A DNA stretch of 64,000 nucleotides from a bacterium. Its GTDB lineage: Bacteria > Chloroflexota > Dormibacteria > Dormibacterales > Dormibacteraceae. Below, piece after piece: positions 1-64,000 of the stretch. Location: contig SCQL01000028.1 of NCBI GenBank assembly GCA_004299235.1, positions 1-64,000 on the forward strand, given 5' to 3'. The notes below the pieces were generated by a model that was not told the DNA's origin, did no database searches, and saw only the letters and a list, made by a program, of their open reading frames with translations. The translations under genes were made by a program, and so were the position numbers. Positions within the stretch are counted from its first letter, which is position 1, and each line of letters begins with the position of its first letter.

Positions 1-714
1 GAGGACGTCGGTCAGCCGCCCGTCACGGTGCCGGATGGTCAGCGGGTAGTCGGTGACGAAGCCCTTGGCGAAGACCTGCTCATAGCCCTCGCGGGCCTTC
101 TCCGGCTCGGTGAAGTAGTCCGAGAAGTCGGTCCCGATGAGCTTCTCACGGGGCACCCCGGTCACCTTGATCGAGCCCTCGTTGACGTCGGTGATCTTAC
201 CCTCCGGGCTGATCGTGACCAGGGGGTCCAGGCTCGCCTCGATCAGGCTCCGCGCGTACTGCGAGGTGATGCGCGCCCTCTCCTCGGCGCGCTTCCGCTC
301 GGTGATGTCGCGAGCGATCGAGGACGCCCCGATGATCTTGCCGCTCGCGTCGTGGATCGGCGAGACGGTCAGCGAGATGGAGATCGCGCTTCCATCCTTC
401 TTGACCCGCACAGTCTCGTAGTGCTCCACACGGTGGCCGTCCCGGATCTCCTTGAGGATGTTGACCATCTCATCAGGCCGATCCCTGTGGATCAGGACCG
501 AGAACGGTTTGCCGATGATCTCGTCGGCTTTGTAGCCGTAGATCTTCTCGGCGGCCGGGTTCCAGCTCGTAACGACCCCTTCGAGGGTCTTGCTGACGAT
601 GGCGTCATCGGAAGAGTCGACGATGGACGCGAGCAGCCCGAGCCGCGTCTCGCCCTCCCCATTCCGCCTCTTTTCAGCCGCGGGCCGCGCGTTGTCTAGC
701 GTAGATCGTGCCAT
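1..714 (-). CDS. PAS-domain sensor protein (C-terminus beyond window)
   Basis: Reading the minus strand from the ATG at 714 gives 238 codons open to base 1, so the gene continues off the left edge. It encodes two PAS folds. The first spans about residues 26-140 (SSDDAIVSKTLEG, then WNPAAEKIYGY) and ends in a PAC-type DITERKRAEE segment; the second starts near residue 150 (SLIEASLDPLVTISPEG). An AGGAG lies 10 bases before the ATG and supports this start. PAS domains sense redox, light or ligands and normally feed a kinase, cyclase or ATPase module. That output domain is outside the window, so the function remains open. The N-terminus has no membrane segment, so it is probably cytosolic. Confidence 0.85.
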   Translation of the reverse strand, partial: MARSTLDNARPAAEKRRNGEGETRLGLLASIVDSSDDAIVSKTLEGVVTSWNPAAEKIYGYKADEIIGKPFSVLIHRDRPDEMVNILKEIRDGHRVEHYETVRVKKDGSAISISLTVSPIHDASGKIIGASSIARDITERKRAEERARITSQYARSLIEASLDPLVTISPEGKITDVNEGSIKVTGVPREKLIGTDFSDYFTEPEKAREGYEQVFAKGFVTDYPLTIRHRDGRLTDVL

Positions 715-1196
715 GCGCTCACCACTCCTGAAGAATCGGGCCGCTCTACCGGCCCAGCAGTCAGCCGACCGCCGGCCCAGGTTCCTTCTCTTGATCTACC
801 AGGCGTCGAGGTGGCGGGCCAGAGGATGCCTCCTGGGCCCAGCCGCGCGCCCGCGAGCCGCTCGACAACGAACGCTCCAGCCAGATCGTCGAAACGCATG
901 CCGAACTCCAGGGGCGGCGCCGCAAAGCCACTGATAAACGAGCCCTGAACTCGCACGCCCCGGATAGATCATGACAGCAAGGTCCGAACCCGACTGAAAA
1001 TCTTTAGTAATGACTCAATAAGTAGAATTGCAACCGAGTCGCCGCCGGGACCAGGCTTGGGCACGCGATCACAGAGGACGCGCGCGCGACGCCAAGGATC
1101 TGGGACGGGCTCCCGGCGCGGAAATCATCAGTCGGAGCGCTCGATCTGTCGACGTGCGCTTCCGAGCAAAGGGGTTCCGCTACCCTTCGTGAAGGC
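715..1196. other. Intergenic stretch; possible upstream region of the PAS gene
   Basis: No convincing gene is seen over 480 bases. A minus-strand reading frame at 696-956 has arginine/glycine-rich content typical of an antisense shadow. The only AT-rich island is about 995-1033. On the minus strand it offers TTGCAA (1033-1028) and TACTAA (1009-1004) separated by 18 bases, a weak candidate promoter for the PAS gene with a leader of nearly 300 bases. Just before the tRNA-Thr, TACCCT (1181-1186) could be its -10 element, but no good -35 is visible. Confidence 0.3.
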
Positions 1197-1272
1197 GCCG
1201 GCGTAGCTCAATTGGCAGAGCAGCTGTTTTGTAAACAGCAGGTTACAGGTTCGATTCCTGCCGCCGGCTCCA
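1197..1272 (+). tRNA. tRNA-Thr (anticodon TGT)
   Basis: A full cloverleaf can be drawn. The 7-bp acceptor stem is GCCGGCG with CGCCGGC, the D arm GCTC/GAGC, and the anticodon stem GCTGT/ACAGC with loop TTTGTAA (anticodon TGT, reading ACA). The T arm has the TTCGATT loop, with one mismatch at the base of the T stem. The discriminator is T and CCA is encoded (1270-1272). It stands alone, 50 bases upstream of the DinB gene. Confidence 0.96.
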
Positions 1273-1322
1273 ACGCGTTTTCCACCGGTGTGGGCGACAA
1301 TGCTTGAGAGGAGGTTGGTGAG

Positions 1323-1787
1323 ATGAAGGCTGAAGAGAGAACGCCACTGATCGAGCGGTACCGCGAAGGCCATCGCACCGTCATGGAGGCGCTGCAAGGC
1401 GTGACCGAGGACGAGCTCGATCACTCGGCCAGCGGCGAGTGGACCCCGCGCATGATCGTCCACCACCTTGGCGACAGCGAGATGATGTCCGCCATCCGGC
1501 TCCGCCGCCTCCTGGCCGAGGACGCACCCCTCATCCACGGTTACGACGAGGCGGCGTTCGCCGACAAGCTGACGTCGGACCGCCCGATCGAACCGTCTCT
1601 CGAGGCGATGCGATGGGCACGCGAGTCGACGGCGCAGATCCTGGAGCGGCTGACCGAGGACGACTGGCGTCGCACTGGGACGCACAGCGAAAGCGGGCCG
1701 TACTCCGTCGAGAGGTGGCTGACGATTTACGCCAAGCACGCCCACGACCACGCCCAGCAAATCAGGCGCTCGCGGGGCAAGGCGTAG
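1323..1787 (+). CDS. DinB superfamily protein
   Basis: A 154-residue protein of the DinB/YfiT-like four-helix-bundle family. These bind a metal through three histidines and include thiol-dependent transferases of uncertain substrate. Visible features are the early RYREGHRTVMEAL helix, the HHLGDSE segment that normally supplies the first metal histidine, and the C-terminal KHAHDHAQQI helix that supplies the others. A strong GGAGG lies 8 bases before the ATG. The gene is followed after 2 bases by the M20 peptidase gene and probably shares its transcript. The precise substrate cannot be told from sequence. Confidence 0.85.
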   Translation: MKAEERTPLIERYREGHRTVMEALQGVTEDELDHSASGEWTPRMIVHHLGDSEMMSAIRLRRLLAEDAPLIHGYDEAAFADKLTSDRPIEPSLEAMRWARESTAQILERLTEDDWRRTGTHSESGPYSVERWLTIYAKHAHDHAQQIRRSRGKA

Positions 1788-1789
1788 CG

Positions 1790-3178
1790 GTGGCCACGAC
1801 CCACACGTTGCTTGAGGACGCGCTGGCGCGAGCGGCAGCCGCCCGCGATACGGACCTCGCCGACCTCGTCGAGGCGCTCCGGATCCCTTCGGTGAGTACG
1901 CTGCCGGAGCGGCGCGAAGACTGCCTGCGCAACGCCCGGTGGCTCAGGGACCGTTTCGACCGGCTGGGCATGAAAACAGAAATCGTCGATGTCATGGAGG
2001 GCGGACTTCCGGTCGTCGTCGCCGAATGGACCGGTCAACCGGGCAAACCCCACCTGACGATCTACGGCCACTACGACGTCCAGCCGCCAGACCCGCTCGA
2101 CGAGTGGCAGTCGCCGCCTTTCCAGCCCGAGCTGCGCGACGGCCACATCTACGCGCGCGGCTGCGCCGACAACAAAGGCAACCACCTGGCGACGATCAAG
2201 GCGGTCGAGCATCTTTTCGCCGCCGGTGCTCCGCCGGTCAACCTGCGCTTCCTCATCGAGGGCGAGGAGGAGATCAGCGGCGAATCGCTGCCGCGATACA
2301 TCCGTGCCAGCGCATCAAAGCTCAAGACCGACGCGGTGCTCATCTGGGACAGCGGAATGGACGAGGATGGAAACCCGACCCTCGCCACCACTCTGCGCGG
2401 GCTCCTGTACGTCGAGCTCCACGCCACCGGCCCCGCCGTCGACCTTCACTCGGGCGTGTTTGGTGGCGTGGCGCCGAACCCGATCAACACGCTGGCGCGG
2501 ATTGTCGGCGAGCTGAAAGATCGCCATGGTCACATCACCATCCCCGGTTTTTACGACGCCGTCCGCAAGCCGAGCCCGGAGGAATTGGCCGATTGGAAGA
2601 AGAAGGACGCGAGATACGCCGAAACGGTGAAGCGCCTGTCGGGCGCTCGGGTTCTCGAAGGTGAAGAAGGGTTTCTCGCGATCGAGCGCACCGGCAGCCG
2701 GCCGACCCTCGACGCGAACGGCATCGTCGGGGGCTTCATCGGCGAGGGCAAGAAGACCGTGATTCCCGCACGCGCGTCCGCCAAGGTCAGCATGCGCCTG
2801 GTTCCCGACCAGGACTGGAGGACGATCCTCGCCTCGCTGGAGAAGCGTGTGCGAGAGCTGACGACGCCGGGCGTCGAAGTGAAGGTCGAGCTGCTCGGTG
2901 CAGCGCCGCCCGTGACGTGCGGCGTCGACCACGCACCCGGAAGGGCGATGCGCGCCGCCTACAAAGAGGCATTCGGCAGGGAGACGGCGCTGATCCGGAC
3001 GGGGGGTTCGATACCGGTGTCGATCGACTTTCAGGAAGCGGTCGGCGCACCGATCGTGGTCAGCGGCATCGCGCAAGCCGACTGCGCGATCCACTCACCC
3101 AATGAGCACCTGGTGATCGACAACTACCACCGTGGGATCGAGGCCGTCATCCGGTTTATCTGCCGCCTGGCCGAGTAG
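1790..3178 (+). CDS. M20 family metallopeptidase (dipeptidase-like)
   Basis: From the GTG at 1790 this is 462 residues, the usual length for M20 dipeptidases. The open frame runs further upstream but there overlaps DinB in another frame, so the GTG 2 bases after the DinB stop is preferred. Two-zinc ligands are recognisable: GHYDVQ (His94, Asp96), the GCADNKGN bridging Asp, the EGEEE general base and ligand, WDSG, and the final His in IHSPNEH. The lid/dimerisation domain lies between about residues 200 and 320. The family hydrolyses dipeptides or N-acyl amino acids in the cytosol. The closest type is the Xaa-dipeptide hydrolase/CNDP-like group; exact specificity is not determinable. Confidence 0.9.
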   Translation: MATTHTLLEDALARAAAARDTDLADLVEALRIPSVSTLPERREDCLRNARWLRDRFDRLGMKTEIVDVMEGGLPVVVAEWTGQPGKPHLTIYGHYDVQPPDPLDEWQSPPFQPELRDGHIYARGCADNKGNHLATIKAVEHLFAAGAPPVNLRFLIEGEEEISGESLPRYIRASASKLKTDAVLIWDSGMDEDGNPTLATTLRGLLYVELHATGPAVDLHSGVFGGVAPNPINTLARIVGELKDRHGHITIPGFYDAVRKPSPEELADWKKKDARYAETVKRLSGARVLEGEEGFLAIERTGSRPTLDANGIVGGFIGEGKKTVIPARASAKVSMRLVPDQDWRTILASLEKRVRELTTPGVEVKVELLGAAPPVTCGVDHAPGRAMRAAYKEAFGRETALIRTGGSIPVSIDFQEAVGAPIVVSGIAQADCAIHSPNEHLVIDNYHRGIEAVIRFICRLAE

Positions 3179-3179
3179 C

Positions 3180-3566
3180 TCAGGACTCTGTCACGGGTAG
3201 GAGCTCGAAAGTCGCCTGCTCGCCCGGCGTGAGCGGCTCGGAGGGTGTGGACGGCTCGACATAGGAGCCGTACTTCTTCCGGGCGAGCTGGGAGACCAGA
3301 CGAGCTTCGTCGGGGTCCGTCACGTGTCTGGGCTTGAACCTCACCGCCTTGCCGCCCATTAGCAGGACGCCCTCGCCTCGGGCCAGCAGGTTCTGCGGCC
3401 AGTGGCGCCCGGGACCGGCGCCTGAACGAATGAAGATTCTGCGCCCGTCCGTCGACACCCATATGGTCACGTGCTTGGGCTTGCCGCTCTGGCGCCCGAC
3501 GGTGGTGAGAACCACCTCGCGCTCGCGTGCCGCGGCCTCAAGCACGTCCTGTTTGAAGCTATGCAT
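3180..3566 (-). CDS. Nitroreductase/deazaflavin-dependent oxidoreductase family protein
   Basis: A 128-residue protein with the split-beta-barrel fold of flavin/deazaflavin-dependent oxidoreductases (FDOR, DUF385/DUF2255-like). It shows the VVLTTVGRQSGKPKHV strand-turn-strand that precedes cofactor phosphate binding, and the RSGAGPGRHWPQNLLA segment typical of the family. Relatives reduce quinones, nitro compounds or biliverdin using F420H2 or FMNH2. The assignment to a cofactor is inference. It ends 1 base from the M20 stop, so the two genes are convergent. Confidence 0.75.
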   Translation of the reverse strand: MHSFKQDVLEAAAREREVVLTTVGRQSGKPKHVTIWVSTDGRRIFIRSGAGPGRHWPQNLLARGEGVLLMGGKAVRFKPRHVTDPDEARLVSQLARKKYGSYVEPSTPSEPLTPGEQATFELLPVTES

Positions 3567-3617
3567 CTGTTGCTATGAACCGGTCGAGGACGATTTCGAT
3601 TCCCAGCTGACGGCCTG

Positions 3618-4370
3618 TCAGGTCGCCGCTTCATCCGGCAGGTCGTACCACTGAAGGCGCCGGCCGATGCGATTTCTGATGCGCCAACCCAGTGACTTGC
3701 GAGTGTCTTGAATCTTCGAGCCGAGCAGCGACAGCCGTTGATGCACCGTTCGAACATCGTGGGGATTGCTGAGAATCTCCGGCGCCAGCTTTTCGACCTG
3801 CACCAGGTTGTCGGTGACCGTGGTGTGCCAACCCCAATCCGACGCGCAAAGTGACGCGATCCGTGTGGCGTTGAGGGTCAGTGGCGTGTCCGCCCCACCC
3901 ATCTCGAAGTGGAGCAGCAGCGTCAGGGAGTCGAGGACATCCTTCCGATTCAGCTCCACGATCTGAAGTTTGAGGAGCAGGAGATCGGAGACCGGCAGGG
4001 TGAAACCGGGGGCGGCGAGCCCCGGCTCCAGGTCCAGCCGGTGGCACATCTGGAATTCGCTGACGAAGATGTCGACCTGCCGCTCGCGGATCGGATCGAT
4101 GAACAGCAGGCGCGCGTCACCATGCTGCGCGTTGAATCGCTCGTCGGCCCGGTATCCCTCTGAGACCAGAACCCGCACGGCGCGCGCTGAGTGTCGACGC
4201 GGAATGGCGAGATCGATATCGTGATACGTCCGCGCCAGCTCATCGCACGCGACCCGACCCTGGCACGCCACAGCGACCGCAACCCCGCCCAGCAGGCGCA
4301 TCGCCACCTCACGGTCGCCCGCCGATCCCACCAGGCGCCGGCCCTCGGCCACCGCATCTTCGAGGGTCAT
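3618..4370 (-). CDS. Nucleotidyltransferase-fold protein
   Basis: A 250-residue protein. The N-terminal third carries the minimal nucleotidyltransferase signature: LLGG (Gly28-Gly29) followed by HDIDLAI (Asp51 and Asp53 as metal ligands), and further on a VDIF third carboxylate strand. This matches stand-alone nucleotidyltransferase-like proteins related to the AbiEii/MNT group, some of which act as toxins or antitoxins. No partner antitoxin is adjacent. Its neighbours are a metallophosphoesterase and an FDOR protein on the same strand, 43 and 52 bases away. Function is not assignable beyond fold. Confidence 0.65.
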   Translation of the reverse strand: MTLEDAVAEGRRLVGSAGDREVAMRLLGGVAVAVACQGRVACDELARTYHDIDLAIPRRHSARAVRVLVSEGYRADERFNAQHGDARLLFIDPIRERQVDIFVSEFQMCHRLDLEPGLAAPGFTLPVSDLLLLKLQIVELNRKDVLDSLTLLLHFEMGGADTPLTLNATRIASLCASDWGWHTTVTDNLVQVEKLAPEILSNPHDVRTVHQRLSLLGSKIQDTRKSLGWRIRNRIGRRLQWYDLPDEAAT

Positions 4371-4412
4371 CCGGGTAGCTGGATGCTCAGCCAGGTGGCC
4401 CCGCCGCCCGCC

Positions 4413-5381
4413 TCACCCCTGAACAAACTGCCAGCTCTCCAACCCCTTGCTGCCAAGCTGAACCAGCACCCCACGCAGGATGCCCTCCGAATACTCGGAC
4501 CCGGGGTTGACGCACAGAGTTCTTCCAATCTTCTCGGCGCCGGCGGATTCGTGGACGTGGCCGTGCAATCCGAGCAGCGGCTGAAGTCGCTGCAGGATGC
4601 CACGAACGGCCTCGGATCCAACGGCTCCGCTGGACTGCCCGCCGAGGCCGCTCTTCGGCCGGAGCTGGTGGTCAAGCTCCGGCGCCTGATCGAGATGAGT
4701 TCCCCGTGGCGGACAGTGAAGGTTGAATACCGCCGTCGTCGGATTCTGCAACCGCGCTGCAAGGGAATCGAGCTGGCCGGCGATCTCGTTTTCCGGCAAC
4801 TCGCGCGGCGTCCTCCAGGGCGTGGGTGGTGAGTATCCGTAGGACAGCAGCTCGTAGCCGCCTGGCAACTCCTGAATCCCGTCTTCCGCATATACGATCC
4901 TCGACGACTGGCGGATGATGTCCGCCAGCTCCGGCGGATCATCATTGCCAAGCATCATGAAACAGCTCGCCTTGGTTCCCGCGAGCCGCTCGTCAGCCAG
5001 GCGAACCCACCCGATGAGCCGCTCTTCGACCGCTTTGCGAAAGGCCTTGTCGAGCGCCTCCGGGTCGGACTCCAGCGCCCGCGCGGCGTGAGGCGACAGG
5101 ATGAGGTCGTAGGAGCCGGAATCCCGGATCCGGCGCTGGAGGTCGGCAAGCTCACTCTCATTCCGGGCCCTGAGCTGTTGCCCGCCGACCTCCCCGTTCC
5201 AGCCGTCTTCGGTCTCGATCACCGCGACGACGGCCTTGCCCGTGATGTCGCCCCCCAGGATCAGGGCGTCGACGCCATACGCCGCGGCCGCGTTCAGCCA
5301 CTTCCTGAAGCACTGCTCCGAGCCATGCACGTCGCTGGCGAAGAACAGCCGCGTCCCGGCAGGGCGTCGAAGGAACCTCAC
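4413..5381 (-). CDS. Calcineurin-like metallophosphoesterase
   Basis: A 322-residue protein with all phosphoesterase blocks in order: FASDVHGS (Asp17, His19), LGGDITGK (Asp45), LGNDDP (Asn146, Asp147), NLHCPPRGT, and GLHGHVHES, followed by NPGSEYSEG. These build the two-metal active site. Family members hydrolyse phosphomono- or diesters, and the substrate here is unknown. The start codon overlaps the stop of the APC permease gene by 4 bases (ATGA), so the two are translationally coupled. A role tied to the transported solute is possible but unproven. Confidence 0.88.
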   Translation of the reverse strand: MRFLRRPAGTRLFFASDVHGSEQCFRKWLNAAAAYGVDALILGGDITGKAVVAVIETEDGWNGEVGGQQLRARNESELADLQRRIRDSGSYDLILSPHAARALESDPEALDKAFRKAVEERLIGWVRLADERLAGTKASCFMMLGNDDPPELADIIRQSSRIVYAEDGIQELPGGYELLSYGYSPPTPWRTPRELPENEIAGQLDSLAARLQNPTTAVFNLHCPPRGTHLDQAPELDHQLRPKSGLGGQSSGAVGSEAVRGILQRLQPLLGLHGHVHESAGAEKIGRTLCVNPGSEYSEGILRGVLVQLGSKGLESWQFVQG

Positions 5382-7009
5382 TCCGGCGGCAGGCTCGTGA
5401 AGGCCAGGCCAAGGTCGACTCCTCGGGCCCTGTTCGCGAAGTAGGAGATCGGCCAGATGACGATCGCGACGGCGCCGATCACGAGGGTCGCCTTGATGCC
5501 AACCGGTGAGTTGGCTCCAAGCGAGCTATTGGTCAGCAACAGGTAGAGGACGAGCCCGTAGACGATGGCCGCGGCCAAACCGAGCAGGGAGAACACCGGC
5601 ACCCCGGCCACCGACCAATTCACCGACGAAGCCTTGAACAGATGCGGCTGACGCCAGGGAAACAGGATCCCGGCGACGGCGATCACGATGAAGCTGTAAG
5701 CCTGGCCGATGGCGAGCGTATAGAGAAGCTGGGTGATCCAGGCTTGGCCGAAGACCAGGAACGCGAGGAACACGAGCCCGACCACCATCACCACGGCGTT
5801 GGCCACCAAGGGCGAGTGCGTGCGGGGATGAACTTCGCTGAACTTGGCCGGCATGACGCGATCGAATGACCAGGCGAACATGCTTCTGGTGACGATCAGA
5901 AAGCCAACGGGAAGAGTGGAGACGAGCGCCGCAATCGAGCAGATCATGAGGACCACCTGAACGACCGAGGAGTGAGACAGAAGGGAGACGAAGAGGAAGA
6001 AGGAGGATGGGCTGGCAAATGGGTAATCCTTGCTGGCCGCGTTCGACAGCGATGTCGCAGACCCCAGGAAATCAGAACCGAAGGTCTGGTCCGCCAGCGC
6101 CATCAGCACGGCTCCGAGCACGGTCCCGAGGACCAACGCTGAGACCATGCCGGTGAGCATCGTCTTGCGCGCGTTTCTGACCTCGCCACCCATGTAAGCG
6201 GTCAGGATCCCGTAGCCGAGAGCGCCGAAGGCCAGCGGGAAGGCGACGAAAGTGGCCACCGGGTCGGAGTTGGCGCCATAGCCCCCGTACCCAGCCTTGT
6301 GCGCCGTGGCGATTATCTGGGCGTAGTTGCCGCCGTATTCGGCCACCGTCTGGACGAAGTCCGATCGCCCGTGCAGCAGCAGGATCGCGATCGAGACCGC
6401 CGCGGCGACCAGTGACAGGACGAGTAGGACGATGACGACCTTGATGTAGTGCCTCAAGCTGAAGCTGAGCAATAGAGCGGTGAGCACCAGAGCGATCGCT
6501 CCGAAGGCAAACGTCCAGCCCGGAGTGGCGACGGCGCCCGCCCAGGCGATGAGGGTGTCGCTGTGAATGGAGACTCCCAATGCGGAGAGCGCGGCTGACA
6601 CCGAGAAGGGCGCGATCAACGACGCACCGTACGCGGTGGCCATCAGAATCCAGGCGACGAAGTTGAAGTTGACGGCGAAGCCCAACCATGGATGCAGGGA
6701 GCGGGTCACGTAAACGTAGTCCCCGCCCGCGCGCGGCATCACGCTTCCGAACAGCCCGTACAGCAGGATCGGGAAGAGCGCCAGGACTCCAGCGATGACC
6801 GTGCTCCAAACGATCGATCCACCCGGGAAGGCGGCCGGTTCGGTGGTGGCGACAAAAATCAGCCAGATGACGCCGATGCCGGAGATGTTCAGGGCGACGG
6901 CGCTGGGCAGCGAAATCGCCCGAACCAATCCGCTGGATTGCCGCACATACAACGTCGAACTGGCAGCGGACCCCCGCGAAGCGACCGAACTTTCGCTCTT
7001 CGAACTCAT
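5378..7009 (-). CDS. APC-family amino acid permease
   Basis: A 543-residue integral membrane protein with about 12 hydrophobic helices beginning near residue 33. The first helix carries the GIG-type unwound motif (LNISGIGVIW) of LeuT-fold APC transporters. The segment MPRAGGDYVYV matches the PRAGG(D/E)Y signature at helix 3 of amino acid/polyamine permeases. The N-terminal 30 residues are hydrophilic and Ser-rich, and the length is slightly above the usual 450-500. The likely role is proton- or cation-coupled amino acid uptake; the specific substrate is unknown. A promoter-like element lies 80-110 bases upstream. Confidence 0.92.
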   Translation of the reverse strand: MSSKSESSVASRGSAASSTLYVRQSSGLVRAISLPSAVALNISGIGVIWLIFVATTEPAAFPGGSIVWSTVIAGVLALFPILLYGLFGSVMPRAGGDYVYVTRSLHPWLGFAVNFNFVAWILMATAYGASLIAPFSVSAALSALGVSIHSDTLIAWAGAVATPGWTFAFGAIALVLTALLLSFSLRHYIKVVIVLLVLSLVAAAVSIAILLLHGRSDFVQTVAEYGGNYAQIIATAHKAGYGGYGANSDPVATFVAFPLAFGALGYGILTAYMGGEVRNARKTMLTGMVSALVLGTVLGAVLMALADQTFGSDFLGSATSLSNAASKDYPFASPSSFFLFVSLLSHSSVVQVVLMICSIAALVSTLPVGFLIVTRSMFAWSFDRVMPAKFSEVHPRTHSPLVANAVVMVVGLVFLAFLVFGQAWITQLLYTLAIGQAYSFIVIAVAGILFPWRQPHLFKASSVNWSVAGVPVFSLLGLAAAIVYGLVLYLLLTNSSLGANSPVGIKATLVIGAVAIVIWPISYFANRARGVDLGLAFTSLPPE

Positions 7010-7087
7010 GCCCTTCCTCCAGCGGTTCGTCTAATTCCGTCGCCTGGGCGGCGGACTAATTAGCACCCGACCCGGACGCGGAGCGTA

Positions 7088-7125
7088 GTGATAACACCTT
7101 GCGGTCAGGTTGACAAGTGGTCAGG
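7088..7125 (-). promoter_or_regulatory. Promoter of the APC permease gene with flanking direct repeats
   Basis: On the minus strand TTGTCA (7116-7111) and TATCAC (7093-7088) are separated by exactly 17 bases, a good housekeeping-type promoter. The heptamer CCTGACC occurs twice with a 16-base period (7125-7119 and 7109-7103), bracketing the -35 hexamer. This is the arrangement expected of a regulator binding two half-sites. The regulator is unknown. Transcription would start about 70 bases before the permease ATG. Confidence 0.5.
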
Positions 7126-7245
7126 CCATTCCTGTGAAGAGGTCATCGGGTGGCATGGAGTCGCAGCCCGACAATCTGGGGTCGACGGGGTACTCCTCAC
7201 GCACTCACCAGTTGGCGCAGGTGCGGATCACCCGCAACAAGCCGT

Positions 7246-7271
7246 CCCCGGGGCGGCTCGCCGCCCCGGGG
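7246..7271 (-). terminator. GC-rich hairpin downstream of the hydrolase gene
   Basis: A perfect 11-bp inverted repeat, CCCCGGGGCGG and its complement, around a 4-base loop. It lies 15 bases past the stop codon of the alpha/beta hydrolase gene. There is no T-tract on either side, so it is either a T-less terminator or an mRNA 3' end protector. The stem is exceptionally stable. Confidence 0.5.
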
Positions 7272-7285
7272 GGATCAGATCGCGG

Positions 7286-8131
7286 TCAGGCCTTCGCGGT
7301 CACAGGCACGGGATGGGCCGCAAAGAATCTCGTCATGGCCATCGCCGCATCTTCCGGGTTCTCGATCTGCAACAGATGACCGGCCCGGGGCAGCGTGAAG
7401 TCCTCCGTCTGAGGCAGCCTTTCGTGAATCAGCTGCGTGACTTCCGCGAAAACCGGCAGCGTGTCGGCGCCGTTGATGAGAAGGACTGGCTGAGTGATGC
7501 GCCGGCCGTCCTCTGCGTTGAATGGCCAGACCTGCAGGGCCGGCATCTCGACCTGAAAGAAAGTATCGGCCGCTCTCGCCGCCTGAGCCATGGCTCCCGG
7601 AACGACGCTTTCCATGACGTCCATCGCGTTCGGCCCGCCCACGCCCTGAAGGAAAGCCTCGGTCGCCGCGGCCTTCTCGCCCCGCCCGTAGAGCTCGATC
7701 ACCGGCGCCAGCTGGCTCATCATCACCTGACCGCCCGGAACCAGCAGGATCAGCGCCGGCTCCATCAGGACCAGGGAGTGGACGAGGTGGGGCGCGTCGA
7801 TCGCGAGCTGGAGAGCGACGGCACCCCCGAATGAGTGCCCCACCACATGGGCCCTCTCGACGCCCAACTTGCGGAGCAGAGCGGCGCAGTCCGCGGCCTG
7901 CTCGGCGATGCTCACCGTGCCCGTCGCGGGGCTGCTTCCCTCATAGCCCCGCCGGCGGTAGCGGATCAGGTGGAATCCCTTCAGCGCCGCCTGGGTCATC
8001 ACCGGCACGTAGCCATCAGTGCCCAGGCTTCCGTGAATCAGGACGACCGGCTGGCCCGAGCCCGCCTCCTCGTATTCCAGCTGGATACCGTCGACCGACG
8101 TCCGCCGCAGTGGCCGAAGTTCGGATGCCAT
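7286..8131 (-). CDS. Alpha/beta hydrolase
   Basis: A 281-residue alpha/beta-fold hydrolase with a complete catalytic set: oxyanion-hole HG in VVLIHGSLG, nucleophile Ser100 in the elbow GHSFGG, acid Asp223 in LINGADTLPVF, and His252 in PRAGHLL. A cap insertion lies between about residues 125 and 200. No signal peptide is seen, so it is cytosolic. Relatives include esterases, haloperoxidase-like enzymes and C-C hydrolases. The substrate cannot be specified. It is a single gene ending in a strong hairpin. Confidence 0.88.
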   Translation of the reverse strand: MASELRPLRRTSVDGIQLEYEEAGSGQPVVLIHGSLGTDGYVPVMTQAALKGFHLIRYRRRGYEGSSPATGTVSIAEQAADCAALLRKLGVERAHVVGHSFGGAVALQLAIDAPHLVHSLVLMEPALILLVPGGQVMMSQLAPVIELYGRGEKAAATEAFLQGVGGPNAMDVMESVVPGAMAQAARAADTFFQVEMPALQVWPFNAEDGRRITQPVLLINGADTLPVFAEVTQLIHERLPQTEDFTLPRAGHLLQIENPEDAAMAMTRFFAAHPVPVTAKA

Positions 8132-8252
8132 CTCAGCCTCCCTTGGTCAGTCGCTCTCGACTTGGCCATCCGATGCCTACGCCGTTGGACCGGCCAAGTA
8201 TGCGCCGCTCGGGACGCGATGGAAGGTGAATCTGGCGACGACCAAACACCCG

Positions 8253-8268
8253 TGGCGGAGAGGGAGAG
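8253..8268 (+). repeat. Distal att-like copy of the tRNA-Ser 3' end
   Basis: The 16 bases TGGCGGAGAGGGAGAG here are identical to 12429-12444, where they form the CCA, discriminator, acceptor 3' strand and the start of the T stem of tRNA-Ser. Sequence diverges immediately on both sides. The copy ends at the base before the stop codon (8269-8271) of the Mrr-type gene, so the gene sits directly inside the island boundary. Confidence 0.75.
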
Positions 8269-8886
8269 TTAGGCCGTTGCCGGCCGCGTGCCCTGACACT
8301 TTGGGTAGGTCGAGCAGCCCCAGAAATGCTCGCCCTCGCTCGCACCACGTCTGGCGATCCTAAGCACCATCGGGGACTCGCATCGCGGGCACACAGGAGC
8401 GCTCGCGGTTGGCCGAGGCTCAGAGGTCTGCACAGCTGCCTGGGTTCGTCTCACCTCCGCGATCATCCCGCGCAACTTGGGGCCATCGATCAGCTCCAAT
8501 CTCTTATCTAGTGCGAACGCCACTGCCTCGACTGTGAACGACCCGCTCGTCACAAAGATCGCTGCGTCTGCCTTCTCGTCGTCCAATACGCCCCACAGCT
8601 CACGCAGCGGCTGCACGCCGACATGCCGATTCTTCCAGTGCTTGCACTGAACGATGAGCCGCTCACCGGTTGCGTAGGTCAAATTCACGTCGACCCCGCC
8701 GTCTGCCATTGGGCCACCGCGCGGCACCACTGTGGCGCCCTTCCGCCGATAGAACTCCGCGATGAGTCGCTCGAACTGCCTCCAGGTGAGGCGGGCTGGG
8801 TCGTCAGTGGAATCGAAGGTCCGACGGTCGATGAACCGTCGCAAAACACCGACGATCGTGTAAGCGAGAACGAGACCGGCCAACAA
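8269..8886 (-). CDS. Membrane-anchored Mrr-type restriction endonuclease with zinc ribbon
   Basis: Counting from the TTG at 8886, the protein has 205 residues. After a hydrophobic N-terminus comes an Mrr catalytic domain: WRQFERLIAEFYRRKG, then GGVDVNL (Asp66) and QCKHWK (Gln80, Lys82), the (D)...(E/Q)xK core that cuts modified or foreign DNA. A topoisomerase-type C4 zinc ribbon follows (Cys166, Cys169, Cys191, Cys197). The frame stays open upstream to 9066 and there encodes two more strongly hydrophobic stretches (AGLIVAVLLAAFGWLAPVF and WLVWLLAGLVLAYTIVGVL). It has no ATG, GTG or TTG before the paired TTGs at 8889 and 8886. The true start may be a rare codon around 8975-9000, or the 5' end may be damaged. 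Confidence 0.8.
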   Translation of the reverse strand: MLAGLVLAYTIVGVLRRFIDRRTFDSTDDPARLTWRQFERLIAEFYRRKGATVVPRGGPMADGGVDVNLTYATGERLIVQCKHWKNRHVGVQPLRELWGVLDDEKADAAIFVTSGSFTVEAVAFALDKRLELIDGPKLRGMIAEVRRTQAAVQTSEPRPTASAPVCPRCESPMVLRIARRGASEGEHFWGCSTYPKCQGTRPATA

Positions 8887-9192
8887 CCAGACGAGCCACC
8901 TTCCGAACTGAAACCAAATCCCGGCGATGACCGAAGCTCCGGCGAATACGGGTGCCAGCCACCCGAAGGCCGCCAGCAGTACAGCGACGATTAAGCCCGC
9001 AAGCGGCGGGAGGTCCGCGAAAGGCGCCGCAACCTGCTCGAGATGGCTAGGTGACGCGGCGTAAACTCACTTCTCGACCGGGCGTGTCTCGGCCCCATTC
9101 CTCCTTCCGAAGCGTGCGCAACCGACTGGACCAATCCGAGTCCGTTATGCCGACAAAAGCGTCTGGAGGCTTGCGGCCACTAGCCACCTGCA

Positions 9193-10098
9193 TCATCCCG
9201 CCTTGCGGAAACGTTCGTAGCGCTCGGCCAAGAAATCAGTATTCGGCCGAAGGACCTTCTGGCGCGGGACCGTAATGACCTGACCATCGAATCCCTGCAA
9301 GCCAACCTTAAGCATCGGCCCGTCGACTTCGCGAAGGACGTCACCCCTAACCTCGATCTTGAGATCAGGGCGCACCCCGAGGATGTCCGCATCGAAGGCC
9401 GCGTGGTGGAGCTTGCACAGGGCCAGTCCGTTGGGAACGACCGGATCGCCAAGAGGGTGGTTGTCGGGCAAGATGTGAGCCGCGTCCAGCAGCTCCCAAT
9501 GGCGCAATCGGCACACCGCGCACGTCTTCTCGTATGCGTCCAGAACGCGGACCCTGAAGAGTGACTGGTGCAAACGCTTTGTCATCAGCGTTGCCAGATA
9601 CGCACGTCTCGGCATTTCGGCGATCGTGGCCGGGGTCTCGAAATCCGAGACGTCTTCAGTCAGGATTGTGAACGTAAGTCGGGCTGGATCGTCTCTGACA
9701 ACGTAGGCCGGCCATTCGGCGTGATAGAGCCCGGGTTGGTGTCCATGGAAGTAGACCAGCGGCACGTGTTCCGCCATCGCCCGACGCAGACCTACATTGT
9801 CAGGATGCCGGGGATCAGTACCGCGATACCGGTAATGAACTCCCTCATATGTGCGCTCGTCCTCGTACGGCCTCTCCTTGCCAGGAATCTCCGGAACCGT
9901 GGTGATGCTTAGCGGTAGCTCACAAACAGCTGGCTTGAAGATGCCTTGAGGAGCCACGAGCGGCACGCGCCGGCCGTCGAGCTGGAACCCCTGCTCGAGA
10001 ATGCGCCGAGGGAGCACCGAGCCTCCGTGCAGGGTGGTCTGCTCCCTGAGGAAGTTGAATGCCGCCACCCTCACGACGCGGTCGAGGTCGGTTCCCAC
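9193..10098 (-). CDS. HNH endonuclease (predicted restriction endonuclease, COG3440-like)
   Basis: A 301-residue protein starting at GTG 10098. Residues 1-150 form the family-specific domain (AAFNFLREQTTLHG, VPLVAPQGIFKPA, YRYRGTDPRHPDN), which in related predicted restriction enzymes probably recognises DNA. The C-terminal HNH fold has zinc cysteines Cys183 and Cys186 (CAVC), His198 (AAHILP), Asn213 and His222 (LCKLHHAAFD). It acts on DNA in the cytosol. Whether it targets modified or unmodified DNA is not visible, and no methyltransferase partner is encoded nearby. It is divergent from the RadC gene, with 91 bases between. Confidence 0.85.
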   Translation of the reverse strand: MGTDLDRVVRVAAFNFLREQTTLHGGSVLPRRILEQGFQLDGRRVPLVAPQGIFKPAVCELPLSITTVPEIPGKERPYEDERTYEGVHYRYRGTDPRHPDNVGLRRAMAEHVPLVYFHGHQPGLYHAEWPAYVVRDDPARLTFTILTEDVSDFETPATIAEMPRRAYLATLMTKRLHQSLFRVRVLDAYEKTCAVCRLRHWELLDAAHILPDNHPLGDPVVPNGLALCKLHHAAFDADILGVRPDLKIEVRGDVLREVDGPMLKVGLQGFDGQVITVPRQKVLRPNTDFLAERYERFRKAG

Positions 10099-10189
10099 TG
10101 GGCAGGAATCTTAGTGTCGAACCGGCCGCCTGGCGCTCTCTTAAAGGGCTGGGTTGGCGCCGCCCAGCCGCGTCGGGTAGCTTCCACCA

Positions 10190-10762
10190 ATGCCCGCTGC
10201 CGCCGACGACCGCCAGCTGCTCGAGGCGTTGATCGGGCGTGCGGCTCGCTTACTGCCGCTCGGACTGGCCCAGCTGCTCGAAGCCGATGATGGCGAGTTG
10301 ACGACCGTCGGGCTTTCGCGATCGGCCCGGCGACGCCTGCTCGCCTGTGCTGAGGTCGCCCGGCGGTACCAGCCAAGCACCAATCCGTCCAACCCGATCA
10401 CCGGACCGTCCCAGGCTATGGCACACCTAGGTCGGATGCGAGCGCTTGACCAGGAGACGCTGGCAGTCTTGCTGCTGGACGTCCGGCTCAGCCCAATCAG
10501 CCTTGAGATCGTTGCGATGGGTGCCGTGGCCCACGTCTCGGTCGAGGCTCGCGAAGTTTTCGCTCCCGCCTTCGCCTTGCGCGCCAGCTCATTGCTACTT
10601 GCGCACAACCACCCATCCGGAGACGCCGAACCCAGTCCTCAGGATGTCGAATTCACCCGCGCAATGGTGGAGGCCGGTCGGGTCCTGCGCGTCGAGGTGG
10701 TCGACCACCTGATAGTGACGCCCCGGAGCTATTACAGCTTCCGACGGTCAGGACGCATCTAG
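10190..10762 (+). CDS. radC: RadC/JAB-domain protein (UPF0758)
   Basis: A 190-residue protein. Residues 66-190 form the RadC JAB/MPN domain with the full JAMM metal set: Glu122 in REVFAPA, then AHNHPSGD (His139, His141, Asp145) and the downstream Ser149 and Asp152 of the SPQD turn. The N-terminal helical part is shorter and more divergent than in chromosomal RadC. The role of RadC is unsettled. It is not a confirmed repair protein, and such genes are frequent in integrative elements and defence islands, as here. It is the only island gene on the plus strand. Confidence 0.88.
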   Translation: MPAAADDRQLLEALIGRAARLLPLGLAQLLEADDGELTTVGLSRSARRRLLACAEVARRYQPSTNPSNPITGPSQAMAHLGRMRALDQETLAVLLLDVRLSPISLEIVAMGAVAHVSVEAREVFAPAFALRASSLLLAHNHPSGDAEPSPQDVEFTRAMVEAGRVLRVEVVDHLIVTPRSYYSFRRSGRI

Positions 10763-10912
10763 GAAGCTCTCACGCGCGCTGGAAGAGAAGCCTTCAACCT
10801 AACCAAAAGCGCCTTCAAGAGTCCGTGAGTGGCCGAGCAGCTTAATCTTGGATCAACAATTGATGATCGTCACCTAGATACGAAACGGCGCCGCTGTACC
10901 TCGGGGCGGCTC

Positions 10913-12067
10913 TCAGGAAGGTGAACTGCTCGGGACGCTCGCCTTTACTTGCTCAACAGCCCACTCCAGCACCTGAAAAAAACGACTTCGCCCGGCTTCG
11001 GAAGCCAGATCCGTGAGCACGATTGACGGGCGCTTTTCAATCGCATCCGACGTTAGCTGGACAGCTGGGATCTCGTTCAGCTTGCGCAGCAGCTCCTGTC
11101 GAACAATGGGATCAGTGAACGGGGGCCGTGTTCGTAAGTACTGGAAACCGATCTCGACACGACCGTATGTCCAGACGGTCGCAAGGTAGTACGAAGAGCC
11201 ACCCGCCTCCAAGATGAGTGCCATGGACCCATCTTGAGTCCCGCGTCCTCACCACACTCGGGTCACTGCTCGAGACGCCCAATGAAAGATCGCCCGAGCT
11301 GCATCAGTCGCTTCAGGACCTCGTCGCTGACTCAGGTCAGCAAAGAACGACGCCTCATCCCATTGCCGATAATCATGCGAAGACCGCGCGCGCAAATCCG
11401 CTCGCAGTCCAAGGACTCGTGGCACCAATGTGCGGCTCTTGCTGCCTTTGGCCACGAATTGCCTGATCTCGATGGCGATGACTTCAGATGGATCCATCTG
11501 GCGGTTCAGAAACTCAATAATTGTTAGGAGCTCCTGTGGTATTTGATCAGCGATAAACACCAGGCGGACCCTGCCGGCCTGTAAATTGGTCCTGGCACGC
11601 TCCCAGAAGGTTTCAGTGTCCACTTCTGGACCGAGAAAAGCCTCAAGGGCCTCATCGGGATCTACACCGTCGACCTGGCACCGCGCATCGAATCGGCTCC
11701 TGAGTACGTCTGCAGGCCAGTAGACGACCGCGTTCGCAGCGTACTCGAGCATTTGGCCGACTACCTCACGTCGTATCCGCGTATCAGTGCTTCGCTTAAC
11801 CTCCACGATCGCGGGAATCGCGTCCTGGTCAAGGAACACGTGGTCGAGGGACCAACGGTCCGAGCCGTCCGGTTCGCCAGGGACCGCCATCTCACGGGCG
11901 ATTAACAGCCATCGGCGCGGAGTCGCTGGGTCGACCTGGTCACCGGCCATGATTGTTGGATGGTTTGCGAGTAGCTCCTGAAGCACTGCCTCCGAGTCGT
12001 ATGGCTGCTCGCTCATTTCGGTCAACCGACCCGAGCCATCAATCAGGAAGACTCCGGACGCGCTCAC
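10913..12067 (-). pseudogene. PD-(D/E)XK nuclease-like protein interrupted by an in-frame TGA
   Basis: From 12067 the frame gives 272 residues with a PD-(D/E)XK-like core, RWSLDHVFLDQDAIP (Asp75) followed by IVEVKRS (Glu89, Lys91), and a helical region RREVVGQMLEYA. It then hits TGA at 11251-11249. Eight codons later the same frame continues with MALILEAGG for 103 more residues ending at 10913, including VWTYGRVEIGFQYL and a helical C-terminus. Read through, the junction is VW-stop-GRGTQDGSM, which joins smoothly. The simplest reading is a TGG to TGA nonsense change in a roughly 384-residue gene. A start ATG at 11224 could still produce the C-terminal fragment. Confidence 0.7.
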
Positions 12068-12428
12068 ACGACTACTCGGCCCTGCTGACGCGTAGAAAGA
12101 CTGGCACTCACGCGAAGGTTAGCGTCCAACAGCCGACTGATGAATGACTACCAAGTCCCAGGGGAACGCGACAGCCGCATTTGCCAGACCTGACGCCGGG
12201 CGCTTTTCGGCTGTAACCGCCAAATCCGGGGCCGTAGAAGGCCGTAGACCCATCTCCATATAAACGGGCTTTGGGAGGCGGGAGACGACGGCCTTGCCAA
12301 ACACCCAACTTTCTCCGCTGCGGCGCTTCGCCCAAACGAGGCCAGCAGCGAGTGGGTCAGTACGGTTAGGGCGGCAAGGAAGGGGTCGGACACCTCGGAC
12401 GGCGTGGCCCTCATGGTCTCGGAATGAC
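12068..12428. other. Island end without a recognisable gene
   Basis: These 360 bases lie between the nuclease pseudogene start and the 3' end of tRNA-Ser, where an integrase gene would usually sit in an intact element. All frames give short or arginine/serine-rich readings with no recombinase motif (no R..HxxR..Y pattern). Nothing supportable is seen here. It could be the eroded remains of an integration module. Confidence 0.4.
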
Positions 12429-12444
12429 TGGCGGAGAGGGAGAG
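12429..12444 (+). repeat. tRNA-proximal att-like repeat
   Basis: The second copy of TGGCGGAGAGGGAGAG, lying inside the tRNA-Ser gene. It covers the CCA end (complement of TGG), the discriminator, the whole 3' acceptor strand and the first bases of the T arm. See the matching copy at 8253-8268. Confidence 0.75.
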
Positions 12445-12519
12445 ATTCGAACTCTCGATGGGCCAGTGACCCATAACGGTTTTCGAGACCGCCGCCTTCA
12501 ACCACTCGGCCACCTCTCC
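12429..12519 (-). tRNA. tRNA-Ser (anticodon CGA)
   Basis: The minus strand reads GGAGAGGTGGCCGAGTGG, an acceptor and D arm typical of class II tRNAs. The anticodon loop is CTCGAAA (CGA, reading TCG), followed by a long variable arm (a GGGTCACTGGCCC hairpin), a T arm with TTCGAAT, the matching acceptor strand CCTCTCC, discriminator G and encoded CCA. It lies 44 bases downstream of tRNA-Asp on the same strand and probably shares its transcript. Its 3' end is the apparent integration site. Confidence 0.96.
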
Positions 12520-12563
12520 GTCTGCTTGTTCCACGCCCTCGGGCGCGGGGTTGGAGCGGTCGA

Positions 12564-12642
12564 TGGCGGTCCCGACCGGATTCGAACCGGCGTTCTCGGC
12601 CTTGACAGGGCCGCGTGTTTGGCCAGGCTACACCACGGGACC
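12564..12642 (-). tRNA. tRNA-Asp (anticodon GTC)
   Basis: The minus strand folds with acceptor GGTCCCG/CGGGACC, D stem GTGT/ACAC, anticodon stem CGGCC/GGCCG around loop CTGTCAA (GTC), T stem GCCGG/CCGGT with loop TTCGAAT, discriminator G and encoded CCA. It is upstream of tRNA-Ser in the same orientation. TAGACT about 10 bases before its 5' end may serve as the -10. Confidence 0.95.
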
Positions 12643-12722
12643 GACGGCGGCTAAGTCTACCAGTGGCTGGAACTCGGCCAGCCCCGCCCACCGCTTCGGG
12701 CTGAGAGCCAGAACCCCGCACC

Positions 12723-12728
12723 TATAAT
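12723..12728 (+). promoter_or_regulatory. -10 element of a leaderless transcript
   Basis: A perfect TATAAT lies 9 bases before the GTG start at 12738 of the cyclic-nucleotide-binding/MinD-like gene. There is no room for a Shine-Dalgarno, so transcription would start at or within 2-3 bases of the start codon. The -35 region (around 12700-12705) is poor. Confidence 0.6.
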
Positions 12729-12737
12729 TCGTTCGGC

Positions 12738-14015
12738 GTGAGCGACACCGACCGGCTCGGAGGCGGTTCACCGGATGAACTGCGGAAGCGATTCCAGATC
12801 CTGGAGCGCGTGGCGATCTTCTTCACGCTGCCTGACAACATCCTTCATGCGCTCGCCCGACGGCTGGCGCCGGCTTCCGCCACCAAAGGCTCGGTCATCG
12901 TGCACCAGGGCGACCCCGGAGACACCATGTTCGTGGTCGAAGCCGGACGCTGCGAGGTGTTCGTCGAGGAGTCCCCGGGCCACACCATCACCATCGCGCT
13001 GATGGGGCCAGACGACTTCTTCGGCGAGATGGCGTTGATTTCTGAAGAGACCCGCACCGCCAGCGTGCGCGCGCTGGAAGACTGCCATCTGCTCACCCTC
13101 GACCGCAAGACGCTTTACGAAACCCTGCCGCCCGACTCCGACGCCATCATCGAACTGACCAAGCTCGTCGAGCAGCGCAAAGACACCCTCCCCAACCTGA
13201 TCGCCCGGGCGAGAATGGTCGCGCCCGAGCAGGCGGCCTCGACGGTCGCCGTGTACTCGCCCAAGGGTGGCTCCGGTCGCACCACGGTGGCGGTGAACCT
13301 CGCCGCCGCGCTGGGCAAGCGGTTCCCGGGCGAGGTCCTGCTCGTCGACCTGGCCCTCCCCTACAACCACGCCGCGCTCATCTCCTACCTGACCCCGACC
13401 GGCTGCCTCGCGGCGGCCAGCCAGGTGCCCCCGGCCAACTTCGAAGAGGCGGTGCTCGGAGCGATCCTCCACCACCCGGGCGGCATGATGCTCCTGCCGG
13501 GCGTGCTGCGCGCCGAGCAGGCGGACCTCATCACCGTCGACCTGGTCAATCGCGCCATGGGGATCCTGGTCAACGCGTTCCGCTACATCATCTTCGACCT
13601 CGGAGTCGCGTTCACCGACATCGTCATCAGCGTCCTCGACCACTCCCAGCGCGTGCTGGTGCTGGTCACGCCCGAGCTTTCGTCGCTGAAGGACGTGGGC
13701 GAGCTGTTGAACATCTTCACCAATGTGCTCAACATCGTCCCCGGCCGCGTCATCCTCGCGCTCAACAACAAGGTGCCGAAATCGGTGGTGAGCAAAGAGG
13801 ACGTCATCCGCACGCTCAAGCAGGACCTCGCGGTCGAGATCGACTTCGACGGGACCAAGCCCGACGAGGCGGCGGTCAAGGGCGAGATCCTCGTGCTCAC
13901 CGATCCCAAGAGCGCCATCTCGCGGGGCGCCGAGCAACTGGCTCAGCTGATCGGAGGTACGGCCGCCGCCGAAGCCAAGACGGCGAAGAAGGGTTTCAAG
14001 CTCGGGCGAGGCTGA
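12738..14015 (+). CDS. Cyclic-nucleotide-binding domain fused to MinD/CpaE-like ATPase
   Basis: A 425-residue two-domain protein. Residues about 20-140 form a cNMP-binding beta-roll, with FGEMALISEETRTASV (Glu97, Arg106) corresponding to the phosphate-binding cassette, so nucleotide binding is plausible. Residues about 168-410 are a deviant-Walker-A ATPase, with SPKGGSGRTT (174-183) and LLVDLALPYNHAAL as the second block. Relatives of the ATPase position pili, septa or plasmids as membrane-bound dimers (MinD, CpaE/TadZ). No DNA-binding domain is present, so it is not a CRP regulator. It is likely translated from a leaderless mRNA. Cargo is unknown. Confidence 0.85.
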   Translation: MSDTDRLGGGSPDELRKRFQILERVAIFFTLPDNILHALARRLAPASATKGSVIVHQGDPGDTMFVVEAGRCEVFVEESPGHTITIALMGPDDFFGEMALISEETRTASVRALEDCHLLTLDRKTLYETLPPDSDAIIELTKLVEQRKDTLPNLIARARMVAPEQAASTVAVYSPKGGSGRTTVAVNLAAALGKRFPGEVLLVDLALPYNHAALISYLTPTGCLAAASQVPPANFEEAVLGAILHHPGGMMLLPGVLRAEQADLITVDLVNRAMGILVNAFRYIIFDLGVAFTDIVISVLDHSQRVLVLVTPELSSLKDVGELLNIFTNVLNIVPGRVILALNNKVPKSVVSKEDVIRTLKQDLAVEIDFDGTKPDEAAVKGEILVLTDPKSAISRGAEQLAQLIGGTAAAEAKTAKKGFKLGRG

Positions 14016-14033
14016 CCGTTTTAGGGGAGTCCG

Positions 14034-14104
14034 CCTCCCCCACCGGGCGCTGCGGCGAGCTCCGGGGCTGCGGCGCCGGAACCCCTGCCGAAGCGGGGAG
14101 GTGG
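14034..14104. repeat. Dispersed GC-rich palindromic repeat
   Basis: The gap between two plus-strand genes begins with CCTCCCCCACCGGGCGCTGCGG and ends with GCGGGGAGGTGG. It thus carries the CCTCCCC...GGGGAGG arms and the GGGCGCT core also seen near 18424. The arms can pair over about 70 bases. Confidence 0.5.
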
Positions 14105-14132
14105 CTGACAAACTCGTGGTAACATCCTCACC

Positions 14133-14513
14133 GTGATCGAACAAGCTGTCGTCTCACTCACCCCGGAAGCCCAGTCGCACCTGAAAGAGCTGCTCGCCAA
14201 GGAAGGCAACCCGCAGCTCGCGCTGCGCATCTTCGTCAGCGGCGGCGGCTGCTCCGGCATGCAGTACGGCATGGCCTTCGACGACAACCGGAGACCGGAC
14301 GACCTCGTGATCGAGCACGACGGCGTGCAGATGGTCGTCGACGACTTCAGCGCTCCGTACATCCGCGGTTCCGAGATCGATTACGTGGACAGCCTGATGG
14401 GCGCCGGCTTCACCGTGCACAACCCCAACGCGGTCCACTCCTGCTCGTGCGGCCACTCCTTCGACACCGGCGACGACGCCGGAGGTGCGCAGGCTTGCGG
14501 CTGCGGCCACTGA
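14133..14513 (+). CDS. A-type iron-sulfur carrier protein (IscA/ErpA/HesB family)
   Basis: A 126-residue protein with the three conserved cysteines of A-type carriers: Cys40 in SGGGCSGMQYG and Cys104/Cys106 in HSCSCGHSF. It delivers Fe-S clusters to apo-enzymes. It is slightly longer than the usual 107-115 residues, with an Ala/Gly-rich tail holding two more cysteines (CGC). The GTG start is only 7 bases after a TAACAT -10-like element (14120-14125) and has no Shine-Dalgarno, suggesting a leaderless transcript. It is followed by a clear terminator. Subtype ErpA versus IscA is not resolved. Confidence 0.92.
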   Translation: MIEQAVVSLTPEAQSHLKELLAKEGNPQLALRIFVSGGGCSGMQYGMAFDDNRRPDDLVIEHDGVQMVVDDFSAPYIRGSEIDYVDSLMGAGFTVHNPNAVHSCSCGHSFDTGDDAGGAQACGCGH

Positions 14514-14537
14514 CCTCCTTCTAGATCCTCCATCCGA

Positions 14538-14573
14538 GGGCGCCGGCCACGAGGCGGCGCCCTTATCTTTTTC
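14538..14573 (+). terminator. Rho-independent terminator after the Fe-S carrier gene
   Basis: A perfect 8-bp stem GGGCGCCG/CGGCGCCC (14538-14545 with 14555-14562) is followed by TTATCTTTTT, a textbook intrinsic terminator. The T-tract also contains TATCTT (14564-14569), suitably placed to act as -10 for the next gene at 14576. Confidence 0.88.
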
Positions 14574-14575
14574 CG

Positions 14576-15085
14576 ATGGGGTTCCTCCGCTCCAGGCGCT
14601 TTCGTGAGGCTGTGCTGCTGACCGTCGGCGTCGTCACGCCGGTGGGCATCCTCGCCGTGAACTTTTCCGCTTTCGTGATGTTGCATCTCGCCGAGTTCCG
14701 CGTCGGCATCGCCGCCTGTGCCCTGCTGAGCGGCCTGGTGCTCAACGGCCTGACGGCATGGTGGCTGCTTCGACTCGCCAGCCGGAACGCACCCCCGCTC
14801 TTCCGTGAGTACCGGCTCTGGGCGATCGGCGCCGCGGTGCTGATCGTGCTCCTGACCGCGGCCGGCGGCGGCTACCTGACCTACCTCGGAATGCGGGACC
14901 CGCGCCGCCTGCCGGATTCGCTGTCCGTGGTCGTCGCCTCGTTCATGCTCCTGCTGCCGTTGGCGGTGACCTTCGCCGGTCGCAAGATGGCCGGCATGGG
15001 CGGCATCATCCCGGTCGACGAACCGGCGGCAAAAGAGAAGAGCCCCCCGCACCGGCGAGGGGCTCGTTTGGGTCGCTCTTCTTAG
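14576..15085 (+). CDS. Small four-helix membrane protein, unknown function
   Basis: A 169-residue protein with hydrophobic segments at about 13-35, 43-64, 81-103 and 116-134 and a short hydrophilic tail. I do not recognise a family. It starts 3 bases after the terminator T-tract, so it is probably leaderless with the -10 inside that tract. Its last 15 codons (KSPPHRRGARLG) lie over the inverted repeat that terminates groEL from the other strand, so the tail sequence may be dictated by that hairpin. It converges on groL with 10 bases between the stop codons. Confidence 0.6.
   Translation: MGFLRSRRFREAVLLTVGVVTPVGILAVNFSAFVMLHLAEFRVGIAACALLSGLVLNGLTAWWLLRLASRNAPPLFREYRLWAIGAAVLIVLLTAAGGGYLTYLGMRDPRRLPDSLSVVVASFMLLLPLAVTFAGRKMAGMGGIIPVDEPAAKEKSPPHRRGARLGRSS
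15031..15065 (-). terminator. groEL terminator, inside the convergent gene
   Basis: On the minus strand GAGCCCC pairs with GGGGCTC (15065-15059 with 15046-15040) and is followed by TTCTCTTTT. Just before it, overlapping the groL stop, AGGTC-TTCG-GACCT (15097-15084) forms an extra-stable UUCG tetraloop hairpin. Both lie downstream of groL; the terminator falls within the last codons of the plus-strand membrane protein gene. Confidence 0.8.
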
Positions 15086-15095
15086 GTCCGAAGAC

Positions 15096-16718
<1,623 letters not shown>

Positions 16719-16736
16719 ATATCTCCCCTCTATGCC

Positions 16737-17042
16737 TTAGTGCTTCTTGCCGTTGGACGCGACCACAGCGAGCACGTCCTTCTCCGAGACGATCAGGTAC
16801 TCGACCTCGTCGAGCTTGAATTCGTTGCCGGCGTACTTCGCGTAGAGGACCTTGTCACCGACCTTGAGCTCCATCGGCACCTTGGTGCCGTTGTCCAGGA
16901 TCCTGCCGGTCCCCACAGCCTCGACGATGCCCTCCTGGGGCTTCTCCTTGGCGGTGTCCGGAAGCACGATCCCGCTCTTGGTCTTCTCCTCTTTCTCGAC
17001 CGGCTTGACCACTACGCGGTCGCCCAGCGGCCTCAAGTTCAT
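16737..17042 (-). CDS. groS: Co-chaperonin GroES
   Basis: A 101-residue heptameric cap of GroEL. It starts at the ATG at 17042 ([14 protein letters not shown]), with AGGAGG 7 bases upstream. The frame is open 14 codons further but that would run into the leader. The mobile loop ([19 protein letters not shown]) and the roof region GTGRILDNG are intact. It is the first gene of the groS-groL operon. Confidence 0.98.
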
Positions 17043-17094
17043 CTGCGCCCTCCTCAGCAATTTGGTGGTTTCGGCATCCCCCATTTCCGAGCGC

Positions 17095-17150
17095 TTAGCA
17101 CTCGGAAGGGTCGAGTGCCAATTGTACTACCCGCCGCCTTGGGGGGCTAA
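17095..17150 (-). promoter_or_regulatory. CIRCE operator and promoter of groES-groEL
   Basis: TTAGCACTC-N9-GAGTGCCAA occupies 17095-17121, a one-mismatch match to the CIRCE inverted repeat bound by the heat-shock repressor HrcA. On the minus strand TACAAT (17126-17121) forms the -10, and TTAGCC (17150-17145) is a moderate -35 at 18 bases. The operator covers the expected transcription start. HrcA itself is not encoded in this window. Confidence 0.9.
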
Positions 17151-17377
17151 ACGTCCGGCTCGGCGGGCCTGGCGTCGGCCTCGCGGATGAGCCGGCGGGC
17201 GGCCGTGGCCTGGTCGTCGGGGACCAGGACCTGGGCCTCGGTGAAATTGACGGCATAAGAGTACGCGTGGTCGCCGAAGACCTCGACCCGGAGGCCGTTG
17301 GCCTCCAGGACCGCGGCCAGCAGATCGGCCTGGAGACGCTCGCCCCGGAACACCACCTGCCAGCCCTTGACTCCCAC
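17147..17377 (-). CDS. DUF2007 small protein
   Basis: A 76-residue protein beginning at GTG 17377. It matches the DUF2007 'putative signal transducing protein' pattern: WQVVFRGERLQADLLAAVLEANGLRVEVFGD, then a VLVPDDQATAARRLI ending, a ferredoxin-like fold in which a strand-helix pair is followed by a second pair. The function of this family is unknown. It lies between tsaD and the groES promoter on the same strand. Confidence 0.75.
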   Translation of the reverse strand: MGVKGWQVVFRGERLQADLLAAVLEANGLRVEVFGDHAYSYAVNFTEAQVLVPDDQATAARRLIREADARPAEPDV

Positions 17378-17392
17378 CGTGGTACCAGCTTA

Positions 17393-17425
17393 AGCCCCTC
17401 ATCCCAGCCCTCCCCCACGGGCAGG
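17393..17425. repeat. Dispersed CCCTC-type repeat
   Basis: The gap after the tsaD stop codon reads AGCCCCTCATCCCAGCCCTCC then CCCACGGGC. It is a degenerate member of the dispersed repeat family seen at several other gene junctions in this window. Confidence 0.35.
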
Positions 17426-17429
17426 CACG

Positions 17430-18425
17430 CTACCAGCTGAGAGAGGGGTCGACCGTCGCCGGTTGCGGACCCAGGACCTGGCCGGAGTAGTGGCCGGCGG
17501 CGGCGATCATGGCGGCGTTGTCGGTGCACAGGTCCAGCGGCGGCATGGTGAGGCGAGCGCGGCCGCCGACCACCTCCGCCGCCCGCTTGCGCAGGAGCGT
17601 GTTGGCCGCCACGCCCCCGCACACGACCACCTCCGGGCAGGGTGACTCGCTCAAAGCGGTGTCCAGCTTCTCCAGCAATGACTCCACCACCGACTGCTCG
17701 AACGCAGCCGCCAGGTCCGCCTTGACCTGCGGACCGGCTGCGTCACCCAGGTCGCGGAGGCGATAGAGCAGCGCGGTCTTGAGGCCGCTGAAGCTGTACT
17801 CCAACCCTTTGAGAGAAGGTCGCGGCAGAGGTTGGCGGCGCGGGTCGCCGGTCCTCGCCAGCCGGTCGAGCGCGGCGCCGCCCGGGTAACCCAGGCCGAG
17901 CATGCGCGCCGCCTTGTCGAAGGCCTCGCCTGCCGCGTCGTCGCGGGTGCGGCCCATGACCTCGAACCGGCCGTGCTCCGGCATGCGGACCAGGTCCGAA
18001 TGCGCGCCGCTGACCACCAGTCCGAGGAGCGGAGGCTCCAGGTCGGGGCGGGTGAGCATCGCGGCGTAGATATGGCCCCAGAGATGGTTCACGCCCGTGA
18101 GCGGTCGCGACCACGCCGCCGCCAGGCCTTCCCCCACGCCGACCCCGACCAGCAGGCATCCGGCGAGGCCCGGGCCGCGAGTCACCGCGATGAGGTCGAC
18201 ATCGTCCGGCTTGGCGCCCGCGCGCTCGAGCGCGAGGTCGAGCAGGTGCGGCAGGCGTTCCAGGTGGTCGCGCGCCGCAAGCTCCGGCACCACGCCGCCG
18301 AAGCCCGCATGCAGGTCGACCTGCGAGTGGATGACGTTAGCGAGGATCTTGCGGCCGCCGGCGACCACCGCGACGGACGTTTCGTCGCAGCTCGTCTCTA
18401 TACCCAGCGTCAGCGGCTGTTGCAT
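17430..18425 (-). CDS. tsaD: tRNA N6-threonylcarbamoyladenosine transferase TsaD
   Basis: A 331-residue ASKHA-fold enzyme that transfers the threonylcarbamoyl group to A37 of ANN-decoding tRNAs. It shows the GIETSCDETSVAVV start, the metal-binding HLWGH (His114, His118; most homologues have HLEGH), GLVVSGAHSDLV, FSGLKTA and CGGVAANTLLR. All other Tsa subunits except TsaC/Sua5 are encoded just upstream (rimI, tsaB, tsaE). The gene starts at an ATG directly behind a GGTGGGGAG. Confidence 0.96.
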   Translation of the reverse strand: MQQPLTLGIETSCDETSVAVVAGGRKILANVIHSQVDLHAGFGGVVPELAARDHLERLPHLLDLALERAGAKPDDVDLIAVTRGPGLAGCLLVGVGVGEGLAAAWSRPLTGVNHLWGHIYAAMLTRPDLEPPLLGLVVSGAHSDLVRMPEHGRFEVMGRTRDDAAGEAFDKAARMLGLGYPGGAALDRLARTGDPRRQPLPRPSLKGLEYSFSGLKTALLYRLRDLGDAAGPQVKADLAAAFEQSVVESLLEKLDTALSESPCPEVVVCGGVAANTLLRKRAAEVVGGRARLTMPPLDLCTDNAAMIAAAGHYSGQVLGPQPATVDPSLSW

Positions 18426-18510
18426 CTCCCCACCCGGCGCTACGCGCCACCTTCCCCGCCAGCGGCGAGGTGACCTATGGAATCAACGCCCTCCCCGCTC
18501 GGGGAGGTGC
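18424..18510. repeat. Two dispersed palindromic repeats between rimI and tsaD
   Basis: Positions 18425-18472 contain ATCTCCCCACCCGGCGCTAC...CACC-TTCCCCGCC-AGC-GGCGAGGTG. Positions 18489-18507 contain CCTCCCCGCTCGGGGAGG. Both are hairpin-forming CCTCCCC/GGGGAGG units and fill the whole rimI-tsaD gap. Confidence 0.6.
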
Positions 18511-19116
18511 TCAATCGGATTTGGTTATCAGCTCCCGGCGGAGGCCGTGCACGTCGGCCTCGATGCGCTCCAGGTTGGCCTCGTACGCCCTGCGGAATCG
18601 AGGCGAGTGGATGGAGTCGGACCACATCACGATCGCGTCTTCGCCATTGTCGGTGTAGTAGCCCTTGCGCCGGCCGATGACCTTAAAGCCGAAGGACTCG
18701 TACATGCGCATCGCGTTGTCGTTGGTGGTTCGCACCTCCAACGTCACCCACTTGGCGCCCATGTCGTAGGCCGCCTGCACCAGGCCGGCGAAAAGGATGC
18801 GGCCGTAGCCGCGATGCTGGAGGTCCCGGCGCACGCCGATGGTGGTCACGTGCGCCTCGTCGTACATGCGCCACATGCCGCCGTAACCGATGATCGTGGC
18901 GTCGAGGTCCGGAGCCCTGTACCCGCCCGGTTTCTCGACCAGGCCCTCCTGCCGCAGCACGACGTAGTGCGCGCTGGCGCGTGAGGCCAGCTCGCGGTAG
19001 TAGGCGTTGCGCGGCCATGGCGTCGCGAAGATCTCCCGCTCGATCTCCTGGACTGTGGCGACGTCGCCCTCGCGCATCAGCTCGAGGGCCAGCTGCTGTC
19101 GGATCTGAACCATCAC
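18511..19116 (-). CDS. rimI: Ribosomal-protein-alanine N-acetyltransferase RimI-like
   Basis: A 201-residue GNAT acetyltransferase. The acetyl-CoA loop is RDLQHRGYGRILF (R/QxxGxG/A) and the C-terminal signature NDNAMRMYESFGFKVIGRRKGYY is diagnostic for RimI, which acetylates the N-terminus of S18. It is longer than E. coli RimI (148) by an N-terminal extension and a 30-residue tail. Its ATG overlaps the tsaB stop by 4 bases. The tsaB-rimI-tsaD neighbourhood is common in Gram-positives and Actinobacteria. Confidence 0.88.
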   Translation of the reverse strand: MMVQIRQQLALELMREGDVATVQEIEREIFATPWPRNAYYRELASRASAHYVVLRQEGLVEKPGGYRAPDLDATIIGYGGMWRMYDEAHVTTIGVRRDLQHRGYGRILFAGLVQAAYDMGAKWVTLEVRTTNDNAMRMYESFGFKVIGRRKGYYTDNGEDAIVMWSDSIHSPRFRRAYEANLERIEADVHGLRRELITKSD

Positions 19117-19694
19117 GCCCGCCCCGAGAACGACTGCATGTACTCGAGCCTGAGACTACCATAGGCAACTTCGCGTGCCGACTCCAGCAGCCGCGACGCG
19201 GCGGCGCCGAAAGATCGCAGCGCCTGCTCACGCTGGAAGTGCAGGCCGGCGGCCGTCAACGCCGTCTCGGTGGCGGCTCGCAACCAGCCCACGACCGGCA
19301 GGTCGCCGGGCAGCTCGTGCGGCTCGGCGAGACCCGGTGCGGCGCCGGGTGCCAGGAAGTAGACGCGCCCCCGCCCGGCCTCGGCGACCGCCAGCACCGG
19401 CTCGCGCCCCCGCGCCGCCTGGATGCGCAGCGTGGCCAGGGGGACGATCGGTATCCCCAGGCCGACGGCCAGGCCGAGGCCGAATGCAACCCCAACGCGC
19501 AGGCCGGTGAACGAGCCAGGGCCCGTGGCCACCGCAACCTTGGTCACCGCCCGCCCGCCGCTCAGCTCGCGGAAGCGCGCCGGGAGGTCGAAGGTGCGCC
19601 CGGACTCGTGGAGCTCTTCGTGGATCACCTTGCCCGACGGGTCCAGCAGCGCCAGCGCGGAGCGGGCGGAGGACGTGTCGATGACGAAGATCAA
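19113..19694 (-). CDS. tsaB: TsaB, t6A biosynthesis partner of TsaD
   Basis: A 193-residue ASKHA-like protein that scaffolds TsaD. The frame is open to 19793, but the first recognisable residues are LIFVIDTSSARSALALLD. The TTG at 19694 overlaps the tsaE stop (TTGA), giving a coupled start. The dimer signature ATGPGSFTGLRVGVAFG is present. It is shorter than the usual 220-240 residues, with a reduced C-terminal lobe. It acts with TsaE, TsaD and a Sua5 protein encoded elsewhere. Confidence 0.9.
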   Translation of the reverse strand: MIFVIDTSSARSALALLDPSGKVIHEELHESGRTFDLPARFRELSGGRAVTKVAVATGPGSFTGLRVGVAFGLGLAVGLGIPIVPLATLRIQAARGREPVLAVAEAGRGRVYFLAPGAAPGLAEPHELPGDLPVVGWLRAATETALTAAGLHFQREQALRSFGAAASRLLESAREVAYGSLRLEYMQSFSGRA

Positions 19695-20104
19695 CGGCGA
19701 AGGTCTCTTTCGATGCGCAGGCGGCGCCGGTCGCCGCCGAGGTGCTCGATGTCGATCCGCGCCGCGCCGGGGGCTTCGAGACGATCGCCCCACTCGACGA
19801 GCACGGCGCCCTCGTCGAGCAGCTCGTCCAGGCCGAGATCGGCGAGCTCGGCCGGCGACTCCAGCCGGTACAGGTCCACATGGGCGAGCTGGACCCGGCC
19901 GGGATACACGCGCACGAGCTGAAAGGTCGGGCTGGCCACCGCCGCCGGCGACCCCGCACCGCGCGCCACCCCGCGCACGAAGGTCGTCTTCCCGGCGCCC
20001 AGCTCACCCGTCAACAGCACCAGGTCGCCCTTGCGAAGGCGCCCGCCGAGGCGCTCGCCCGCGGCCTCGGTTTCCGCCGGCGAAGCGGCGATGAGATCAC
20101 CCAA
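19691..20104 (-). CDS. tsaE: TsaE, ATPase of the t6A complex
   Basis: A 137-residue P-loop ATPase. It has Walker A GELGAGKTT (33-41), the switch-like SPTFQLVRVYPG, DLYRLESPAELADLGLDE and the VEWGDRL signature of the YjeE/TsaE family. It activates turnover of TsaB-TsaD. It overlaps thiL by 8 bases and tsaB by 4, so all are in one tightly packed operon. Confidence 0.95.
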   Translation of the reverse strand: MGDLIAASPAETEAAGERLGGRLRKGDLVLLTGELGAGKTTFVRGVARGAGSPAAVASPTFQLVRVYPGRVQLAHVDLYRLESPAELADLGLDELLDEGAVLVEWGDRLEAPGAARIDIEHLGGDRRRLRIERDLRR

Positions 20105-20978
20105 AGTGATCGAAGCCTGTCAGATTGAGCGGCAGCGGCTTGGCGTCAGCGCCCACCACGGTGACGGCAGGGCCGGCGGTGAGCACGCCCAGCGGACGCA
20201 GGCCGGCGGCTCGGATGAGCTCCTCGGGACCGGCGCAGACCAGCTCCGCCTCTTCCCCACTGGTCAGTGCCTCCTCCAAGGTGGCGCCCTCGGCCACCGG
20301 CACGTCGGCCGCCCGGATGACGCACCCGGCGCCTGAGAACGCCGCGAACTTCTCCATCTCCCGCAGCAGCCCGTCCGAGATATCGCCGCAGCACAGCCCG
20401 GCCTGGTTCAGCCGGCGGCCCTGCTCGAGCAGCGGCACGAGGCGCAGCGGGCGGCGCTCACCAAGCGCCACCGACGCCGCCCCCAGGGGACCGGTCACCG
20501 CCACCGACCATCCCGGCCTGGCCTCCGACCGGGCGAGCGGCAGCGCGTCGGTGCGTCCCACGACGGTGATCGACAGGACGGCCGGGCCGTCGGTGGAGCT
20601 CGTGTCGCCGCCGACGATCATCACCCCGGTCTTGCGCGCGAGCGCGGCCATGCCCTTGTAGAGGCCTTCGAAATCGTCCACCGCCCAGGTCTTGGGCACC
20701 GCGACCGACGTCAGCGCCCACCAGGGCGTCGCGCCCTTGGCGGCGAGGTCACCGAGCGCCAGCGCGAGGGCGCGCCATCCTGCGTCCTCGGCCGTCATCC
20801 AATCGAGGTCGAAGTGGACGCCCTCGACCGCCAGGTCACAGCTCGCCACGGTGATGAGGCCGCGGTCATTCCAGGCCGCGGCGTCATCCAGGCCTGCCGG
20901 AATCTCAAAGCCCTCGGTGGTGAGATAGGCACTGATCCGTTGCAGCAACCCGAGCTCGCCGATACCGTCGACCTTCAT
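20097..20978 (-). CDS. thiL: Thiamine-monophosphate kinase
   Basis: A 293-residue protein from the ATG at 20978 (MKVDGIGELGLL). The frame is open to 21053, but the extra residues are implausible and overlap thiE. It phosphorylates TMP to TPP. It shows GLDDAAAW (the DD metal-binding pair), the DLAVEGVHFD block, ALGDLAAKGATPWWALTSVAVP, GGDTSSTDG and DISDGLLREMEKFAA. Its start overlaps the thiE stop by 4 bases, pairing the last two steps of thiamine pyrophosphate synthesis. Confidence 0.94.
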   Translation of the reverse strand: MKVDGIGELGLLQRISAYLTTEGFEIPAGLDDAAAWNDRGLITVASCDLAVEGVHFDLDWMTAEDAGWRALALALGDLAAKGATPWWALTSVAVPKTWAVDDFEGLYKGMAALARKTGVMIVGGDTSSTDGPAVLSITVVGRTDALPLARSEARPGWSVAVTGPLGAASVALGERRPLRLVPLLEQGRRLNQAGLCCGDISDGLLREMEKFAAFSGAGCVIRAADVPVAEGATLEEALTSGEEAELVCAGPEELIRAAGLRPLGVLTAGPAVTVVGADAKPLPLNLTGFDHFG

Positions 20979-21601
20979 GCGCCCAGCATGGCACGCAGCC
21001 GCCGGGTGGCCTGTTCGGGGTCGGGCGCATCCGCCACCGCCCTGATCACGCACGCGCGCCGCAGGCCGGCCGTGATCACCTGGGCGATGTTGGACTCGTC
21101 GATGCCGCCGATGGCGAAGACCGGGACGGCGGGGACGGCCGCCGCGACCGCGACCACACCGAAAGGCCCGATGACCTCCTTGGTGGTCTTGAGAGGTGTG
21201 GCGAACGCCGGCCCGCTGCCGATGTAGTCGGCGCCATCGGCGACGGCGGCGCGGGCGGCCGCCGGGCTCGAGGCGGAGGCGCCGATCAGCAAGCGGTCAC
21301 CGGCGACCCGGCGCGCCGAGGCGACGGTCAGGTCTTCCGGGCCGAGGTGCACGGCGTCGGCACGGCTCAGCACGGCCAGGTCGACGTGGTCGTTGACGAC
21401 GAAGAGAGCGCCGGATTCGGCGGTCAGGTCGCGGAGTCTGCGCGCCAGCGCCAGCAGCTCACCTCGGACGAGCGTCTTGTGGCGAAGCTGGATCACGTCG
21501 GCGCCGCCGCGGAGAGCGGCGGCGGCCAGCTTCACCAGGGCGTCGGGCGGGCCGTCCGGGGTGATGACGTAGAGGCGGGCGGCGGCCAGCCGCCGGCTCA
21601 G
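20975..21601 (-). CDS. thiE: Thiamine-phosphate synthase
   Basis: TIM-barrel enzyme joining the pyrimidine and thiazole halves of thiamine. Conserved blocks are GGADVIQLRHK, VNDHVDLAVLSRADAVHLG, GASASSPAAARAA, DYIGSGPAFATPLK and VFAIGGI. The family domain begins at LSRRLAAARLYVIT, just after the rsrA stop, and there is no ATG, GTG or TTG there. The CTG at 21601-21599 overlaps the rsrA TGA (CTGA) and gives 208 residues, the normal length. An upstream start at 21712 would place 37 unlikely residues over rsrA. The CTG start is my inference. Confidence 0.85.
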   Translation of the reverse strand: MSRRLAAARLYVITPDGPPDALVKLAAAALRGGADVIQLRHKTLVRGELLALARRLRDLTAESGALFVVNDHVDLAVLSRADAVHLGPEDLTVASARRVAGDRLLIGASASSPAAARAAVADGADYIGSGPAFATPLKTTKEVIGPFGVVAVAAAVPAVPVFAIGGIDESNIAQVITAGLRRACVIRAVADAPDPEQATRRLRAMLGA

Positions 21602-21819
21602 CTGAGGATCTGGCGCAGCTTTTCCCTGAACGCCGGCGGGGCGGTGTCGCAATCGCAGGAGTGCCTCACCAGCCGCTGCAGGTGGGCCTGGAACTCGTAG
21701 TGTTCGGAACAATCGGGGCAGCCCTCCAGATGGAGCTGCAACTCCAGCACCTCGGTGCTGTTCAGCTCACGGTCGACGTAGCGGTCGAGCTTCTCCGAGC
21801 AGTCCTTGCAGTTCATCAC
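21598..21819 (-). CDS. Zinc-finger anti-sigma factor, RsrA-like
   Basis: A 73-residue ZAS-domain protein. It has CKDC at the N-terminus (Cys4, Cys7) and the zinc-binding HxxxCxxC motif in LHLEGCPDCSEH (His30, Cys34, Cys37), plus two more cysteines at HSCDCD. Such proteins hold an ECF sigma factor inactive and release it when their thiols are oxidised. Its partner is the gene directly upstream, overlapping by 4 bases. The match to mycothiol/redox-type anti-SigR factors is good. Confidence 0.88.
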   Translation of the reverse strand: MMNCKDCSEKLDRYVDRELNSTEVLELQLHLEGCPDCSEHYEFQAHLQRLVRHSCDCDTAPPAFREKLRQILS

Positions 21820-22391
21820 TGGGACACTTCCTTGGTGCCGTTGCCGCGGACGATACCGGATTCGAGCGCATAGTCATAGAGGGATTTTTGTAGCTGCTGC
21901 CGGGCACGGTGGAGGCGGGACATGACGGTTCCGATCGGCACCCCCAGCGTCTGGGCGGCGTCCTTGTAGGAGAAGCCTTCGACGTCGACCAGCAGCACCA
22001 CCTCGCGGTGGAGCGGCGGGAGCTGCTCGACCGCCTTGACGACCTCGCTGGCGGCGAGCTTGTCGAGGACGTCGGCCTCCGGCTTGGCCCCCTCGTCGCG
22101 GAGCTTCTCGTACAGGATGAACTCGCCGACGTCGTCCAGGCTCACGTCCTCTTTGCGAGAGCCCTTGAAGCGGTCCCAGAAGAGGTTGCGCATGATCGCG
22201 AACAGCCAGGCCTTCATGTTCGTGCCCGCCTGGTAGCTGTGCTGGTAACGCAGCGCGCGGAGGTAGGCCTCCTGGACGAGGTCCTGGGCCTGGTCGGGGT
22301 CGCGCGTGAGCCGGAGCGCGCCCCGATACAAAGTGTCGAGATGGGTCAATGCCTCGTCCGCAAAGGCGACTCGCGCGGGACTTTCCGCCAT
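21816..22391 (-). CDS. ECF RNA polymerase sigma factor, SigR/RpoE-like
   Basis: A 191-residue group IV sigma factor. Region 2 contains DQAQDLVQEAYLRALRY and the -10-binding MKAWLFAIMRNLFWDRF; region 4 contains SYKDAAQTLGVPIGTVMSRL and HRARQQLQ. The combination with an adjacent RsrA-like ZAS gene points to a thiol-oxidative stress regulon, as in actinobacterial SigR. A perfect 15-base palindrome lies 33-47 bases upstream, where an autoregulated promoter would be. Confidence 0.92.
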   Translation of the reverse strand: MAESPARVAFADEALTHLDTLYRGALRLTRDPDQAQDLVQEAYLRALRYQHSYQAGTNMKAWLFAIMRNLFWDRFKGSRKEDVSLDDVGEFILYEKLRDEGAKPEADVLDKLAASEVVKAVEQLPPLHREVVLLVDVEGFSYKDAAQTLGVPIGTVMSRLHRARQQLQKSLYDYALESGIVRGNGTKEVSQ

Positions 22392-22423
22392 CAGTACTGC
22401 CAGTCTAAATACACCTGCCTTGT

Positions 22424-22438
22424 GCGATTTGAAATCGC
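22424..22438. promoter_or_regulatory. Palindromic operator candidate upstream of the ECF sigma gene
   Basis: GCGATTT-G-AAATCGC is a perfect 7+1+7 inverted repeat. On the minus strand a GGAAT (22459-22455), resembling an ECF -35, lies 17 bases before CGAT inside this palindrome, so a regulator bound here would cover a sigma-dependent promoter. TAGACT (22407-22402) is an alternative -10 closer to the ATG at 22391. There is no T-run, so it is not a terminator. Confidence 0.45.
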
Positions 22439-22483
22439 GGCGCGGTGCCCGCTTATTCCTGAGGGCGGTTGGCGGCCGCTCCA

Positions 22484-22534
22484 GCTCCCCTCTCCGGCTT
22501 CGACGGTACCTCTCCAGCGGTGGAGGGGTGAGTC
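22484..22534. repeat. Dispersed palindromic repeat after alr
   Basis: AGCTCCCCTCTCCGGCTTCG then ACGGTACCTCTCCAGCGGTG and GAGGGGTGA. The pair CCTCTCC...GGAGGGG and the GGTACCTCTCC core are shared with the copy inside adk (about 36565-36609). Confidence 0.5.
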
Positions 22535-22536
22535 AT

Positions 22537-23673
22537 CTACCCGGCGGCGTAGCGCCTCTCGACTCTGTTGCCCAGCGACGTCAGGACCTCGTATGAGATG
22601 GTGCCCGACCAGCCGGCCACCTCCTCGGCGGTGATGCGCTCGTCCCCCTGGCGGCCGATGAGAGTCGCCACGTCCCCCACCTCGACCCCGGGCACGTCGG
22701 TGACGTCGATGGTGATCGCGTCCATGCTCACCACACCGATCAGCGGCGCGCGGCGCCCACGGACCAGGACGTCGCCGCGGTTGGAACGCGCACGGAGGAC
22801 GCCGTCGGCGTAGCCGATGGCGACAGTCGCGACCCGCGACTTGCCCGGCGAGCGCCAGGTCGCGCCGTAGCCGACGGTGTCGCCCTGGCTCACGGTCTTG
22901 ACGTGCGTGACCACCGACCGCAGTGCCAGCGCCGGGCGCATGCCGGGCCACTCGCAGCCGTAGATGGCGATGCCGCATCGCACTCCGTCAAACGCGTACT
23001 CGGGATAGCGGAGGGCGCTCCCCGAGTTGCACGCGTGGCGCACCCCCGGATCCACGTCGAGCGTGGCCAGCGTGGCGACGAAGAGGTCGAACTGGCGGCG
23101 CGTCATCTCCGGATCCGACTCCGACGAGGCGAAGTGGGTCCAGGTGCCCGCGAGGCGCAGACCCGGCGAGTCCTCGATGAACCCGGCCAGCGACGCGGCC
23201 TCCTCCGGGCTGCAGCCGAAGCGGCCCAAGCCGGTATCGATCTTCAGATGGACGGGAACGACCTCGTCGGTGGCGCCGAGCGCCGCCGCGAGCTCCCGGC
23301 TGGAGACGCCGATGCTGCACCCCATGGCCGCGGCCGTGCTCGCCTGGCCGGGCACAAGGCCACCCATGACGACGATGTGGTCGGCGCGGACGAGGCCGCT
23401 CAGCTCGCGGGCCTCCTCGAGGGTCGCGACGGCCAGCCCGGTGGCGCCTCCGTCCAGCGCTGCTCTGGCCACGGCGACCGCGCCATGGCCGTAGCCACCG
23501 GCCTTGACGACCGCGAAGAGGCGGGCGCCCTTGGGCAGGTGGCCGAGGATGCGTGCGCAGTTGGCGCGCACCGCGCCGAGGTCGACCTCAGCCCAGCGTA
23601 GAGCGGTCGCCAGAGCTAGTGCACCGACCCAGAAATACCTTGCGGGTTGCAGCGCCCCTGCGGGGCGGTGCAA
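22537..23673 (-). CDS. alr: Alanine racemase
   Basis: PLP enzyme interconverting L- and D-alanine for peptidoglycan. It has RWAEVDLGAVRANCARI, the PLP lysine in AVVKAGGYGHGA (Lys57 by this numbering; most homologues have VKANAYGHG), and the C-terminal VGYGATWRSP and VAIGYADG blocks with catalytic Tyr. The TTG at 23673 is the only conventional start, but it lies inside a hairpin and precedes an unlike N-terminus. A CTG at 23613 (LATALRWAEVDL) would give a more typical protein of about 358 residues. The start is therefore uncertain. Confidence 0.9.
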   Translation of the reverse strand: MHRPAGALQPARYFWVGALALATALRWAEVDLGAVRANCARILGHLPKGARLFAVVKAGGYGHGAVAVARAALDGGATGLAVATLEEARELSGLVRADHIVVMGGLVPGQASTAAAMGCSIGVSSRELAAALGATDEVVPVHLKIDTGLGRFGCSPEEAASLAGFIEDSPGLRLAGTWTHFASSESDPEMTRRQFDLFVATLATLDVDPGVRHACNSGSALRYPEYAFDGVRCGIAIYGCEWPGMRPALALRSVVTHVKTVSQGDTVGYGATWRSPGKSRVATVAIGYADGVLRARSNRGDVLVRGRRAPLIGVVSMDAITIDVTDVPGVEVGDVATLIGRQGDERITAEEVAGWSGTISYEVLTSLGNRVERRYAAG

Positions 23674-23690
23674 TTTCGGCTGCGCCGAAA
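23653..23690. repeat. Twin hairpins with identical TGC/GCA loops
   Basis: CGCCCC-TGC-GGGGCG (23653-23667) and TTTCGGC-TGC-GCCGAAA (23674-23690) are two adjacent perfect hairpins, both with a three-base TGC loop (GCA on the minus strand). They lie between the acpS-nnrD stop and alr, and so could be a double terminator/attenuator or a REP-like element. No T-run follows. Confidence 0.5.
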
Positions 23691-23754
23691 CTCATCCCCC
23701 AGAGCGGCCCATCTGCGTCGTTGTCGGCTCCGCTCCTCGCTCACGCACGGCAAC

Positions 23755-24984
23755 CTAAAGGCCGCCCTGGCGGAGCACGTTCATCACCTGCGGGATCTCG
23801 AGCAGCAGGTCGCTGGCCAGCAGGCCCGACTCGCCCAGCCGCTGCGCGATCCGCCTGCCGGCCGCGGCATGGATGTAGACGCCGGAGACGGCGGCGGCAT
23901 AGGGCTCGGAGCCCTGGGCGATGAGTCCGCCGATGATCCCGGAGAGCACGTCGCCCGTGCCACCGCTCGCCAGGGCCGGGACCTCGTGTGGGTCTTCGTT
24001 GCACCGGCCATCGGGATGGGCGACCACGGTGTGGGCGCCCTTGAGCACGACCACCGCGCCCCACTCCCTGGCCGCCTTGCGCGCCGCCGCGGTGCGATCC
24101 GCGGCGATCGCCTCGATCGTCCTACCCATCAGTCGCGCCATCTCGCCGGGATGCGGGGTGAGGACGCGGTTCTTGCCGAGCTTGCCCTTCGCCCGCGGCG
24201 AGTCGGCGAGGGCGTTCAACCCGTCGGCGTCGATCACCAGCGGGCACCTGGCGTGCACGGCGAGGTCGAGCACCAGGCGCCAGGTCGAGCGGTCGCGGCC
24301 CAGACCGGGACCGATGACGCCCACCTCGGCACCTGTCAGTTGGCGCAGGATCGAGTCGTAGGCGGCGTGACCGATCGCGCCCGGCGCCACCTCCGTCACC
24401 GGGGTCGCCATCACCTCCGTGCACTTGGCCGCGAGGATCGGGTAGATGGAGTCGGCGACCAAAAGCCGGACCAGCCCGGCACCTGTCCTGGCTGCGGCCG
24501 TCGCCGCGAGATAGGCGGCGCCGGTGAAGCCGAGGCTGCCGGCCAGGACGACGGCGGTCCCGAAGGTGCCTTTGTGCGCGTCCCGCGGACGCTCAGGCAG
24601 GAGGACGGGTTCGGGCGCCGGCAGGAGACTGTCGACGAGGTCGGGCATCTCGAGATGGGCGGTGGCGACGGCGAGCCGGCTGTGGTGGGTGATACTGACC
24701 TCGACGCGGGCGCCGCGGTCGTTGCCGAGGAGGCGCGCCCTGGGGGCGCCGTTGGGACCGGGGAGGACCTCGATGCGGCGGCGGGGGAAACAGATGCTGG
24801 TGCCGTCGAAGCACTTGATCACGGCCTCCTTGGCCGCCCAGCGGCCCGCGAGGCGCTCGGCGTCCCCGGCGCAGTAGGCCTGCTCCGCGGGGGTGTAGAC
24901 CTTGTTGAGGAAGCCGCGGCCGGAGCGCTTGACCGCCAGGGCCACCCGCGCCACCGAAACCGCGTCGACCCCGATTCGTTGCAT
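23755..24984 (-). CDS. Holo-ACP synthase fused to ADP-dependent NAD(P)H-hydrate dehydratase
   Basis: A 409-residue bifunctional protein. Residues 1-110 are AcpS: GVDAVSVARV (Asp7), RWAAKEAVIKCF (Glu53) and VSITHHSRLAVATA, which transfers phosphopantetheine to acyl carrier protein. Residues about 128-405 are NnrD: HKGTFGTAVVLAGSLGFTGA, VIGPGLGRD, LTPHPGEMARLMG and the ATP-site LASGGTGDVLSGIIGGL, which dehydrates S-NAD(P)HX. In most bacteria NnrD is fused to the NnrE epimerase; that domain is absent here and AcpS takes its place. The linker is about 15 residues, with no internal stop or restart signal. Confidence 0.9.
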   Translation of the reverse strand: MQRIGVDAVSVARVALAVKRSGRGFLNKVYTPAEQAYCAGDAERLAGRWAAKEAVIKCFDGTSICFPRRRIEVLPGPNGAPRARLLGNDRGARVEVSITHHSRLAVATAHLEMPDLVDSLLPAPEPVLLPERPRDAHKGTFGTAVVLAGSLGFTGAAYLAATAAARTGAGLVRLLVADSIYPILAAKCTEVMATPVTEVAPGAIGHAAYDSILRQLTGAEVGVIGPGLGRDRSTWRLVLDLAVHARCPLVIDADGLNALADSPRAKGKLGKNRVLTPHPGEMARLMGRTIEAIAADRTAAARKAAREWGAVVVLKGAHTVVAHPDGRCNEDPHEVPALASGGTGDVLSGIIGGLIAQGSEPYAAAVSGVYIHAAAGRRIAQRLGESGLLASDLLLEIPQVMNVLRQGGL

Positions 24985-25042
24985 CAGCTCAATTGTCGTG
25001 CGTTCTCAGCGGCGCGAGCGGCAACTCCACCTCGCCATCTGA

Positions 25043-26890
25043 CTACTCGACGGTGACGCTTTTCGCCAGGTTGCGAGGTTGGTCGACGTTCTGGCCCAGC
25101 TTCACCGCCACGTGGTAGGCGAACAGCTGCAGCATCACTGTGTTCAGCACCACGGCCGACGCCTCCTCCACCGCCGGCATGGTGAAGACGTCGGTCGCCA
25201 CCCCGTCCAGCGAGTAGTCGCCCTCGGTCACCAGCGCGAGCACCGGCGCGTCGCGCGCCACGATCTCGTGGACGTTGCTGACCATCTTGTCCTTGGTCGA
25301 ACTCGCGGTGCAGACGGCGATGACGGGGAATTTGTCGTCGAGCAGCGCGATCGGGCCGTGCTTGAGCTCGCCGCCCGTCGTGCCCTCGGCGTGGACGTAA
25401 GAGATCTCCTTCAGCTTGAGGGCGCCCTCCAACGCCACCGGGTAACCCAGACCGCGGCCCGTGTAAATGAAGTTGCGATAGCGGCAGTAGCGGTGCGCGA
25501 TCGCCTCGATCTCCTGCTCGCGTTCCAGGACGCCGCGCACCTGGTCCGGCAGCGCCCGTAGCGCTTCGACCAGCTCGTGACGGCGCTCGAGCGAGACGCG
25601 GCCGTGGACCGTCGCCAGGCGCAGGCCGAGAAGGTACAGGCTGACCACGTGGGCGAGAAACGTCTTCGTCGATGCGACCCCGATCTCGGGTCCCGAATGC
25701 AGGTAGATGGCGCCGTCGGCATCGCGCGCGGCCGAGCTCGCGACAACGTTGGTGACCGCGACGGTGAGGGCTCCACGATCCTTGGCCTGGTGGAGACCGA
25801 TGAGCGTGTCCGCCGTCTCGCCGGACTGGGTGACGACCACGCCCAGAGTGTCCTTACCGAAGGTCGGGCGGCGGTAGCGAAACTCTGAGGCGTCCTCGGC
25901 GCGGGCCGGGATGCCGGCCCAATCCTCGATGACGAACTCGCCGATCATCGCCGCGTGCAACGAGGTGCCCATGCCGAGCAGCAGCACCTCCCGGTGGCGG
26001 CGGAGGTCGTCGTCGTCGACGTCGAACTCACGGATCGAGACGGTGCCATCGTCGTTCAGCCGGCCGCGCATCGCGTTGGCGACGGCCTCCGGCGACTCGT
26101 GGATCTCTTTGAGCATGAAGTGCCGGTAGCCGCCCTTTTGCGCCTGGCTCAGATCCCAGTCGACGTGGATGAGCTTGGGTTCGACGCTGACGCCGTCGAG
26201 GGTGGACACCTCCGGGCCGAGAGGTGTGATCGCCGCCACCTCGCCCTCGCCGAGCACGAGCACGCGCTTGGTGTAGGGGATGATCGCGGTGATGTCGGAG
26301 GCGATGTAGTACTCGTTCTCGCCCAAGCCGACCACCAGCGGCGCGTTGAGGCGAGCGCCGACCAGGAGGTCCGGATCGTCGGTGGAGAACATCGCCAGGG
26401 CGTAGGCGCCGTGGATGCGTTTCAAAGCGGCGCGGACCGCGGCCAGGAAGTCGCCCCGATAGTTGGCTTCGATCAGGTGCGGGACCACCTCGGTGTCGGT
26501 GTCCGATGTGAACTCGTGACCGGCCGCCTGGAGCTCGGCCTTGAGCGCGGCGAAGTTCTCGATGATGCCGTTGTGGACGACGAAGATGCGGCCGCGGCAG
26601 TCCGTGTGCGGGTGGGCGTTGACGTAGGTCGGCTTGCCGTGCGTCGCCCAGCGCGTGTGGCCGATGCCCAGCGTCCCGGTCGGCATGTTGGCCGTGAGCC
26701 TCTCGATGAGAGTGTCCACCTTGGCCTCGGACTTGGTGACGCTGGTCAGGTGGGCCGAACCGTTCCCGGCCGGCTTCTCCAGCACCGCCACGCCGGCTGA
26801 GTCATAGCCGCGGTACTCGAGTCGCTTGAGGCTCTCCATGAGGATGGGCGTCGCCTCGCGATCGCCGAGGTAGCCGATGATGCCGCACAT
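25043..26890 (-). CDS. glmS: Glutamine--fructose-6-phosphate aminotransferase
   Basis: A 615-residue enzyme making glucosamine-6-phosphate. The N-terminal Ntn glutaminase begins with the nucleophile Cys2 (MCGIIGYLG), with the RLEYRGYDSAG and GHTRWATHGKP loops. Two SIS isomerase domains follow (VVTQSGETADTL, LKLKEISYVHAEG), and the C-terminal LAKSVTVE tail gates ammonia channelling. It is downstream of cdaA-cdaR, the same association of c-di-AMP and cell-wall precursor genes seen in Gram-positives. No glmS ribozyme-like structure is evident in the 79-base gap upstream. Confidence 0.97.
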   Translation of the reverse strand: MCGIIGYLGDREATPILMESLKRLEYRGYDSAGVAVLEKPAGNGSAHLTSVTKSEAKVDTLIERLTANMPTGTLGIGHTRWATHGKPTYVNAHPHTDCRGRIFVVHNGIIENFAALKAELQAAGHEFTSDTDTEVVPHLIEANYRGDFLAAVRAALKRIHGAYALAMFSTDDPDLLVGARLNAPLVVGLGENEYYIASDITAIIPYTKRVLVLGEGEVAAITPLGPEVSTLDGVSVEPKLIHVDWDLSQAQKGGYRHFMLKEIHESPEAVANAMRGRLNDDGTVSIREFDVDDDDLRRHREVLLLGMGTSLHAAMIGEFVIEDWAGIPARAEDASEFRYRRPTFGKDTLGVVVTQSGETADTLIGLHQAKDRGALTVAVTNVVASSAARDADGAIYLHSGPEIGVASTKTFLAHVVSLYLLGLRLATVHGRVSLERRHELVEALRALPDQVRGVLEREQEIEAIAHRYCRYRNFIYTGRGLGYPVALEGALKLKEISYVHAEGTTGGELKHGPIALLDDKFPVIAVCTASSTKDKMVSNVHEIVARDAPVLALVTEGDYSLDGVATDVFTMPAVEEASAVVLNTVMLQLFAYHVAVKLGQNVDQPRNLAKSVTVE

Positions 26891-26969
26891 ATCTTTGGGC
26901 TGGAACTCCTATTCGGGGATGGCGACCGTGCTGGGTTCAACGGCCGCGGCGGCGCTCAGGTTACTGATG

Positions 26970-27944
26970 CTACGGGGACGGGCTGGGCTGGGTATTGGGG
27001 TTGCGCGAGATCGAATAGGTCACGGAGGCGACCGCCACCAGCCCGGTGATCCCATCCGGGTAGGGGATGTTGATCTTGAAGGTGGCGTCCGAGGTCGCGC
27101 TGCTCAGGTCGACCGGCGGCAGCGTGATGGTGGTGATCTTGACCAGCACGTCAGGGGCGCCGCTGATCACGGCCGTGACCGGGTTGACGACGACGTTGGT
27201 GACCCTGTAGCCCGCCGGAGGGCCGTGGGAGGGCGGCGAGTCGATCAGCACCACCTGGCGGCTGGTGGTGCCGGTCTTGGCTTCGATGTGGATGGCCACG
27301 TTGCTGGGTTCAAGCGTCCAGCCTGGAACCGTGTGCCGGCTCAGGTCGAGCGGTGACCCGTTTTGCACCAGGAGGACCGGCTGCGTGAGGACGTCGTACG
27401 AGCTGTTCTCGACCGGATCGGTGAAGTCCGCATGCGCGCTCAGGTTGGCCTCCCAGGTGGAGGGACCGGTGAAGGTGACCGAGCAGGGTTCATCCGGGCA
27501 ACGAGCCTCCTTCTTGGTCACCTGCCAACCGGGCGTCACGCGTTGGATCCCGACGTCCACCGGGAGCTTGATCGAGGTCAGGCGGTCGATGTTCAACGCC
27601 AGGGGCACGACGGGGTTCTGGACCTGAACGCCGGCGACCAACGACCTGACCGTCATGTTGACCGGCACGCTGGGGCCCGGGTTGACCTTGGTCAGATCGA
27701 CCGAGGCGACCAGGCTGCTCGAGGTGACGGAGGCGAGGAGATCAGCGAGGCCGGTGACGGTGACCTTCGTCGTCGTCTGCGGGCTGATGACGATGAGGTC
27801 GTGGCCGCCCGAGTAGGCGATGGGGACCTTGTCGAGCGTGATCACGGTGGAGGGGTTTTGCGAGAACGCGACCGCCCCCAGCATCAGCACCGCCAGCCCG
27901 AAGGCCAGCAGCTTCAGGCGCCAGTCGTCGGTGATCAGGTTCAC
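26970..27944 (-). CDS. cdaR: CdaR, YbbR-domain regulator of CdaA
   Basis: A 324-residue protein with one N-terminal membrane helix (LKLLAFGLAVLMLGAVAF, about 9-27) and an extracellular region of three or four YbbR repeats (e.g. VTVTGLADLLASV and VDLTKVNPGPSVPVNM). It ends in a Pro/Ser tail. CdaR modulates the diadenylate cyclase CdaA, whose gene overlaps it by 4 bases. A Cys pair (CPDEPC) near the middle could form a disulfide outside the membrane. Confidence 0.9.
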   Translation of the reverse strand: MNLITDDWRLKLLAFGLAVLMLGAVAFSQNPSTVITLDKVPIAYSGGHDLIVISPQTTTKVTVTGLADLLASVTSSSLVASVDLTKVNPGPSVPVNMTVRSLVAGVQVQNPVVPLALNIDRLTSIKLPVDVGIQRVTPGWQVTKKEARCPDEPCSVTFTGPSTWEANLSAHADFTDPVENSSYDVLTQPVLLVQNGSPLDLSRHTVPGWTLEPSNVAIHIEAKTGTTSRQVVLIDSPPSHGPPAGYRVTNVVVNPVTAVISGAPDVLVKITTITLPPVDLSSATSDATFKINIPYPDGITGLVAVASVTYSISRNPNTQPSPSP

Positions 27945-28765
27945 CTGCGGAACCTCAGGAAGCCGTTGCCGTTGGCGGGCGAGGGCACCTTGACGCTCAC
28001 CCGGCGGCGAAGGCCGTCCGCATCGAGGTTCCGCGTGATCTTGCCCTCTTCGATCACGGTGATGTTCCCCGTCTCCTCGGAGACGACGAGCACTAGCGCG
28101 TCCGAGGCCAGGGACAGGCCAAGCGCCGCCCGGTGCCGGGTGCCGAGCCGTTCTCTGACGAAGCCCTCCTCGGGCAGCGGCAGGAGGCAGCCGGCGGCGA
28201 TGATGCGATTCCCGCGCACGATGACGGCGCCGTCGTGCAGCGGCGAGTTGGGATAGAAGATCGACTGCAGGACCTCCGCGGAGATGTCGCCGTTGATGCG
28301 CACGCCGGTGGCGGCGTAATCCTCCAACCCGACCTCGCGCTCGAACGCGATAAGCGCCCCCGTACGCCTCGCGCTCAGGCGCTCAGCGGCGCGGATGGCC
28401 TCGGAAATCGCCTGGCTGTAGAGGCGCGTGTTGTAGTTGGAGAGCGGGCGGCCGATGTGGCCGATGCGCCCGAGCTGGTCGAGGGCCCTTCGCAGCTCGG
28501 GCTGGAACATGACGATGACCGCGATCACGATGAAGAACGCGGCGTTCTTGAACAGCCAGGTCAGCAGCACGAGGTTGAACTGGCTGGCGACGACGCCGAT
28601 GACGGCGAGCAGGACGAGCCCGACCAGGATCTGCGTGCCCTGCGTGCCTCGGAGCAGCCGCAGCACCTGGTAGAGGACGAAGGCGACCACGGCGACGTCG
28701 ATGACCTCGCCCAGGCCGAGGTGCCGGACCACCTCGCCGAGCTGCAGGAAGAACTGCTGGATCAC
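27941..28765 (-). CDS. cdaA: Diadenylate cyclase CdaA
   Basis: A 274-residue membrane enzyme making c-di-AMP from two ATP. Three N-terminal helices (about 20-90) precede the DAC domain, with PNSPLHDGAVIV (DGA motif) and GTRHRAALGLS (RHR motif) intact, so it should be active. It is encoded between argF and cdaR with 4-base overlaps on both sides. c-di-AMP controls potassium and osmolyte balance and wall integrity. Confidence 0.96.
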   Translation of the reverse strand: MIQQFFLQLGEVVRHLGLGEVIDVAVVAFVLYQVLRLLRGTQGTQILVGLVLLAVIGVVASQFNLVLLTWLFKNAAFFIVIAVIVMFQPELRRALDQLGRIGHIGRPLSNYNTRLYSQAISEAIRAAERLSARRTGALIAFEREVGLEDYAATGVRINGDISAEVLQSIFYPNSPLHDGAVIVRGNRIIAAGCLLPLPEEGFVRERLGTRHRAALGLSLASDALVLVVSEETGNITVIEEGKITRNLDADGLRRRVSVKVPSPANGNGFLRFRR

Positions 28766-29721
28766 ACCGGCGCTCCGAAAAGGGAGGCCAGCAGCGCCAT
28801 CTGCGCGTAGAGGCGGTTGCCGGCTTGATCGAACACGACCGAGCGCGGGCCGTCGACGACCTCGTCGGTCACCTCCTCGCCGCGATGCGCCGGGAGGCAG
28901 TGCATGAATATTGCCCCGGGTGCGGCGTCCATCAGCGCCTGGGTGACCTGGTAGGGGGCGAAGGCCTCTCGCCTATCGTCTTTCTCGCTTTCCTGTCCCA
29001 TCGAGGCCCATACGTCGGTGTAGATCGCGCTCGCACCTTCCAGGTGCTGTTTGAGAGCCCCCGGCAGCGCGGTGACGGTGTCGGTCAGCGTGACCTTGAG
29101 CGTCCCCGAGCTGATGCTACGCGCTCGTTCCAGTACCGCGGCCCTTGGATGGTAGTCTGGCGGGCCGACCACCGTCAGGGCAAAGCCGGTGAGGGCGGAT
29201 GCCTCGATCAGTGAGGTGACGACGTTGTTGCCGTCGCCGATGTAGACGACGCGCTGGCCGGCCAGCGGCCCTCTTGCCTCCTCGAGGGTGACCAGGTCGG
29301 CGAGGACCTGGCAGGGGTGGGAATGGTCGGTGAGGCCGTTGATCACCGGTTTGGCCGACGAGCGCGCCAGTTCGAGGAGGTCGTCGTGCTTGCGGAGGCG
29401 TGCGACGGCGCCGTCCACGTAGCGGTCGAGGACACGGGCGGCGTCGGCAATGGCCTCCCTGACGCCGAGCTGGACTTCTTGCTCCGTCAGCGTCGTCGTC
29501 GCGCCGCCGAGGCGGGCGATGCCGACCTCGAACGAGACGCGGGTGCGGTGCGAGGGTTTCTGGAAGAGCATGGCAATGTGGCGGCCGGCCAGGGCCCGGT
29601 CCGACCAGCGGCCGGCTTTGATGGCGTGCGCCAGGTCGAGCACCTGCCGGAGCTCATCGGGGTCGAAGTCGGCGATGTCGAGGAAGTCGCGGCCGTGGAG
29701 CGCTTTCACAGAAGCGATCAT
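28762..29721 (-). CDS. argF: Ornithine carbamoyltransferase
   Basis: A 319-residue enzyme converting ornithine and carbamoyl phosphate to citrulline. It has the carbamoyl-phosphate loop FQKPSHRTRVSFE (most homologues have S-T-R-T-R; here His replaces the first Thr), NGLTDHSHPCQVLAD, GDGNNV, TDVWASMGQE and the ornithine-specific HCLPAHRGEEV. No other arginine genes are in the window. It sits at the head of the cdaA-cdaR-glmS string. Confidence 0.95.
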   Translation of the reverse strand: MIASVKALHGRDFLDIADFDPDELRQVLDLAHAIKAGRWSDRALAGRHIAMLFQKPSHRTRVSFEVGIARLGGATTTLTEQEVQLGVREAIADAARVLDRYVDGAVARLRKHDDLLELARSSAKPVINGLTDHSHPCQVLADLVTLEEARGPLAGQRVVYIGDGNNVVTSLIEASALTGFALTVVGPPDYHPRAAVLERARSISSGTLKVTLTDTVTALPGALKQHLEGASAIYTDVWASMGQESEKDDRREAFAPYQVTQALMDAAPGAIFMHCLPAHRGEEVTDEVVDGPRSVVFDQAGNRLYAQMALLASLFGAPV

Positions 29722-29765
29722 GAACCTGGGATTGATGGCGGCGCTACAAATGAGGCTCCATCAGC

Positions 29766-30014
29766 TCACCGGCGACGCCGGCCGGACCGCCGGGTCGCGG
29801 GCGGAGTCGATCTCGTCCCCGGTGGCGTCCGGGCGGAGCGCGCCGGCGTCTTGCTGGGTGGCCTGGCCGCCATGACCGCTTCGGTGAACAGGCGGGTGGC
29901 GAGGCGGCTCTTCGGCTCGCCGGTTCGCGAAGCGATCCTGACGAGCTGATCGACGACTCGAGGCTCGACGCTGAGCCGATAGAGCCGCTTGACGACCCGT
30001 GGCTTGGCTTGCAC
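29766..30014 (-). CDS. Putative ribbon-helix-helix protein
   Basis: An 82-residue protein starting at GTG 30014, with AAAGGAG 8 bases upstream. Residues 5-50 have the strand-helix-helix layout of RHH DNA-binding proteins: VVKRLYRLSV, then EPRVVDQLVRIASRTG, then EPKSRLATRLFTEAVMAA. A basic Arg/Pro/Thr-rich tail follows. It may be a small repressor, or an antitoxin without a visible toxin. An ATG 10 bases upstream reads another frame lacking such structure, so I prefer the GTG frame. Confidence 0.5.
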   Translation of the reverse strand: MQAKPRVVKRLYRLSVEPRVVDQLVRIASRTGEPKSRLATRLFTEAVMAARPPSKTPARSARTPPGTRSTPPATRRSGRRRR

Positions 30015-30078
30015 TGCTCATGCTCCTTTGAAGTTGGTTGGGGTCGTGGTGGATTGTCGGGGCGGAGCCGGCCGGCGC

Positions 30079-30098
30079 CAACCCTGCCGGTTAAGGGT
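30079..30098 (-). repeat. 20-base element also found at 53518-53537
   Basis: On the minus strand this reads ACCCTTAACCGGCAGGGTTG, identical to the plus-strand sequence at 53518-53537. Both copies lie shortly downstream (33-62 bases) of a stop codon, in the sense direction of that gene. The ACCCT/AGGGT arms can form a short hairpin, so it could be a transcript-end element. Confidence 0.6.
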
Positions 30099-30159
30099 CC
30101 CAGTCCACCGCGCCCCGCCCGGGTGACGCCGCGGCGGCCTGCATCGCCGGGCAGTCCGG

Positions 30160-30900
30160 CTAGGTCAGCCTGGTTCCCAAGCGGGACAGGTTGCCGGCGC
30201 TCACTCCGGCCATTTCCAAGTAGGTCTCAACCCCACCCCACCTCTGGCGCAGGTGGTCGAGGATGGCGAGGACGCGCTCGGGCGGGCAATGCAGCTCCCG
30301 CCGCATCTCCTCACGCCGGTCGGGTGGGGCGGCGGCAAGCCACTCTTGATATCTGGCCGCGAGCTGGGTGTCGGTCTCGGCATAATCCCCCGCGATCGCC
30401 TCCACCTCCACACCGGCTAAAGACAGCATCATCGCGGCCACCAGGCCGGTGCGGTCTTTGCCGGCAAAGCAGTGGAACAGGACCCCGCCCTCGGCCGCGG
30501 CGACGGTGTTGAAGATGCCCGAGAAGGCCTGCTGGCGGTGCTCGAGCATCAGCAGATATCGCTCGAACATCCCGGATGCCTCGCCGAGCTTGAGCAGCAT
30601 CGAGTCATCGACCAGGGGCACGTGGACGTGTGTGAGCCCCCCGCGAGTGATGAACGGGCTGCGAGAGCCCATCACCTCCGAGGGGCTCCTGAGGTCAATG
30701 ACGGTGCTCACCCCGTACGCGATCATCGCCTCGTGCCCCGCGGCGGTGAGGTTCGCGATGTTGTCGGAGCGCACGAGCATCCGCGTGCGTGTGACCCCGC
30801 CAGGCACTGGAAGGCCGCCGAGGTCGCGGGCGTTCCGGCAGTCGGGCCAGTCGAGGCGCCGGGCCGTCAACGGCAATTTGGACCCTCCCACCGGTGCCAC
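30160..30900 (-). CDS. Tyrosine-protein phosphatase (IphP/Y_phosphatase3 type)
   Basis: A 246-residue cysteine phosphatase starting at GTG 30900. The upstream GGTGGGGAGG, part of a palindromic repeat, is well placed as Shine-Dalgarno. It has the N-terminal block RNARDLGGLP, the IDLRSPSEV helix and the P-loop HCFAGKDRTGL (CX5R). These enzymes dephosphorylate phosphotyrosine proteins or phosphoinositides, and some are secreted virulence factors; no signal peptide is present here. The physiological substrate is unknown. Confidence 0.85.
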   Translation of the reverse strand: MAPVGGSKLPLTARRLDWPDCRNARDLGGLPVPGGVTRTRMLVRSDNIANLTAAGHEAMIAYGVSTVIDLRSPSEVMGSRSPFITRGGLTHVHVPLVDDSMLLKLGEASGMFERYLLMLEHRQQAFSGIFNTVAAAEGGVLFHCFAGKDRTGLVAAMMLSLAGVEVEAIAGDYAETDTQLAARYQEWLAAAPPDRREEMRRELHCPPERVLAILDHLRQRWGGVETYLEMAGVSAGNLSRLGTRLT

Positions 30901-30903
30901 GCG

Positions 30904-30928
30904 CACCTCCCCACCGGGTGGGGAGGTG
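30904..30928. repeat. Perfect 12-bp palindromic repeat between rpsI and the phosphatase gene
   Basis: CACCTCCCCACC and GGTGGGGAGGTG flank a single G, a 25-base perfect palindrome 8 bases after the rpsI stop. It is the cleanest member of the dispersed repeat family. Its last arm provides the GGGGAGG that serves as ribosome binding site for the phosphatase gene on the minus strand. Confidence 0.75.
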
Positions 30929-30935
30929 ATCTCGT

Positions 30936-31328
30936 CTACCTCTTGGTGTACTGCGGAGCCTTGCGTGCCCGCTTCAGTCCGTACTTCTTCCGCTCCTTCA
31001 TTCGAGCGTCGCGCGTGAGCAGACCGGCCTTCTTCAGCGCGGGGCGGAACTCGGGATCGTAGCGGCACAGGGCGCGGGCGATGCCGTGCGCGATCGCGCC
31101 CGCCTGGCCGCTGGTGCCGCCCCCGACGACCTTGACGGTGATGTCGAACTTACGCTGGGTGCTGGTTACGCGGAGCGGGGCGAGCGCGGCCATCTCCAAG
31201 ACACGCCGCCCGAGGTAGGCGAGCGGGTCCTTGTCGTTGACGGTGACCCTGCCCTCGCCCGGCTGGATGCGAACCCGCGCGATGGCGTTCTTGCGCCGGC
31301 CGGTGCCTCGGTTGAACGTTTCAGCCAA
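30936..31328 (-). CDS. rpsI: Ribosomal protein S9
   Basis: A 130-residue small-subunit protein. It starts with TTG at 31328 ([19 protein letters not shown]), overlapping the rplM end by 8 bases. The upstream frame to 31388 lies over rplM. The [19 protein letters not shown] block and the basic C-terminal tail ending KAPQYTKR, which reaches the P-site tRNA, are intact. It forms the usual rplM-rpsI pair. Confidence 0.95.
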
Positions 31329-31785
31329 TCTTGATGTCTCCCTTGGCGTCGAAGGTGAGCACCTTCGGCTTCTGGGCCTGGTGCCCATGCTCGGCCCCGG
31401 CGTAAACGCGTAGTCGGGTGAGCATGTCCGCCCCGAGGGTGTTGTGCTGCAGCATCCCGCGCACGGCGTTGGTCAGCGGGAAGGTCGGGTCCAGCTCCTG
31501 CGCGCGCTCCAGGGTTCGCTTGCGCAGTCCGCCCGGGTAGCCGGTGTAACGCGTGTACTCCTTGCTACCCAGCTTGGTGCCCGTGACCTTGATTTTGGCC
31601 GCGTTGATGACCACGACGTGGTCGCCGCTGTTCAGGTGAGGGGTGAACGTGGGCTTGTGCTTGCCCCGCAAGATCTTGGCGACGCCTGAAGCCAGGCGGC
31701 CGAGGACCTGGTCGGTGGCATCGACCACAAACCAATCACTCTTCAGATCTGCGGCTTTCGCCGTCCACGTCTTCTGTTTGCTCAC
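31321..31785 (-). CDS. rplM: Ribosomal protein L13
   Basis: A 154-residue large-subunit assembly protein. It starts with GTG at 31785, preceded by AAGGAG ([23 protein letters not shown]). The conserved blocks [21 protein letters not shown] and [16 protein letters not shown] and the Y-TGYPGGL motif are present. It follows truA by 8 bases, a common arrangement at the end of the alpha operon. Confidence 0.96.
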
Positions 31786-31793
31786 GAAGCTCC

Positions 31794-32525
31794 TTAGTAA
31801 ATCACTTCCATCAATGTCAGGCCCCCCGCCGGGGCCGTGCGGGGCGCCATCCGGCGGTCCCGCGCCTCGAGGATCTCCCGCACCCACTCCGGCGGCCGCC
31901 GGCCTCGGCCCACCTCGGCCAGCGCTCCGGCGATGCCGCGCGCCAAGCCGCGCAGGAAGCCCTCCGCGACCAGCTCCAGCTCGACGAAGTCCCCTCGCCT
32001 CGCGACTTTGACGGAGCGCATCTCGCGCACCCTCGAATCGGGAGGCTCGGAGGCCGAGCAGTAGCCGGTCCAGTCGTGCTTGCCGACGAGCGCAGCCGCC
32101 GCCCGCGCCATCGCATCCACGTCCAGCGGGCCGCGGACATGCCAGCAGCGGCCCCGCTCGAGGGCCGCCCGCGACTGGCGGTCCAGGTAGCGGTAGCGGT
32201 AACGCCGCCAGCGCGCCGAGTACCGGGCGTGGAAACCGTCCGGCGCGACGTCCGCAGCCAGCACCGCCACATCGCTCGGAAGCCGGGCGTTGAGCGCCGC
32301 CACCAGGCGCTGCGGCGTGATGCGCCCATCGGTCTCAAAGGTCACCACCTGCCCTTCGGCGTGGGCGCCCGCGTCCGTCCGCCCGGCGGCGTACACCTTG
32401 CGCTCCTCGCCCGTCACCTCGCGCAGGGCCCGCTTCAGCTCGGACTCCACGGTTCGCCCGTGGGCCTGCTGCTGCCAGCCGGCAAACCCGCTTCCGTCGT
32501 ACTCGAGCACGACTTTGATATTCAC
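31794..32525 (-). CDS. truA: tRNA pseudouridine(38-40) synthase TruA
   Basis: A 243-residue pseudouridine synthase for the anticodon arm. It has YDGSGFAGWQQQ at the N-terminus, the catalytic Asp in AAGRTDAGAHAEGQVV, FHARYSARWRRYRYRYLD, and the C-terminal FLRGLARGIAGAL helix (usually FLRxMVRxIVG). It starts at GTG 32525. It lies between rplQ and rplM, the standard position in Gram-positive bacteria. Confidence 0.95.
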   Translation of the reverse strand: MNIKVVLEYDGSGFAGWQQQAHGRTVESELKRALREVTGEERKVYAAGRTDAGAHAEGQVVTFETDGRITPQRLVAALNARLPSDVAVLAADVAPDGFHARYSARWRRYRYRYLDRQSRAALERGRCWHVRGPLDVDAMARAAAALVGKHDWTGYCSASEPPDSRVREMRSVKVARRGDFVELELVAEGFLRGLARGIAGALAEVGRGRRPPEWVREILEARDRRMAPRTAPAGGLTLMEVIY

Positions 32526-32554
32526 TTTTTAAACTTTCGCGGTTTTGGGGGATT

Positions 32555-32594
32555 GCACCTCCCCACCCTGCTCTCCCCCACGCGCGGGGGAGGC
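32555..32594. repeat. Dispersed palindromic repeat between rplQ and truA
   Basis: GCACCTCCCCACCCTGCTCT is followed by CCCCCACGCGCGGGGGAGGC. The CTCCCCC-ACGCGC-GGGGGAG part is a near-perfect hairpin and the left part repeats the CACCTCCCCACC arm seen at 30904. Confidence 0.6.
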
Positions 32595-32597
32595 GAC

Positions 32598-32951
32598 TCA
32601 ATCAACCAGCTCGATGATCACCATTGGCGCGGCATCGCCCAGACGCGGGCCCTTGTGGATGATGCGCGTGTAGCCGCCGGGCCGGTCGGCCAGGCGGGGC
32701 ACGAGGTTCGAGAACAATCGCTCGACCACCTCCGGCTTCGAGACCTCTTCGCTCACGCGCCGTCGCGCGCTGAGGTCTTTGGCCTTGGCGGCGGTGATCA
32801 GGCGCTCGACCCAGCGGCGCAGCTCCTTGGCGCGCGGCTCGGTCGTGGTGATGCGGCCGCTCTCGAGCAGTGACGTGCACAGGTTGCGCATGAGCGCCTT
32901 GCGTGCATCCGTGTCCCGGTTGAAGCGGCGACCGCTCTTTTGGTGGCGCAC
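32598..32951 (-). CDS. rplQ: Ribosomal protein L17
   Basis: A 117-residue protein at the exit-tunnel rim, starting at GTG 32951 just after the rpoA stop (VRHQKSGRRFNRDTDARKALMRNLCTSLLE). The frame upstream of this overlaps rpoA and is not coding. The C-terminal GGYTRIIHKGPRLGDAAPM block is complete. Confidence 0.96.
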   Translation of the reverse strand: MRHQKSGRRFNRDTDARKALMRNLCTSLLESGRITTTEPRAKELRRWVERLITAAKAKDLSARRRVSEEVSKPEVVERLFSNLVPRLADRPGGYTRIIHKGPRLGDAAPMVIIELVD

Positions 32952-32952
32952 G

Positions 32953-33903
32953 TCAGCCTCGCAGGACGGTGCCCATCTCTTCGGGCTTGATGAAGCCCTT
33001 CTCGACGAGCTTCTCCTTGATCTCATCGAGCGACTTGCGCCCGAAGTTGCGCAGTGCAAGCAGCTCCTCTTCCCTCTTCTCCAGCAACTGCCCGACGGTC
33101 TGGATCTCGTTGGCCTTGAGACAGTTGAACGCGCGGACCGAAAGGTCGAGCTCCTCGATGGGAGTGTCGTTCAATCGGCTCTGCCCACCGCTCGCGCCGC
33201 GAAGCTCCGCCTCGTGCTTCTCGATCGAGTCGCGGAAGCGGACGAACAGGTTGAGGTGCTGCGTGAAGAGCTCGGCGGCGTGGCTGACGGCCTCCTCGGG
33301 CGTCATGGTGCCGTCCGTCCAGACCTCGATGATCAGGCGGTCGTAGTCGGTCGACTGGCCCACACGGGTCTTTTCGACCGAGAAGTTCGCCTTCTCCACC
33401 GGAGAGAAGATCGCGTCGATCGGGATGACCCCGATCGGCTGGCCCTCGCGCTTGTTGCGCTCCGCCGGCACGTAGCCCTTGCCCCGCTCCACGTTCAGCT
33501 CCATGCGCAGGTGGCCCTTGGCGGCCAGCGTGCAGATGTAGAGGTCGGGGTTGACGATGTCCACGTCCGAGGAGGCCTGGATGTGTGAAGCGTGCACCTC
33601 CGCCGGGCCCTTGACGTCGAGCAAAAGGGTGACCGGATCCTCGGTGAAGCTCTTCAGGCAGAGCTGTTTCAGGTTGAGGATGACCTCAGTCACGTCCTCT
33701 TTCACGTGCGGGATGGCCGTGAACTCGTGGGCGACCCCGTCGATCTGGATCGAGGTCACCGCCGCCCCCCACAGCGAAGAGAGCAGCACGCGGCGGAGCG
33801 TGTTGCCGAGCGTCGTCCCGAATCCAGGGTCGAGCGGCTCGATGTCGAACTTGCCGTAGTTCGCGCTCGTCTCGAGCTTGCGCACCTGCGGGGTGACCGT
33901 CAT
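32953..33903 (-). CDS. rpoA: RNA polymerase alpha subunit
   Basis: A 316-residue protein from the ATG at 33903. A TTG at 33921 (LAIDTQ) would add six residues and lies 15 bases from a GGAGG, so the start is not certain. The N-terminal assembly domain has YGKFDIEPLDPGFGTTLGNTLRRVLLSS; the C-terminal domain has LSVRAFNCLKANEIQTVGQLL and LRNFGRKSLDEIKEKL, which bind UP elements and activators. It lies in the alpha operon between rpsD and rplQ. Confidence 0.97.
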   Translation of the reverse strand: MTVTPQVRKLETSANYGKFDIEPLDPGFGTTLGNTLRRVLLSSLWGAAVTSIQIDGVAHEFTAIPHVKEDVTEVILNLKQLCLKSFTEDPVTLLLDVKGPAEVHASHIQASSDVDIVNPDLYICTLAAKGHLRMELNVERGKGYVPAERNKREGQPIGVIPIDAIFSPVEKANFSVEKTRVGQSTDYDRLIIEVWTDGTMTPEEAVSHAAELFTQHLNLFVRFRDSIEKHEAELRGASGGQSRLNDTPIEELDLSVRAFNCLKANEIQTVGQLLEKREEELLALRNFGRKSLDEIKEKLVEKGFIKPEEMGTVLRG

Positions 33904-33947
33904 CTGCGTGTCAATTGCCAATTGGGTACTTCTTAACCTCCGTCCCT

Positions 33948-34568
33948 TTACCGAGAGTAGAACTCGACGATCAACTGCTCCTCGACGCCGGTCTCCATCT
34001 CGTGGCGGTCCGGCCGGGCGAGGATCTTCGCGGACTTGTCGTCCGCGCTGAATGCAAGCCACGAGGGCACCGGCCGTACCTTGGAAGCCTCCAACGCGAC
34101 GTCGATGACGCCGTTGGCCGGCCTGACTTTCACCACGTCACCCGGCTTCAACTGGTACGACGCCACGTTGACCGTTTTGCCGTTGACTTCGAAGTGCCGG
34201 TGCGCGACCAGCTGGCGGGCCTGCTTGCGCGAGGCGCCCAGGCCGAGCCGGTAAACGACGTTGTCCAGGCGCAGCTCGAGGTGGCGCAGGAGGTTGAGTC
34301 CGGTGACGCCCGGCTCGCGCTCCGCCAGCTCGAAGTAATTGCGGAACTGCTTTTCCAGCAGGCCGTACAACCTGCGCGCCTTCTGCTTGGCGCGAAGCTG
34401 CAGGCCGTAATCGGAGGTCTTGCGCTTGCGCGCCTGGCCGTGCATGCCGGGCGCGAACGCGCGGCGCTCGATCGCGCACTTGGGCGTGTAGCACCGCTCG
34501 CCCTTGAGGTAGAGCTTGGCGCCCTCGCGGCGGCAGAAACGGCAGACGGGACCGCTGTAGTTCGCCAT
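33948..34568 (-). CDS. rpsD: Ribosomal protein S4 (zinc-binding type)
   Basis: A 206-residue primary 16S rRNA binder. It starts MANYSGPVCRFCRREGAK and holds four cysteines in the first 40 residues (C..C....C...C), the zinc-binding form. The S4 RNA-binding fold (RLDNVVYRLGLGASRKQARQLV) is intact. In other bacteria S4 also represses its own operon. Confidence 0.97.
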   Translation of the reverse strand: MANYSGPVCRFCRREGAKLYLKGERCYTPKCAIERRAFAPGMHGQARKRKTSDYGLQLRAKQKARRLYGLLEKQFRNYFELAEREPGVTGLNLLRHLELRLDNVVYRLGLGASRKQARQLVAHRHFEVNGKTVNVASYQLKPGDVVKVRPANGVIDVALEASKVRPVPSWLAFSADDKSAKILARPDRHEMETGVEEQLIVEFYSR

Positions 34569-34571
34569 GGG

Positions 34572-34967
34572 CTAGACCCTCCGCCGCTTTGGCGGGCGGC
34601 AGCCGTTGTGCGGGATGGGGGTGACGTCAGTGATCGCGCTGACCACCAGGCCGGTCGCCTGCAGGGAGCGGATCGCCGCCTCGCGACCTGCGCCCGGACC
34701 TCGGACGAAGACTTCGATCGAGCGCATACCGTGCTCGAGCGCCCTCTTGGCGGTCGCCTCGGCGGTCACCTGGGCGGCGAACGGCGTCGACTTGCGGCTC
34801 CCCTTGAAGCCCTGGGCCCCGGCCGAGCCCCACGAGATGACGTTCCCGTCGACGTCGCTGATCGAGATGATCGTGTTGTTGAACGTGCTCTGGATATGGG
34901 CCTGGCCCGCGACCACGTTCTTGCGCTCGCGGCGCCGCGTGCGGACGACCTTCTTGGCTTTGGCCAC
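34572..34967 (-). CDS. rpsK: Ribosomal protein S11
   Basis: A 131-residue platform protein. It has [51 protein letters not shown] and the basic CRPPKRRRV tail. Its ATG overlaps the rpsM stop by one base (TAATG). Confidence 0.97.
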
Positions 34968-35365
34968 TACTTGCCCGCCTTCACTTTCTTCTTGCCGGCG
35001 ACGGCGCGCTTCGGACCGCGGCGGCCGCGGGCATTGGTGCGCGTGCGCTGGCCGCGGACCGGCAGTCCACGGCGGTGCCGGGAGCCACGGTATGAGCCGA
35101 TCTCGGTCATCCGCTTGATGTTCATCGCGATCTCGCGCCGGAGATCACCTTCGATCAGGACCTCTTTGGCGGTGGCCATGCGGTCGATGATCTGGCGAAG
35201 GCGGCCGACCTCCTCTTCGCTGAGGTCCCTCACCCGGGTGTCCGGGCTGAGATTGGCCATCTTGACCAGCTTGGCGGCGGTCGTACGACCGACGCCATGG
35301 ATGTACATCAGGGAGATCACGACCCGCTTCTGCGGGGGTATGTCGACACCGGCGATTCTCGCCAT
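34967..35365 (-). CDS. rpsM: Ribosomal protein S13
   Basis: A 132-residue head protein contacting the P-site tRNA. It has [19 protein letters not shown], the helix-hairpin-helix [33 protein letters not shown] and a longer-than-usual lysine-rich tail (KKKVKAGK). Confidence 0.97.
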
Positions 35366-35373
35366 TTAATCCT

Positions 35374-35490
35374 CTAGCCCTGCCTTTGCTTGTGTTTCGG
35401 CGTCTTGGAGCAGATGACGCGAACGACTCCATTGCGCTTGATCACCTTGCAGCTCGAGCACATCTTCTTGACCGACGGACGTACCTTCAT
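35374..35490 (-). CDS. rpmJ: Ribosomal protein L36 (zinc-binding type)
   Basis: Only 38 residues. It starts [19 protein letters not shown] and ends [11 protein letters not shown], with the CxxC...C....H zinc ligands (Cys11, Cys14, Cys27, His33). It overlaps infA by 4 bases (ATGA) and precedes rpsM by 8. Its position in the infA-rpmJ-rpsM-rpsK string is canonical. Confidence 0.96.
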
Positions 35491-35702
35491 CTCCAAATCT
35501 CTCGAATGCGTCCTCGCGATCGGTCGCCGCTCGCAAGCTCGACCCCCACCTTGTCTCCAGCGAGGAGCCGGGTGAAGTGGGTGCCGGCACGGTCGGCGAC
35601 GTGGGCGAGGACCTTGGCCCCGTTCTCGAGCTCAACCCGGTAGACGCCGTTGGGAAGAGGCTCCACCACGACCCCCTTCACGAGTGGGGGGCGTTGGGGC
35701 AC
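35487..35702 (-). CDS. infA: Translation initiation factor IF-1
   Basis: A 71-residue OB-fold protein from the GTG at 35702. Blocks are [43 protein letters not shown] and SRGRIREIW. The N-terminus PQRPPLV replaces the usual AKEDAIEVE. An extended -10 (TGGTACAAT, 35719-35711) lies only 8 bases upstream of the GTG, so a nearly leaderless transcript can start the infA-rpmJ-alpha segment independently of the spc operon. Confidence 0.94.
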
Positions 35703-35710
35703 GAACGGCA

Positions 35711-35719
35711 ATTGTACCA
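35711..35719 (-). promoter_or_regulatory. Extended -10 promoter before infA
   Basis: The minus strand reads TGGTACAAT, an extended -10 (TGn plus TACAAT). Its last base is 9 bases before the infA GTG. No recognisable -35 is present, as is common for extended -10 promoters. It lies in the 61-base map-infA gap. Confidence 0.6.
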
Positions 35720-35763
35720 AAACGGAAGTGCTTCCACCGTCGCACCGGCTTGAGCCCGTCACG

Positions 35764-36534
35764 CTAGCCCCTCCCCGAGGGCAACAGGGGGTTGTGGGTG
35801 AGGATCAGGGGGCCCTTGTCGGTGATCGCGACGGTGTGCTCGAAGTAGGCCGACAGAGAGCGATCCGCCGTGCAGATCGTCCAGCCGTCCGGCTTCATGT
35901 ACACCTCGTGCGACCCGGCGTTGACCATCGGCTCGATCGCCAGCGTCATCCCGGCCTTGAGCTTGGGCGGCGTGCCCGGGCTGCCGAAGTTCGGGACCTG
36001 CGGGTCCTCGTGCATCTGGCGGCCGATGCCGTGGCCGACGAACTGGCGGATGACTGAGAAGCCTGCCGCCTCGACGTGCTTCTGGACGGCCGAGGAGATG
36101 TCGCCCAACCAGCCCCCCGGGCGCGCCTTGTCGATGCCGACGTACAGCGCCTGCTCGGTGACCTTCAAGAGGCTTTTCGCCTCCTCGGTGATCTCGCCCA
36201 CCCCGACCGTGATGCCGACGTCGGCCCAGAAGCCCTCCAGTACCAGACCGAGGTCCAGGCTGACCAGGTCCCCGGCGGCGACCTTGCGGTTTCCCGGAAT
36301 GCCGTGGACCGCCTCGTCGTTGATCGAAACACAGATCGAGCGAGGGAAGCCCTGATAGCCCAAAAAGCCCGGCGTGGCGCCGCCTTCCCGGATGAGGCGT
36401 TCGGCGATACGGTCGAGCTCGATCGTCTTGACGCCCGGCTCGCACGCCGCCTTCAGCGGCGGAAGCACGGACGCGAGCAGGCTGCCCGCGCGGGCCATCA
36501 GGTCGATCTCGTGGGCGGTCTTGAGGTTGATCAT
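35764..36534 (-). CDS. map: Methionine aminopeptidase, type I
   Basis: A 256-residue enzyme removing N-terminal Met. It has the pita-bread fold with metal ligands in DLGLVLEGFWADVG (two Asp), GHGIGRQMHEDP (His), IEPMV (Glu) and FEHTVAIT (Glu). It overlaps adk by 4 bases. Its C-terminal residues NPLLPSGRG are encoded over a CCCCTCCCCGAGGGCAACAG stretch resembling the dispersed repeats. Confidence 0.96.
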   Translation of the reverse strand: MINLKTAHEIDLMARAGSLLASVLPPLKAACEPGVKTIELDRIAERLIREGGATPGFLGYQGFPRSICVSINDEAVHGIPGNRKVAAGDLVSLDLGLVLEGFWADVGITVGVGEITEEAKSLLKVTEQALYVGIDKARPGGWLGDISSAVQKHVEAAGFSVIRQFVGHGIGRQMHEDPQVPNFGSPGTPPKLKAGMTLAIEPMVNAGSHEVYMKPDGWTICTADRSLSAYFEHTVAITDKGPLILTHNPLLPSGRG

Positions 36535-37232
36535 TTGATTCTCTGGGCCTTGATCTCCGGTTGCGTCTCCCCGCCCCCCGGCTGCGCCGGGTACCTCTCC
36601 GCCGGCGGAGCGCTGATGGCTCTGAGGACTTGGCGGCTGATCTCCTCGATTGTGCCCCGGCCGTCGATCTCGGAAACCAGCCCCTCACCACGGTAGTGGT
36701 CGAGCACAGGGATGGTCTTCTGCAGGTAGATCTCGATCCGCGGCTTCACCGCCTCGGCCTTGTCGTCCTCGCGCTGCACCAGGACCGTGCCGTCACTCAC
36801 GCATTTTTCGGCCCCCGGCGGGTAGGTGCGCTGGCAGCTCGGGCAGACCAAGCGTCCCGAAAGCCGGCGCAGGAGCTCGGCCGTCTCGACTTTGAGATAG
36901 AGCACCCGGTCGAAGCGGCGGCCGAGCTGCTCCATCAACGCGTCCAGCGCCTCGGCCTGCGGCACGGTTCGCGGGAACCCGTCGATGATGAAGCCGCGCT
37001 CGCAGTCGTGGCGGCGAAGCCGGTTGCGGATCATCCCGATCATGATGTCGTCGGATACGTACTGGCCGGCCGCCAGGATGGGCTGCGCCTGGCGGCCGAG
37101 CTCGGTGCCCGCCTGGACCTCGGCGCGCAGCATGTCGCCGGTGGCGATGTGCGGGATGCCGAAATGCTCACGCAGCATGTTCGCTTGCGTGCCCTTACCG
37201 CTTCCTGGGGCTCCGTACAGCAGCAGATTCAC
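36531..37232 (-). CDS. adk: Adenylate kinase (zinc-lid type)
   Basis: A 233-residue enzyme starting at GTG 37232, one base overlapping the secY stop. It has the P-loop YGAPGSGKGTQ, HIATGDMLR, GFIIDGFPRT and a lid with CPSCQRTYPPGAEKCVSD (Cys3Asp zinc site). The last 25 residues (APPAERYPAQPGGGETQPEI) do not belong to the family. They are translated from a copy of the dispersed GGTACCTCTCC-type repeat, so the normal C-terminus has been extended by repeat insertion. Confidence 0.95.
   Translation of the reverse strand: MNLLLYGAPGSGKGTQANMLREHFGIPHIATGDMLRAEVQAGTELGRQAQPILAAGQYVSDDIMIGMIRNRLRRHDCERGFIIDGFPRTVPQAEALDALMEQLGRRFDRVLYLKVETAELLRRLSGRLVCPSCQRTYPPGAEKCVSDGTVLVQREDDKAEAVKPRIEIYLQKTIPVLDHYRGEGLVSEIDGRGTIEEISRQVLRAISAPPAERYPAQPGGGETQPEIKAQRIK
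36565..36609. repeat. Dispersed palindromic repeat inside the adk 3' end
   Basis: The sequence GTCTCCCCGCCCCCCGGCTG, then CGCCGGGTACCTCTCCGCCG and GCGG, shares the GGTACCTCTCC core with 22505-22516 and contains the CCCGGC-TGC-GCCGGG hairpin. It is in frame with adk and adds roughly 15 codons. Confidence 0.55.
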
Positions 37233-38563
37233 TAGGTTATGAAGCCGCGGTATTGTCGCATCACGAGCTGGGTCTGCAGCTGCTTCATCGTGTCGAGGGC
37301 CACGCCCACGACGATGAGGATGGCGGTGCCGCCCAGGTACATCTGCTGATGGGGAATGCCTGAGATCTTCGCCGTCGCTATCGGCAGGATCACGGTGATG
37401 AAGCCCAGAAAGCACGCCCCCGCGAAAGTGACGCGGTTCATCACCGCGCCGAGATAGTCCGCCGTCGGCCGGCCCGGGCGGATGCCGGGGATGAAGCTCG
37501 AATAGCGTTTGAGGTTGTCGGCGACGTCGTTCACCTCGAACGTGATCGCCGTGTAGAAATAGGTGAAGCCGAACGTGAACGCGAAGTAGAGCGCGTTGTA
37601 CGTGATGGCCATCGGCAGGTTCGCCGTATCGGGCGCGAAGTTGCCTCTCACCCAGGCCGCGGCCTTGTAGTACCAGGTGTCGGGCGGCGCGCCGGTGAAG
37701 TAGTTGGCGACGATCGCCGGCAGGAACATCACCGAGATGGCGAAGATGATCGGGATGACGCCGGCGTGGTTGACGCGCAGCGGCAGGAAGCTCGCGCGGC
37801 TCTGCACCTGCTTCAGGCCGACGGTGCGCTGAGCCGACTGGATGGGGATCTTCCGCACCGCCTGCTGGACTTCGATGATCACCGCGGTCATCCCCAGCGC
37901 GATGACCCCGAAGATGATGAAGGGGATGAAGTCCGCCAGGCCGCCGCCGGTGGAGTGGGCGCTGAAGACCGAGCCGACGCCCTGCGGCCCGCGGCCGATG
38001 ATGCCGGCGAAGATGATCAGCGAAACGCCGTTGCCGATGCCGTACTCGGTGATGAGCTCGCCGAACCACATCAGCATGATCGTCCCCGCCGTCAGGACCA
38101 GCACGATCTGCAGCCGCTGGAACCAGTCCAGCGGACCGAGGATGGAGGGGGTCGTGTTCTGGAAGAGGACGGTGAAGCCGTACGCCTGGCCCGCGCCCAG
38201 CGCCACCGTGAGATAGCGGCTCCAGCGCGTGATGCGGCGCCGGCCCATCTCGCCCTCTTTGGAGATCTCCTTGATGCGTTCGGAGATCACCGCCATCAGT
38301 TGCATGATGATCGTGGCGTTGATATACGGGTTCAGGCCCATGGCCACGACGCTGAAGCGTGAGAGGCCGCCCCCGGAGAAGAGGTCGAGCAGCCCGAGCA
38401 ATGCCTGGGAGTTGAAGAGCTGGCTCAATGCGCCCTGGCTCGCGCCGGGCACGGCGACGTTGGCGAACAGCCGGAAGATGACCAGGATCCCCCCGGTGAA
38501 AAGGATCTTGTTGCGGAGCTCGGGCAGCCTGACGGCGTTGATCAACGCCTCGAGCAGGTTCAT
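37232..38563 (-). CDS. secY: Preprotein translocase subunit SecY
   Basis: A 443-residue, ten-helix channel protein of the Sec translocon. It has LRNKILFTGGILVIFRLFANV, the plug region FSGGGLSRFSVVAMGLNPYINATI, PIQSAQRT, and the cytosolic loop FIPGIRPGRPTADYL that contacts SecA and ribosomes. It lies between rplO and adk as usual. Confidence 0.97.
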   Translation of the reverse strand: MNLLEALINAVRLPELRNKILFTGGILVIFRLFANVAVPGASQGALSQLFNSQALLGLLDLFSGGGLSRFSVVAMGLNPYINATIIMQLMAVISERIKEISKEGEMGRRRITRWSRYLTVALGAGQAYGFTVLFQNTTPSILGPLDWFQRLQIVLVLTAGTIMLMWFGELITEYGIGNGVSLIIFAGIIGRGPQGVGSVFSAHSTGGGLADFIPFIIFGVIALGMTAVIIEVQQAVRKIPIQSAQRTVGLKQVQSRASFLPLRVNHAGVIPIIFAISVMFLPAIVANYFTGAPPDTWYYKAAAWVRGNFAPDTANLPMAITYNALYFAFTFGFTYFYTAITFEVNDVADNLKRYSSFIPGIRPGRPTADYLGAVMNRVTFAGACFLGFITVILPIATAKISGIPHQQMYLGGTAILIVVGVALDTMKQLQTQLVMRQYRGFIT

Positions 38564-38566
38564 CCC

Positions 38567-39160
38567 TTATTCGTCTGAGGGTACGGTGCTCTCTTCGGCT
38601 GCTGCAGGCTCAGCCGCCCGGCTCCGCTTCGGGGCTTCCGGGGTGACTGGCTTTGCAGCCTCGGTCGTGAGTGACTTTGGAGCCTTGGCGGCCGTGCGCC
38701 TGGCCCCGAGCTTGCGCGGCTCGCCAAGGACCTTGACGGTGCCGCCGAGCTTCTCGATCGCCTCACGCGCGCTGACGCTGAACGAGTGAGCCTCGACAGT
38801 CAACTTACGCCTCAGGTCGCCGGTGCCGAGGATCTTGATCTCCTGACCCGCACGTACCAGGCCCGCTTCGAGCAGCGCTTCGCCGTCGACCTTGGCTCCG
38901 TCGGCAAAGCGGCTGAGCTTGGACAGGTTGACGACCGAGTAAATCTTCTTGAACGGGTTCTTGAATCCGGGCAGCTTCGGGATGCGCTGCGCCAGCGGCA
39001 TCTGGCCGCCCTCGAAGCCGAGGCGAAAGCCTTCGCTGCGGGCGTTCTGCCCCTTCTGTCCCCGGCCTGAGGTCTTGCCCCGGCCGGAGCCGGTGCCGCG
39101 ACCGACGCGCCGGGCCTTGCGATGCGCGCCCGCGGCGGGCTTGAGGTCATGCAGCTGCAT
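38567..39160 (-). CDS. rplO: Ribosomal protein L15 with extended C-terminus
   Basis: The core (about 1-148) is typical: MQLHDLKPAAGAHRKARRVGRG, the Gly/Arg-rich GSGRGKTSGRGQKGQNAR, LPGFKNPFK and LTVEAHSFSVSAREAIEKLGG. The protein is 197 residues, about 50 longer than usual, with an Ala/Thr/Pro/Lys/Glu tail (KSLTTEAAKPVTPEAPKRS). The tail is low-complexity and probably disordered on the subunit surface. Confidence 0.95.
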   Translation of the reverse strand: MQLHDLKPAAGAHRKARRVGRGTGSGRGKTSGRGQKGQNARSEGFRLGFEGGQMPLAQRIPKLPGFKNPFKKIYSVVNLSKLSRFADGAKVDGEALLEAGLVRAGQEIKILGTGDLRRKLTVEAHSFSVSAREAIEKLGGTVKVLGEPRKLGARRTAAKAPKSLTTEAAKPVTPEAPKRSRAAEPAAAEESTVPSDE

Positions 39161-39161
39161 C

Positions 39162-39425
39162 TCAGTTGCCCCTCTGGTGTTTCTTGTTGCTGCGGGATCG
39201 CCAGATCTTGTACCGGCTGCGCTTCGGACGCACGAACGCCTGGCCTTCGACCGCGACCAGGAAATCGACCGCCTTCAGCATCCCACGCACAGCGGGGTTG
39301 TCGGGCAGCTCCCGGGTCTGGTTGAGGCGGCGAAAACCGAGCGAGGTCACCGTGGCGCGAGTGGCCGGCGCCTCGCCGATGGTGCTCTTCATGAGCGTCG
39401 CCTTCAGCTTCTTGAGCTCCGTCAC
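39162..39425 (-). CDS. rpmD: Ribosomal protein L30 with basic tail
   Basis: Residues 1-64 match L30: [40 protein letters not shown] and [12 protein letters not shown]. The following 23 residues ([19 protein letters not shown]) are a basic extension absent from the 60-residue standard protein. It overlaps rpsE by 4 bases. Confidence 0.92.
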
Positions 39426-40039
39426 TTGGGTACCCCGGCGGTCTCGGCAGCACCGGCGGCGGTCGGGTCCGACGCCGCACTCTGACCTCGCCCGCCCTCG
39501 GCCCGCCGATAGGCGGCGGCCAGGCGGCGGCCGACGATCTGCTCGACCTCCTTGCCCCGCAGCTCGGCGATCTGCTGCGCCGTGCGCAGCTGCTGCAGCG
39601 CGGCCAGCGTCGCGCGCACGGTGTTGATCGGGTTGTTCGTGCCGTGCGACTTGGTGAGGATGTCCTTGATCCCCGCGGTTTCGATGACCGCACGCATCGC
39701 GCCGCCCGAGATGACGCCGGTGCCGGGGGCCGCGGGCTTCAACATGATGCGGGCCGATCCGAGCTTCAAGCGGACCTCGTGCGGGATCGTCGTCCCGACC
39801 ATCGGGACCGTGATCATGTTTCGCTTCGCGACCTCCATGCCCTTGCGAATGGCCTCGGTCACCTCTCTCGCCTTGCCGATGCCTGAGCCGACGCGCCCAT
39901 TCATGTCGCCGACCACGATCAGCGCGCTGAATGAGAACTTGCGCCCGCCCTTCACCACCTTGGCGACGCGGTTGACGCGGACGACGCGGTCGGCAAGCTC
40001 CGAACGCTCACCACTCGAGTGCGGGTATCTGGATCCCAT
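39422..40039 (-). CDS. rpsE: Ribosomal protein S5
   Basis: A 205-residue protein. It has the S5 RNA-binding domain ([36 protein letters not shown]) and the C-terminal [17 protein letters not shown] 40-residue Ala/Gly-rich tail exceeds the usual length. The start ATG follows GGGGAAGAGGGCAATAG, where the Shine-Dalgarno is the arm of a dispersed palindromic repeat. Confidence 0.95.
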
Positions 40040-40044
40040 CTATT

Positions 40045-40083
40045 GCCCTCTTCCCCTCAGGGGAGAGGTCCGGTGAGGGGTGG
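40045..40083. repeat. Dispersed palindromic repeat between rplR and rpsE
   Basis: GCCCTCTTCCCCTCAGGGGA is followed by GAGGTCCGGTGAGGGGTGG. The CTCTTCCCCT/AGGGGAGAGG arms pair with one mismatch. On the minus strand its distal arm lies 7-8 bases before the rpsE ATG and acts as its ribosome binding site. Confidence 0.6.
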
Positions 40084-40095
40084 ACGCAATCATTT

Positions 40096-40449
40096 CTAAA
40101 ACTCCAGTCCGGCTTCGCGGGCGGCGTCCGCCAAAGCCTTGATTCTGCCGTGGTAGAGGAAGCCGCCCCGGTCGAACACGACCGAGCTGACCCCGGCCGC
40201 CCTGGCCTTGGCTGCGATCGCCTTGCCCACCCGCGCGGCCTCGGCAACGCCGTTGCCCTTGGCCTTCAACTCGACGGTTGACGCCGCGGCGAGCGTGCGG
40301 CTGCCCGAGTCGTCGATGACCTGCGCGTAAACGTGGTTGAGGCTGCGGAACACCGCCAGCCGCGGACGCTGCGGCGTGCCGCTCACGTTCACCCGCACGC
40401 GCTTGTGACGCTTTAGACGGTTCACCTTGCGGTCGCTGCGCTTGATCAT
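40096..40449 (-). CDS. rplR: Ribosomal protein L18
   Basis: A 117-residue 5S rRNA-binding protein. It has [46 protein letters not shown] and the C-terminal [26 protein letters not shown] block. It overlaps rplF by 4 bases. Confidence 0.97.
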
Positions 40450-41000
40450 CCTGCGGTTTTGGCCCCCTTGCCCGCCTTGCCCGCCTTGCGGCGGATGCGC
40501 TCGCCGCGGTACATCACGCCCTTGCCCTTGTAGGGCTCGGGCGGACGCAGTCGGCGAAGATTGGCCGCCACCTGGCCGACATCCTCGATCGAGATCCCGG
40601 ACACGGAGAACTTGGTCTGGTCCTGGACGTCGATCGAGACGCCCGGGGGCGGCTTGAACTTGATCGGATGCGAGTAGCCCAGGCTGAGGACCACCTCGTC
40701 GCCCTGCTTGGCGACGCGGTAGCCGACACCGACGAGCTCCAGGTGCTTGATGAAGCCGGTGTTCACGCCGGTGACCATGTTGGCGACCAGGCTGCGCACC
40801 AGGCCGTGCAGCGCGCGGTGACGGTAGTCCTCCGACGGCCGCTCGAAGACGAGCTCGCCATTGGCCTGCTTGACCGTGATGTCGCCCGGCAGGGTGCGTT
40901 CCAGCCGGCCCTTCGGGCCCTCAACCGTCACCTTGCCGGGCTGCAGGGTGACCTTCACCACTCCAGGCACCGGGATCGGCAGCTTTCCTATCCGCGACAA
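40446..41000 (-). CDS. rplF: Ribosomal protein L6
   Basis: A 184-residue protein with two tandem L6 folds. It starts [20 protein letters not shown], has [13 protein letters not shown], and the C-terminal [20 protein letters not shown] signature. The tail is Lys/Gly-rich. It is separated from rpsH by 15 bases. Confidence 0.97.
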
Positions 41001-41015
41001 CTCTTCTTTGAACTC

Positions 41016-41456
41016 CTACCAGATGTACGCCAGCACTTCCCCGCCGAGGCCCTGGCGCAGCGCCTGGCGCCCGCTCATGACCCCTTGGGCCGTGCTGAGA
41101 ATCGCGATTCCGAGCCCGCCGAGGACCCGGGGGATCTCCGTCTTGCGCGCATAGACGCGCAGGCCGGGGCGGCTGATCCTCTTCAACCCCGAGATCACGC
41201 GCGTGCGGTCGGGGCGGGACTTGAAGATGATACGCATGGTCTGGGCCGAGCCGTCGGCCTCGACCTCATAGCCGGCGATATAGCCCTCGTCCTTGAGGAC
41301 GCGGGCGATCTCCAACTTCAGTTTGGATGCCGGCACCTTCACCTCAGGATGGCGGGCGGTGTTGGCGTTGCGCACGCGCGTGAGCATGTCCGCGATGGGG
41401 TCTGAGACGACCCCCGCCGGAGCCCGCTTGACGTTCTTGGCGACCGCGGTGGCCAT
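41016..41456 (-). CDS. rpsH: Ribosomal protein S8
   Basis: A 146-residue protein from the ATG at 41456, overlapping the rpsN stop by one base. The open frame to 41525 lies over rpsN and is rejected. After a 15-residue N-terminal extension ([15 protein letters not shown]), the family core begins at [16 protein letters not shown]. The C-terminal [20 protein letters not shown] block is intact. Confidence 0.95.
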
Positions 41457-41641
41457 CACCAACTCGACTTCGTGACGCCTGGGATGCGTCCCTCCGCGGC
41501 CAGGTTCCGGAAGCAGATGCGGCACATGCCGAATATGCGCAGGTACGCTCGCGGCCGGCCGCAGATGCGGCAGCGATTGTGGAACCGGACCTTGAACTTG
41601 GGTTCCCTCTTCCAGCGCTCGAGCGATGATTTCTTGGCCAA
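41456..41641 (-). CDS. rpsN: Ribosomal protein S14, zinc-binding type
   Basis: A 61-residue S14 of the short, zinc-binding (C+) class. It has [20 protein letters not shown], with four cysteines, and the ending [11 protein letters not shown]. It lies between rplE and rpsH. Confidence 0.97.
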
Positions 41642-41650
41642 ACTTCTCTC

Positions 41651-42316
41651 TTACCTCTTTCTAAAGGGCATGCCGAGCCGCGTCAGCAGGCTGCGGGCCT
41701 CGTCGTCGGTGCGGGCTGTGGTGACGATCGACACTTCCAGCCCGCGCAGTTTGTCGATCTTGTCGTAGTCGATCTCCGGGAAGACGACCTGCTCGCGCAG
41801 GCCGAGCGAGTAGTTGCCGCGACCGTCGAAGCCCTCGGGGCTCACGCCGCGGAAGTCGCGGATGCGCGGCAGGGCGACATTCAGCAGCTTGTCCAGGAAG
41901 TACCACATGCGCCGGCCGCGCAGCGTGGCCTTGATGCCGACCGTCTGCCCGGCGCGCAGCTTGAAAGCCGCGACCGACTTACGGGCCTTGATCAGCGCCG
42001 GCCTCTGGCCGGTGATGGTAACCACGTCGCCGACAGCGGCGTCGAGTGCTTTGTCGTTGTCCTTGGCCTCGCCGATGCCGATGTTCACCACCACCTTGGA
42101 GACCCGCGGCACCTCCATGGTGTTGCCGTAGTCGAACTCTTTGGTCAAGGCCGGCACGATCGAGTCGCGATACGTCTTGAACAGTCGTGGCGGGCCCTCG
42201 GCACGCGTCGACGGCGCCTTCGGCGCATCGGATCTCTTGTCCGGTTGCTTGTTAGCCTTGCGCACCTTGGCGTCGGCGCCCGGGCGCGAGTCGGTTGGAA
42301 CTAGCTGATCGCTCAC
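41651..42316 (-). CDS. rplE: Ribosomal protein L5 with N-terminal extension
   Basis: A 221-residue protein. The core from about residue 43 ([18 protein letters not shown]) is typical, with [36 protein letters not shown] and [19 protein letters not shown]. The first 42 residues are a charged, Pro/Ala/Lys-rich extension. It binds 5S rRNA and contacts the P-site tRNA. It overlaps rplX by 4 bases. Confidence 0.95.
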
Positions 42317-42699
42317 TGGGCCTCCGTCTTGCGAACGCGCTCGTACGGCTCTCCGCAGTGCAGGCAGACCAGCGCCCGCGCCCCGGACTCGAGGACGGTG
42401 TGCTTGATGCGGGTCGGCTTCGAGCAGGACGGACAGACCAGCATCACATTCGAGTAGTCGAGCGGCGCTTCGAAGTCGATCACGCCACCCTGCGCGACGC
42501 TGACGCCGCCGCGCGACTGGCCCGCTTTGGTGTGGCGCTTCAGGATGTTGACGCCTTTGACGACGATCTTGTGCTTGTCGGGGAGTGTGCGCAGCACCTC
42601 GCCATGCTTGCCCTTGTCCTTGCCCGCGACGACGATCACAGGATCGCCCGGAGCGAGGTCGAGCCAGCGGCGCTTGGGCTGGGGCTTGTTACGGAGCAT
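42313..42699 (-). CDS. rplX: Ribosomal protein L24 with C-terminal zinc ribbon
   Basis: A 128-residue protein from the ATG at 42699, just behind the rplN stop. The KOW domain ([20 protein letters not shown]) and [12 protein letters not shown] are typical. The C-terminal part has two CxxC knuckles (CPSC and CLHC) separated by about 20 residues, a zinc-ribbon form of L24. Confidence 0.95.
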
Positions 42700-42703
42700 T
42701 GGT

Positions 42704-43072
42704 TTAGAGGACCTCCGGGGCAAGGCTGATGATCTTCATGAAGTTGCGCTCGCGCAGCTCCCGGGCGACCGGGCCGAAGATGCGCGTCCCGCGCGGGTTA
42801 TTGGCCTGCGCGAGCAGCACGGCGGCGTTCTCGTCGAAGCGGATGAGCGACCCGTCCGGGCGGCGGTACTCCTTGGTAACGCGCACGACCACGGCCTTCA
42901 CCACCTCGCCCTTCTTGACCTGGCCGCCAGGCTGGGCCGACTTGACGGTGGCGGTGATGACGTCGCCCACCGACGCGTACTTCCGGTAATGCCCGCCGGC
43001 AACGCGGATGCACAGGATCTCCTTCGCACCCGAGTTGTCCGCGACCTTGAGTCGTGTCTCTTGCTGGATCAC
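42704..43072 (-). CDS. rplN: Ribosomal protein L14
   Basis: A 122-residue protein. It has [35 protein letters not shown], the signature [21 protein letters not shown] and [14 protein letters not shown]. It is full length and unmodified, in keeping with its position at the subunit interface. Confidence 0.98.
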
Positions 43073-43368
43073 TTGGCCTTCTCAACAATCTCCAACACGC
43101 GCCACCGCTTCTCCTTGGAGATGGGGCGCGTCTCGGTGATGCGGACGAGGTCGCCGACACCGCACTCGTCCTTTTCGTCGTGGACCTTGAACTTGGTGCG
43201 CTGCTGGACGGTCTTCCGGTAGAGCCGATGGGCCTTGGACGTGCCGACCTGAACGATGATCGTCTTGTTCATCTTGTCAGCGATCACGGTGCCGAGCCGG
43301 ACCTTTCGCTGGCCGCGCGCCGAGGCCTCGACGGCCGTCGGGGTGGTGGTGGTCGTGGCGTCGCTCAT
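43069..43368 (-). CDS. rpsQ: Ribosomal protein S17
   Basis: A 99-residue protein. The OB-fold core starts near residue 20 ([19 protein letters not shown]) and ends [13 protein letters not shown] Thr/Ala-rich 18-residue N-terminal extension ([16 protein letters not shown]) is unusual. It overlaps rplN and rpmC by 4 bases each. Confidence 0.96.
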
Positions 43369-43691
43369 GCGCTCTCCTCGGTCTTGGCCCGGCGGGTGCG
43401 CGTGGGCTTGGCGGGTTCTTCTTCAGCCGGCTCCGCCACCGCGGTGGCTGCGGGCACGAGCGCCTCACCCTGGCCCTCTCCCCGAGGGGGGGAGGGGAGA
43501 AGCCCGAAGTCTCTTTCTCGCAGGACGGTCATGATGCGCGCGATGTCGTTGCGGACCTTCGAGATCTGGCTCGAGTTCTCGAGCTGGCCGACGGCGTGCT
43601 TGAACCGGAGCTCGTAGAGCTCCCGGCGCGCCTGGCGCAGCCGTCCGCCAAGCTCGTCTTCCTCCAACACTCGCAGCTCGTCGACTTTCAT
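43365..43691 (-). CDS. rpmC: Ribosomal protein L29 with repeat-derived extension
   Basis: A 108-residue protein from the ATG at 43691. Residues 1-65 are L29 ([48 protein letters not shown]). The continuation [15 protein letters not shown] is the translation of a palindromic intergenic-type repeat, and an Ala/Glu/Thr/Lys tail follows. The insertion kept the frame and moved the stop about 40 codons downstream. L29 sits at the exit tunnel, where SRP and trigger factor dock. Confidence 0.94.
43462..43501. repeat. Dispersed palindromic repeat inside rpmC
   Basis: GCCTCACCCTGGCCCTCTCC then CCGAGGGGGGGAGGGGAGAA. This is the archetypal CTCACCC-TGG-CCCTCTCCCC-GAGGGG form of the family and is translated within rpmC as [12 protein letters not shown]. 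Confidence 0.75.
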
Positions 43692-44119
43692 CTCGCGGCT
43701 CCCGCCGCGGCGGATTCGACGCTGACAAAACGTGTCTTGATGGGGAGCTTGGACGCGGCGAGCTTCATCGCCTCTTTGGCGACCTCGGGCGTGACGCCAC
43801 CCATCTCGAACAGCACGCGCCCGGGCTTGATCACGGCGACCCAGCCTTCGGGGTTGCCCTTGCCGGAACCCATGCGGGTCTCGGCCGGCTTCTTGGTGAT
43901 GGACTTGTCCGGGAAGATGCGGATCCAGATCTGGCCGCCGCGCTTGACGTGGCGGGTCATGGCCCGGCGGGCGGCCTCGATCTGCCGGTTGCTCATCCAG
44001 CACGCCTCCATCGCCTGCAGGCCGAAGTCGCCGAAGGCGACGGTGGCGCCGCGCGTGGCGATGCCCTTGCGGCGGCCGCGGTGCATCTTGCGGTACTTGA
44101 CTCGCTTTGGCAGCAGCAT
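43688..44119 (-). CDS. rplP: Ribosomal protein L16
   Basis: A 143-residue protein from the ATG at 44119. The longer open frame upstream lies over rpsC. It has [62 protein letters not shown] and [11 protein letters not shown]. It contacts the A- and P-site tRNA elbows. It overlaps rpsC by one base. Confidence 0.97.
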
Positions 44120-45075
44120 CAGCTCTGCGCCTTCTTGCTCGCTGGGGCTTTCTTGACCGGAGCCTTCGCCTCGGCCTTGTCGGTCGCGGGCCCGGCTTGG
44201 GTCTCCGTCTTGGCCTTGGGCGCGGCTTTGGCGGCCGTCGTGCGGGTGGTCGCCTTGGGTTTGGCCTCGGTCTTCGGCGCGGTCGTGGTCCGAGCGCGCT
44301 TGGGCTCGGCTGCCGGCTCGGCTGCCGTGGTCACCGTCTCGACCTCCGGCTGCGGCGCGACCAGGACTTCCGGCGCCTCTGGCTGCGGCGCGATGACCTC
44401 GGCGACCGGCACCGCCGCCTCGGCGGCCGGCGCCACCCGGCGCTGCGGGGCCGCCTGGTCCTTGTAGATCCAGCACTTGACGCCGATGGCGCCGAACGTG
44501 GTGCTCGCCGTGGCACGGCCGAAATCGATGTTCGCGCGCAGGGTGTGCAGGGGCACGCGGCCTTCGCGGTCCCACTCACGGCGGGCCATCTCGGCCCCGC
44601 GCAGCCGGCCGCCGCAGTAGATGCGGACGCCCTTTGCCCCCGAGCGCATGGTGCGCAGGATCGCCTGCTTCATCGCGCGCTTGTAGCTGATGCGGCGCTC
44701 GATCTGCGAGGCGATGTTCTCGGCCACCAGCTGGGCGTCGAGCTCCGGCTGCTTGATCTCCTGAATGGAGATGCGGACGCGGTTGCCGAACCTCTTCTCG
44801 AGGTCCTCGCGCAGCTGGTCGACCGACGAGCCGCCCTTGCCGATGACGATGCCTGGCTTGGCGGTATGGATGGTCACCGTGAGCTGGGCGTTGGACGAGC
44901 GCTCGGTCTCGATCTTCGCGATCCCCGCGTTGCGCAGGCGCGCCAGGATGACGCGGCGCATCTCCAGATCCTCGTGGAGCATCTTCGTGTAGTCCTTGGG
45001 GTTGGCAAACCAGTTCGCCTCCCACGGCCTGAAGACGCCGAGACGGAACGCGTTCGGATGGACTTTATGACCCAA
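44119..45075 (-). CDS. rpsC: Ribosomal protein S3 with long disordered tail
   Basis: A 318-residue protein. The first 210 residues are normal S3: [20 protein letters not shown], the KH motif [18 protein letters not shown], and [21 protein letters not shown]. The last 105 residues are Ala/Pro/Glu/Thr/Lys repeats ([19 protein letters not shown], then a Lys/Ala-rich stretch), low-complexity and acidic turning basic. Most S3 proteins end near 220-240. The tail would protrude near the mRNA entry. Confidence 0.96.
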
Positions 45076-45076
45076 A

Positions 45077-45436
45077 TTACCTCTTAGCTCCCTGCGGCTG
45101 GTCTTCGACGACCGCGGTGATGTGACAGGTGCGGTGGAAGAACTCGTGCGCCATGCTGCGGCTGACCGGACGGCGACGGCGGAGGGTCGGGCCCTCGTCG
45201 ATCAGCAGCTGCTTGAGAACGAGGTCCTCCCGGTTCAGGTTGAAGTTGTGCTCGGCGTTGGCGGCGGCGGACTTGATCGCCTTGGCGACGTCGCGGGCGG
45301 CATGCTTAGGCGAGAACTCGAGGTACGCGAGAGCCTCGGTCACCTTCATGCCCTTGACGGAATCAGCCACCAGCCGCGCCTTGCGCGGCGTGCGGCGGAC
45401 AAACCTCTGCACAGCGGAAACTTCCATCGTCGCCAT
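45077..45436 (-). CDS. rplV: Ribosomal protein L22
   Basis: A 119-residue tunnel protein. It has VQRFVRRTPRKARLVADSVK, AAANAEHNFNLNREDLVLKQ and the beta-hairpin RPVSRSMAHEFFHRTCHITAV. In most L22 the hairpin reads R-A-x-G-R-A; the variant PVSRSMAHEFF may alter the tunnel constriction that macrolides contact. Confidence 0.96.
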   Translation of the reverse strand: MATMEVSAVQRFVRRTPRKARLVADSVKGMKVTEALAYLEFSPKHAARDVAKAIKSAAANAEHNFNLNREDLVLKQLLIDEGPTLRRRRPVSRSMAHEFFHRTCHITAVVEDQPQGAKR

Positions 45437-45439
45437 CTA

Positions 45440-45724
45440 CTACTTCAGTGCCGTCGACTTTTCGGTGTGGGTGCCGTGGCCGCGGAAGTGTCGGGTGGGC
45501 GCGAACTCGCCCAGCCGGTGGCCGACCATGTTCTCGCTGATGAACACGGGCACGTGCTTGCGGCCGTCGTGGACCGCGATGGTGTGTCCGACCATGTCGG
45601 GATAGATGACCGACGCGCGAGCCCAGGTGCGGATCACCTTCTTCTCGCGGCTCTGATTCATCTTCTCGATCTTGTCTTTGAGCGAGGCGTTGATGAACGG
45701 CCCCTTCTTCAGTGAGCGTGACAT
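45440..45724 (-). CDS. rpsS: Ribosomal protein S19
   Basis: A 94-residue head protein. It has [41 protein letters not shown] and [19 protein letters not shown]. It is of standard length and overlaps rplB by one base. Confidence 0.98.
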
Positions 45725-46566
45725 TACTTGCTGCGTCCTTTCTTCTCACGGCGGCGGATGATCAGCTTCTGGGAGGCCTTCTTCGGCTTGCGCGTGCGGT
45801 AGCCGAGCGCGGGCTTGCCCCAGGGTGTCTTCGGGTTGCCGCCCGGTCCCGTCTTGCCCTCGCCACCACCGTGCGGGTGGTCTCGCGGGTTCATCGTCGA
45901 ACCTCGCACCGTGGGCCGGACTCCGAGCCAGCGACTTCGACCGGCCTTGCCGCCGGACTCGTTCTCGTGTTCGATGTTACCGACCTGGCCGACGGTGGCC
46001 TGGCACCGAACGTGGATGCGGCGGAGCTCGCCTGACGGCATGCGCACGACCGCGTAATCGCCTTCCTTGGCCAGCAGCTGCGCGGAGGCGCCCGCCGAGC
46101 GCACCAGCTGGCCGCCACGGCCGAGGGTGAGCTCGATGTTGTGGATGGTCGAACCCACCGGGATGCGGGACAGCGGGAGGGCGTTGCCGATGCGCACCGG
46201 CGCCTCTTCCCCACTTTCGATGGGGTCGCCGACCTTCAGCCCGAGCGGCGCCAGGATGTAGCGCTTCTCGCCATCCCGGTAGTGGATGAGGGCGATGCGG
46301 GCGCTGCGGTTGGGATCGTACTCGATAGTGGCGACGCGCCCGCTCACTCCGTGCTTGTCGCGCTTGAAGTCGATCTTGCGATAGAGCTTGCGGTAGCCGC
46401 CGCCCTGGTGACGCGTGGTGACGCGGCCCTGATTGTTACGGCCGGCATGCGTGGGCAGCGACTCGAGCAGGGTCTTCTCCGGCTCATCGGTGGTGATGTC
46501 CTCGAAGCCGGAGACGGACATGAAGCGGCGTCCCGGGCTGGTCGGCTTGAACTTTCTAATCGGCAT
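45724..46566 (-). CDS. rplB: Ribosomal protein L2
   Basis: A 280-residue protein from the ATG at 46566, where the rplW stop overlaps by one base. It has [58 protein letters not shown] (the conserved histidine loop near the peptidyl-transferase centre) and the basic C-terminus. Confidence 0.98.
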
Positions 46567-46880
46567 CAGACGCTCCCAAACAGGCCTTCGATCTTCTGGC
46601 CGGGGCCGAGCGTCACGATGGCTTTCTTCCAGTCGGCGGTGTGGCCGATCGATCCGAGGCGGCGCATGCTGCGGCGCCGCTTGCCGCGCATGCTCACGGT
46701 GTTGACGTCGCGGACCTTGATGCCCTGGGCCTCGTACTGCTCCTCGAGAGCCTTCTTGATATCCGTCTTCGTCGCCTGCGCCGAGACGCGGAACGTGTAC
46801 CGGCCCTGCGTGTAGAGCTGGTAGGTGCGCTCGGTGATGACCGGGCCGATCACGATCTCGGATGCCGCTCGTGTGGTCAT
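46566..46880 (-). CDS. rplW: Ribosomal protein L23
   Basis: A 104-residue exit-tunnel protein. It has [33 protein letters not shown] and [18 protein letters not shown], and serves as the SRP and trigger factor dock. It overlaps rplD by 4 bases. Confidence 0.96.
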
Positions 46881-47611
46881 TCCGAGCCGTCCTTCTTCTC
46901 ACGCCGGCTGAAGTTGTCTTCCAGCAGCTCGAGGCAATCCTTGGCGAGCAGCAGGTACCGGTGGGTGAACAGGTCCCGGATGTTCAGGTTGCGGGCCAGG
47001 ATGGTCTTGGCACCGGTGAGGTTCTCAAACGAGCGGCTGACCACAAGGTTGGGCGCCGGCAGGACCACCAGGGTGGTGCCGTCGAAGCCGACTGCCTGGA
47101 TGAGGTCGGCGGCCTGCTTGGTGCGCGGCTCGGCGAATCCGAAGTTCTCGATCACGCGGATCTCGCCATCGATCGCCTTCTGGGAGAGGGCCGACCGCAG
47201 CGCCAGGCGGCGCATCTGCTTGGGCATGCGCTTGGCGTAGCTGCGGGGATGCGGGCCGAACACGGTGCCGCCGCCTTTCATGGACGGTTCGCGGGTCGAG
47301 CCGTGCCGCGCGCGGCCGGTGCCCTTCTGGCGGTACGGCTTGGCGCCGCCGCCCGAGACCGTCGCCCGGGTCTTGGTCGACGCGGTGCCCTGGCGGGCGT
47401 TGGCGAGCTGGCGGACGTACGCCTGGTGCATGACCGGCGTGTTCGGCTCCTCGGAGAAGATGCCCCGAGGGAGCTGGACGTCGCCGTTGCGCTCGCCGGC
47501 GGCGTTGAACAACGGCACCTGGAGCACGTCGGTCGCTGGCTCTTGGCTTTTCTTGGGGGCCGCTCGCTTGGTCGTGCCCTGGCTCGCGGCGCCGCTCTTG
47601 GTCGCGGGCAT
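46877..47611 (-). CDS. rplD: Ribosomal protein L4
   Basis: A 244-residue protein with a 28-residue Lys/Thr-rich N-terminal extension. The core has [17 protein letters not shown], the tunnel loop [20 protein letters not shown] followed by [10 protein letters not shown], and the C-terminal [21 protein letters not shown]. It overlaps rplC by one base. Confidence 0.96.
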
Positions 47612-48273
47612 CAGACCTTCCTCCCGGTCGGCTTGCCGGCGGGCCCCTTGACCTTCATGCGCTTGGTCGACTGGCGGACCAGCACCAGGGCGTCCTTGGC
47701 GCCCGGGACTCCACCCTTCACGAGGATGAGGTTCCGCTCCGCGTCGACCCGGACGACCCGGTACGCCCGAGCCGTGGTGCGCTCGTTGCCCATCTGGCCG
47801 GACATGCGGACGCCCTTGAAGACGCGTGCCGCGTCCGTCGCGCCGATGGCGCCGGGCTGACGCACGTTCATCGAGCCGTGCGATTCGGGCCCGCGGCTGA
47901 ACTTGTGCCTCTTGATCAGGCCCTGGAAGCCCTTGCCCTTGGAGGTGGACGTGACGTCCACCAGCTCGCCCGCGGCGAAGATGTCGGCCTTGAGCTCCTG
48001 GCCTGCCTCGATGCCCTCGTAGCCGCGAATCTCGACGACGTGCCGGTGGGGCTCGACGCTCGCCTTCTTGAATTCGCCAAGCTCGGGCTTGGTCAGCTTG
48101 CGCTCGGCGACGGCCTCGAAGGCGATGCGAGCCGCGGCATAGCCGTCTTTCTCGGTGGTGCGCAGGCCGAGCACCCGGCAGGGGCCGGCTTCGAGCACCG
48201 TCACCGCGGAAGTGGTGCCGTCGGCGTTGAACAGCTGGGTCATGCCCAGCTTCCGAGCAAGGAGGCCTTTCAC
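47611..48273 (-). CDS. rplC: Ribosomal protein L3
   Basis: A 220-residue protein. It has [60 protein letters not shown] and [18 protein letters not shown], the loops that reach the peptidyl-transferase centre. It overlaps rpsJ by 4 bases. Confidence 0.97.
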
Positions 48274-48575
48274 GATTTGATCTCGATGCTCACGCCCGCC
48301 GGCAGGCTGAGGCGCATGAGCGCGTCCACCACCCGAGGGTTGGGGTCGAGGATGTCGACGATGCGCTTGTGCGTGCGCATCTCAAACTGCTCGCGCGAGT
48401 CCTTGTCGATGAAGGGTGAGCGGATCACGGTCAGTTTGGAGATTTCAGTCGGAAGCGGGATCGGGCCGGCCGTGCGCGCGTTCGTTCGGCGAGCGGTGTC
48501 CACGATCTTGTCCGCCGCCTGATCCAAGACCCTGTGGTCGTAGGCCTTGAGTCGAATCCGAATCTTTTGCGCCAC
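48270..48575 (-). CDS. rpsJ: Ribosomal protein S10
   Basis: A 101-residue head protein starting with GTG at 48575 ([20 protein letters not shown]). The upstream part of the open frame is not coding. It has [10 protein letters not shown]-type [20 protein letters not shown] and [12 protein letters not shown]. It is the first gene of the S10 string and lies 37 bases after tuf. Confidence 0.96.
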
Positions 48576-48612
48576 CTTGCGAGCCCTTCCCCTTTTCCTT
48601 CTGATATGCCTG

Positions 48613-49800
48613 TTACTTGACGACTTCAGTGGCCACGCCGGCGCCGACGGTCTTGCCGCCTTCGCGGATGGCGAAACGCAGTCCCGGCTCGATGGCGATT
48701 GGCTCACCGAGCGTGATCTCCATTACGACGTTGTCGCCCGGCATGCACATCTCCACGCCTTCGGGGAGCTTGACCTCGCCCGTGACGTCGGTGGTTCGCA
48801 TGTAGAACTGCGGCCGGTAGCCGGTGAGGAACGGCGTGTGCCGGCCCCCCTCTTCCTTGGTCAGCACGTACACCTGCGCTTTGAACTGGGTGTGCGGCTT
48901 GATCGATCCCGTTTTGGCGAGCACCTGGCCGCGCACGACGTCCTCGCGCTTGATTCCGCGCAGCAGGGCGCCCACATTATCGCCCGCCTGGCACTCGTCC
49001 ATGTCCTTGTGGAACATTTCGATCGCGGTGACGACCGTCTTGGTGCTCTGCGGGTGAATGCCCACGATCTCGATTTCCTCGTTTCTCTTGAGCTTGCCGC
49101 GCTCGACTCGACCGGTGGTCACGGTGCCGCGGCCTTCAATCGTGAAGACGTCCTCGATCGGCATGAGGAAGGGCTTGTCGACCGGCCGCTCGGGCTCAGG
49201 GATGTAGGTGTCGACGGCGTTCATCAGCTCGAGGATCTTAGGCGTCCACTCGGGGTCGCCCTCCAGCGCCTTGAGCGCGGAGATGCGCACGATGGGAATG
49301 TCGTCGCCGGGATACTCGTAGCGGCTCAGGAGCTCGCGCAGGTCGAGCTCGACCAGCTCGATGAACTCCTTGTCATCGACCATGTCGCACTTGTTCAGCG
49401 CGACGACAAGGAAGGGCACGTTGACCTGGCGGGCGAGGATGATGTGCTCGCGCGTCTGCGGCATGGCGCCGTCGTTGGCGGCCACGACCAGGATCGCGCC
49501 GTCCATCTGGGCGGCGCCGGTGATCATGTTCTTGATGTAGTCCTGGTGTCCCGGGCAGTCGACGTGGGCGTAGTGGCGCTTCTCCGTCTCGTACTCGACG
49601 TGGGTGATCGAGATTGTGATTCCGCGGGCCTTCTCCTCCGGCGCCTTGTCGATCTGGTCGAAGGCCTTGAACTCCGCCAGGCCCTTGTCCGCGAGCACCT
49701 TCGTGATGGCAGCCGTCAGCGTCGTCTTGCCGTGGTCGATGTGACCGATGGTCCCGACGTTGAGGTGCGGCTTGGTCCGCTCGAACTTCTTCTTCGCCAC
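48613..49800 (-). CDS. tuf: Elongation factor Tu
   Basis: A 395-residue GTPase delivering aminoacyl-tRNA. It has [18 protein letters not shown] (G1), the switch [14 protein letters not shown] (G2), [12 protein letters not shown] (G3), NKCDMV (G4), and domains 2-3 including TGRVERG and FRFAIREGG-type [15 protein letters not shown]. It is the only tuf gene in the window and follows fusA by 13 bases. Confidence 0.98.
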
Positions 49801-49813
49801 TGCTTCCTCCTAA

Positions 49814-51922
49814 CTAACTTCGCGACGTGGTGCGGCGGCCCACGGCCTCCGCCAAATTCCCGGGCATCTCTGCGTAATGACTGAACTCCATCGAATAGGT
49901 CGCCCGCCCCGATGTCATGGACCGAAGTTCGGTAGCGTAACCGAACATCTCGGCCAGGGGCACGTTGGCTCTGACGTTTTGGGACGTACCGCGTCCCTCC
50001 ATGCCCAGGATGTGGCCACGGCGGGACGAGAGGTCGCCCATGACGTCGCCGAGGTATTCCTCGGGCATCACGACGTCGACTTTCATGATCGGCTCCAGCA
50101 GGTAGGCCCCGGCCCTGTGCATCGCGTCCTTGACCGCCATTGAGCCGGCCACCTGGAAAGCCATCTCGCTCGAGTCCACCGCGTGAAAGGAGCCGTCCAC
50201 CAGGGTGACCACGATGTCGAGCACCGGGTACCCGGCGACCACGCCGGTCTGAAGTGCCTCCCTGACGCCTTTCTCCACCGCGGGAATGAACTCGCGCGGG
50301 ATTCGTCCCTGCGTGATCTTGTCTTCGAAGACGAAGCCGCTGCCGGTCTCGCCGGGGCGGACGTCCACCTCGGCGTGGCCGAACTGGCCCTTGCCGCCCG
50401 ACTGCCTGATGAACCGCCCGACACCATGCGCGGGCTTCTTGATCGCTTCCTTGTACGAGACCTGGGGCTTGCCCTGGTTGGCGTCGACCTTGAACTCGCG
50501 CATGAGGCGGTCGATGATGATCTCAAGGTGCAGCTCGCCCATGCCGGCGATGATGGTCTGGCCCGTCTCGTTGTCGGTGTGCACCTTGAAGGTCGGGTCC
50601 TCCTCGGTCAGCCGCTGCAGCCCGATGCCGAGCTTGTCCTGGTCGGCCTTGGTCTTGGGCTCGATGGCGACCGAGATCACGGGCTCGGGGAAGGTGATCG
50701 ACTCGAGCAGGATCGGGTGGGCTTCGTCCGCCAGCGTGTCGCCCGTGGTGGTGTACTTGAGGCCCACCGCCGCGGCGATATCACCGGTGAAGACCTCGTC
50801 GACGTCCTCGCGGCGGATGGCATGCATGCGCAGGATGCGGCCGATGCGCTCCTTGCGCCCGTTGGACGCATTGAGCACGCCGGATCCGGCCTTCAGCCGG
50901 CCGGAGTAGACGCGGAAGAACGTCAGCTTGCCGACGCCCTGCGGGTCCATCTGGATCTTGAACGCGAGCGCGGCGAACGGCTCCGCGTCGTCGTGCTCGC
51001 GCAGGAGCAGGGCCCCTGTCTTGGGGTCGGTGCCTTCGACGGCCGGGACGTCCGCCGGCGACGGCAGGTAGTCAACGACCGCGTCGAGGATCGGCTGCAC
51101 ACCGCGGTTGCGCAGCGCGGCGCCGCACAGCACCGGCACCAGGTGGCCGGCGACGGTCCCCTTGCGAAGGGCCGCACGGATCTCGGTCTCGGTCACGTCC
51201 TGCTCGTCGAGGTACTTGCGCATGACCTCGTCGTCGAAGTCCGCCACCGCCTCGACCAGGTCGCGCCGCTGCTGGGTGACCAGGTCGGCCATACCCACCG
51301 GGATCTCCAGCGACTCAGTGCTCGTGGTGCCCAGGTCATCGGTGTAGACGACCGCCTGCTTGGTCACCAGGTCGACGTATCCGGCGAACGAGTCCTCGGC
51401 GCCGATCGGCAGCTGGACGGGCACTGCCCGCGCACCCAACCGCGTGCGAATCGACTCCAGGGAACGGTAGAAGTCCGCGCCGATGCGGTCCATCTTGTTG
51501 ATGAAGGCGATCCGCGGTACGCCATAGCGGTCAGCCTGGCGCCACACGGTCTCCGACTGAGGCTCCACGCCGGCGACGGCGTCGAACACGGCCACGGCGC
51601 CGTCCAGCACCCGCAGGCTCCGCTCGACTTCGACCGTGAAGTCCACGTGCCCGGGTGTGTCTATGATGTTGATCGAGTGGTCGCGCCAGTGGGCCGTCGT
51701 CGCGGCCGACGTGATCGTGATCCCGCGCTCCTTCTCCTGGACCATCCAGTCCATGGTCGCGGCCCCCTCGTGGACCTCCCCCATCTTGTGGATGCGGCCC
51801 GCATAGAACAGGATCCGCTCGGTCGTCGTCGTCTTGCCCGCGTCGATATGGGCCATGATCCCGATGTTTCGGACCCTATCGATCGCAACCGGACGATCCT
51901 GCATCTTCAGCGCCACGCTCAT
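49814..51922 (-). CDS. fusA: Elongation factor G
   Basis: A 702-residue translocase GTPase. It has [60 protein letters not shown] and [10 protein letters not shown], with domains III-V complete ([25 protein letters not shown]-type [11 protein letters not shown]). An internal ATG at codon 7 is an alternative start. It is encoded between rpsG and tuf in the str operon. Confidence 0.97.
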
Positions 51923-51927
51923 CTCTA

Positions 51928-52398
51928 CTAGTACCGGAAGTGACTGAAAGCCTTGTTGCTTTCCGCCATCCGATGGGTTTCTTCCTTGCGCTTGACGGCG
52001 CCCCCGGTGTTCTGGGACGCGTCAAGGATCTCGAACGCCAACTTCTCCGACATGCTCTTGCCGCCACGCTGCCGGGCGAAGCGCACGATCCAGCGGCGGG
52101 CCAGCGCGAGCCTGCGCTCCGGCCGGATCTCGACCGGCACCTGGTAGGTGGCGCCGCCGACGCGGCGAGGCTTGACCTCGAGCAGCGGGGTGGCGTTGCG
52201 CAGCGCGGCGTCGAATATTTCGAGCGGTTCCTTCTTGGCCTGCTTGCTGGCCCGCGAGAGGGCGTCGTAGACGACCTTCTCGGCGGTCGAGCGCTTGCCA
52301 CTGCTCATGACCACGTTGACGAACTTGGCGATCGCCTCCGATTGGTACACCGGATCGGGCGCGATGACACGTTTGACTGGACGGCTTCGACGAGGCAT
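51928..52398 (-). CDS. rpsG: Ribosomal protein S7
   Basis: A 156-residue protein. It has [58 protein letters not shown] and a C-terminal [13 protein letters not shown]. It nucleates 30S head assembly. It overlaps rpsL by one base. Confidence 0.97.
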
Positions 52399-52784
52399 CA
52401 GGCCGCCGCCTTGCTCTTTTCGCGCTTGGCGCCGTACTTGCTTCGCGCCTTCTTGCGGTTCTTGGTGCCCGCCGTGTCGAGAGTGCCGCGGATGATGTGG
52501 TAGCGGACGCCGGGCAGGTCCTTGACGCGGCCGCCGCGGATGAGCACCACCGAGTGCTCCTGCAGGTTGTGGCCGATGCCCGGGATGTAGGCGGTGACCT
52601 CGATCCCGGTGGTCAGCCGGACGCGAGCGACCTTGCGGAGGGCGGAGTTCGGCTTCTTCGGCGTCTGGGTGTAGACGCGCACGCAGACTCCCCGCCGCTG
52701 CGGCGAGCCCTTGAGGGCGGGCGCCTTAGACTTCGCTCTGGCCGCCTTCCGCCCGTTGCGGACCAATTGCTGGATAGTGGGCAA
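52398..52784 (-). CDS. rpsL: Ribosomal protein S12
   Basis: A 128-residue decoding-centre protein starting at TTG 52784 ([16 protein letters not shown]), with GGAGAG 4 bases upstream. The frame is open to 52874 but crosses the promoter. The streptomycin-resistance region [20 protein letters not shown] and [18 protein letters not shown] match the wild-type, drug-sensitive residues (Lys in TPKKPNSA). It heads the str operon. Confidence 0.96.
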
Positions 52785-52843
52785 ATGACTCTCCGAAAAC
52801 CGACCCGAATCCCATGCGGCAGCGGCCGATTGGGCGACAAACG

Positions 52844-53485
52844 ATGAGTATACCCAAAACCCAACCCACACCATCGAGCACCGGGCAAGGTCACTATTTC
52901 GATCCTGAGCCGGCGGTCGAGTCGAAGCCGCGCACGGTTCACCTGCGGGTCGGAGATCTGTCGATCGAGCTGCAGGCGGATAGGGGCGTGTTCGGCTCGA
53001 AGGGAGTCGACGCGGGGACGCTGACCTTGCTTCGCGAAGCTCCGCCGCCGCCCCCTCGCGGAGATCTTCTCGACCTCGGCTGCGGCTATGGGCCGATCGC
53101 GGTCGCCCTCGCCCACCAGGCGCCGGAGGCCACGGTTTGGGCGATCGACGTCAACGAACGCGCGCTGCAGCTCGCGAGGTCCAATGCCGATGCCGCGCAG
53201 CTGGCCAATGTGACCGCCTGCTTGCCCAGCGAGGTGCCGGACGATGTTCGCTTCGCGGCGATCTACTCCAACCCGCCGGTCCGGGTCGGCAAGGGTCCGC
53301 TGCACGAGCTGCTGCTGCGCTGGTTGCCGCGCTTGCGGCCCGGTGCGAGCGCGTACCTGGTCGTGCAGCGCAATCTCGGGTCGGACTCGCTGGCGACCTG
53401 GCTGGCGGCGGAGGGCTACGAGGTCCGGCGGCTCAAGTCGAAGAAGGGCTACCGGGTGCTGGAGATCGCCGGCACCGCGGATTAA
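52844..53485 (+). CDS. Class I SAM methyltransferase, RsmC-like
   Basis: A 213-residue protein from the ATG at 52844; an in-frame ATG at 52814 is less likely. It has the MTS-domain arrangement: [34 protein letters not shown] motif [16 protein letters not shown], acidic [15 protein letters not shown], and the catalytic [16 protein letters not shown] (NPP motif). The C-terminus [10 protein letters not shown] fits the RsmC family of rRNA guanine-N2 methyltransferases. Only one MTS domain is present, as in Gram-positive YbxB. It is divergent from rpsL. Confidence 0.88.
52847..52852 (-). promoter_or_regulatory. -10 element of the rpsL operon promoter
   Basis: The minus strand reads TATACT at 52852-52847, giving a leader of about 55 bases before rpsL. 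It overlaps the first codons of the divergent methyltransferase gene (ATG at 52844), so the two promoters must be interleaved. The -35 region is not consensus. Confidence 0.45.
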
Positions 53486-53510
53486 CCCGTTTCATGCCTC
53501 GGGGGGTGCG

Positions 53511-53540
53511 CCGCAACACCCTTAACCGGCAGGGTTGCGG
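53511..53540 (+). terminator. Hairpin containing the 20-base repeated element
   Basis: CCGCAAC (53511-53517) pairs with GTTGCGG (53534-53540), enclosing ACCCTTAACCGGCAGG, a 7-bp stem extended by inner pairing. Its core 53518-53537 equals the minus-strand sequence at 30098-30079. It lies between the convergent methyltransferase and oppF-type genes, 26 bases after the former's stop. A T-run is lacking. Confidence 0.5.
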
Positions 53541-53647
53541 GCGGTTCTCGCGCGCCCTACGGTGAGGGCCGGAGCGCCGGTTGGGGGTGGGGCCGGCGGG
53601 AGGAGGGGTGGGCCCGCCGAAGCCATGCCCGCGGCTCGGAGCGCCCC

Positions 53648-54664
53648 CTACGCCTCCCCCGCGAAGTGGCACGCCGCCAGCTGGTCCGCCTCCCCGTGCG
53701 GCTCCAGCACCGGGTCCCGCTCCGAGCAGATCCCCGGCGCCCGCGCGATCGGGCACCGCGGGTGGAACCGGCATCCCGACGGCGGATTCACGGGCGAGGG
53801 GATCTCCCCCTTGAGCGTGATCGGCGCCCGCCCCCGCTCGACGATCGGGTCGGGCACCGGGATCGAGCTCAGCAGCGCCTTCGTGTACGGGTGCTGCGCG
53901 TGCTCGTAGATGTCCCTCCGGTCCGCCGTCTCGACCACCTTGCCCAGGTACATCACGGCGATCCGGTCGGAAAGGTGCCGCACCACCGCAAGGTCGTGCG
54001 CGATGAACAGGTACGTGAGGTTGAACTCACGCTGAAGGTCCTGCAACAGGTTGATGATCTGCGCCTGGATGGAGACGTCCAGCGCCGACACCGCCTCGTC
54101 GCAAACGATGAACGACGGGTTGACCGCCAGGGCGCGCGCGATGCCGATGCGCTGCCGCTGGCCGCCCGAGAACTCGTGCGGGTACCGGTTGGTGAAGTTC
54201 GGATTCAAACCCACCAGCCGCAGCAACTCCTGCACGCGGCGCTGTCGCTGCTTGCCAGAGCCGATGCCGAAGTTGTCCAGCGGCTCCTCGATGATGTCCC
54301 CAACCGTCATCCGCGGGTCGAGCGACGCAAACGGGTCCTGAAAGATCATCTGCATCTTTCGCCGCATCCGCCGCAGGCGCGCGCCACGCATGGCGGTGAT
54401 CTCCTGGCCTTCGAAGATGATCTTGCCCTTGGTCACCGGCAGCAGGGCCGTGATCAGGCGCGCAAGCGTCGACTTGCCGCAGCCGGACTCGCCGACCAGG
54501 CCCAGCGCCTCGCCGCGGCGGATCTCCAGGTCGACGCCGTCCACCGCCCGCACGGCCAGGCCCCCGAAGCCGGCAATCGGGAAATGCTTGTAGACGTCCT
54601 GCACGCGCAGGATGACCGGGTCGGCCTTGACCGCCGTCTGCGGAGCCTCTTCAGCCACCTGCAC
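53648..54664 (-). CDS. Oligopeptide/dipeptide ABC transporter ATPase (OppF/DppF)
   Basis: A 338-residue ATP-binding subunit. It has Walker [15 protein letters not shown], a Q-loop [20 protein letters not shown] signature [16 protein letters not shown], Walker [13 protein letters not shown], switch His in [13 protein letters not shown], and the C-terminal oligopeptide-transporter domain [12 protein letters not shown] with cysteines typical of the iron-sulfur-like CxxxxC cluster in OppF/DppF. It is the last gene of the importer operon. Confidence 0.95.
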
Positions 54665-54707
54665 GAGCGACCGCCTTCACTCCTGCCGCCGGCGTCAGCA
54701 TCCCAAG

Positions 54708-55787
54708 CTAGCCACCGGAGTTGTTGCCGTTACCGGCTGCGGGCGCCTTCAGCTTCTGGGCTACGTCGCGGCTGATGGCCGAGGTCTTGGCGGATTCGAC
54801 CGCCTCGTCGCTGACATTGCGCATCAGCACCCAGCAGCGCGCCACCTGCCCGACCGCCACCTCACCCAGCGGCGGCTCCTCCGCCTTGCACCGGCTGATG
54901 ACGAACGGACATCGCGGGTGGAACTTGCACCCGGGGGGCGAATTGGACAGGTCGGGAGGCAGGCCCTTGATGCTGACCAGCCGGTCTTTTCGCGCCTCAT
55001 CGACTCGCGGCACCGAGCGGAGCAGAGACCAGGTGTAGGGGTGCTGGGGGCTCTTGAAGATCTGCTCGACCGGCCCCTCCTCGACCACCCGTCCCGCATA
55101 CATGACGACCACCCGCTGGCACAGGCTCGCGACGAGCGCCATGTTGTGGGTGATCAGCATCATGGCGGTGCCGAGCTCGCGATTCAGCTGCTTCATGAGC
55201 TGGATGATCTGCGCCTGGACCGTGACGTCGAGCGCCGTGGTCGGTTCGTCCGCGATCAGCAGCGACGGTTCGTTGGCGAGCCCCATGGCGATCATCGCCC
55301 GCTGGCGCATGCCGCCAGAGAACTGGTGCGGGTAGTCATGGACCCGCCGTTCGGCCGAGGGCACCCGGACCCTGGTCAGTAGCTCGATGACGCGCGCCTT
55401 GGCCAGCTGAGGCGTGAACCGGTTGTGGGCGGTCATCGCCTCCTCGATCTGCCTCCCGATCTTGGTCACGGGGTTGAGCGAGGTCATAGGATCCTGGAAG
55501 ATCATCGAGACGTCGTTGCCGCGGAAGTCTCGGATCTCCTCCTCGTTCATGTTGGTCACCTCCCGGCCGCGGAAGAGGATGCGGCCGGAGACGATCCGGC
55601 CCGGATCGGGGACGAGGCGCAGGATGGACAGCGCGGTGATCGTCTTGCCGCAGCCCGACTCTCCCACCACACCGAGGGTCTCCCCCGCATCGACATGGAA
55701 GCTGACCCCGTCGACCGCGCGCACCACTCCGCGCGAAGTGAAGAACTGCGTGTGCAGATCTTCGACCTGCAGGAGGGTTGGTGCCAC
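54708..55787 (-). CDS. Oligopeptide/dipeptide ABC transporter ATPase (OppD/DppD)
   Basis: A 359-residue ATP-binding subunit. It has Walker [31 protein letters not shown], signature [16 protein letters not shown], Walker [28 protein letters not shown] and the C-terminal [10 protein letters not shown] cysteine motif. It pairs with the downstream OppF-type subunit. A 43-base gap separates the two genes. Confidence 0.95.
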
Positions 55788-55805
55788 CTGGGGGAAACTT
55801 TAGCT

Positions 55806-56720
55806 TTAGCGCCGCATGCGGGGGTCGAGAGCGTCACGCAGTCCGTCTCCGATGAAGGAGAAGGCCAGCAGCGTGAAGCCGATCGCGAGGGCGGGGAAGA
55901 CGACCGACGACGGGTTCGCGTAGATGGCCTCGTAGCCGTCGAACACCATCTGGCCCCACGTCGGGGTGGGCGGCTGGATGCCGACGCCGAGGAAGCTCAG
56001 CACCGCCTCGAGGAAGATGGCCTGCGGGATGCCGAACGTGATGGTCACGATGATCGGCCCGAGCGAGTTGGGCAGCAGGTGCTTGAGGATGAGCTTGAGC
56101 GGCGGCGAACCCGAGGAGCGTGCCGCCTCGATGAACTCCTTCTCTTTGATGGAGAGGACCTGGCCGCGCACGAGTCGAGCCAGGCCGACCCAGTTGACCA
56201 GGGCGATGGCGCCGAAGATCGAGAGCAGGCTGGGCCCGAAGACCGACACCAGCACGAGGACGAAGATGAGGTCCGGGAACGCATACCAGATGTCGGTGAA
56301 CCGCATCAGGATGTTGTCCACCCGGCCGCCGAGGTAGCCCGCCAGGAGGCCGATGGCCAGGCCGATCGGCAGGATGATGCCCTGGACCAGGATCCCGACC
56401 GAAAGCGAGATGCGGCTGCCGAACATCAGCCGGCTCAGCGTGTCTCGACCCAGCTCGTCCGATCCCAGCGGGTGTCCGGCCTGGCCCGGGCCGACCTCGA
56501 TGTTGGCGACATCCTGCTTGAGCGGGTCGATGATGGCCCCGAGGTGCACCAGCAGCGGGGACAGGAAGGCAATCAGGATGAGTACGATCACGAGCCCCGC
56601 GCCCAGGACGGCCAGGCGGTTGCGGCGGAATCGCTGCCAGGCGTCCGACCATAGTCCGATCTGCTGCTCTGAGACCTCCCAGTCGACGGCCTGGTCGATG
56701 GCGGCCGCCGGCAGCGCCAT
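55806..56720 (-). CDS. Dipeptide/oligopeptide ABC transporter permease (DppC type)
   Basis: A 304-residue permease with an N-terminal cytosolic segment, a first helix RLAVLGAGLVIVLILIAFLS, the periplasm-side GTDxxGRD-type loop (HPLGSDELGRDTLSRLMFG), and the EAA loop EAARSSGSPPLKLILKHLLPN that docks the ATPases. It has six predicted helices and starts directly after the dppB-type stop. Confidence 0.94.
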   Translation of the reverse strand: MALPAAAIDQAVDWEVSEQQIGLWSDAWQRFRRNRLAVLGAGLVIVLILIAFLSPLLVHLGAIIDPLKQDVANIEVGPGQAGHPLGSDELGRDTLSRLMFGSRISLSVGILVQGIILPIGLAIGLLAGYLGGRVDNILMRFTDIWYAFPDLIFVLVLVSVFGPSLLSIFGAIALVNWVGLARLVRGQVLSIKEKEFIEAARSSGSPPLKLILKHLLPNSLGPIIVTITFGIPQAIFLEAVLSFLGVGIQPPTPTWGQMVFDGYEAIYANPSSVVFPALAIGFTLLAFSFIGDGLRDALDPRMRR

Positions 56721-57749
56721 CTAGGTGAGCCTCACCCGTGGATCGATGAACACGTAGGCCACATCGACGATCAGGTTGGCGACCGCGATCACCACGGAAA
56801 AGAGCACGGTGGTGCCCAGGATCATCGGGTAGTCGCGCGACTCGACCGCCGTCACGAAGGCGCGACCGATGCCGGGGATGTTGAACACCGTCTCGACGAT
56901 GATCGAGCCGGTGACCAGGAAGGCAAAAGTCGGGCCCAACGTGGTCACGACCGGGATCAACGAGTTCTTGAGCACGTGCTTGATCACGACCAGGCGCTCG
57001 GTCAGGCCCTTCGCCCAGGCGGTCCGGATGAAGTCCTGCCTGATGGTGTCAAGCGTGCTCGCGCGCGTCAGGCGCGCGGTGAAGGCGATCGGCAGCAGCG
57101 ACAGAGTGATCACCGGCATGATCAGGTGGTCGTCGAGCCCGAAGTCCGCCGCGGGAAGGAAGAAGGCGCGCTGGGTCCAGTTGGCCATCAGGACCGAGAA
57201 CACCACCACCATCAGGGCTCCGACCACGAAGTTCGGAAACGAGGCCGCAACCGTGGCAAAGCCCATGGTCATGTAGTCGATGCGGCTGTTCTGCCGCAGC
57301 GCCGCCAGCACTCCCAGGCCGACGCCGACCGGGACGATCACGAGAAAGGCGAGCACGCCGATCGTCGCCGTGTACGGCCAGCCCTCGCCGATCAGGGCGC
57401 CCACGCTCTTGCCCTCGTACTGGTAGGACAGCCCGAAATCGAAGTGGGCGGCGTTCCAGAGGTACAGCCCGAACTGGGTGCTCAGCGGCTTGTTCAAGCC
57501 GTACTTGGCGTTGAGGTTGTTGACCACCACCTGAGACAGCTGGCGCCCGCCGGCCTTGTCCCAGGGACTGCCCTGGGCCATGTGCATGAGGACGAAGGTG
57601 ATGAGGATGACGAAGAAGACGATCGGGATCATCCACAGGATCCGGCGGGCGACAAAGATCGCAAGGCTGCCGGCCCGGCTGTCCGTCAGCGCTGAAACGC
57701 GAAACGGGAGAAGGGCGCCCCGGTTGGGGCGCCCTTCGATTACTGCCAA
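56721..57749 (-). CDS. Dipeptide/oligopeptide ABC transporter permease (DppB type)
   Basis: A 342-residue permease. The first helix FVARRILWMIPIVFFVILI is followed by the large loop typical of DppB (GGRQLSQVVVNNLNAKYGLN), then LSYQYEGKSVGALIGEGWPYT and the EAA loop RTAWAKGLTERLVVIKHVLKN. It forms the channel with the DppC-type subunit. It has a slightly longer N-terminus than usual (about 25 extra residues). Confidence 0.94.
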   Translation of the reverse strand: MAVIEGRPNRGALLPFRVSALTDSRAGSLAIFVARRILWMIPIVFFVILITFVLMHMAQGSPWDKAGGRQLSQVVVNNLNAKYGLNKPLSTQFGLYLWNAAHFDFGLSYQYEGKSVGALIGEGWPYTATIGVLAFLVIVPVGVGLGVLAALRQNSRIDYMTMGFATVAASFPNFVVGALMVVVFSVLMANWTQRAFFLPAADFGLDDHLIMPVITLSLLPIAFTARLTRASTLDTIRQDFIRTAWAKGLTERLVVIKHVLKNSLIPVVTTLGPTFAFLVTGSIIVETVFNIPGIGRAFVTAVESRDYPMILGTTVLFSVVIAVANLIVDVAYVFIDPRVRLT

Positions 57750-57761
57750 ATGAGCGGTCTC

Positions 57762-59462
57762 CTAGTGGGCCGTTATGTACGCGGACTGGTAGTTCTGGTT
57801 GCCAGGCAGGTTCTGGTCGTCGAATGCGGTGTGGGTGATGCTGACGTACGGCGCGACGAGGTCGTACTCATACGCCTGGAAGATGAACCCTACCGCGGCG
57901 TTGTCGATCAGCATCTTCTGAGCGGTCAGGTAGTCCTTGTTCCGCTGGTTCTGGTCGAGCTCCGTGTCCGCCTTCTGGACCAGGTCGTCGTAGCCCTGCA
58001 GTGTCGGGCATCCCCAGTTGAGGCTGTGGCAAGAGCCGGTCGTGAAGATGTCGAACCAGTCCTGCTGGTCGGGGTAGTCGGCGCCCCAGCCGTCCGGGCC
58101 GTAAATGTCGAAGTTGCCCTTGCGGATGCGGCTGGTGACGGTCTTGCTGTCGAGGACATCCAGCTGGATGTTCAGGCCGAGGTTGGTGTTCCACTGGTCG
58201 ACGATGAACTGGTTGAGCGTCTTGTTGCGGGTGGTGTTGCGGGTGAGCAGCTTGTAGGTGTTGAGCGTGGAGGCGCTGACACCGGCGTCGGCCAGCAGCT
58301 TCTTCGCCGCTGCCGGGTCGAAGCTCTGCGCGTTGTCGGACGTGTCGTATCCCGCCATGCCCTTGGGGATGAAGCTCTGGATCGGCTGGTCGGTGTCGTG
58401 CTCGACGTCCTTGGTGAGCTTCTGGCGGTCGATCGACTTGGAGAACGCCATGCGCACCTTCGCGTTGTCGAACGGCGCCTTGTGGGTGTTGAAGGTCATC
58501 CAGAACGTGGTGAGCTGAGGGTACAGGTGCGCCTGCTTGCTCAGCGTGGCGTCGCCGCGGACCACAGTCACGTCGGCGACCGGGACGCCGATGATGTCGA
58601 GGGCGCCGGTCTGGTACTTGGAGTAAGCCGTGTTGCCGTCACCGATGAAGTAGTAGATGAGCTGCTGCAGCTTGGCGGCACCGCCCCAGTAACCGGGGTT
58701 CGGCACCATGGTCACGTGGTCCTTCGAGACGATCTCCGAGATCTTGAAGGGACCGTTGCCGATGATGGTCGAGGCGTTGTTCGCCCACACTTCGGGCTTG
58801 GTGGTGTCGGTCGAGGCGAACGACCCGCCGGCCGCCTGCTCGACGACATCCTTGCGGATCGGCACCGCGACCCACAGCGTGACCACCCACTTGAAGTAGG
58901 CGGCCGGGTGCTGCAGCTTGATGACGAACGTGTTGGCGTCGGGCGCGGACAGGCCGAGCCCCGAGATGAAGCTGTCGATCGCGCTGGCGCTCGCCACGTC
59001 AACGTTGCTGTAGTTCTGGGCACCGGCGATGGTGCCGTCGAAGAACGGGTCGACGTAGCCGGCGGCCAGGGCCGGGTTGAGCAGGTGCTGGTAACCGTAG
59101 ACCCAGTCACTTGCCGTCACGGGCTTGCCGTCGCTCCACTTGGCGTTCGGGCGCAGGTGGAACGTGTAGGTCAAACCGTCTGACGAAACGTCGTACTTCT
59201 CCGCCGCCGCCGGCTGCACGTCGCTGAGGTCGGCCTTCGGCTTCAGCAACGCTTCGAATACCTGCCGGCCGACCGCCGCCTCGTAGCTGTACGTCTGCTG
59301 GGTCGGGTCGTAGCTGTTCGGCTCGGTGCCGTCGTTGGCGCGCAGGATCTGCTTGTCGGGTGGCGCAAGGTTGACACTTGTCGTGCTGGTGCCGCCACAT
59401 GCAGCGGCGACGAAAAGCCCGGCGCTCGCGAGCGCGATGGCCCGGATGCGACTTAATTGCAT
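57762..59462 (-). CDS. Peptide ABC transporter substrate-binding lipoprotein 1
   Basis: A 566-residue SBP_bac_5 family protein. The signal peptide ends in the lipobox FVAAACGG (Cys22), so it is membrane-anchored. It has EPNSYDPTQQTYSYEAAVGR, FHLRPNAKWSDGKPVTASDW, FIPKGMAGYD and GWGADYPDQQDWFDIF. It captures peptides for the DppBCDF-type complex encoded immediately downstream (12-base gap). Confidence 0.95.
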   Translation of the reverse strand: MQLSRIRAIALASAGLFVAAACGGTSTTSVNLAPPDKQILRANDGTEPNSYDPTQQTYSYEAAVGRQVFEALLKPKADLSDVQPAAAEKYDVSSDGLTYTFHLRPNAKWSDGKPVTASDWVYGYQHLLNPALAAGYVDPFFDGTIAGAQNYSNVDVASASAIDSFISGLGLSAPDANTFVIKLQHPAAYFKWVVTLWVAVPIRKDVVEQAAGGSFASTDTTKPEVWANNASTIIGNGPFKISEIVSKDHVTMVPNPGYWGGAAKLQQLIYYFIGDGNTAYSKYQTGALDIIGVPVADVTVVRGDATLSKQAHLYPQLTTFWMTFNTHKAPFDNAKVRMAFSKSIDRQKLTKDVEHDTDQPIQSFIPKGMAGYDTSDNAQSFDPAAAKKLLADAGVSASTLNTYKLLTRNTTRNKTLNQFIVDQWNTNLGLNIQLDVLDSKTVTSRIRKGNFDIYGPDGWGADYPDQQDWFDIFTTGSCHSLNWGCPTLQGYDDLVQKADTELDQNQRNKDYLTAQKMLIDNAAVGFIFQAYEYDLVAPYVSITHTAFDDQNLPGNQNYQSAYITAH

Positions 59463-59564
59463 ACGCGTCTTACCTCTCAGACTGATCCTGCGGCCTTCTT
59501 CCCGGGGTCCGGGGCGAGAGTGCGCCGGCAGCAGGTCTTACTCAGAGCCTCTTCGGCTGCCTGA

Positions 59565-59594
59565 ATTCTGTTGCTCGCCGCCATGGACTGTCAA
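59565..59594 (-). promoter_or_regulatory. Promoter of the first binding-protein gene
   Basis: The minus strand has a consensus TTGACA (59594-59589) and CAGAAT (59570-59565) separated by 18 bases. Transcription would start about 95 bases before the ATG at 59462. The leader contains CCCCGG/CCGGGG-type self-complementary sequence around 59500-59515. Confidence 0.65.
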
Positions 59595-59630
59595 GTCGTG
59601 TCGGTTACGGTTTACTGAACGCCTGTTCGC

Positions 59631-61295
59631 TCAATGCGGCGCGATCGAGACGGACGCCGGCGACAAATCTCCCGGCCAGTCCTCCCCAGGATAGGTGACG
59701 ACGCCGCGCACGTAGGGCCTGACGAGGTTCCAGCTCACGGTCTGGGCGAGGAAGGCCACGGGCGCATCGCTCACCAGCATCTGCTGCGCCTCCTGATACT
59801 CCTGGTCGCGGCGCGCGGGTTGGATGTCGGTGCGCGCGACCCTGACGAAGTTGTCGTACTGCTGGTTCTGATAAAGGGCGACGTTGTTCGAGCTCGTCGT
59901 CAGGAAGATGTCGTACCAATCCGCCGGGTCGGGGTAGTCGGCGCTCCAGCCCATCGGACCCGCGATCTGGAAATCCCCACTCCCCAGGCGCGAGCTCAAC
60001 GTGTTCGTGTCGAGGCCCTGCAGCGTGAGGTCGACGCCGAGGTTGGCCTTCAGCTGGTCGCGGACGAAGTTCGCGGTCGCTTTGCCGAAGTCCGATGACT
60101 GGTCGTACGCAAAAGTCAGCCCGGACAGCTGTTGTGGCGACGCTCCTGACGCCGCCAGCGATGCGCGAGCCTGCGCCACGTCGAACTTCTGGGCGGAGCC
60201 CAGGCCCGCAGCGTAACCGTGCATGCCTTTGGGGATGAACGTCTCGGCCGGCATTCCCTGCCCCTGGAAGATCTGAGCCACAAATGCCGCTCGGTCGATC
60301 GCCTGGGCGATCGCCTGCCGGACCTTCGGGTTGCCGAGCAGAGGCGAGTTGACGCGAAACACGATCCAGAAGACGGTCAGGTCCGGGGTCCTGATCAGGT
60401 CCTGCTTGAGCTTAGAGTCGCCGGCGGCGGCGGCCGCCTGCGCCGGCTGCACGGAGATCTCGTCCAGCTCGCCGTTCCGATACTTCGTCAGCGCGGCCGC
60501 GCCATCGTTGACGACGACAAACTCGATCTGTTTCAAGGTCGGCCTGGCGCCCCAGTAATGACCGCTGGGCGCCACCGTGATGTGGTCGTTGCGCACCATC
60601 TCGGTGACCCTGTAAGGCCCGTTGGTCACCAGCGACTCCGGGCTGGCCGCCCACCCGTCGCCGTTCTTGGCCACGACGTCCTGGCGGATCGGGGCGCCCG
60701 CGGGCATCGCCGCCAGCCAGATGAAGGCGGGGTCGGGCCGCGACAGGGTCGCCTGGAACGTGTGGTCGTCGACCGCCTTCAATCCCAGCGTCCCGAGCGC
60801 GGTGTCGATGCTCGGGGCGTCGCGCTGCGGGTCCATGACGGAGACCTTGTCGCCGTTGAGGATCGCGCTGGCGAAGAACGTCTCGTTCGGGGCGGCCAGG
60901 CGCGGGTCGATCAGCCGCCGCCAGGCGTAGACGAAGTCCTGCGCCCTCACGGGCGTGCCGTCCCAGTACTCGGCGTTGGTGCGCAGGTGGAACAAGTAGA
61001 CGGTGCCGTTGCTCAACACGTCGTAGCTCTGCGCGGTGGCCGGCACGACACCGCTCAGGTCAGGGGTGGGCTTCAGCAGGGGTTCGGAGATCGCCCGGAG
61101 GATCGCGGTCTCGTACGGGTACTGCGTCTGCCCCGGGTCGAGCGAGAGCGGCTGGTCGTCGAGCTGCACGCGAAGCGTCTGATCCCCGGCCAGCCGGGGC
61201 CCCTGGGTGAGCCCGCCGGGGCTGCACGCGACGCTGACCGTCACCGCCAGCGCCGCCGGCGCGACGGCGCGCAGCCACCTGGCGCCTGGGATCAC
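59631..61295 (-). CDS. Peptide ABC transporter substrate-binding lipoprotein 2
   Basis: A 554-residue SBP_bac_5 protein starting at GTG 61295, with lipobox VSVACSPGG (Cys24). It is clearly a paralogue of the neighbouring binding protein: PLSLDPGQTQYPYETA, FHLRTNAEYWDGTPVRAQDF, FIPKGMHGYAAG and GWSADYPDPADWYDIF. The two probably arose by duplication and diverged in peptide preference while sharing one permease. It is transcribed just after the rpoC terminator. Confidence 0.94.
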   Translation of the reverse strand: MIPGARWLRAVAPAALAVTVSVACSPGGLTQGPRLAGDQTLRVQLDDQPLSLDPGQTQYPYETAILRAISEPLLKPTPDLSGVVPATAQSYDVLSNGTVYLFHLRTNAEYWDGTPVRAQDFVYAWRRLIDPRLAAPNETFFASAILNGDKVSVMDPQRDAPSIDTALGTLGLKAVDDHTFQATLSRPDPAFIWLAAMPAGAPIRQDVVAKNGDGWAASPESLVTNGPYRVTEMVRNDHITVAPSGHYWGARPTLKQIEFVVVNDGAAALTKYRNGELDEISVQPAQAAAAAGDSKLKQDLIRTPDLTVFWIVFRVNSPLLGNPKVRQAIAQAIDRAAFVAQIFQGQGMPAETFIPKGMHGYAAGLGSAQKFDVAQARASLAASGASPQQLSGLTFAYDQSSDFGKATANFVRDQLKANLGVDLTLQGLDTNTLSSRLGSGDFQIAGPMGWSADYPDPADWYDIFLTTSSNNVALYQNQQYDNFVRVARTDIQPARRDQEYQEAQQMLVSDAPVAFLAQTVSWNLVRPYVRGVVTYPGEDWPGDLSPASVSIAPH

Positions 61296-61326
61296 GGGCC
61301 CATCATCCCAGGTTCACACCCATAAG

Positions 61327-61357
61327 CAAAAGGGGCCACCCTTGGCGGGCGCCCCCT
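61327..61357 (-). terminator. Rho-independent terminator after rpoC
   Basis: On the minus strand AGGGG pairs with CCCCT and, after one mismatch, CGCCC pairs with GGGTG, around a GCCAA loop. TTTTGCTT follows. It lies about 50 bases after the rpoC stop and directly before the binding-protein 2 start, separating the two units. Confidence 0.8.
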
Positions 61358-61408
61358 GTGCACGTAGCGCTGACTGTAAACCAAACCGGGGCCGCGTGCC
61401 TCCGGGTT

Positions 61409-64000
<2,592 letters not shown>

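Follow-up and report, generated by a model that had tools for sequence, protein, structure and literature searches.

A probable deletion-shrunken remnant of an integrative element at the tRNA-Ser(CGA) gene of a Dormibacterota bacterium

Boundary repeats and gene content of the tRNA-Ser(CGA) locus

Analysis of the window (the whole 64 kb stretch of DNA studied here) revealed two exact copies of the 16-mer TGGCGGAGAGGGAGAG in the same orientation, at 8253–8268 and 12429–12444. The second copy makes up the first 16 bases of the interval of a tRNA-Ser(CGA) gene (12429–12519, minus strand; ARAGORN), the integration target, and the complement of CCA at 12429–12431 is the CCA end of this tRNA. The first copy (8253–8268, plus strand) is a displaced tRNA-Ser 3′ end that forms the distal boundary of the island, and its last base directly precedes the stop codon (8269–8271) of an Mrr gene. 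The first-pass annotation had described the two 16-mers, the identity of the second with the tRNA-Ser(CGA) 3′ terminus including CCA, and the end of the match one base before the Mrr stop codon; all three observations were reproduced. The island is thus flanked on one side by the intact tRNA gene and on the other by a 3′ fragment of it, displaced but with unchanged orientation, the arrangement by which tRNA-integrated islands are recognised.

With up to two mismatches, these were the only 16-mer matches in the window (shuffle expectation 0.09), and with up to one mismatch the 2.87 Mb assembly contained the same two sites and no third copy. An order-3 Markov model predicts about 2.7e-6 exact matches for the 12.4 kb that lie to the displaced-copy side of the tRNA, and about 2.8e-5 when both strands of the 64 kb are counted, in line with the earlier judgement that a chance match is improbable. 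A chance origin of the repeat was rejected on its uniqueness in the genome and on these expected numbers. A search of the 1.2–12.4 kb part of the window with three consensus sequences found no further displaced copy above control level except that at 8253.

The gene next to the distal repeat encodes an Mrr-type restriction endonuclease with Mrr_cat and Zn ribbon domains (8269–9066, minus strand; Pfam PF04471, E=4e-28, and PF01396). Its frame is open up to 9066 with homology along the whole frame, and there is no ATG, GTG or TTG before 8886. Its homologues in two relatives, G015 (64%) and G020 (73% aa), are both distal-end genes. Then come an HNH endonuclease (HNH_2; 9193–10098, minus strand; PF13391; PADLOC HNH, E=4e-20) and a RadC-like JAB-domain protein (10190–10762, plus strand; PF04002, E=5e-34), which form a divergent pair as in G020, with 81% aa to G020:C38:15650-16552 and 63% aa to G020:C38:14978-15544, respectively. 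The C-terminal part of the HNH protein is like that of phosphorothioate-DNA restriction enzymes (NF045808, 61.5 bits, below the curated cut-off of 180). HNH relatives were found in 20 of 110 genomes.

The next gene is a nuclease-like candidate defence gene (10913–12067, minus strand; PDC-S11-like, PADLOC E=7e-9) with an in-frame TGA at 11249–11251. The segments 11249–12067 and 10913–11224 are in the same frame with one TGA between them, and are probably one broken gene. Its relatives occur in three other genomes, that is, in 4 of 110 overall, and no Pfam or NCBIfam family was matched when the TGA was read as Trp for searching. Close to the tRNA gene lies a GHKL (HATPase_c_3) ATPase gene fragment with a stop (12307–12405, plus strand), which has 70% over 33 aa to a GHKL protein of G036 (78% nt over 102 bp) and occupies the position where the integrase gene begins in intact elements. 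No integrase gene was found inside the island (8269–12428). Since an integrase inside is a feature of active islands, we speak of a remnant of a tRNA island rather than of a tRNA island.

The composition of the island is odd in both GC and k-mer profiles. GC is 61.3% versus 67.2 ± 1.6% (minimum 64.4%) in equal-sized windows to the right, and the tetranucleotide correlation is 0.29 versus 0.70 ± 0.04 (minimum 0.60) in the same windows. Foreign composition and patchy gene distribution, both characteristic of tRNA-integrated islands, are therefore found together here.

The flanks and the tRNA-Ser hotspot in relatives

The locus is anchored on the left by tRNA-Thr(TGT), an M20 peptidase gene and a DUF2255 gene that is conserved less widely (1197–3566, plus strand), and on the right by tRNA-Asp and a cyclic-nucleotide-binding/MinD-like gene (12564–14015, plus strand; 90–96% aa in more than 20 relatives). 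Conserved sequence ends at the tRNA-Ser(CGA) 3′ end in about 25 relatives, whose alignments all stop at 12426–12431. Between the left anchor and the island, 3567–8252 is lacking in relatives at the same place and forms an older variable layer of this hotspot, with nucleotidyltransferase-like, metallophosphoesterase, amino-acid permease and alpha/beta hydrolase genes and a tetranucleotide correlation of 0.49 (control 0.70). The earlier island limits of 8253–12444 thus hold as the repeat boundary but not as the end of the variable interval, which extends left to about 3567. The 7.3–8.25 kb flank was not found in relatives or in 32 named Dormibacterota-type contigs (BLASTN with window 1–12429; alpha/beta hydrolase search).

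Within this older layer, about 1 kb outside the island, we identified a remnant of a tRNA-Ser-type tyrosine recombinase with a TGA (7172–7261, minus strand; about residues 133–162). Its closest matches are the tRNA-Ser integrases of G010 (85.5% nt) and G020 (75.8%), and it had no real match to the tRNA-Sec and tRNA-Leu homologues. The first-pass annotation had stated that no recombinase is present; this is true of the island, but the window does contain this integrase fragment.

Several relatives carry displaced copies of the tRNA-Ser 3′ end, again with unchanged orientation. Empty and occupied sites at tRNA-Ser(CGA) could be paired twice (the CF_140 contig, L128, versus G036; G002 versus G015), and both pairs concern other islands, not the flank at 8252. 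No relative was seen with related genes at this place and no displaced copy; those that have the genes also have a copy. These comparisons indicate that tRNA-Ser(CGA) is an integration hotspot throughout the Dormibacterota family of the window genome. It is extremely unlikely that the 16 bp are a coincidence or an unrelated duplication among ordinary chromosomal genes. The repeat is short and no exact empty site is available, as such a reading would have it, but only about 3e-6 matches are expected, the hotspot is seen in all relatives, several other genomes have displaced copies at this tRNA, and the nuclease (4/110) and HNH (20/110) genes are patchy.

The displaced sequence TGGCGGGGTGTCGTAGACACTTTTCGAACT was considered as a general element end and rejected: it was present in 7 of 110 genomes, frequently close to tRNA-Ser, but some copies lie directly beside the 3′ end of a transposase-like gene. 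At the tRNA-Ser(GCT) gene of another genome, G019, three units were observed, consisting of a cupin-like gene, a VapBC-like pair, and a methyltransferase/cupin-like pair.

Integrase-bearing elements and the origin of the island

In two relatives a tyrosine recombinase gene lies 92 bp from tRNA-Ser, intact in G010 and split over contigs C18 and C38 in G020. The G010 element is 28.5 kb. That of G020, about 52 kb, was pieced together from two contigs that overlap by 25 bp; its integrase halves are unequal in their identity to G010 (91% and 99%), and it is probably a full-size version of the element. The two elements share, at 81–93% nt, their integrase, a gene region like that of a coupling protein, and their distal end. 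Displaced tRNA copies of 59 positions were found at G010:C28:8538, G020:C38:51477 and G023:C1:13635; each stops at TTTTCGAG in the anticodon loop, where related element arms take over. A viral source of the integrase was rejected, as no relative was found among 2.9 million viral contigs.

Between the integrase and the displaced copy, G020:C38 carries Mrr, HNH and RadC genes in the order and orientation of the window, with Mrr last. Collinear BLASTN blocks cover 8303–9043 and 9193–10755 of the window, and about 34 kb separates the Mrr and HNH homologues in G020. The PDC-S11-like nuclease and the GHKL fragment are absent from the G020 element. Of the features of the G010/G020 family, the island has none of the integrase at tRNA-Ser, the 59-position fragment or the arms; it shares cargo genes only. 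The recombinase and displaced copies in these two relatives, together with the three collinear genes, support the earlier reading of a tRNA-integrated island.

We consider it likely that 8253–12428 is a decaying, deletion-shrunken, CIME-like remnant of an integrative element specific to tRNA-Ser(CGA). Its ancestor would have entered by its own tyrosine recombinase with strand exchange in the anticodon loop of tRNA-Ser, bringing a new tRNA 3′ half and shifting the previous one to the opposite end of the element. Deletions would then have taken away most of it, among other parts the end with the integrase and the inward portion of the distal att fragment. With an ancestor similar to G020, about 34 kb would have been lost between Mrr and HNH, with a putative junction at 9044–9192 placed between the collinear blocks. 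Because the displaced fragment in the G010/G020 family has 59 positions, the 16 bp are probably a truncated remnant of it rather than a whole att core; about 43 bp would be gone, with 16 bp remaining next to the Mrr stop codon. The leftover cargo (Mrr, the HNH–RadC pair and the broken PDC-S11-like gene) suggests a role in restriction and defence. The island would be the youngest recognisable layer in a stack of insertions at tRNA-Ser, and should no longer move alone. Signs of decay are the in-frame TGA, the missing Mrr start codon, the GHKL fragment and the integrase fragment at 7172–7261. Of the two possibilities raised before, mobility dependent on another element or decay, the second is favoured by the missing integrase, the interrupted nuclease gene and the gene fragments.

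Several observations count against the deletion-shrunken remnant: close relatives lack the left flank of the window, the displaced copy has 16 bp here versus 59 in relatives, the nuclease gene and the GHKL fragment are missing from the G020 element, that element is assembled from two contigs with integrase halves of unequal identity to G010, and small units in relatives make separate accretion possible. Integrase-less units of 0.3–3.4 kb with displaced copies of 6–29 bp identity were found in G015, G017, G018, G031 and G036; that of G015 is 1.7 kb, its distal end holds only Mrr, next to the displaced copy, and a distal end of 56–66 bp is common to four of the units. The island could accordingly be one such unit, or two or three accreted ones, inserted in trans with crossover in the tRNA acceptor end, in which case the 16 bp would be the true core and the element never 50 kb. 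We think this rather unlikely, since the G020 element, which has an integrase, holds Mrr and HNH–RadC together and in matching order, no inner displaced copy remains between Mrr and HNH, and the 8253 junction lacks the distal-end sequence common to the small units. A broader proposal, that Dormibacterota tRNA-Ser genes are platforms for integrase-less cassettes stacked integron-like, of which the three G019 units would be examples and the island another, inserted in trans by tyrosine recombinases targeting class II tRNAs (Ser, Leu, Sec, Tyr), seems to us doubtful.

The exact 16 bp tRNA end kept at both boundaries might also suggest a functional cis-mobilisable element, excisable by a later-arriving Ser-specific integrase. 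However, strand exchange in this family is placed in the anticodon loop, a part that is missing from the distal remnant together with the arm next to it, and no arm sequence of the GAATTC type occurs near either end. The genome itself yielded no Ser-type integrase either; the closest gene was a tRNA-Sec homologue at 57%, and a broken tRNA-Leu homologue was also found. Such a function is very unlikely.

Known systems and significance

The island, which we interpret as a deletion-shrunken remnant, is of a known kind. Islander-class tDNA-targeting genomic islands require an integrase inside the island (PMC4383910). The island shares with them the intact tRNA gene, the displaced same-orientation 3′ fragment, the tyrosine integrase of intact relatives and the tandem arrays, but unlike them has no integrase. 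Cis-mobilizable elements (CIMEs) and microCIMEs are 1.2–13 kb, keep boundary repeats and lack recombination genes (PMC7563491). The island resembles these in size, in its boundary repeats and in its lack of recombination and transfer genes, and would share with them an origin by deletion from a larger integrative element; it is also part of a stack of insertions at a hotspot, where relatives have gene-poor units of 0.3–0.5 kb. The deletion origin may be indicated by the three genes collinear with G020, an element that has a coupling-protein-like gene and is at most a candidate for conjugation. Unlike in CIMEs, which keep functional attL and attR, the distal att site is probably truncated, with 16 of 59 positions left. 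In S. salivarius the most decayed units are farthest from the target (PMC7563491), whereas here a decayed unit adjoins the tRNA. The ssrA islands of Dehalococcoides, a host of a related phylum, are likewise serial, with direct repeats of the RNA gene 3′ end, and some lack integration genes (PMC3146451); they differ in using a serine recombinase (Ccr-like) at tmRNA, in contrast to the tyrosine recombinase at tRNA-Ser here.

Our literature searches found no papers on integrative elements in Dormibacterota. The locus offers a worked case of how an element of about 50 kb may be reduced to a 4 kb islet with a 16 bp footprint, which standard island finders requiring an integrase would miss. The results point to a tRNA-Ser-specific integrative element family in this soil phylum that includes both probably full-size and decayed members and has a cargo rich in restriction and defence genes.

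Boundaries and genes of the island

The 16-mer TGGCGGAGAGGGAGAG occurs exactly at 8253-8268 and 12429-12444 of the window, and ARAGORN placed the tRNA-Ser(CGA) gene at 12429-12519 on the minus strand, so that the second copy is the 3′ end of this tRNA, as the first-pass annotation had stated. No further copy was found in the 2,873,252-base assembly, even allowing one mismatch. Under an order-3 Markov model, 2.7e-6 exact 16-mer matches are expected in the 12.4 kb on this side of the tRNA, which agrees with the earlier view that a chance match is very unlikely.

The island between the copies also deviates in its GC and k-mer profiles. Its GC content is 61.3%, versus 67.2 ± 1.6% (minimum 64.4%) in 238 overlapping control windows of island size to its right, and its tetranucleotide correlation is 0.29 versus 0.70 ± 0.04 (minimum 0.60). 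The stretch at 3567-8252 is likewise atypical (tetranucleotide correlation 0.49) and is an older layer, whose genes are absent at the same place in relatives.

Between the displaced copy and the tRNA lie, in this order, an Mrr endonuclease (open frame 8269-9066), an HNH endonuclease (9193-10098), a RadC-like gene (10190-10762), a PDC-S11-like candidate defence gene (12067-10913, broken at 11249-11251 by a single in-frame TGA) and, directly before the tRNA, a GHKL ATPase gene fragment of 33 codons (12307-12405). The 16-bp distal tRNA fragment abuts the Mrr stop codon. The Mrr frame has no ATG, GTG or TTG until 8886; homology nevertheless spans the entire frame. Judged from family membership, a defence role of this cargo is putative. 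No recombinase domain was found within the island, in line with the earlier reading. One kilobase outside it, at 7172-7261, lies a tyrosine recombinase fragment with a stop. Its DNA shares 85.5% identity with the tRNA-Ser integrase of the related genome G010 and 75.8% with that of G020, and has no match to the tRNA-Sec and tRNA-Leu recombinase homologues.

The tRNA-Ser(CGA) hotspot in relatives

The tRNA-Ser(CGA) place is a hotspot. More than 20 relatives, draft metagenome-assembled genomes named Candidatus Dormiibacterota or Chloroflexi MAGs in public records, share the gene to the right of the tRNAs at 90-96% identity. Wherever a relative's contig extends to the tRNA-Ser 3′ end (window 12426-12431), its DNA alignment to the window ends there. 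The left conserved anchor is a tRNA-Thr with an M20 peptidase gene (1197-3178), followed by a DUF2255 gene (3180-3566) kept in fewer relatives. Between the anchors, gene content differs strongly from genome to genome.

G010, G017, G018, G020, G031 and G036 have displaced copies of the tRNA-Ser 3′ end at tRNA-Ser(CGA), oriented as in the window. Those of G009, G015 and G023 are shorter or altered, and G023 additionally has a full-length one at C1:13635. Contig C244 of G036 has displaced ends at 2694, 6102 and 6580, all clear, and a fourth at 4748, with the tRNA at 6970; these four ends (2694-6970) are a stack of insertions. Its smallest unit, of 390 bp, is common to G018.

Contig CF_140 is 87.6% identical to G036 over 485 bp, up to the boundary base, at which CF_140 continues into an intact tRNA and G036 into a displaced copy 2.2 kb from its own tRNA. 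In G002 and G015, of the same genus, identity is 94% as far as the tRNA boundary; there, G015 carries an additional 2.6 kb including an Mrr gene. Such occupied and empty pairs concern other islands at tRNA-Ser; the window's own flank (7.3-8.25 kb) was found in no relative.

The tRNA-Ser(CGA) lacks an encoded CCA in G017, G018, G026, G027, G028, G031, G034, G035 and G036, and has it in the others. This state may track element turnover, because insertions replace the tRNA 3′ end.

Islands between a tRNA and its displaced fragment, tandem arrays included, are standard (PMC4383910), and Dehalococcoides has serial islands at ssrA with RNA-gene-end repeats and a serine recombinase (PMC3146451). Our searches found no paper on Dormibacterota integrative elements.

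Integrase-bearing elements and the origin of the island

In G010, the tyrosine recombinase P0002 (353 aa) is intact and begins 92 bp away from the 3′ end of tRNA-Ser; the displaced tRNA copy is at a distance of 28.5 kb. The recombinase of G020 is divided over contigs C18, which has the tRNA, and C38; their 25-bp overlap is consistent with adjacency, without proving it. On C38, RadC (14978-15544), HNH (15650-16552) and Mrr (50449-51225) have the same order and orientation as in the window, and a displaced tRNA-Ser copy starts at 51477. Orthology between the elements is based on protein identities of 63%, 81% and 73%, respectively. The integrase and the distal end are 81-93% identical in DNA between G010 and G020, as is a region containing a type IV coupling-protein-like gene together with an HTH gene. 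Also among the G020 cargo are SIR2 and HerA-like genes, a DNA methylase/Mrr fusion, another HNH and genes of catabolism. The SIR2-like gene lies beside the HerA-like gene (C38:46213-49123), a pairing known from anti-phage systems.

The displaced copies in G010, G020 and G023 all span 59 positions from CCA to TTTTCGAG of the anticodon loop, with a differing internal variable-arm stretch in G010, and beyond TTTTCGAG they enter a related element-specific arm. Strand exchange is therefore placed in the anticodon loop.

The simplest account of these sequences is that the window once held an element of the G010/G020 family, which would since have been shortened. The 34 kb separating Mrr and HNH in G020 would have been reduced to about 150 bp (9044-9192), and the integrase end would have been lost, with a gene fragment in its stead. 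We infer that the distal tRNA fragment would have shrunk from 59 to 16 bp, ending against the Mrr stop codon. Since the exchange region and the arm are missing from the remnant, we predict that it is not excisable by the known family integrase. Of the earlier proposal that the island is decayed or dependent on another element, decay is favoured by the missing integrase end, the fragments and the in-frame TGA.

A short repeat would equally be left by another recombinase whose exchange point lies in the acceptor end. Relatives do have, at tRNA-Ser, small units that lack an integrase and match the tRNA over 6-29 bp, and one of them (in G015) carries Mrr alone; we consider this origin unlikely for the island. 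Read as a shortened element, the island resembles the remains of tRNA-bounded islands or of CIMEs, deletion derivatives of 1.2-13 kb that keep att sites and have no recombination genes, and whose gene-less microCIMEs measure 130-220 bp (PMC7563491). We do not claim strict CIME membership, since it is doubtful that the att sites are functional, and a conjugative or mobilisable parent is only putative.

Insertions at other tRNA ends

P0002 relatives of at least about 44% identity with an adjoining tRNA (loci L033, L076, L095, L096, L097, L098 and L103) were found only at class II tRNAs (Ser, Sec, Leu(CAA) and Tyr), within about 150 bp. These few cases suggest that P0002-like recombinases favour tRNAs with a long variable arm.

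Downstream of tRNA-Ser(GCT) in G019 (C80, 4978-8136), three TGGCGGGGTGTCGTGGATACTTTTCGAACT-like copies about 760 bp apart divide a cupin-like gene, a VapB/PIN pair and a methyltransferase/cupin-like pair. This is a small cassette-like array, in which no integrase was seen.

The window's own genome has near-identical remnants of a transposase-like gene, ending in GATGTCTTGAGACAGGACA, directly at the 3′ ends of both tRNA-Ser(GCT) and tRNA-Ser(TGA) (contig C29, around 9213, and the end of contig C24; loci L209 and L210). A remnant of the GATGTCTTGAGACAGGACA type also comes before the odd displaced copies of G016 and G019.

The same genome has a 4.2 kb element at tRNA-Pro (about 7900-12200 of L099, which is contig C3, 6000-24000). 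It encodes a tyrosine recombinase of its own, and the displaced tRNA copy measures 50 bp with one mismatch. The element is apparently complete, and offers a useful comparison for the island within one genome.
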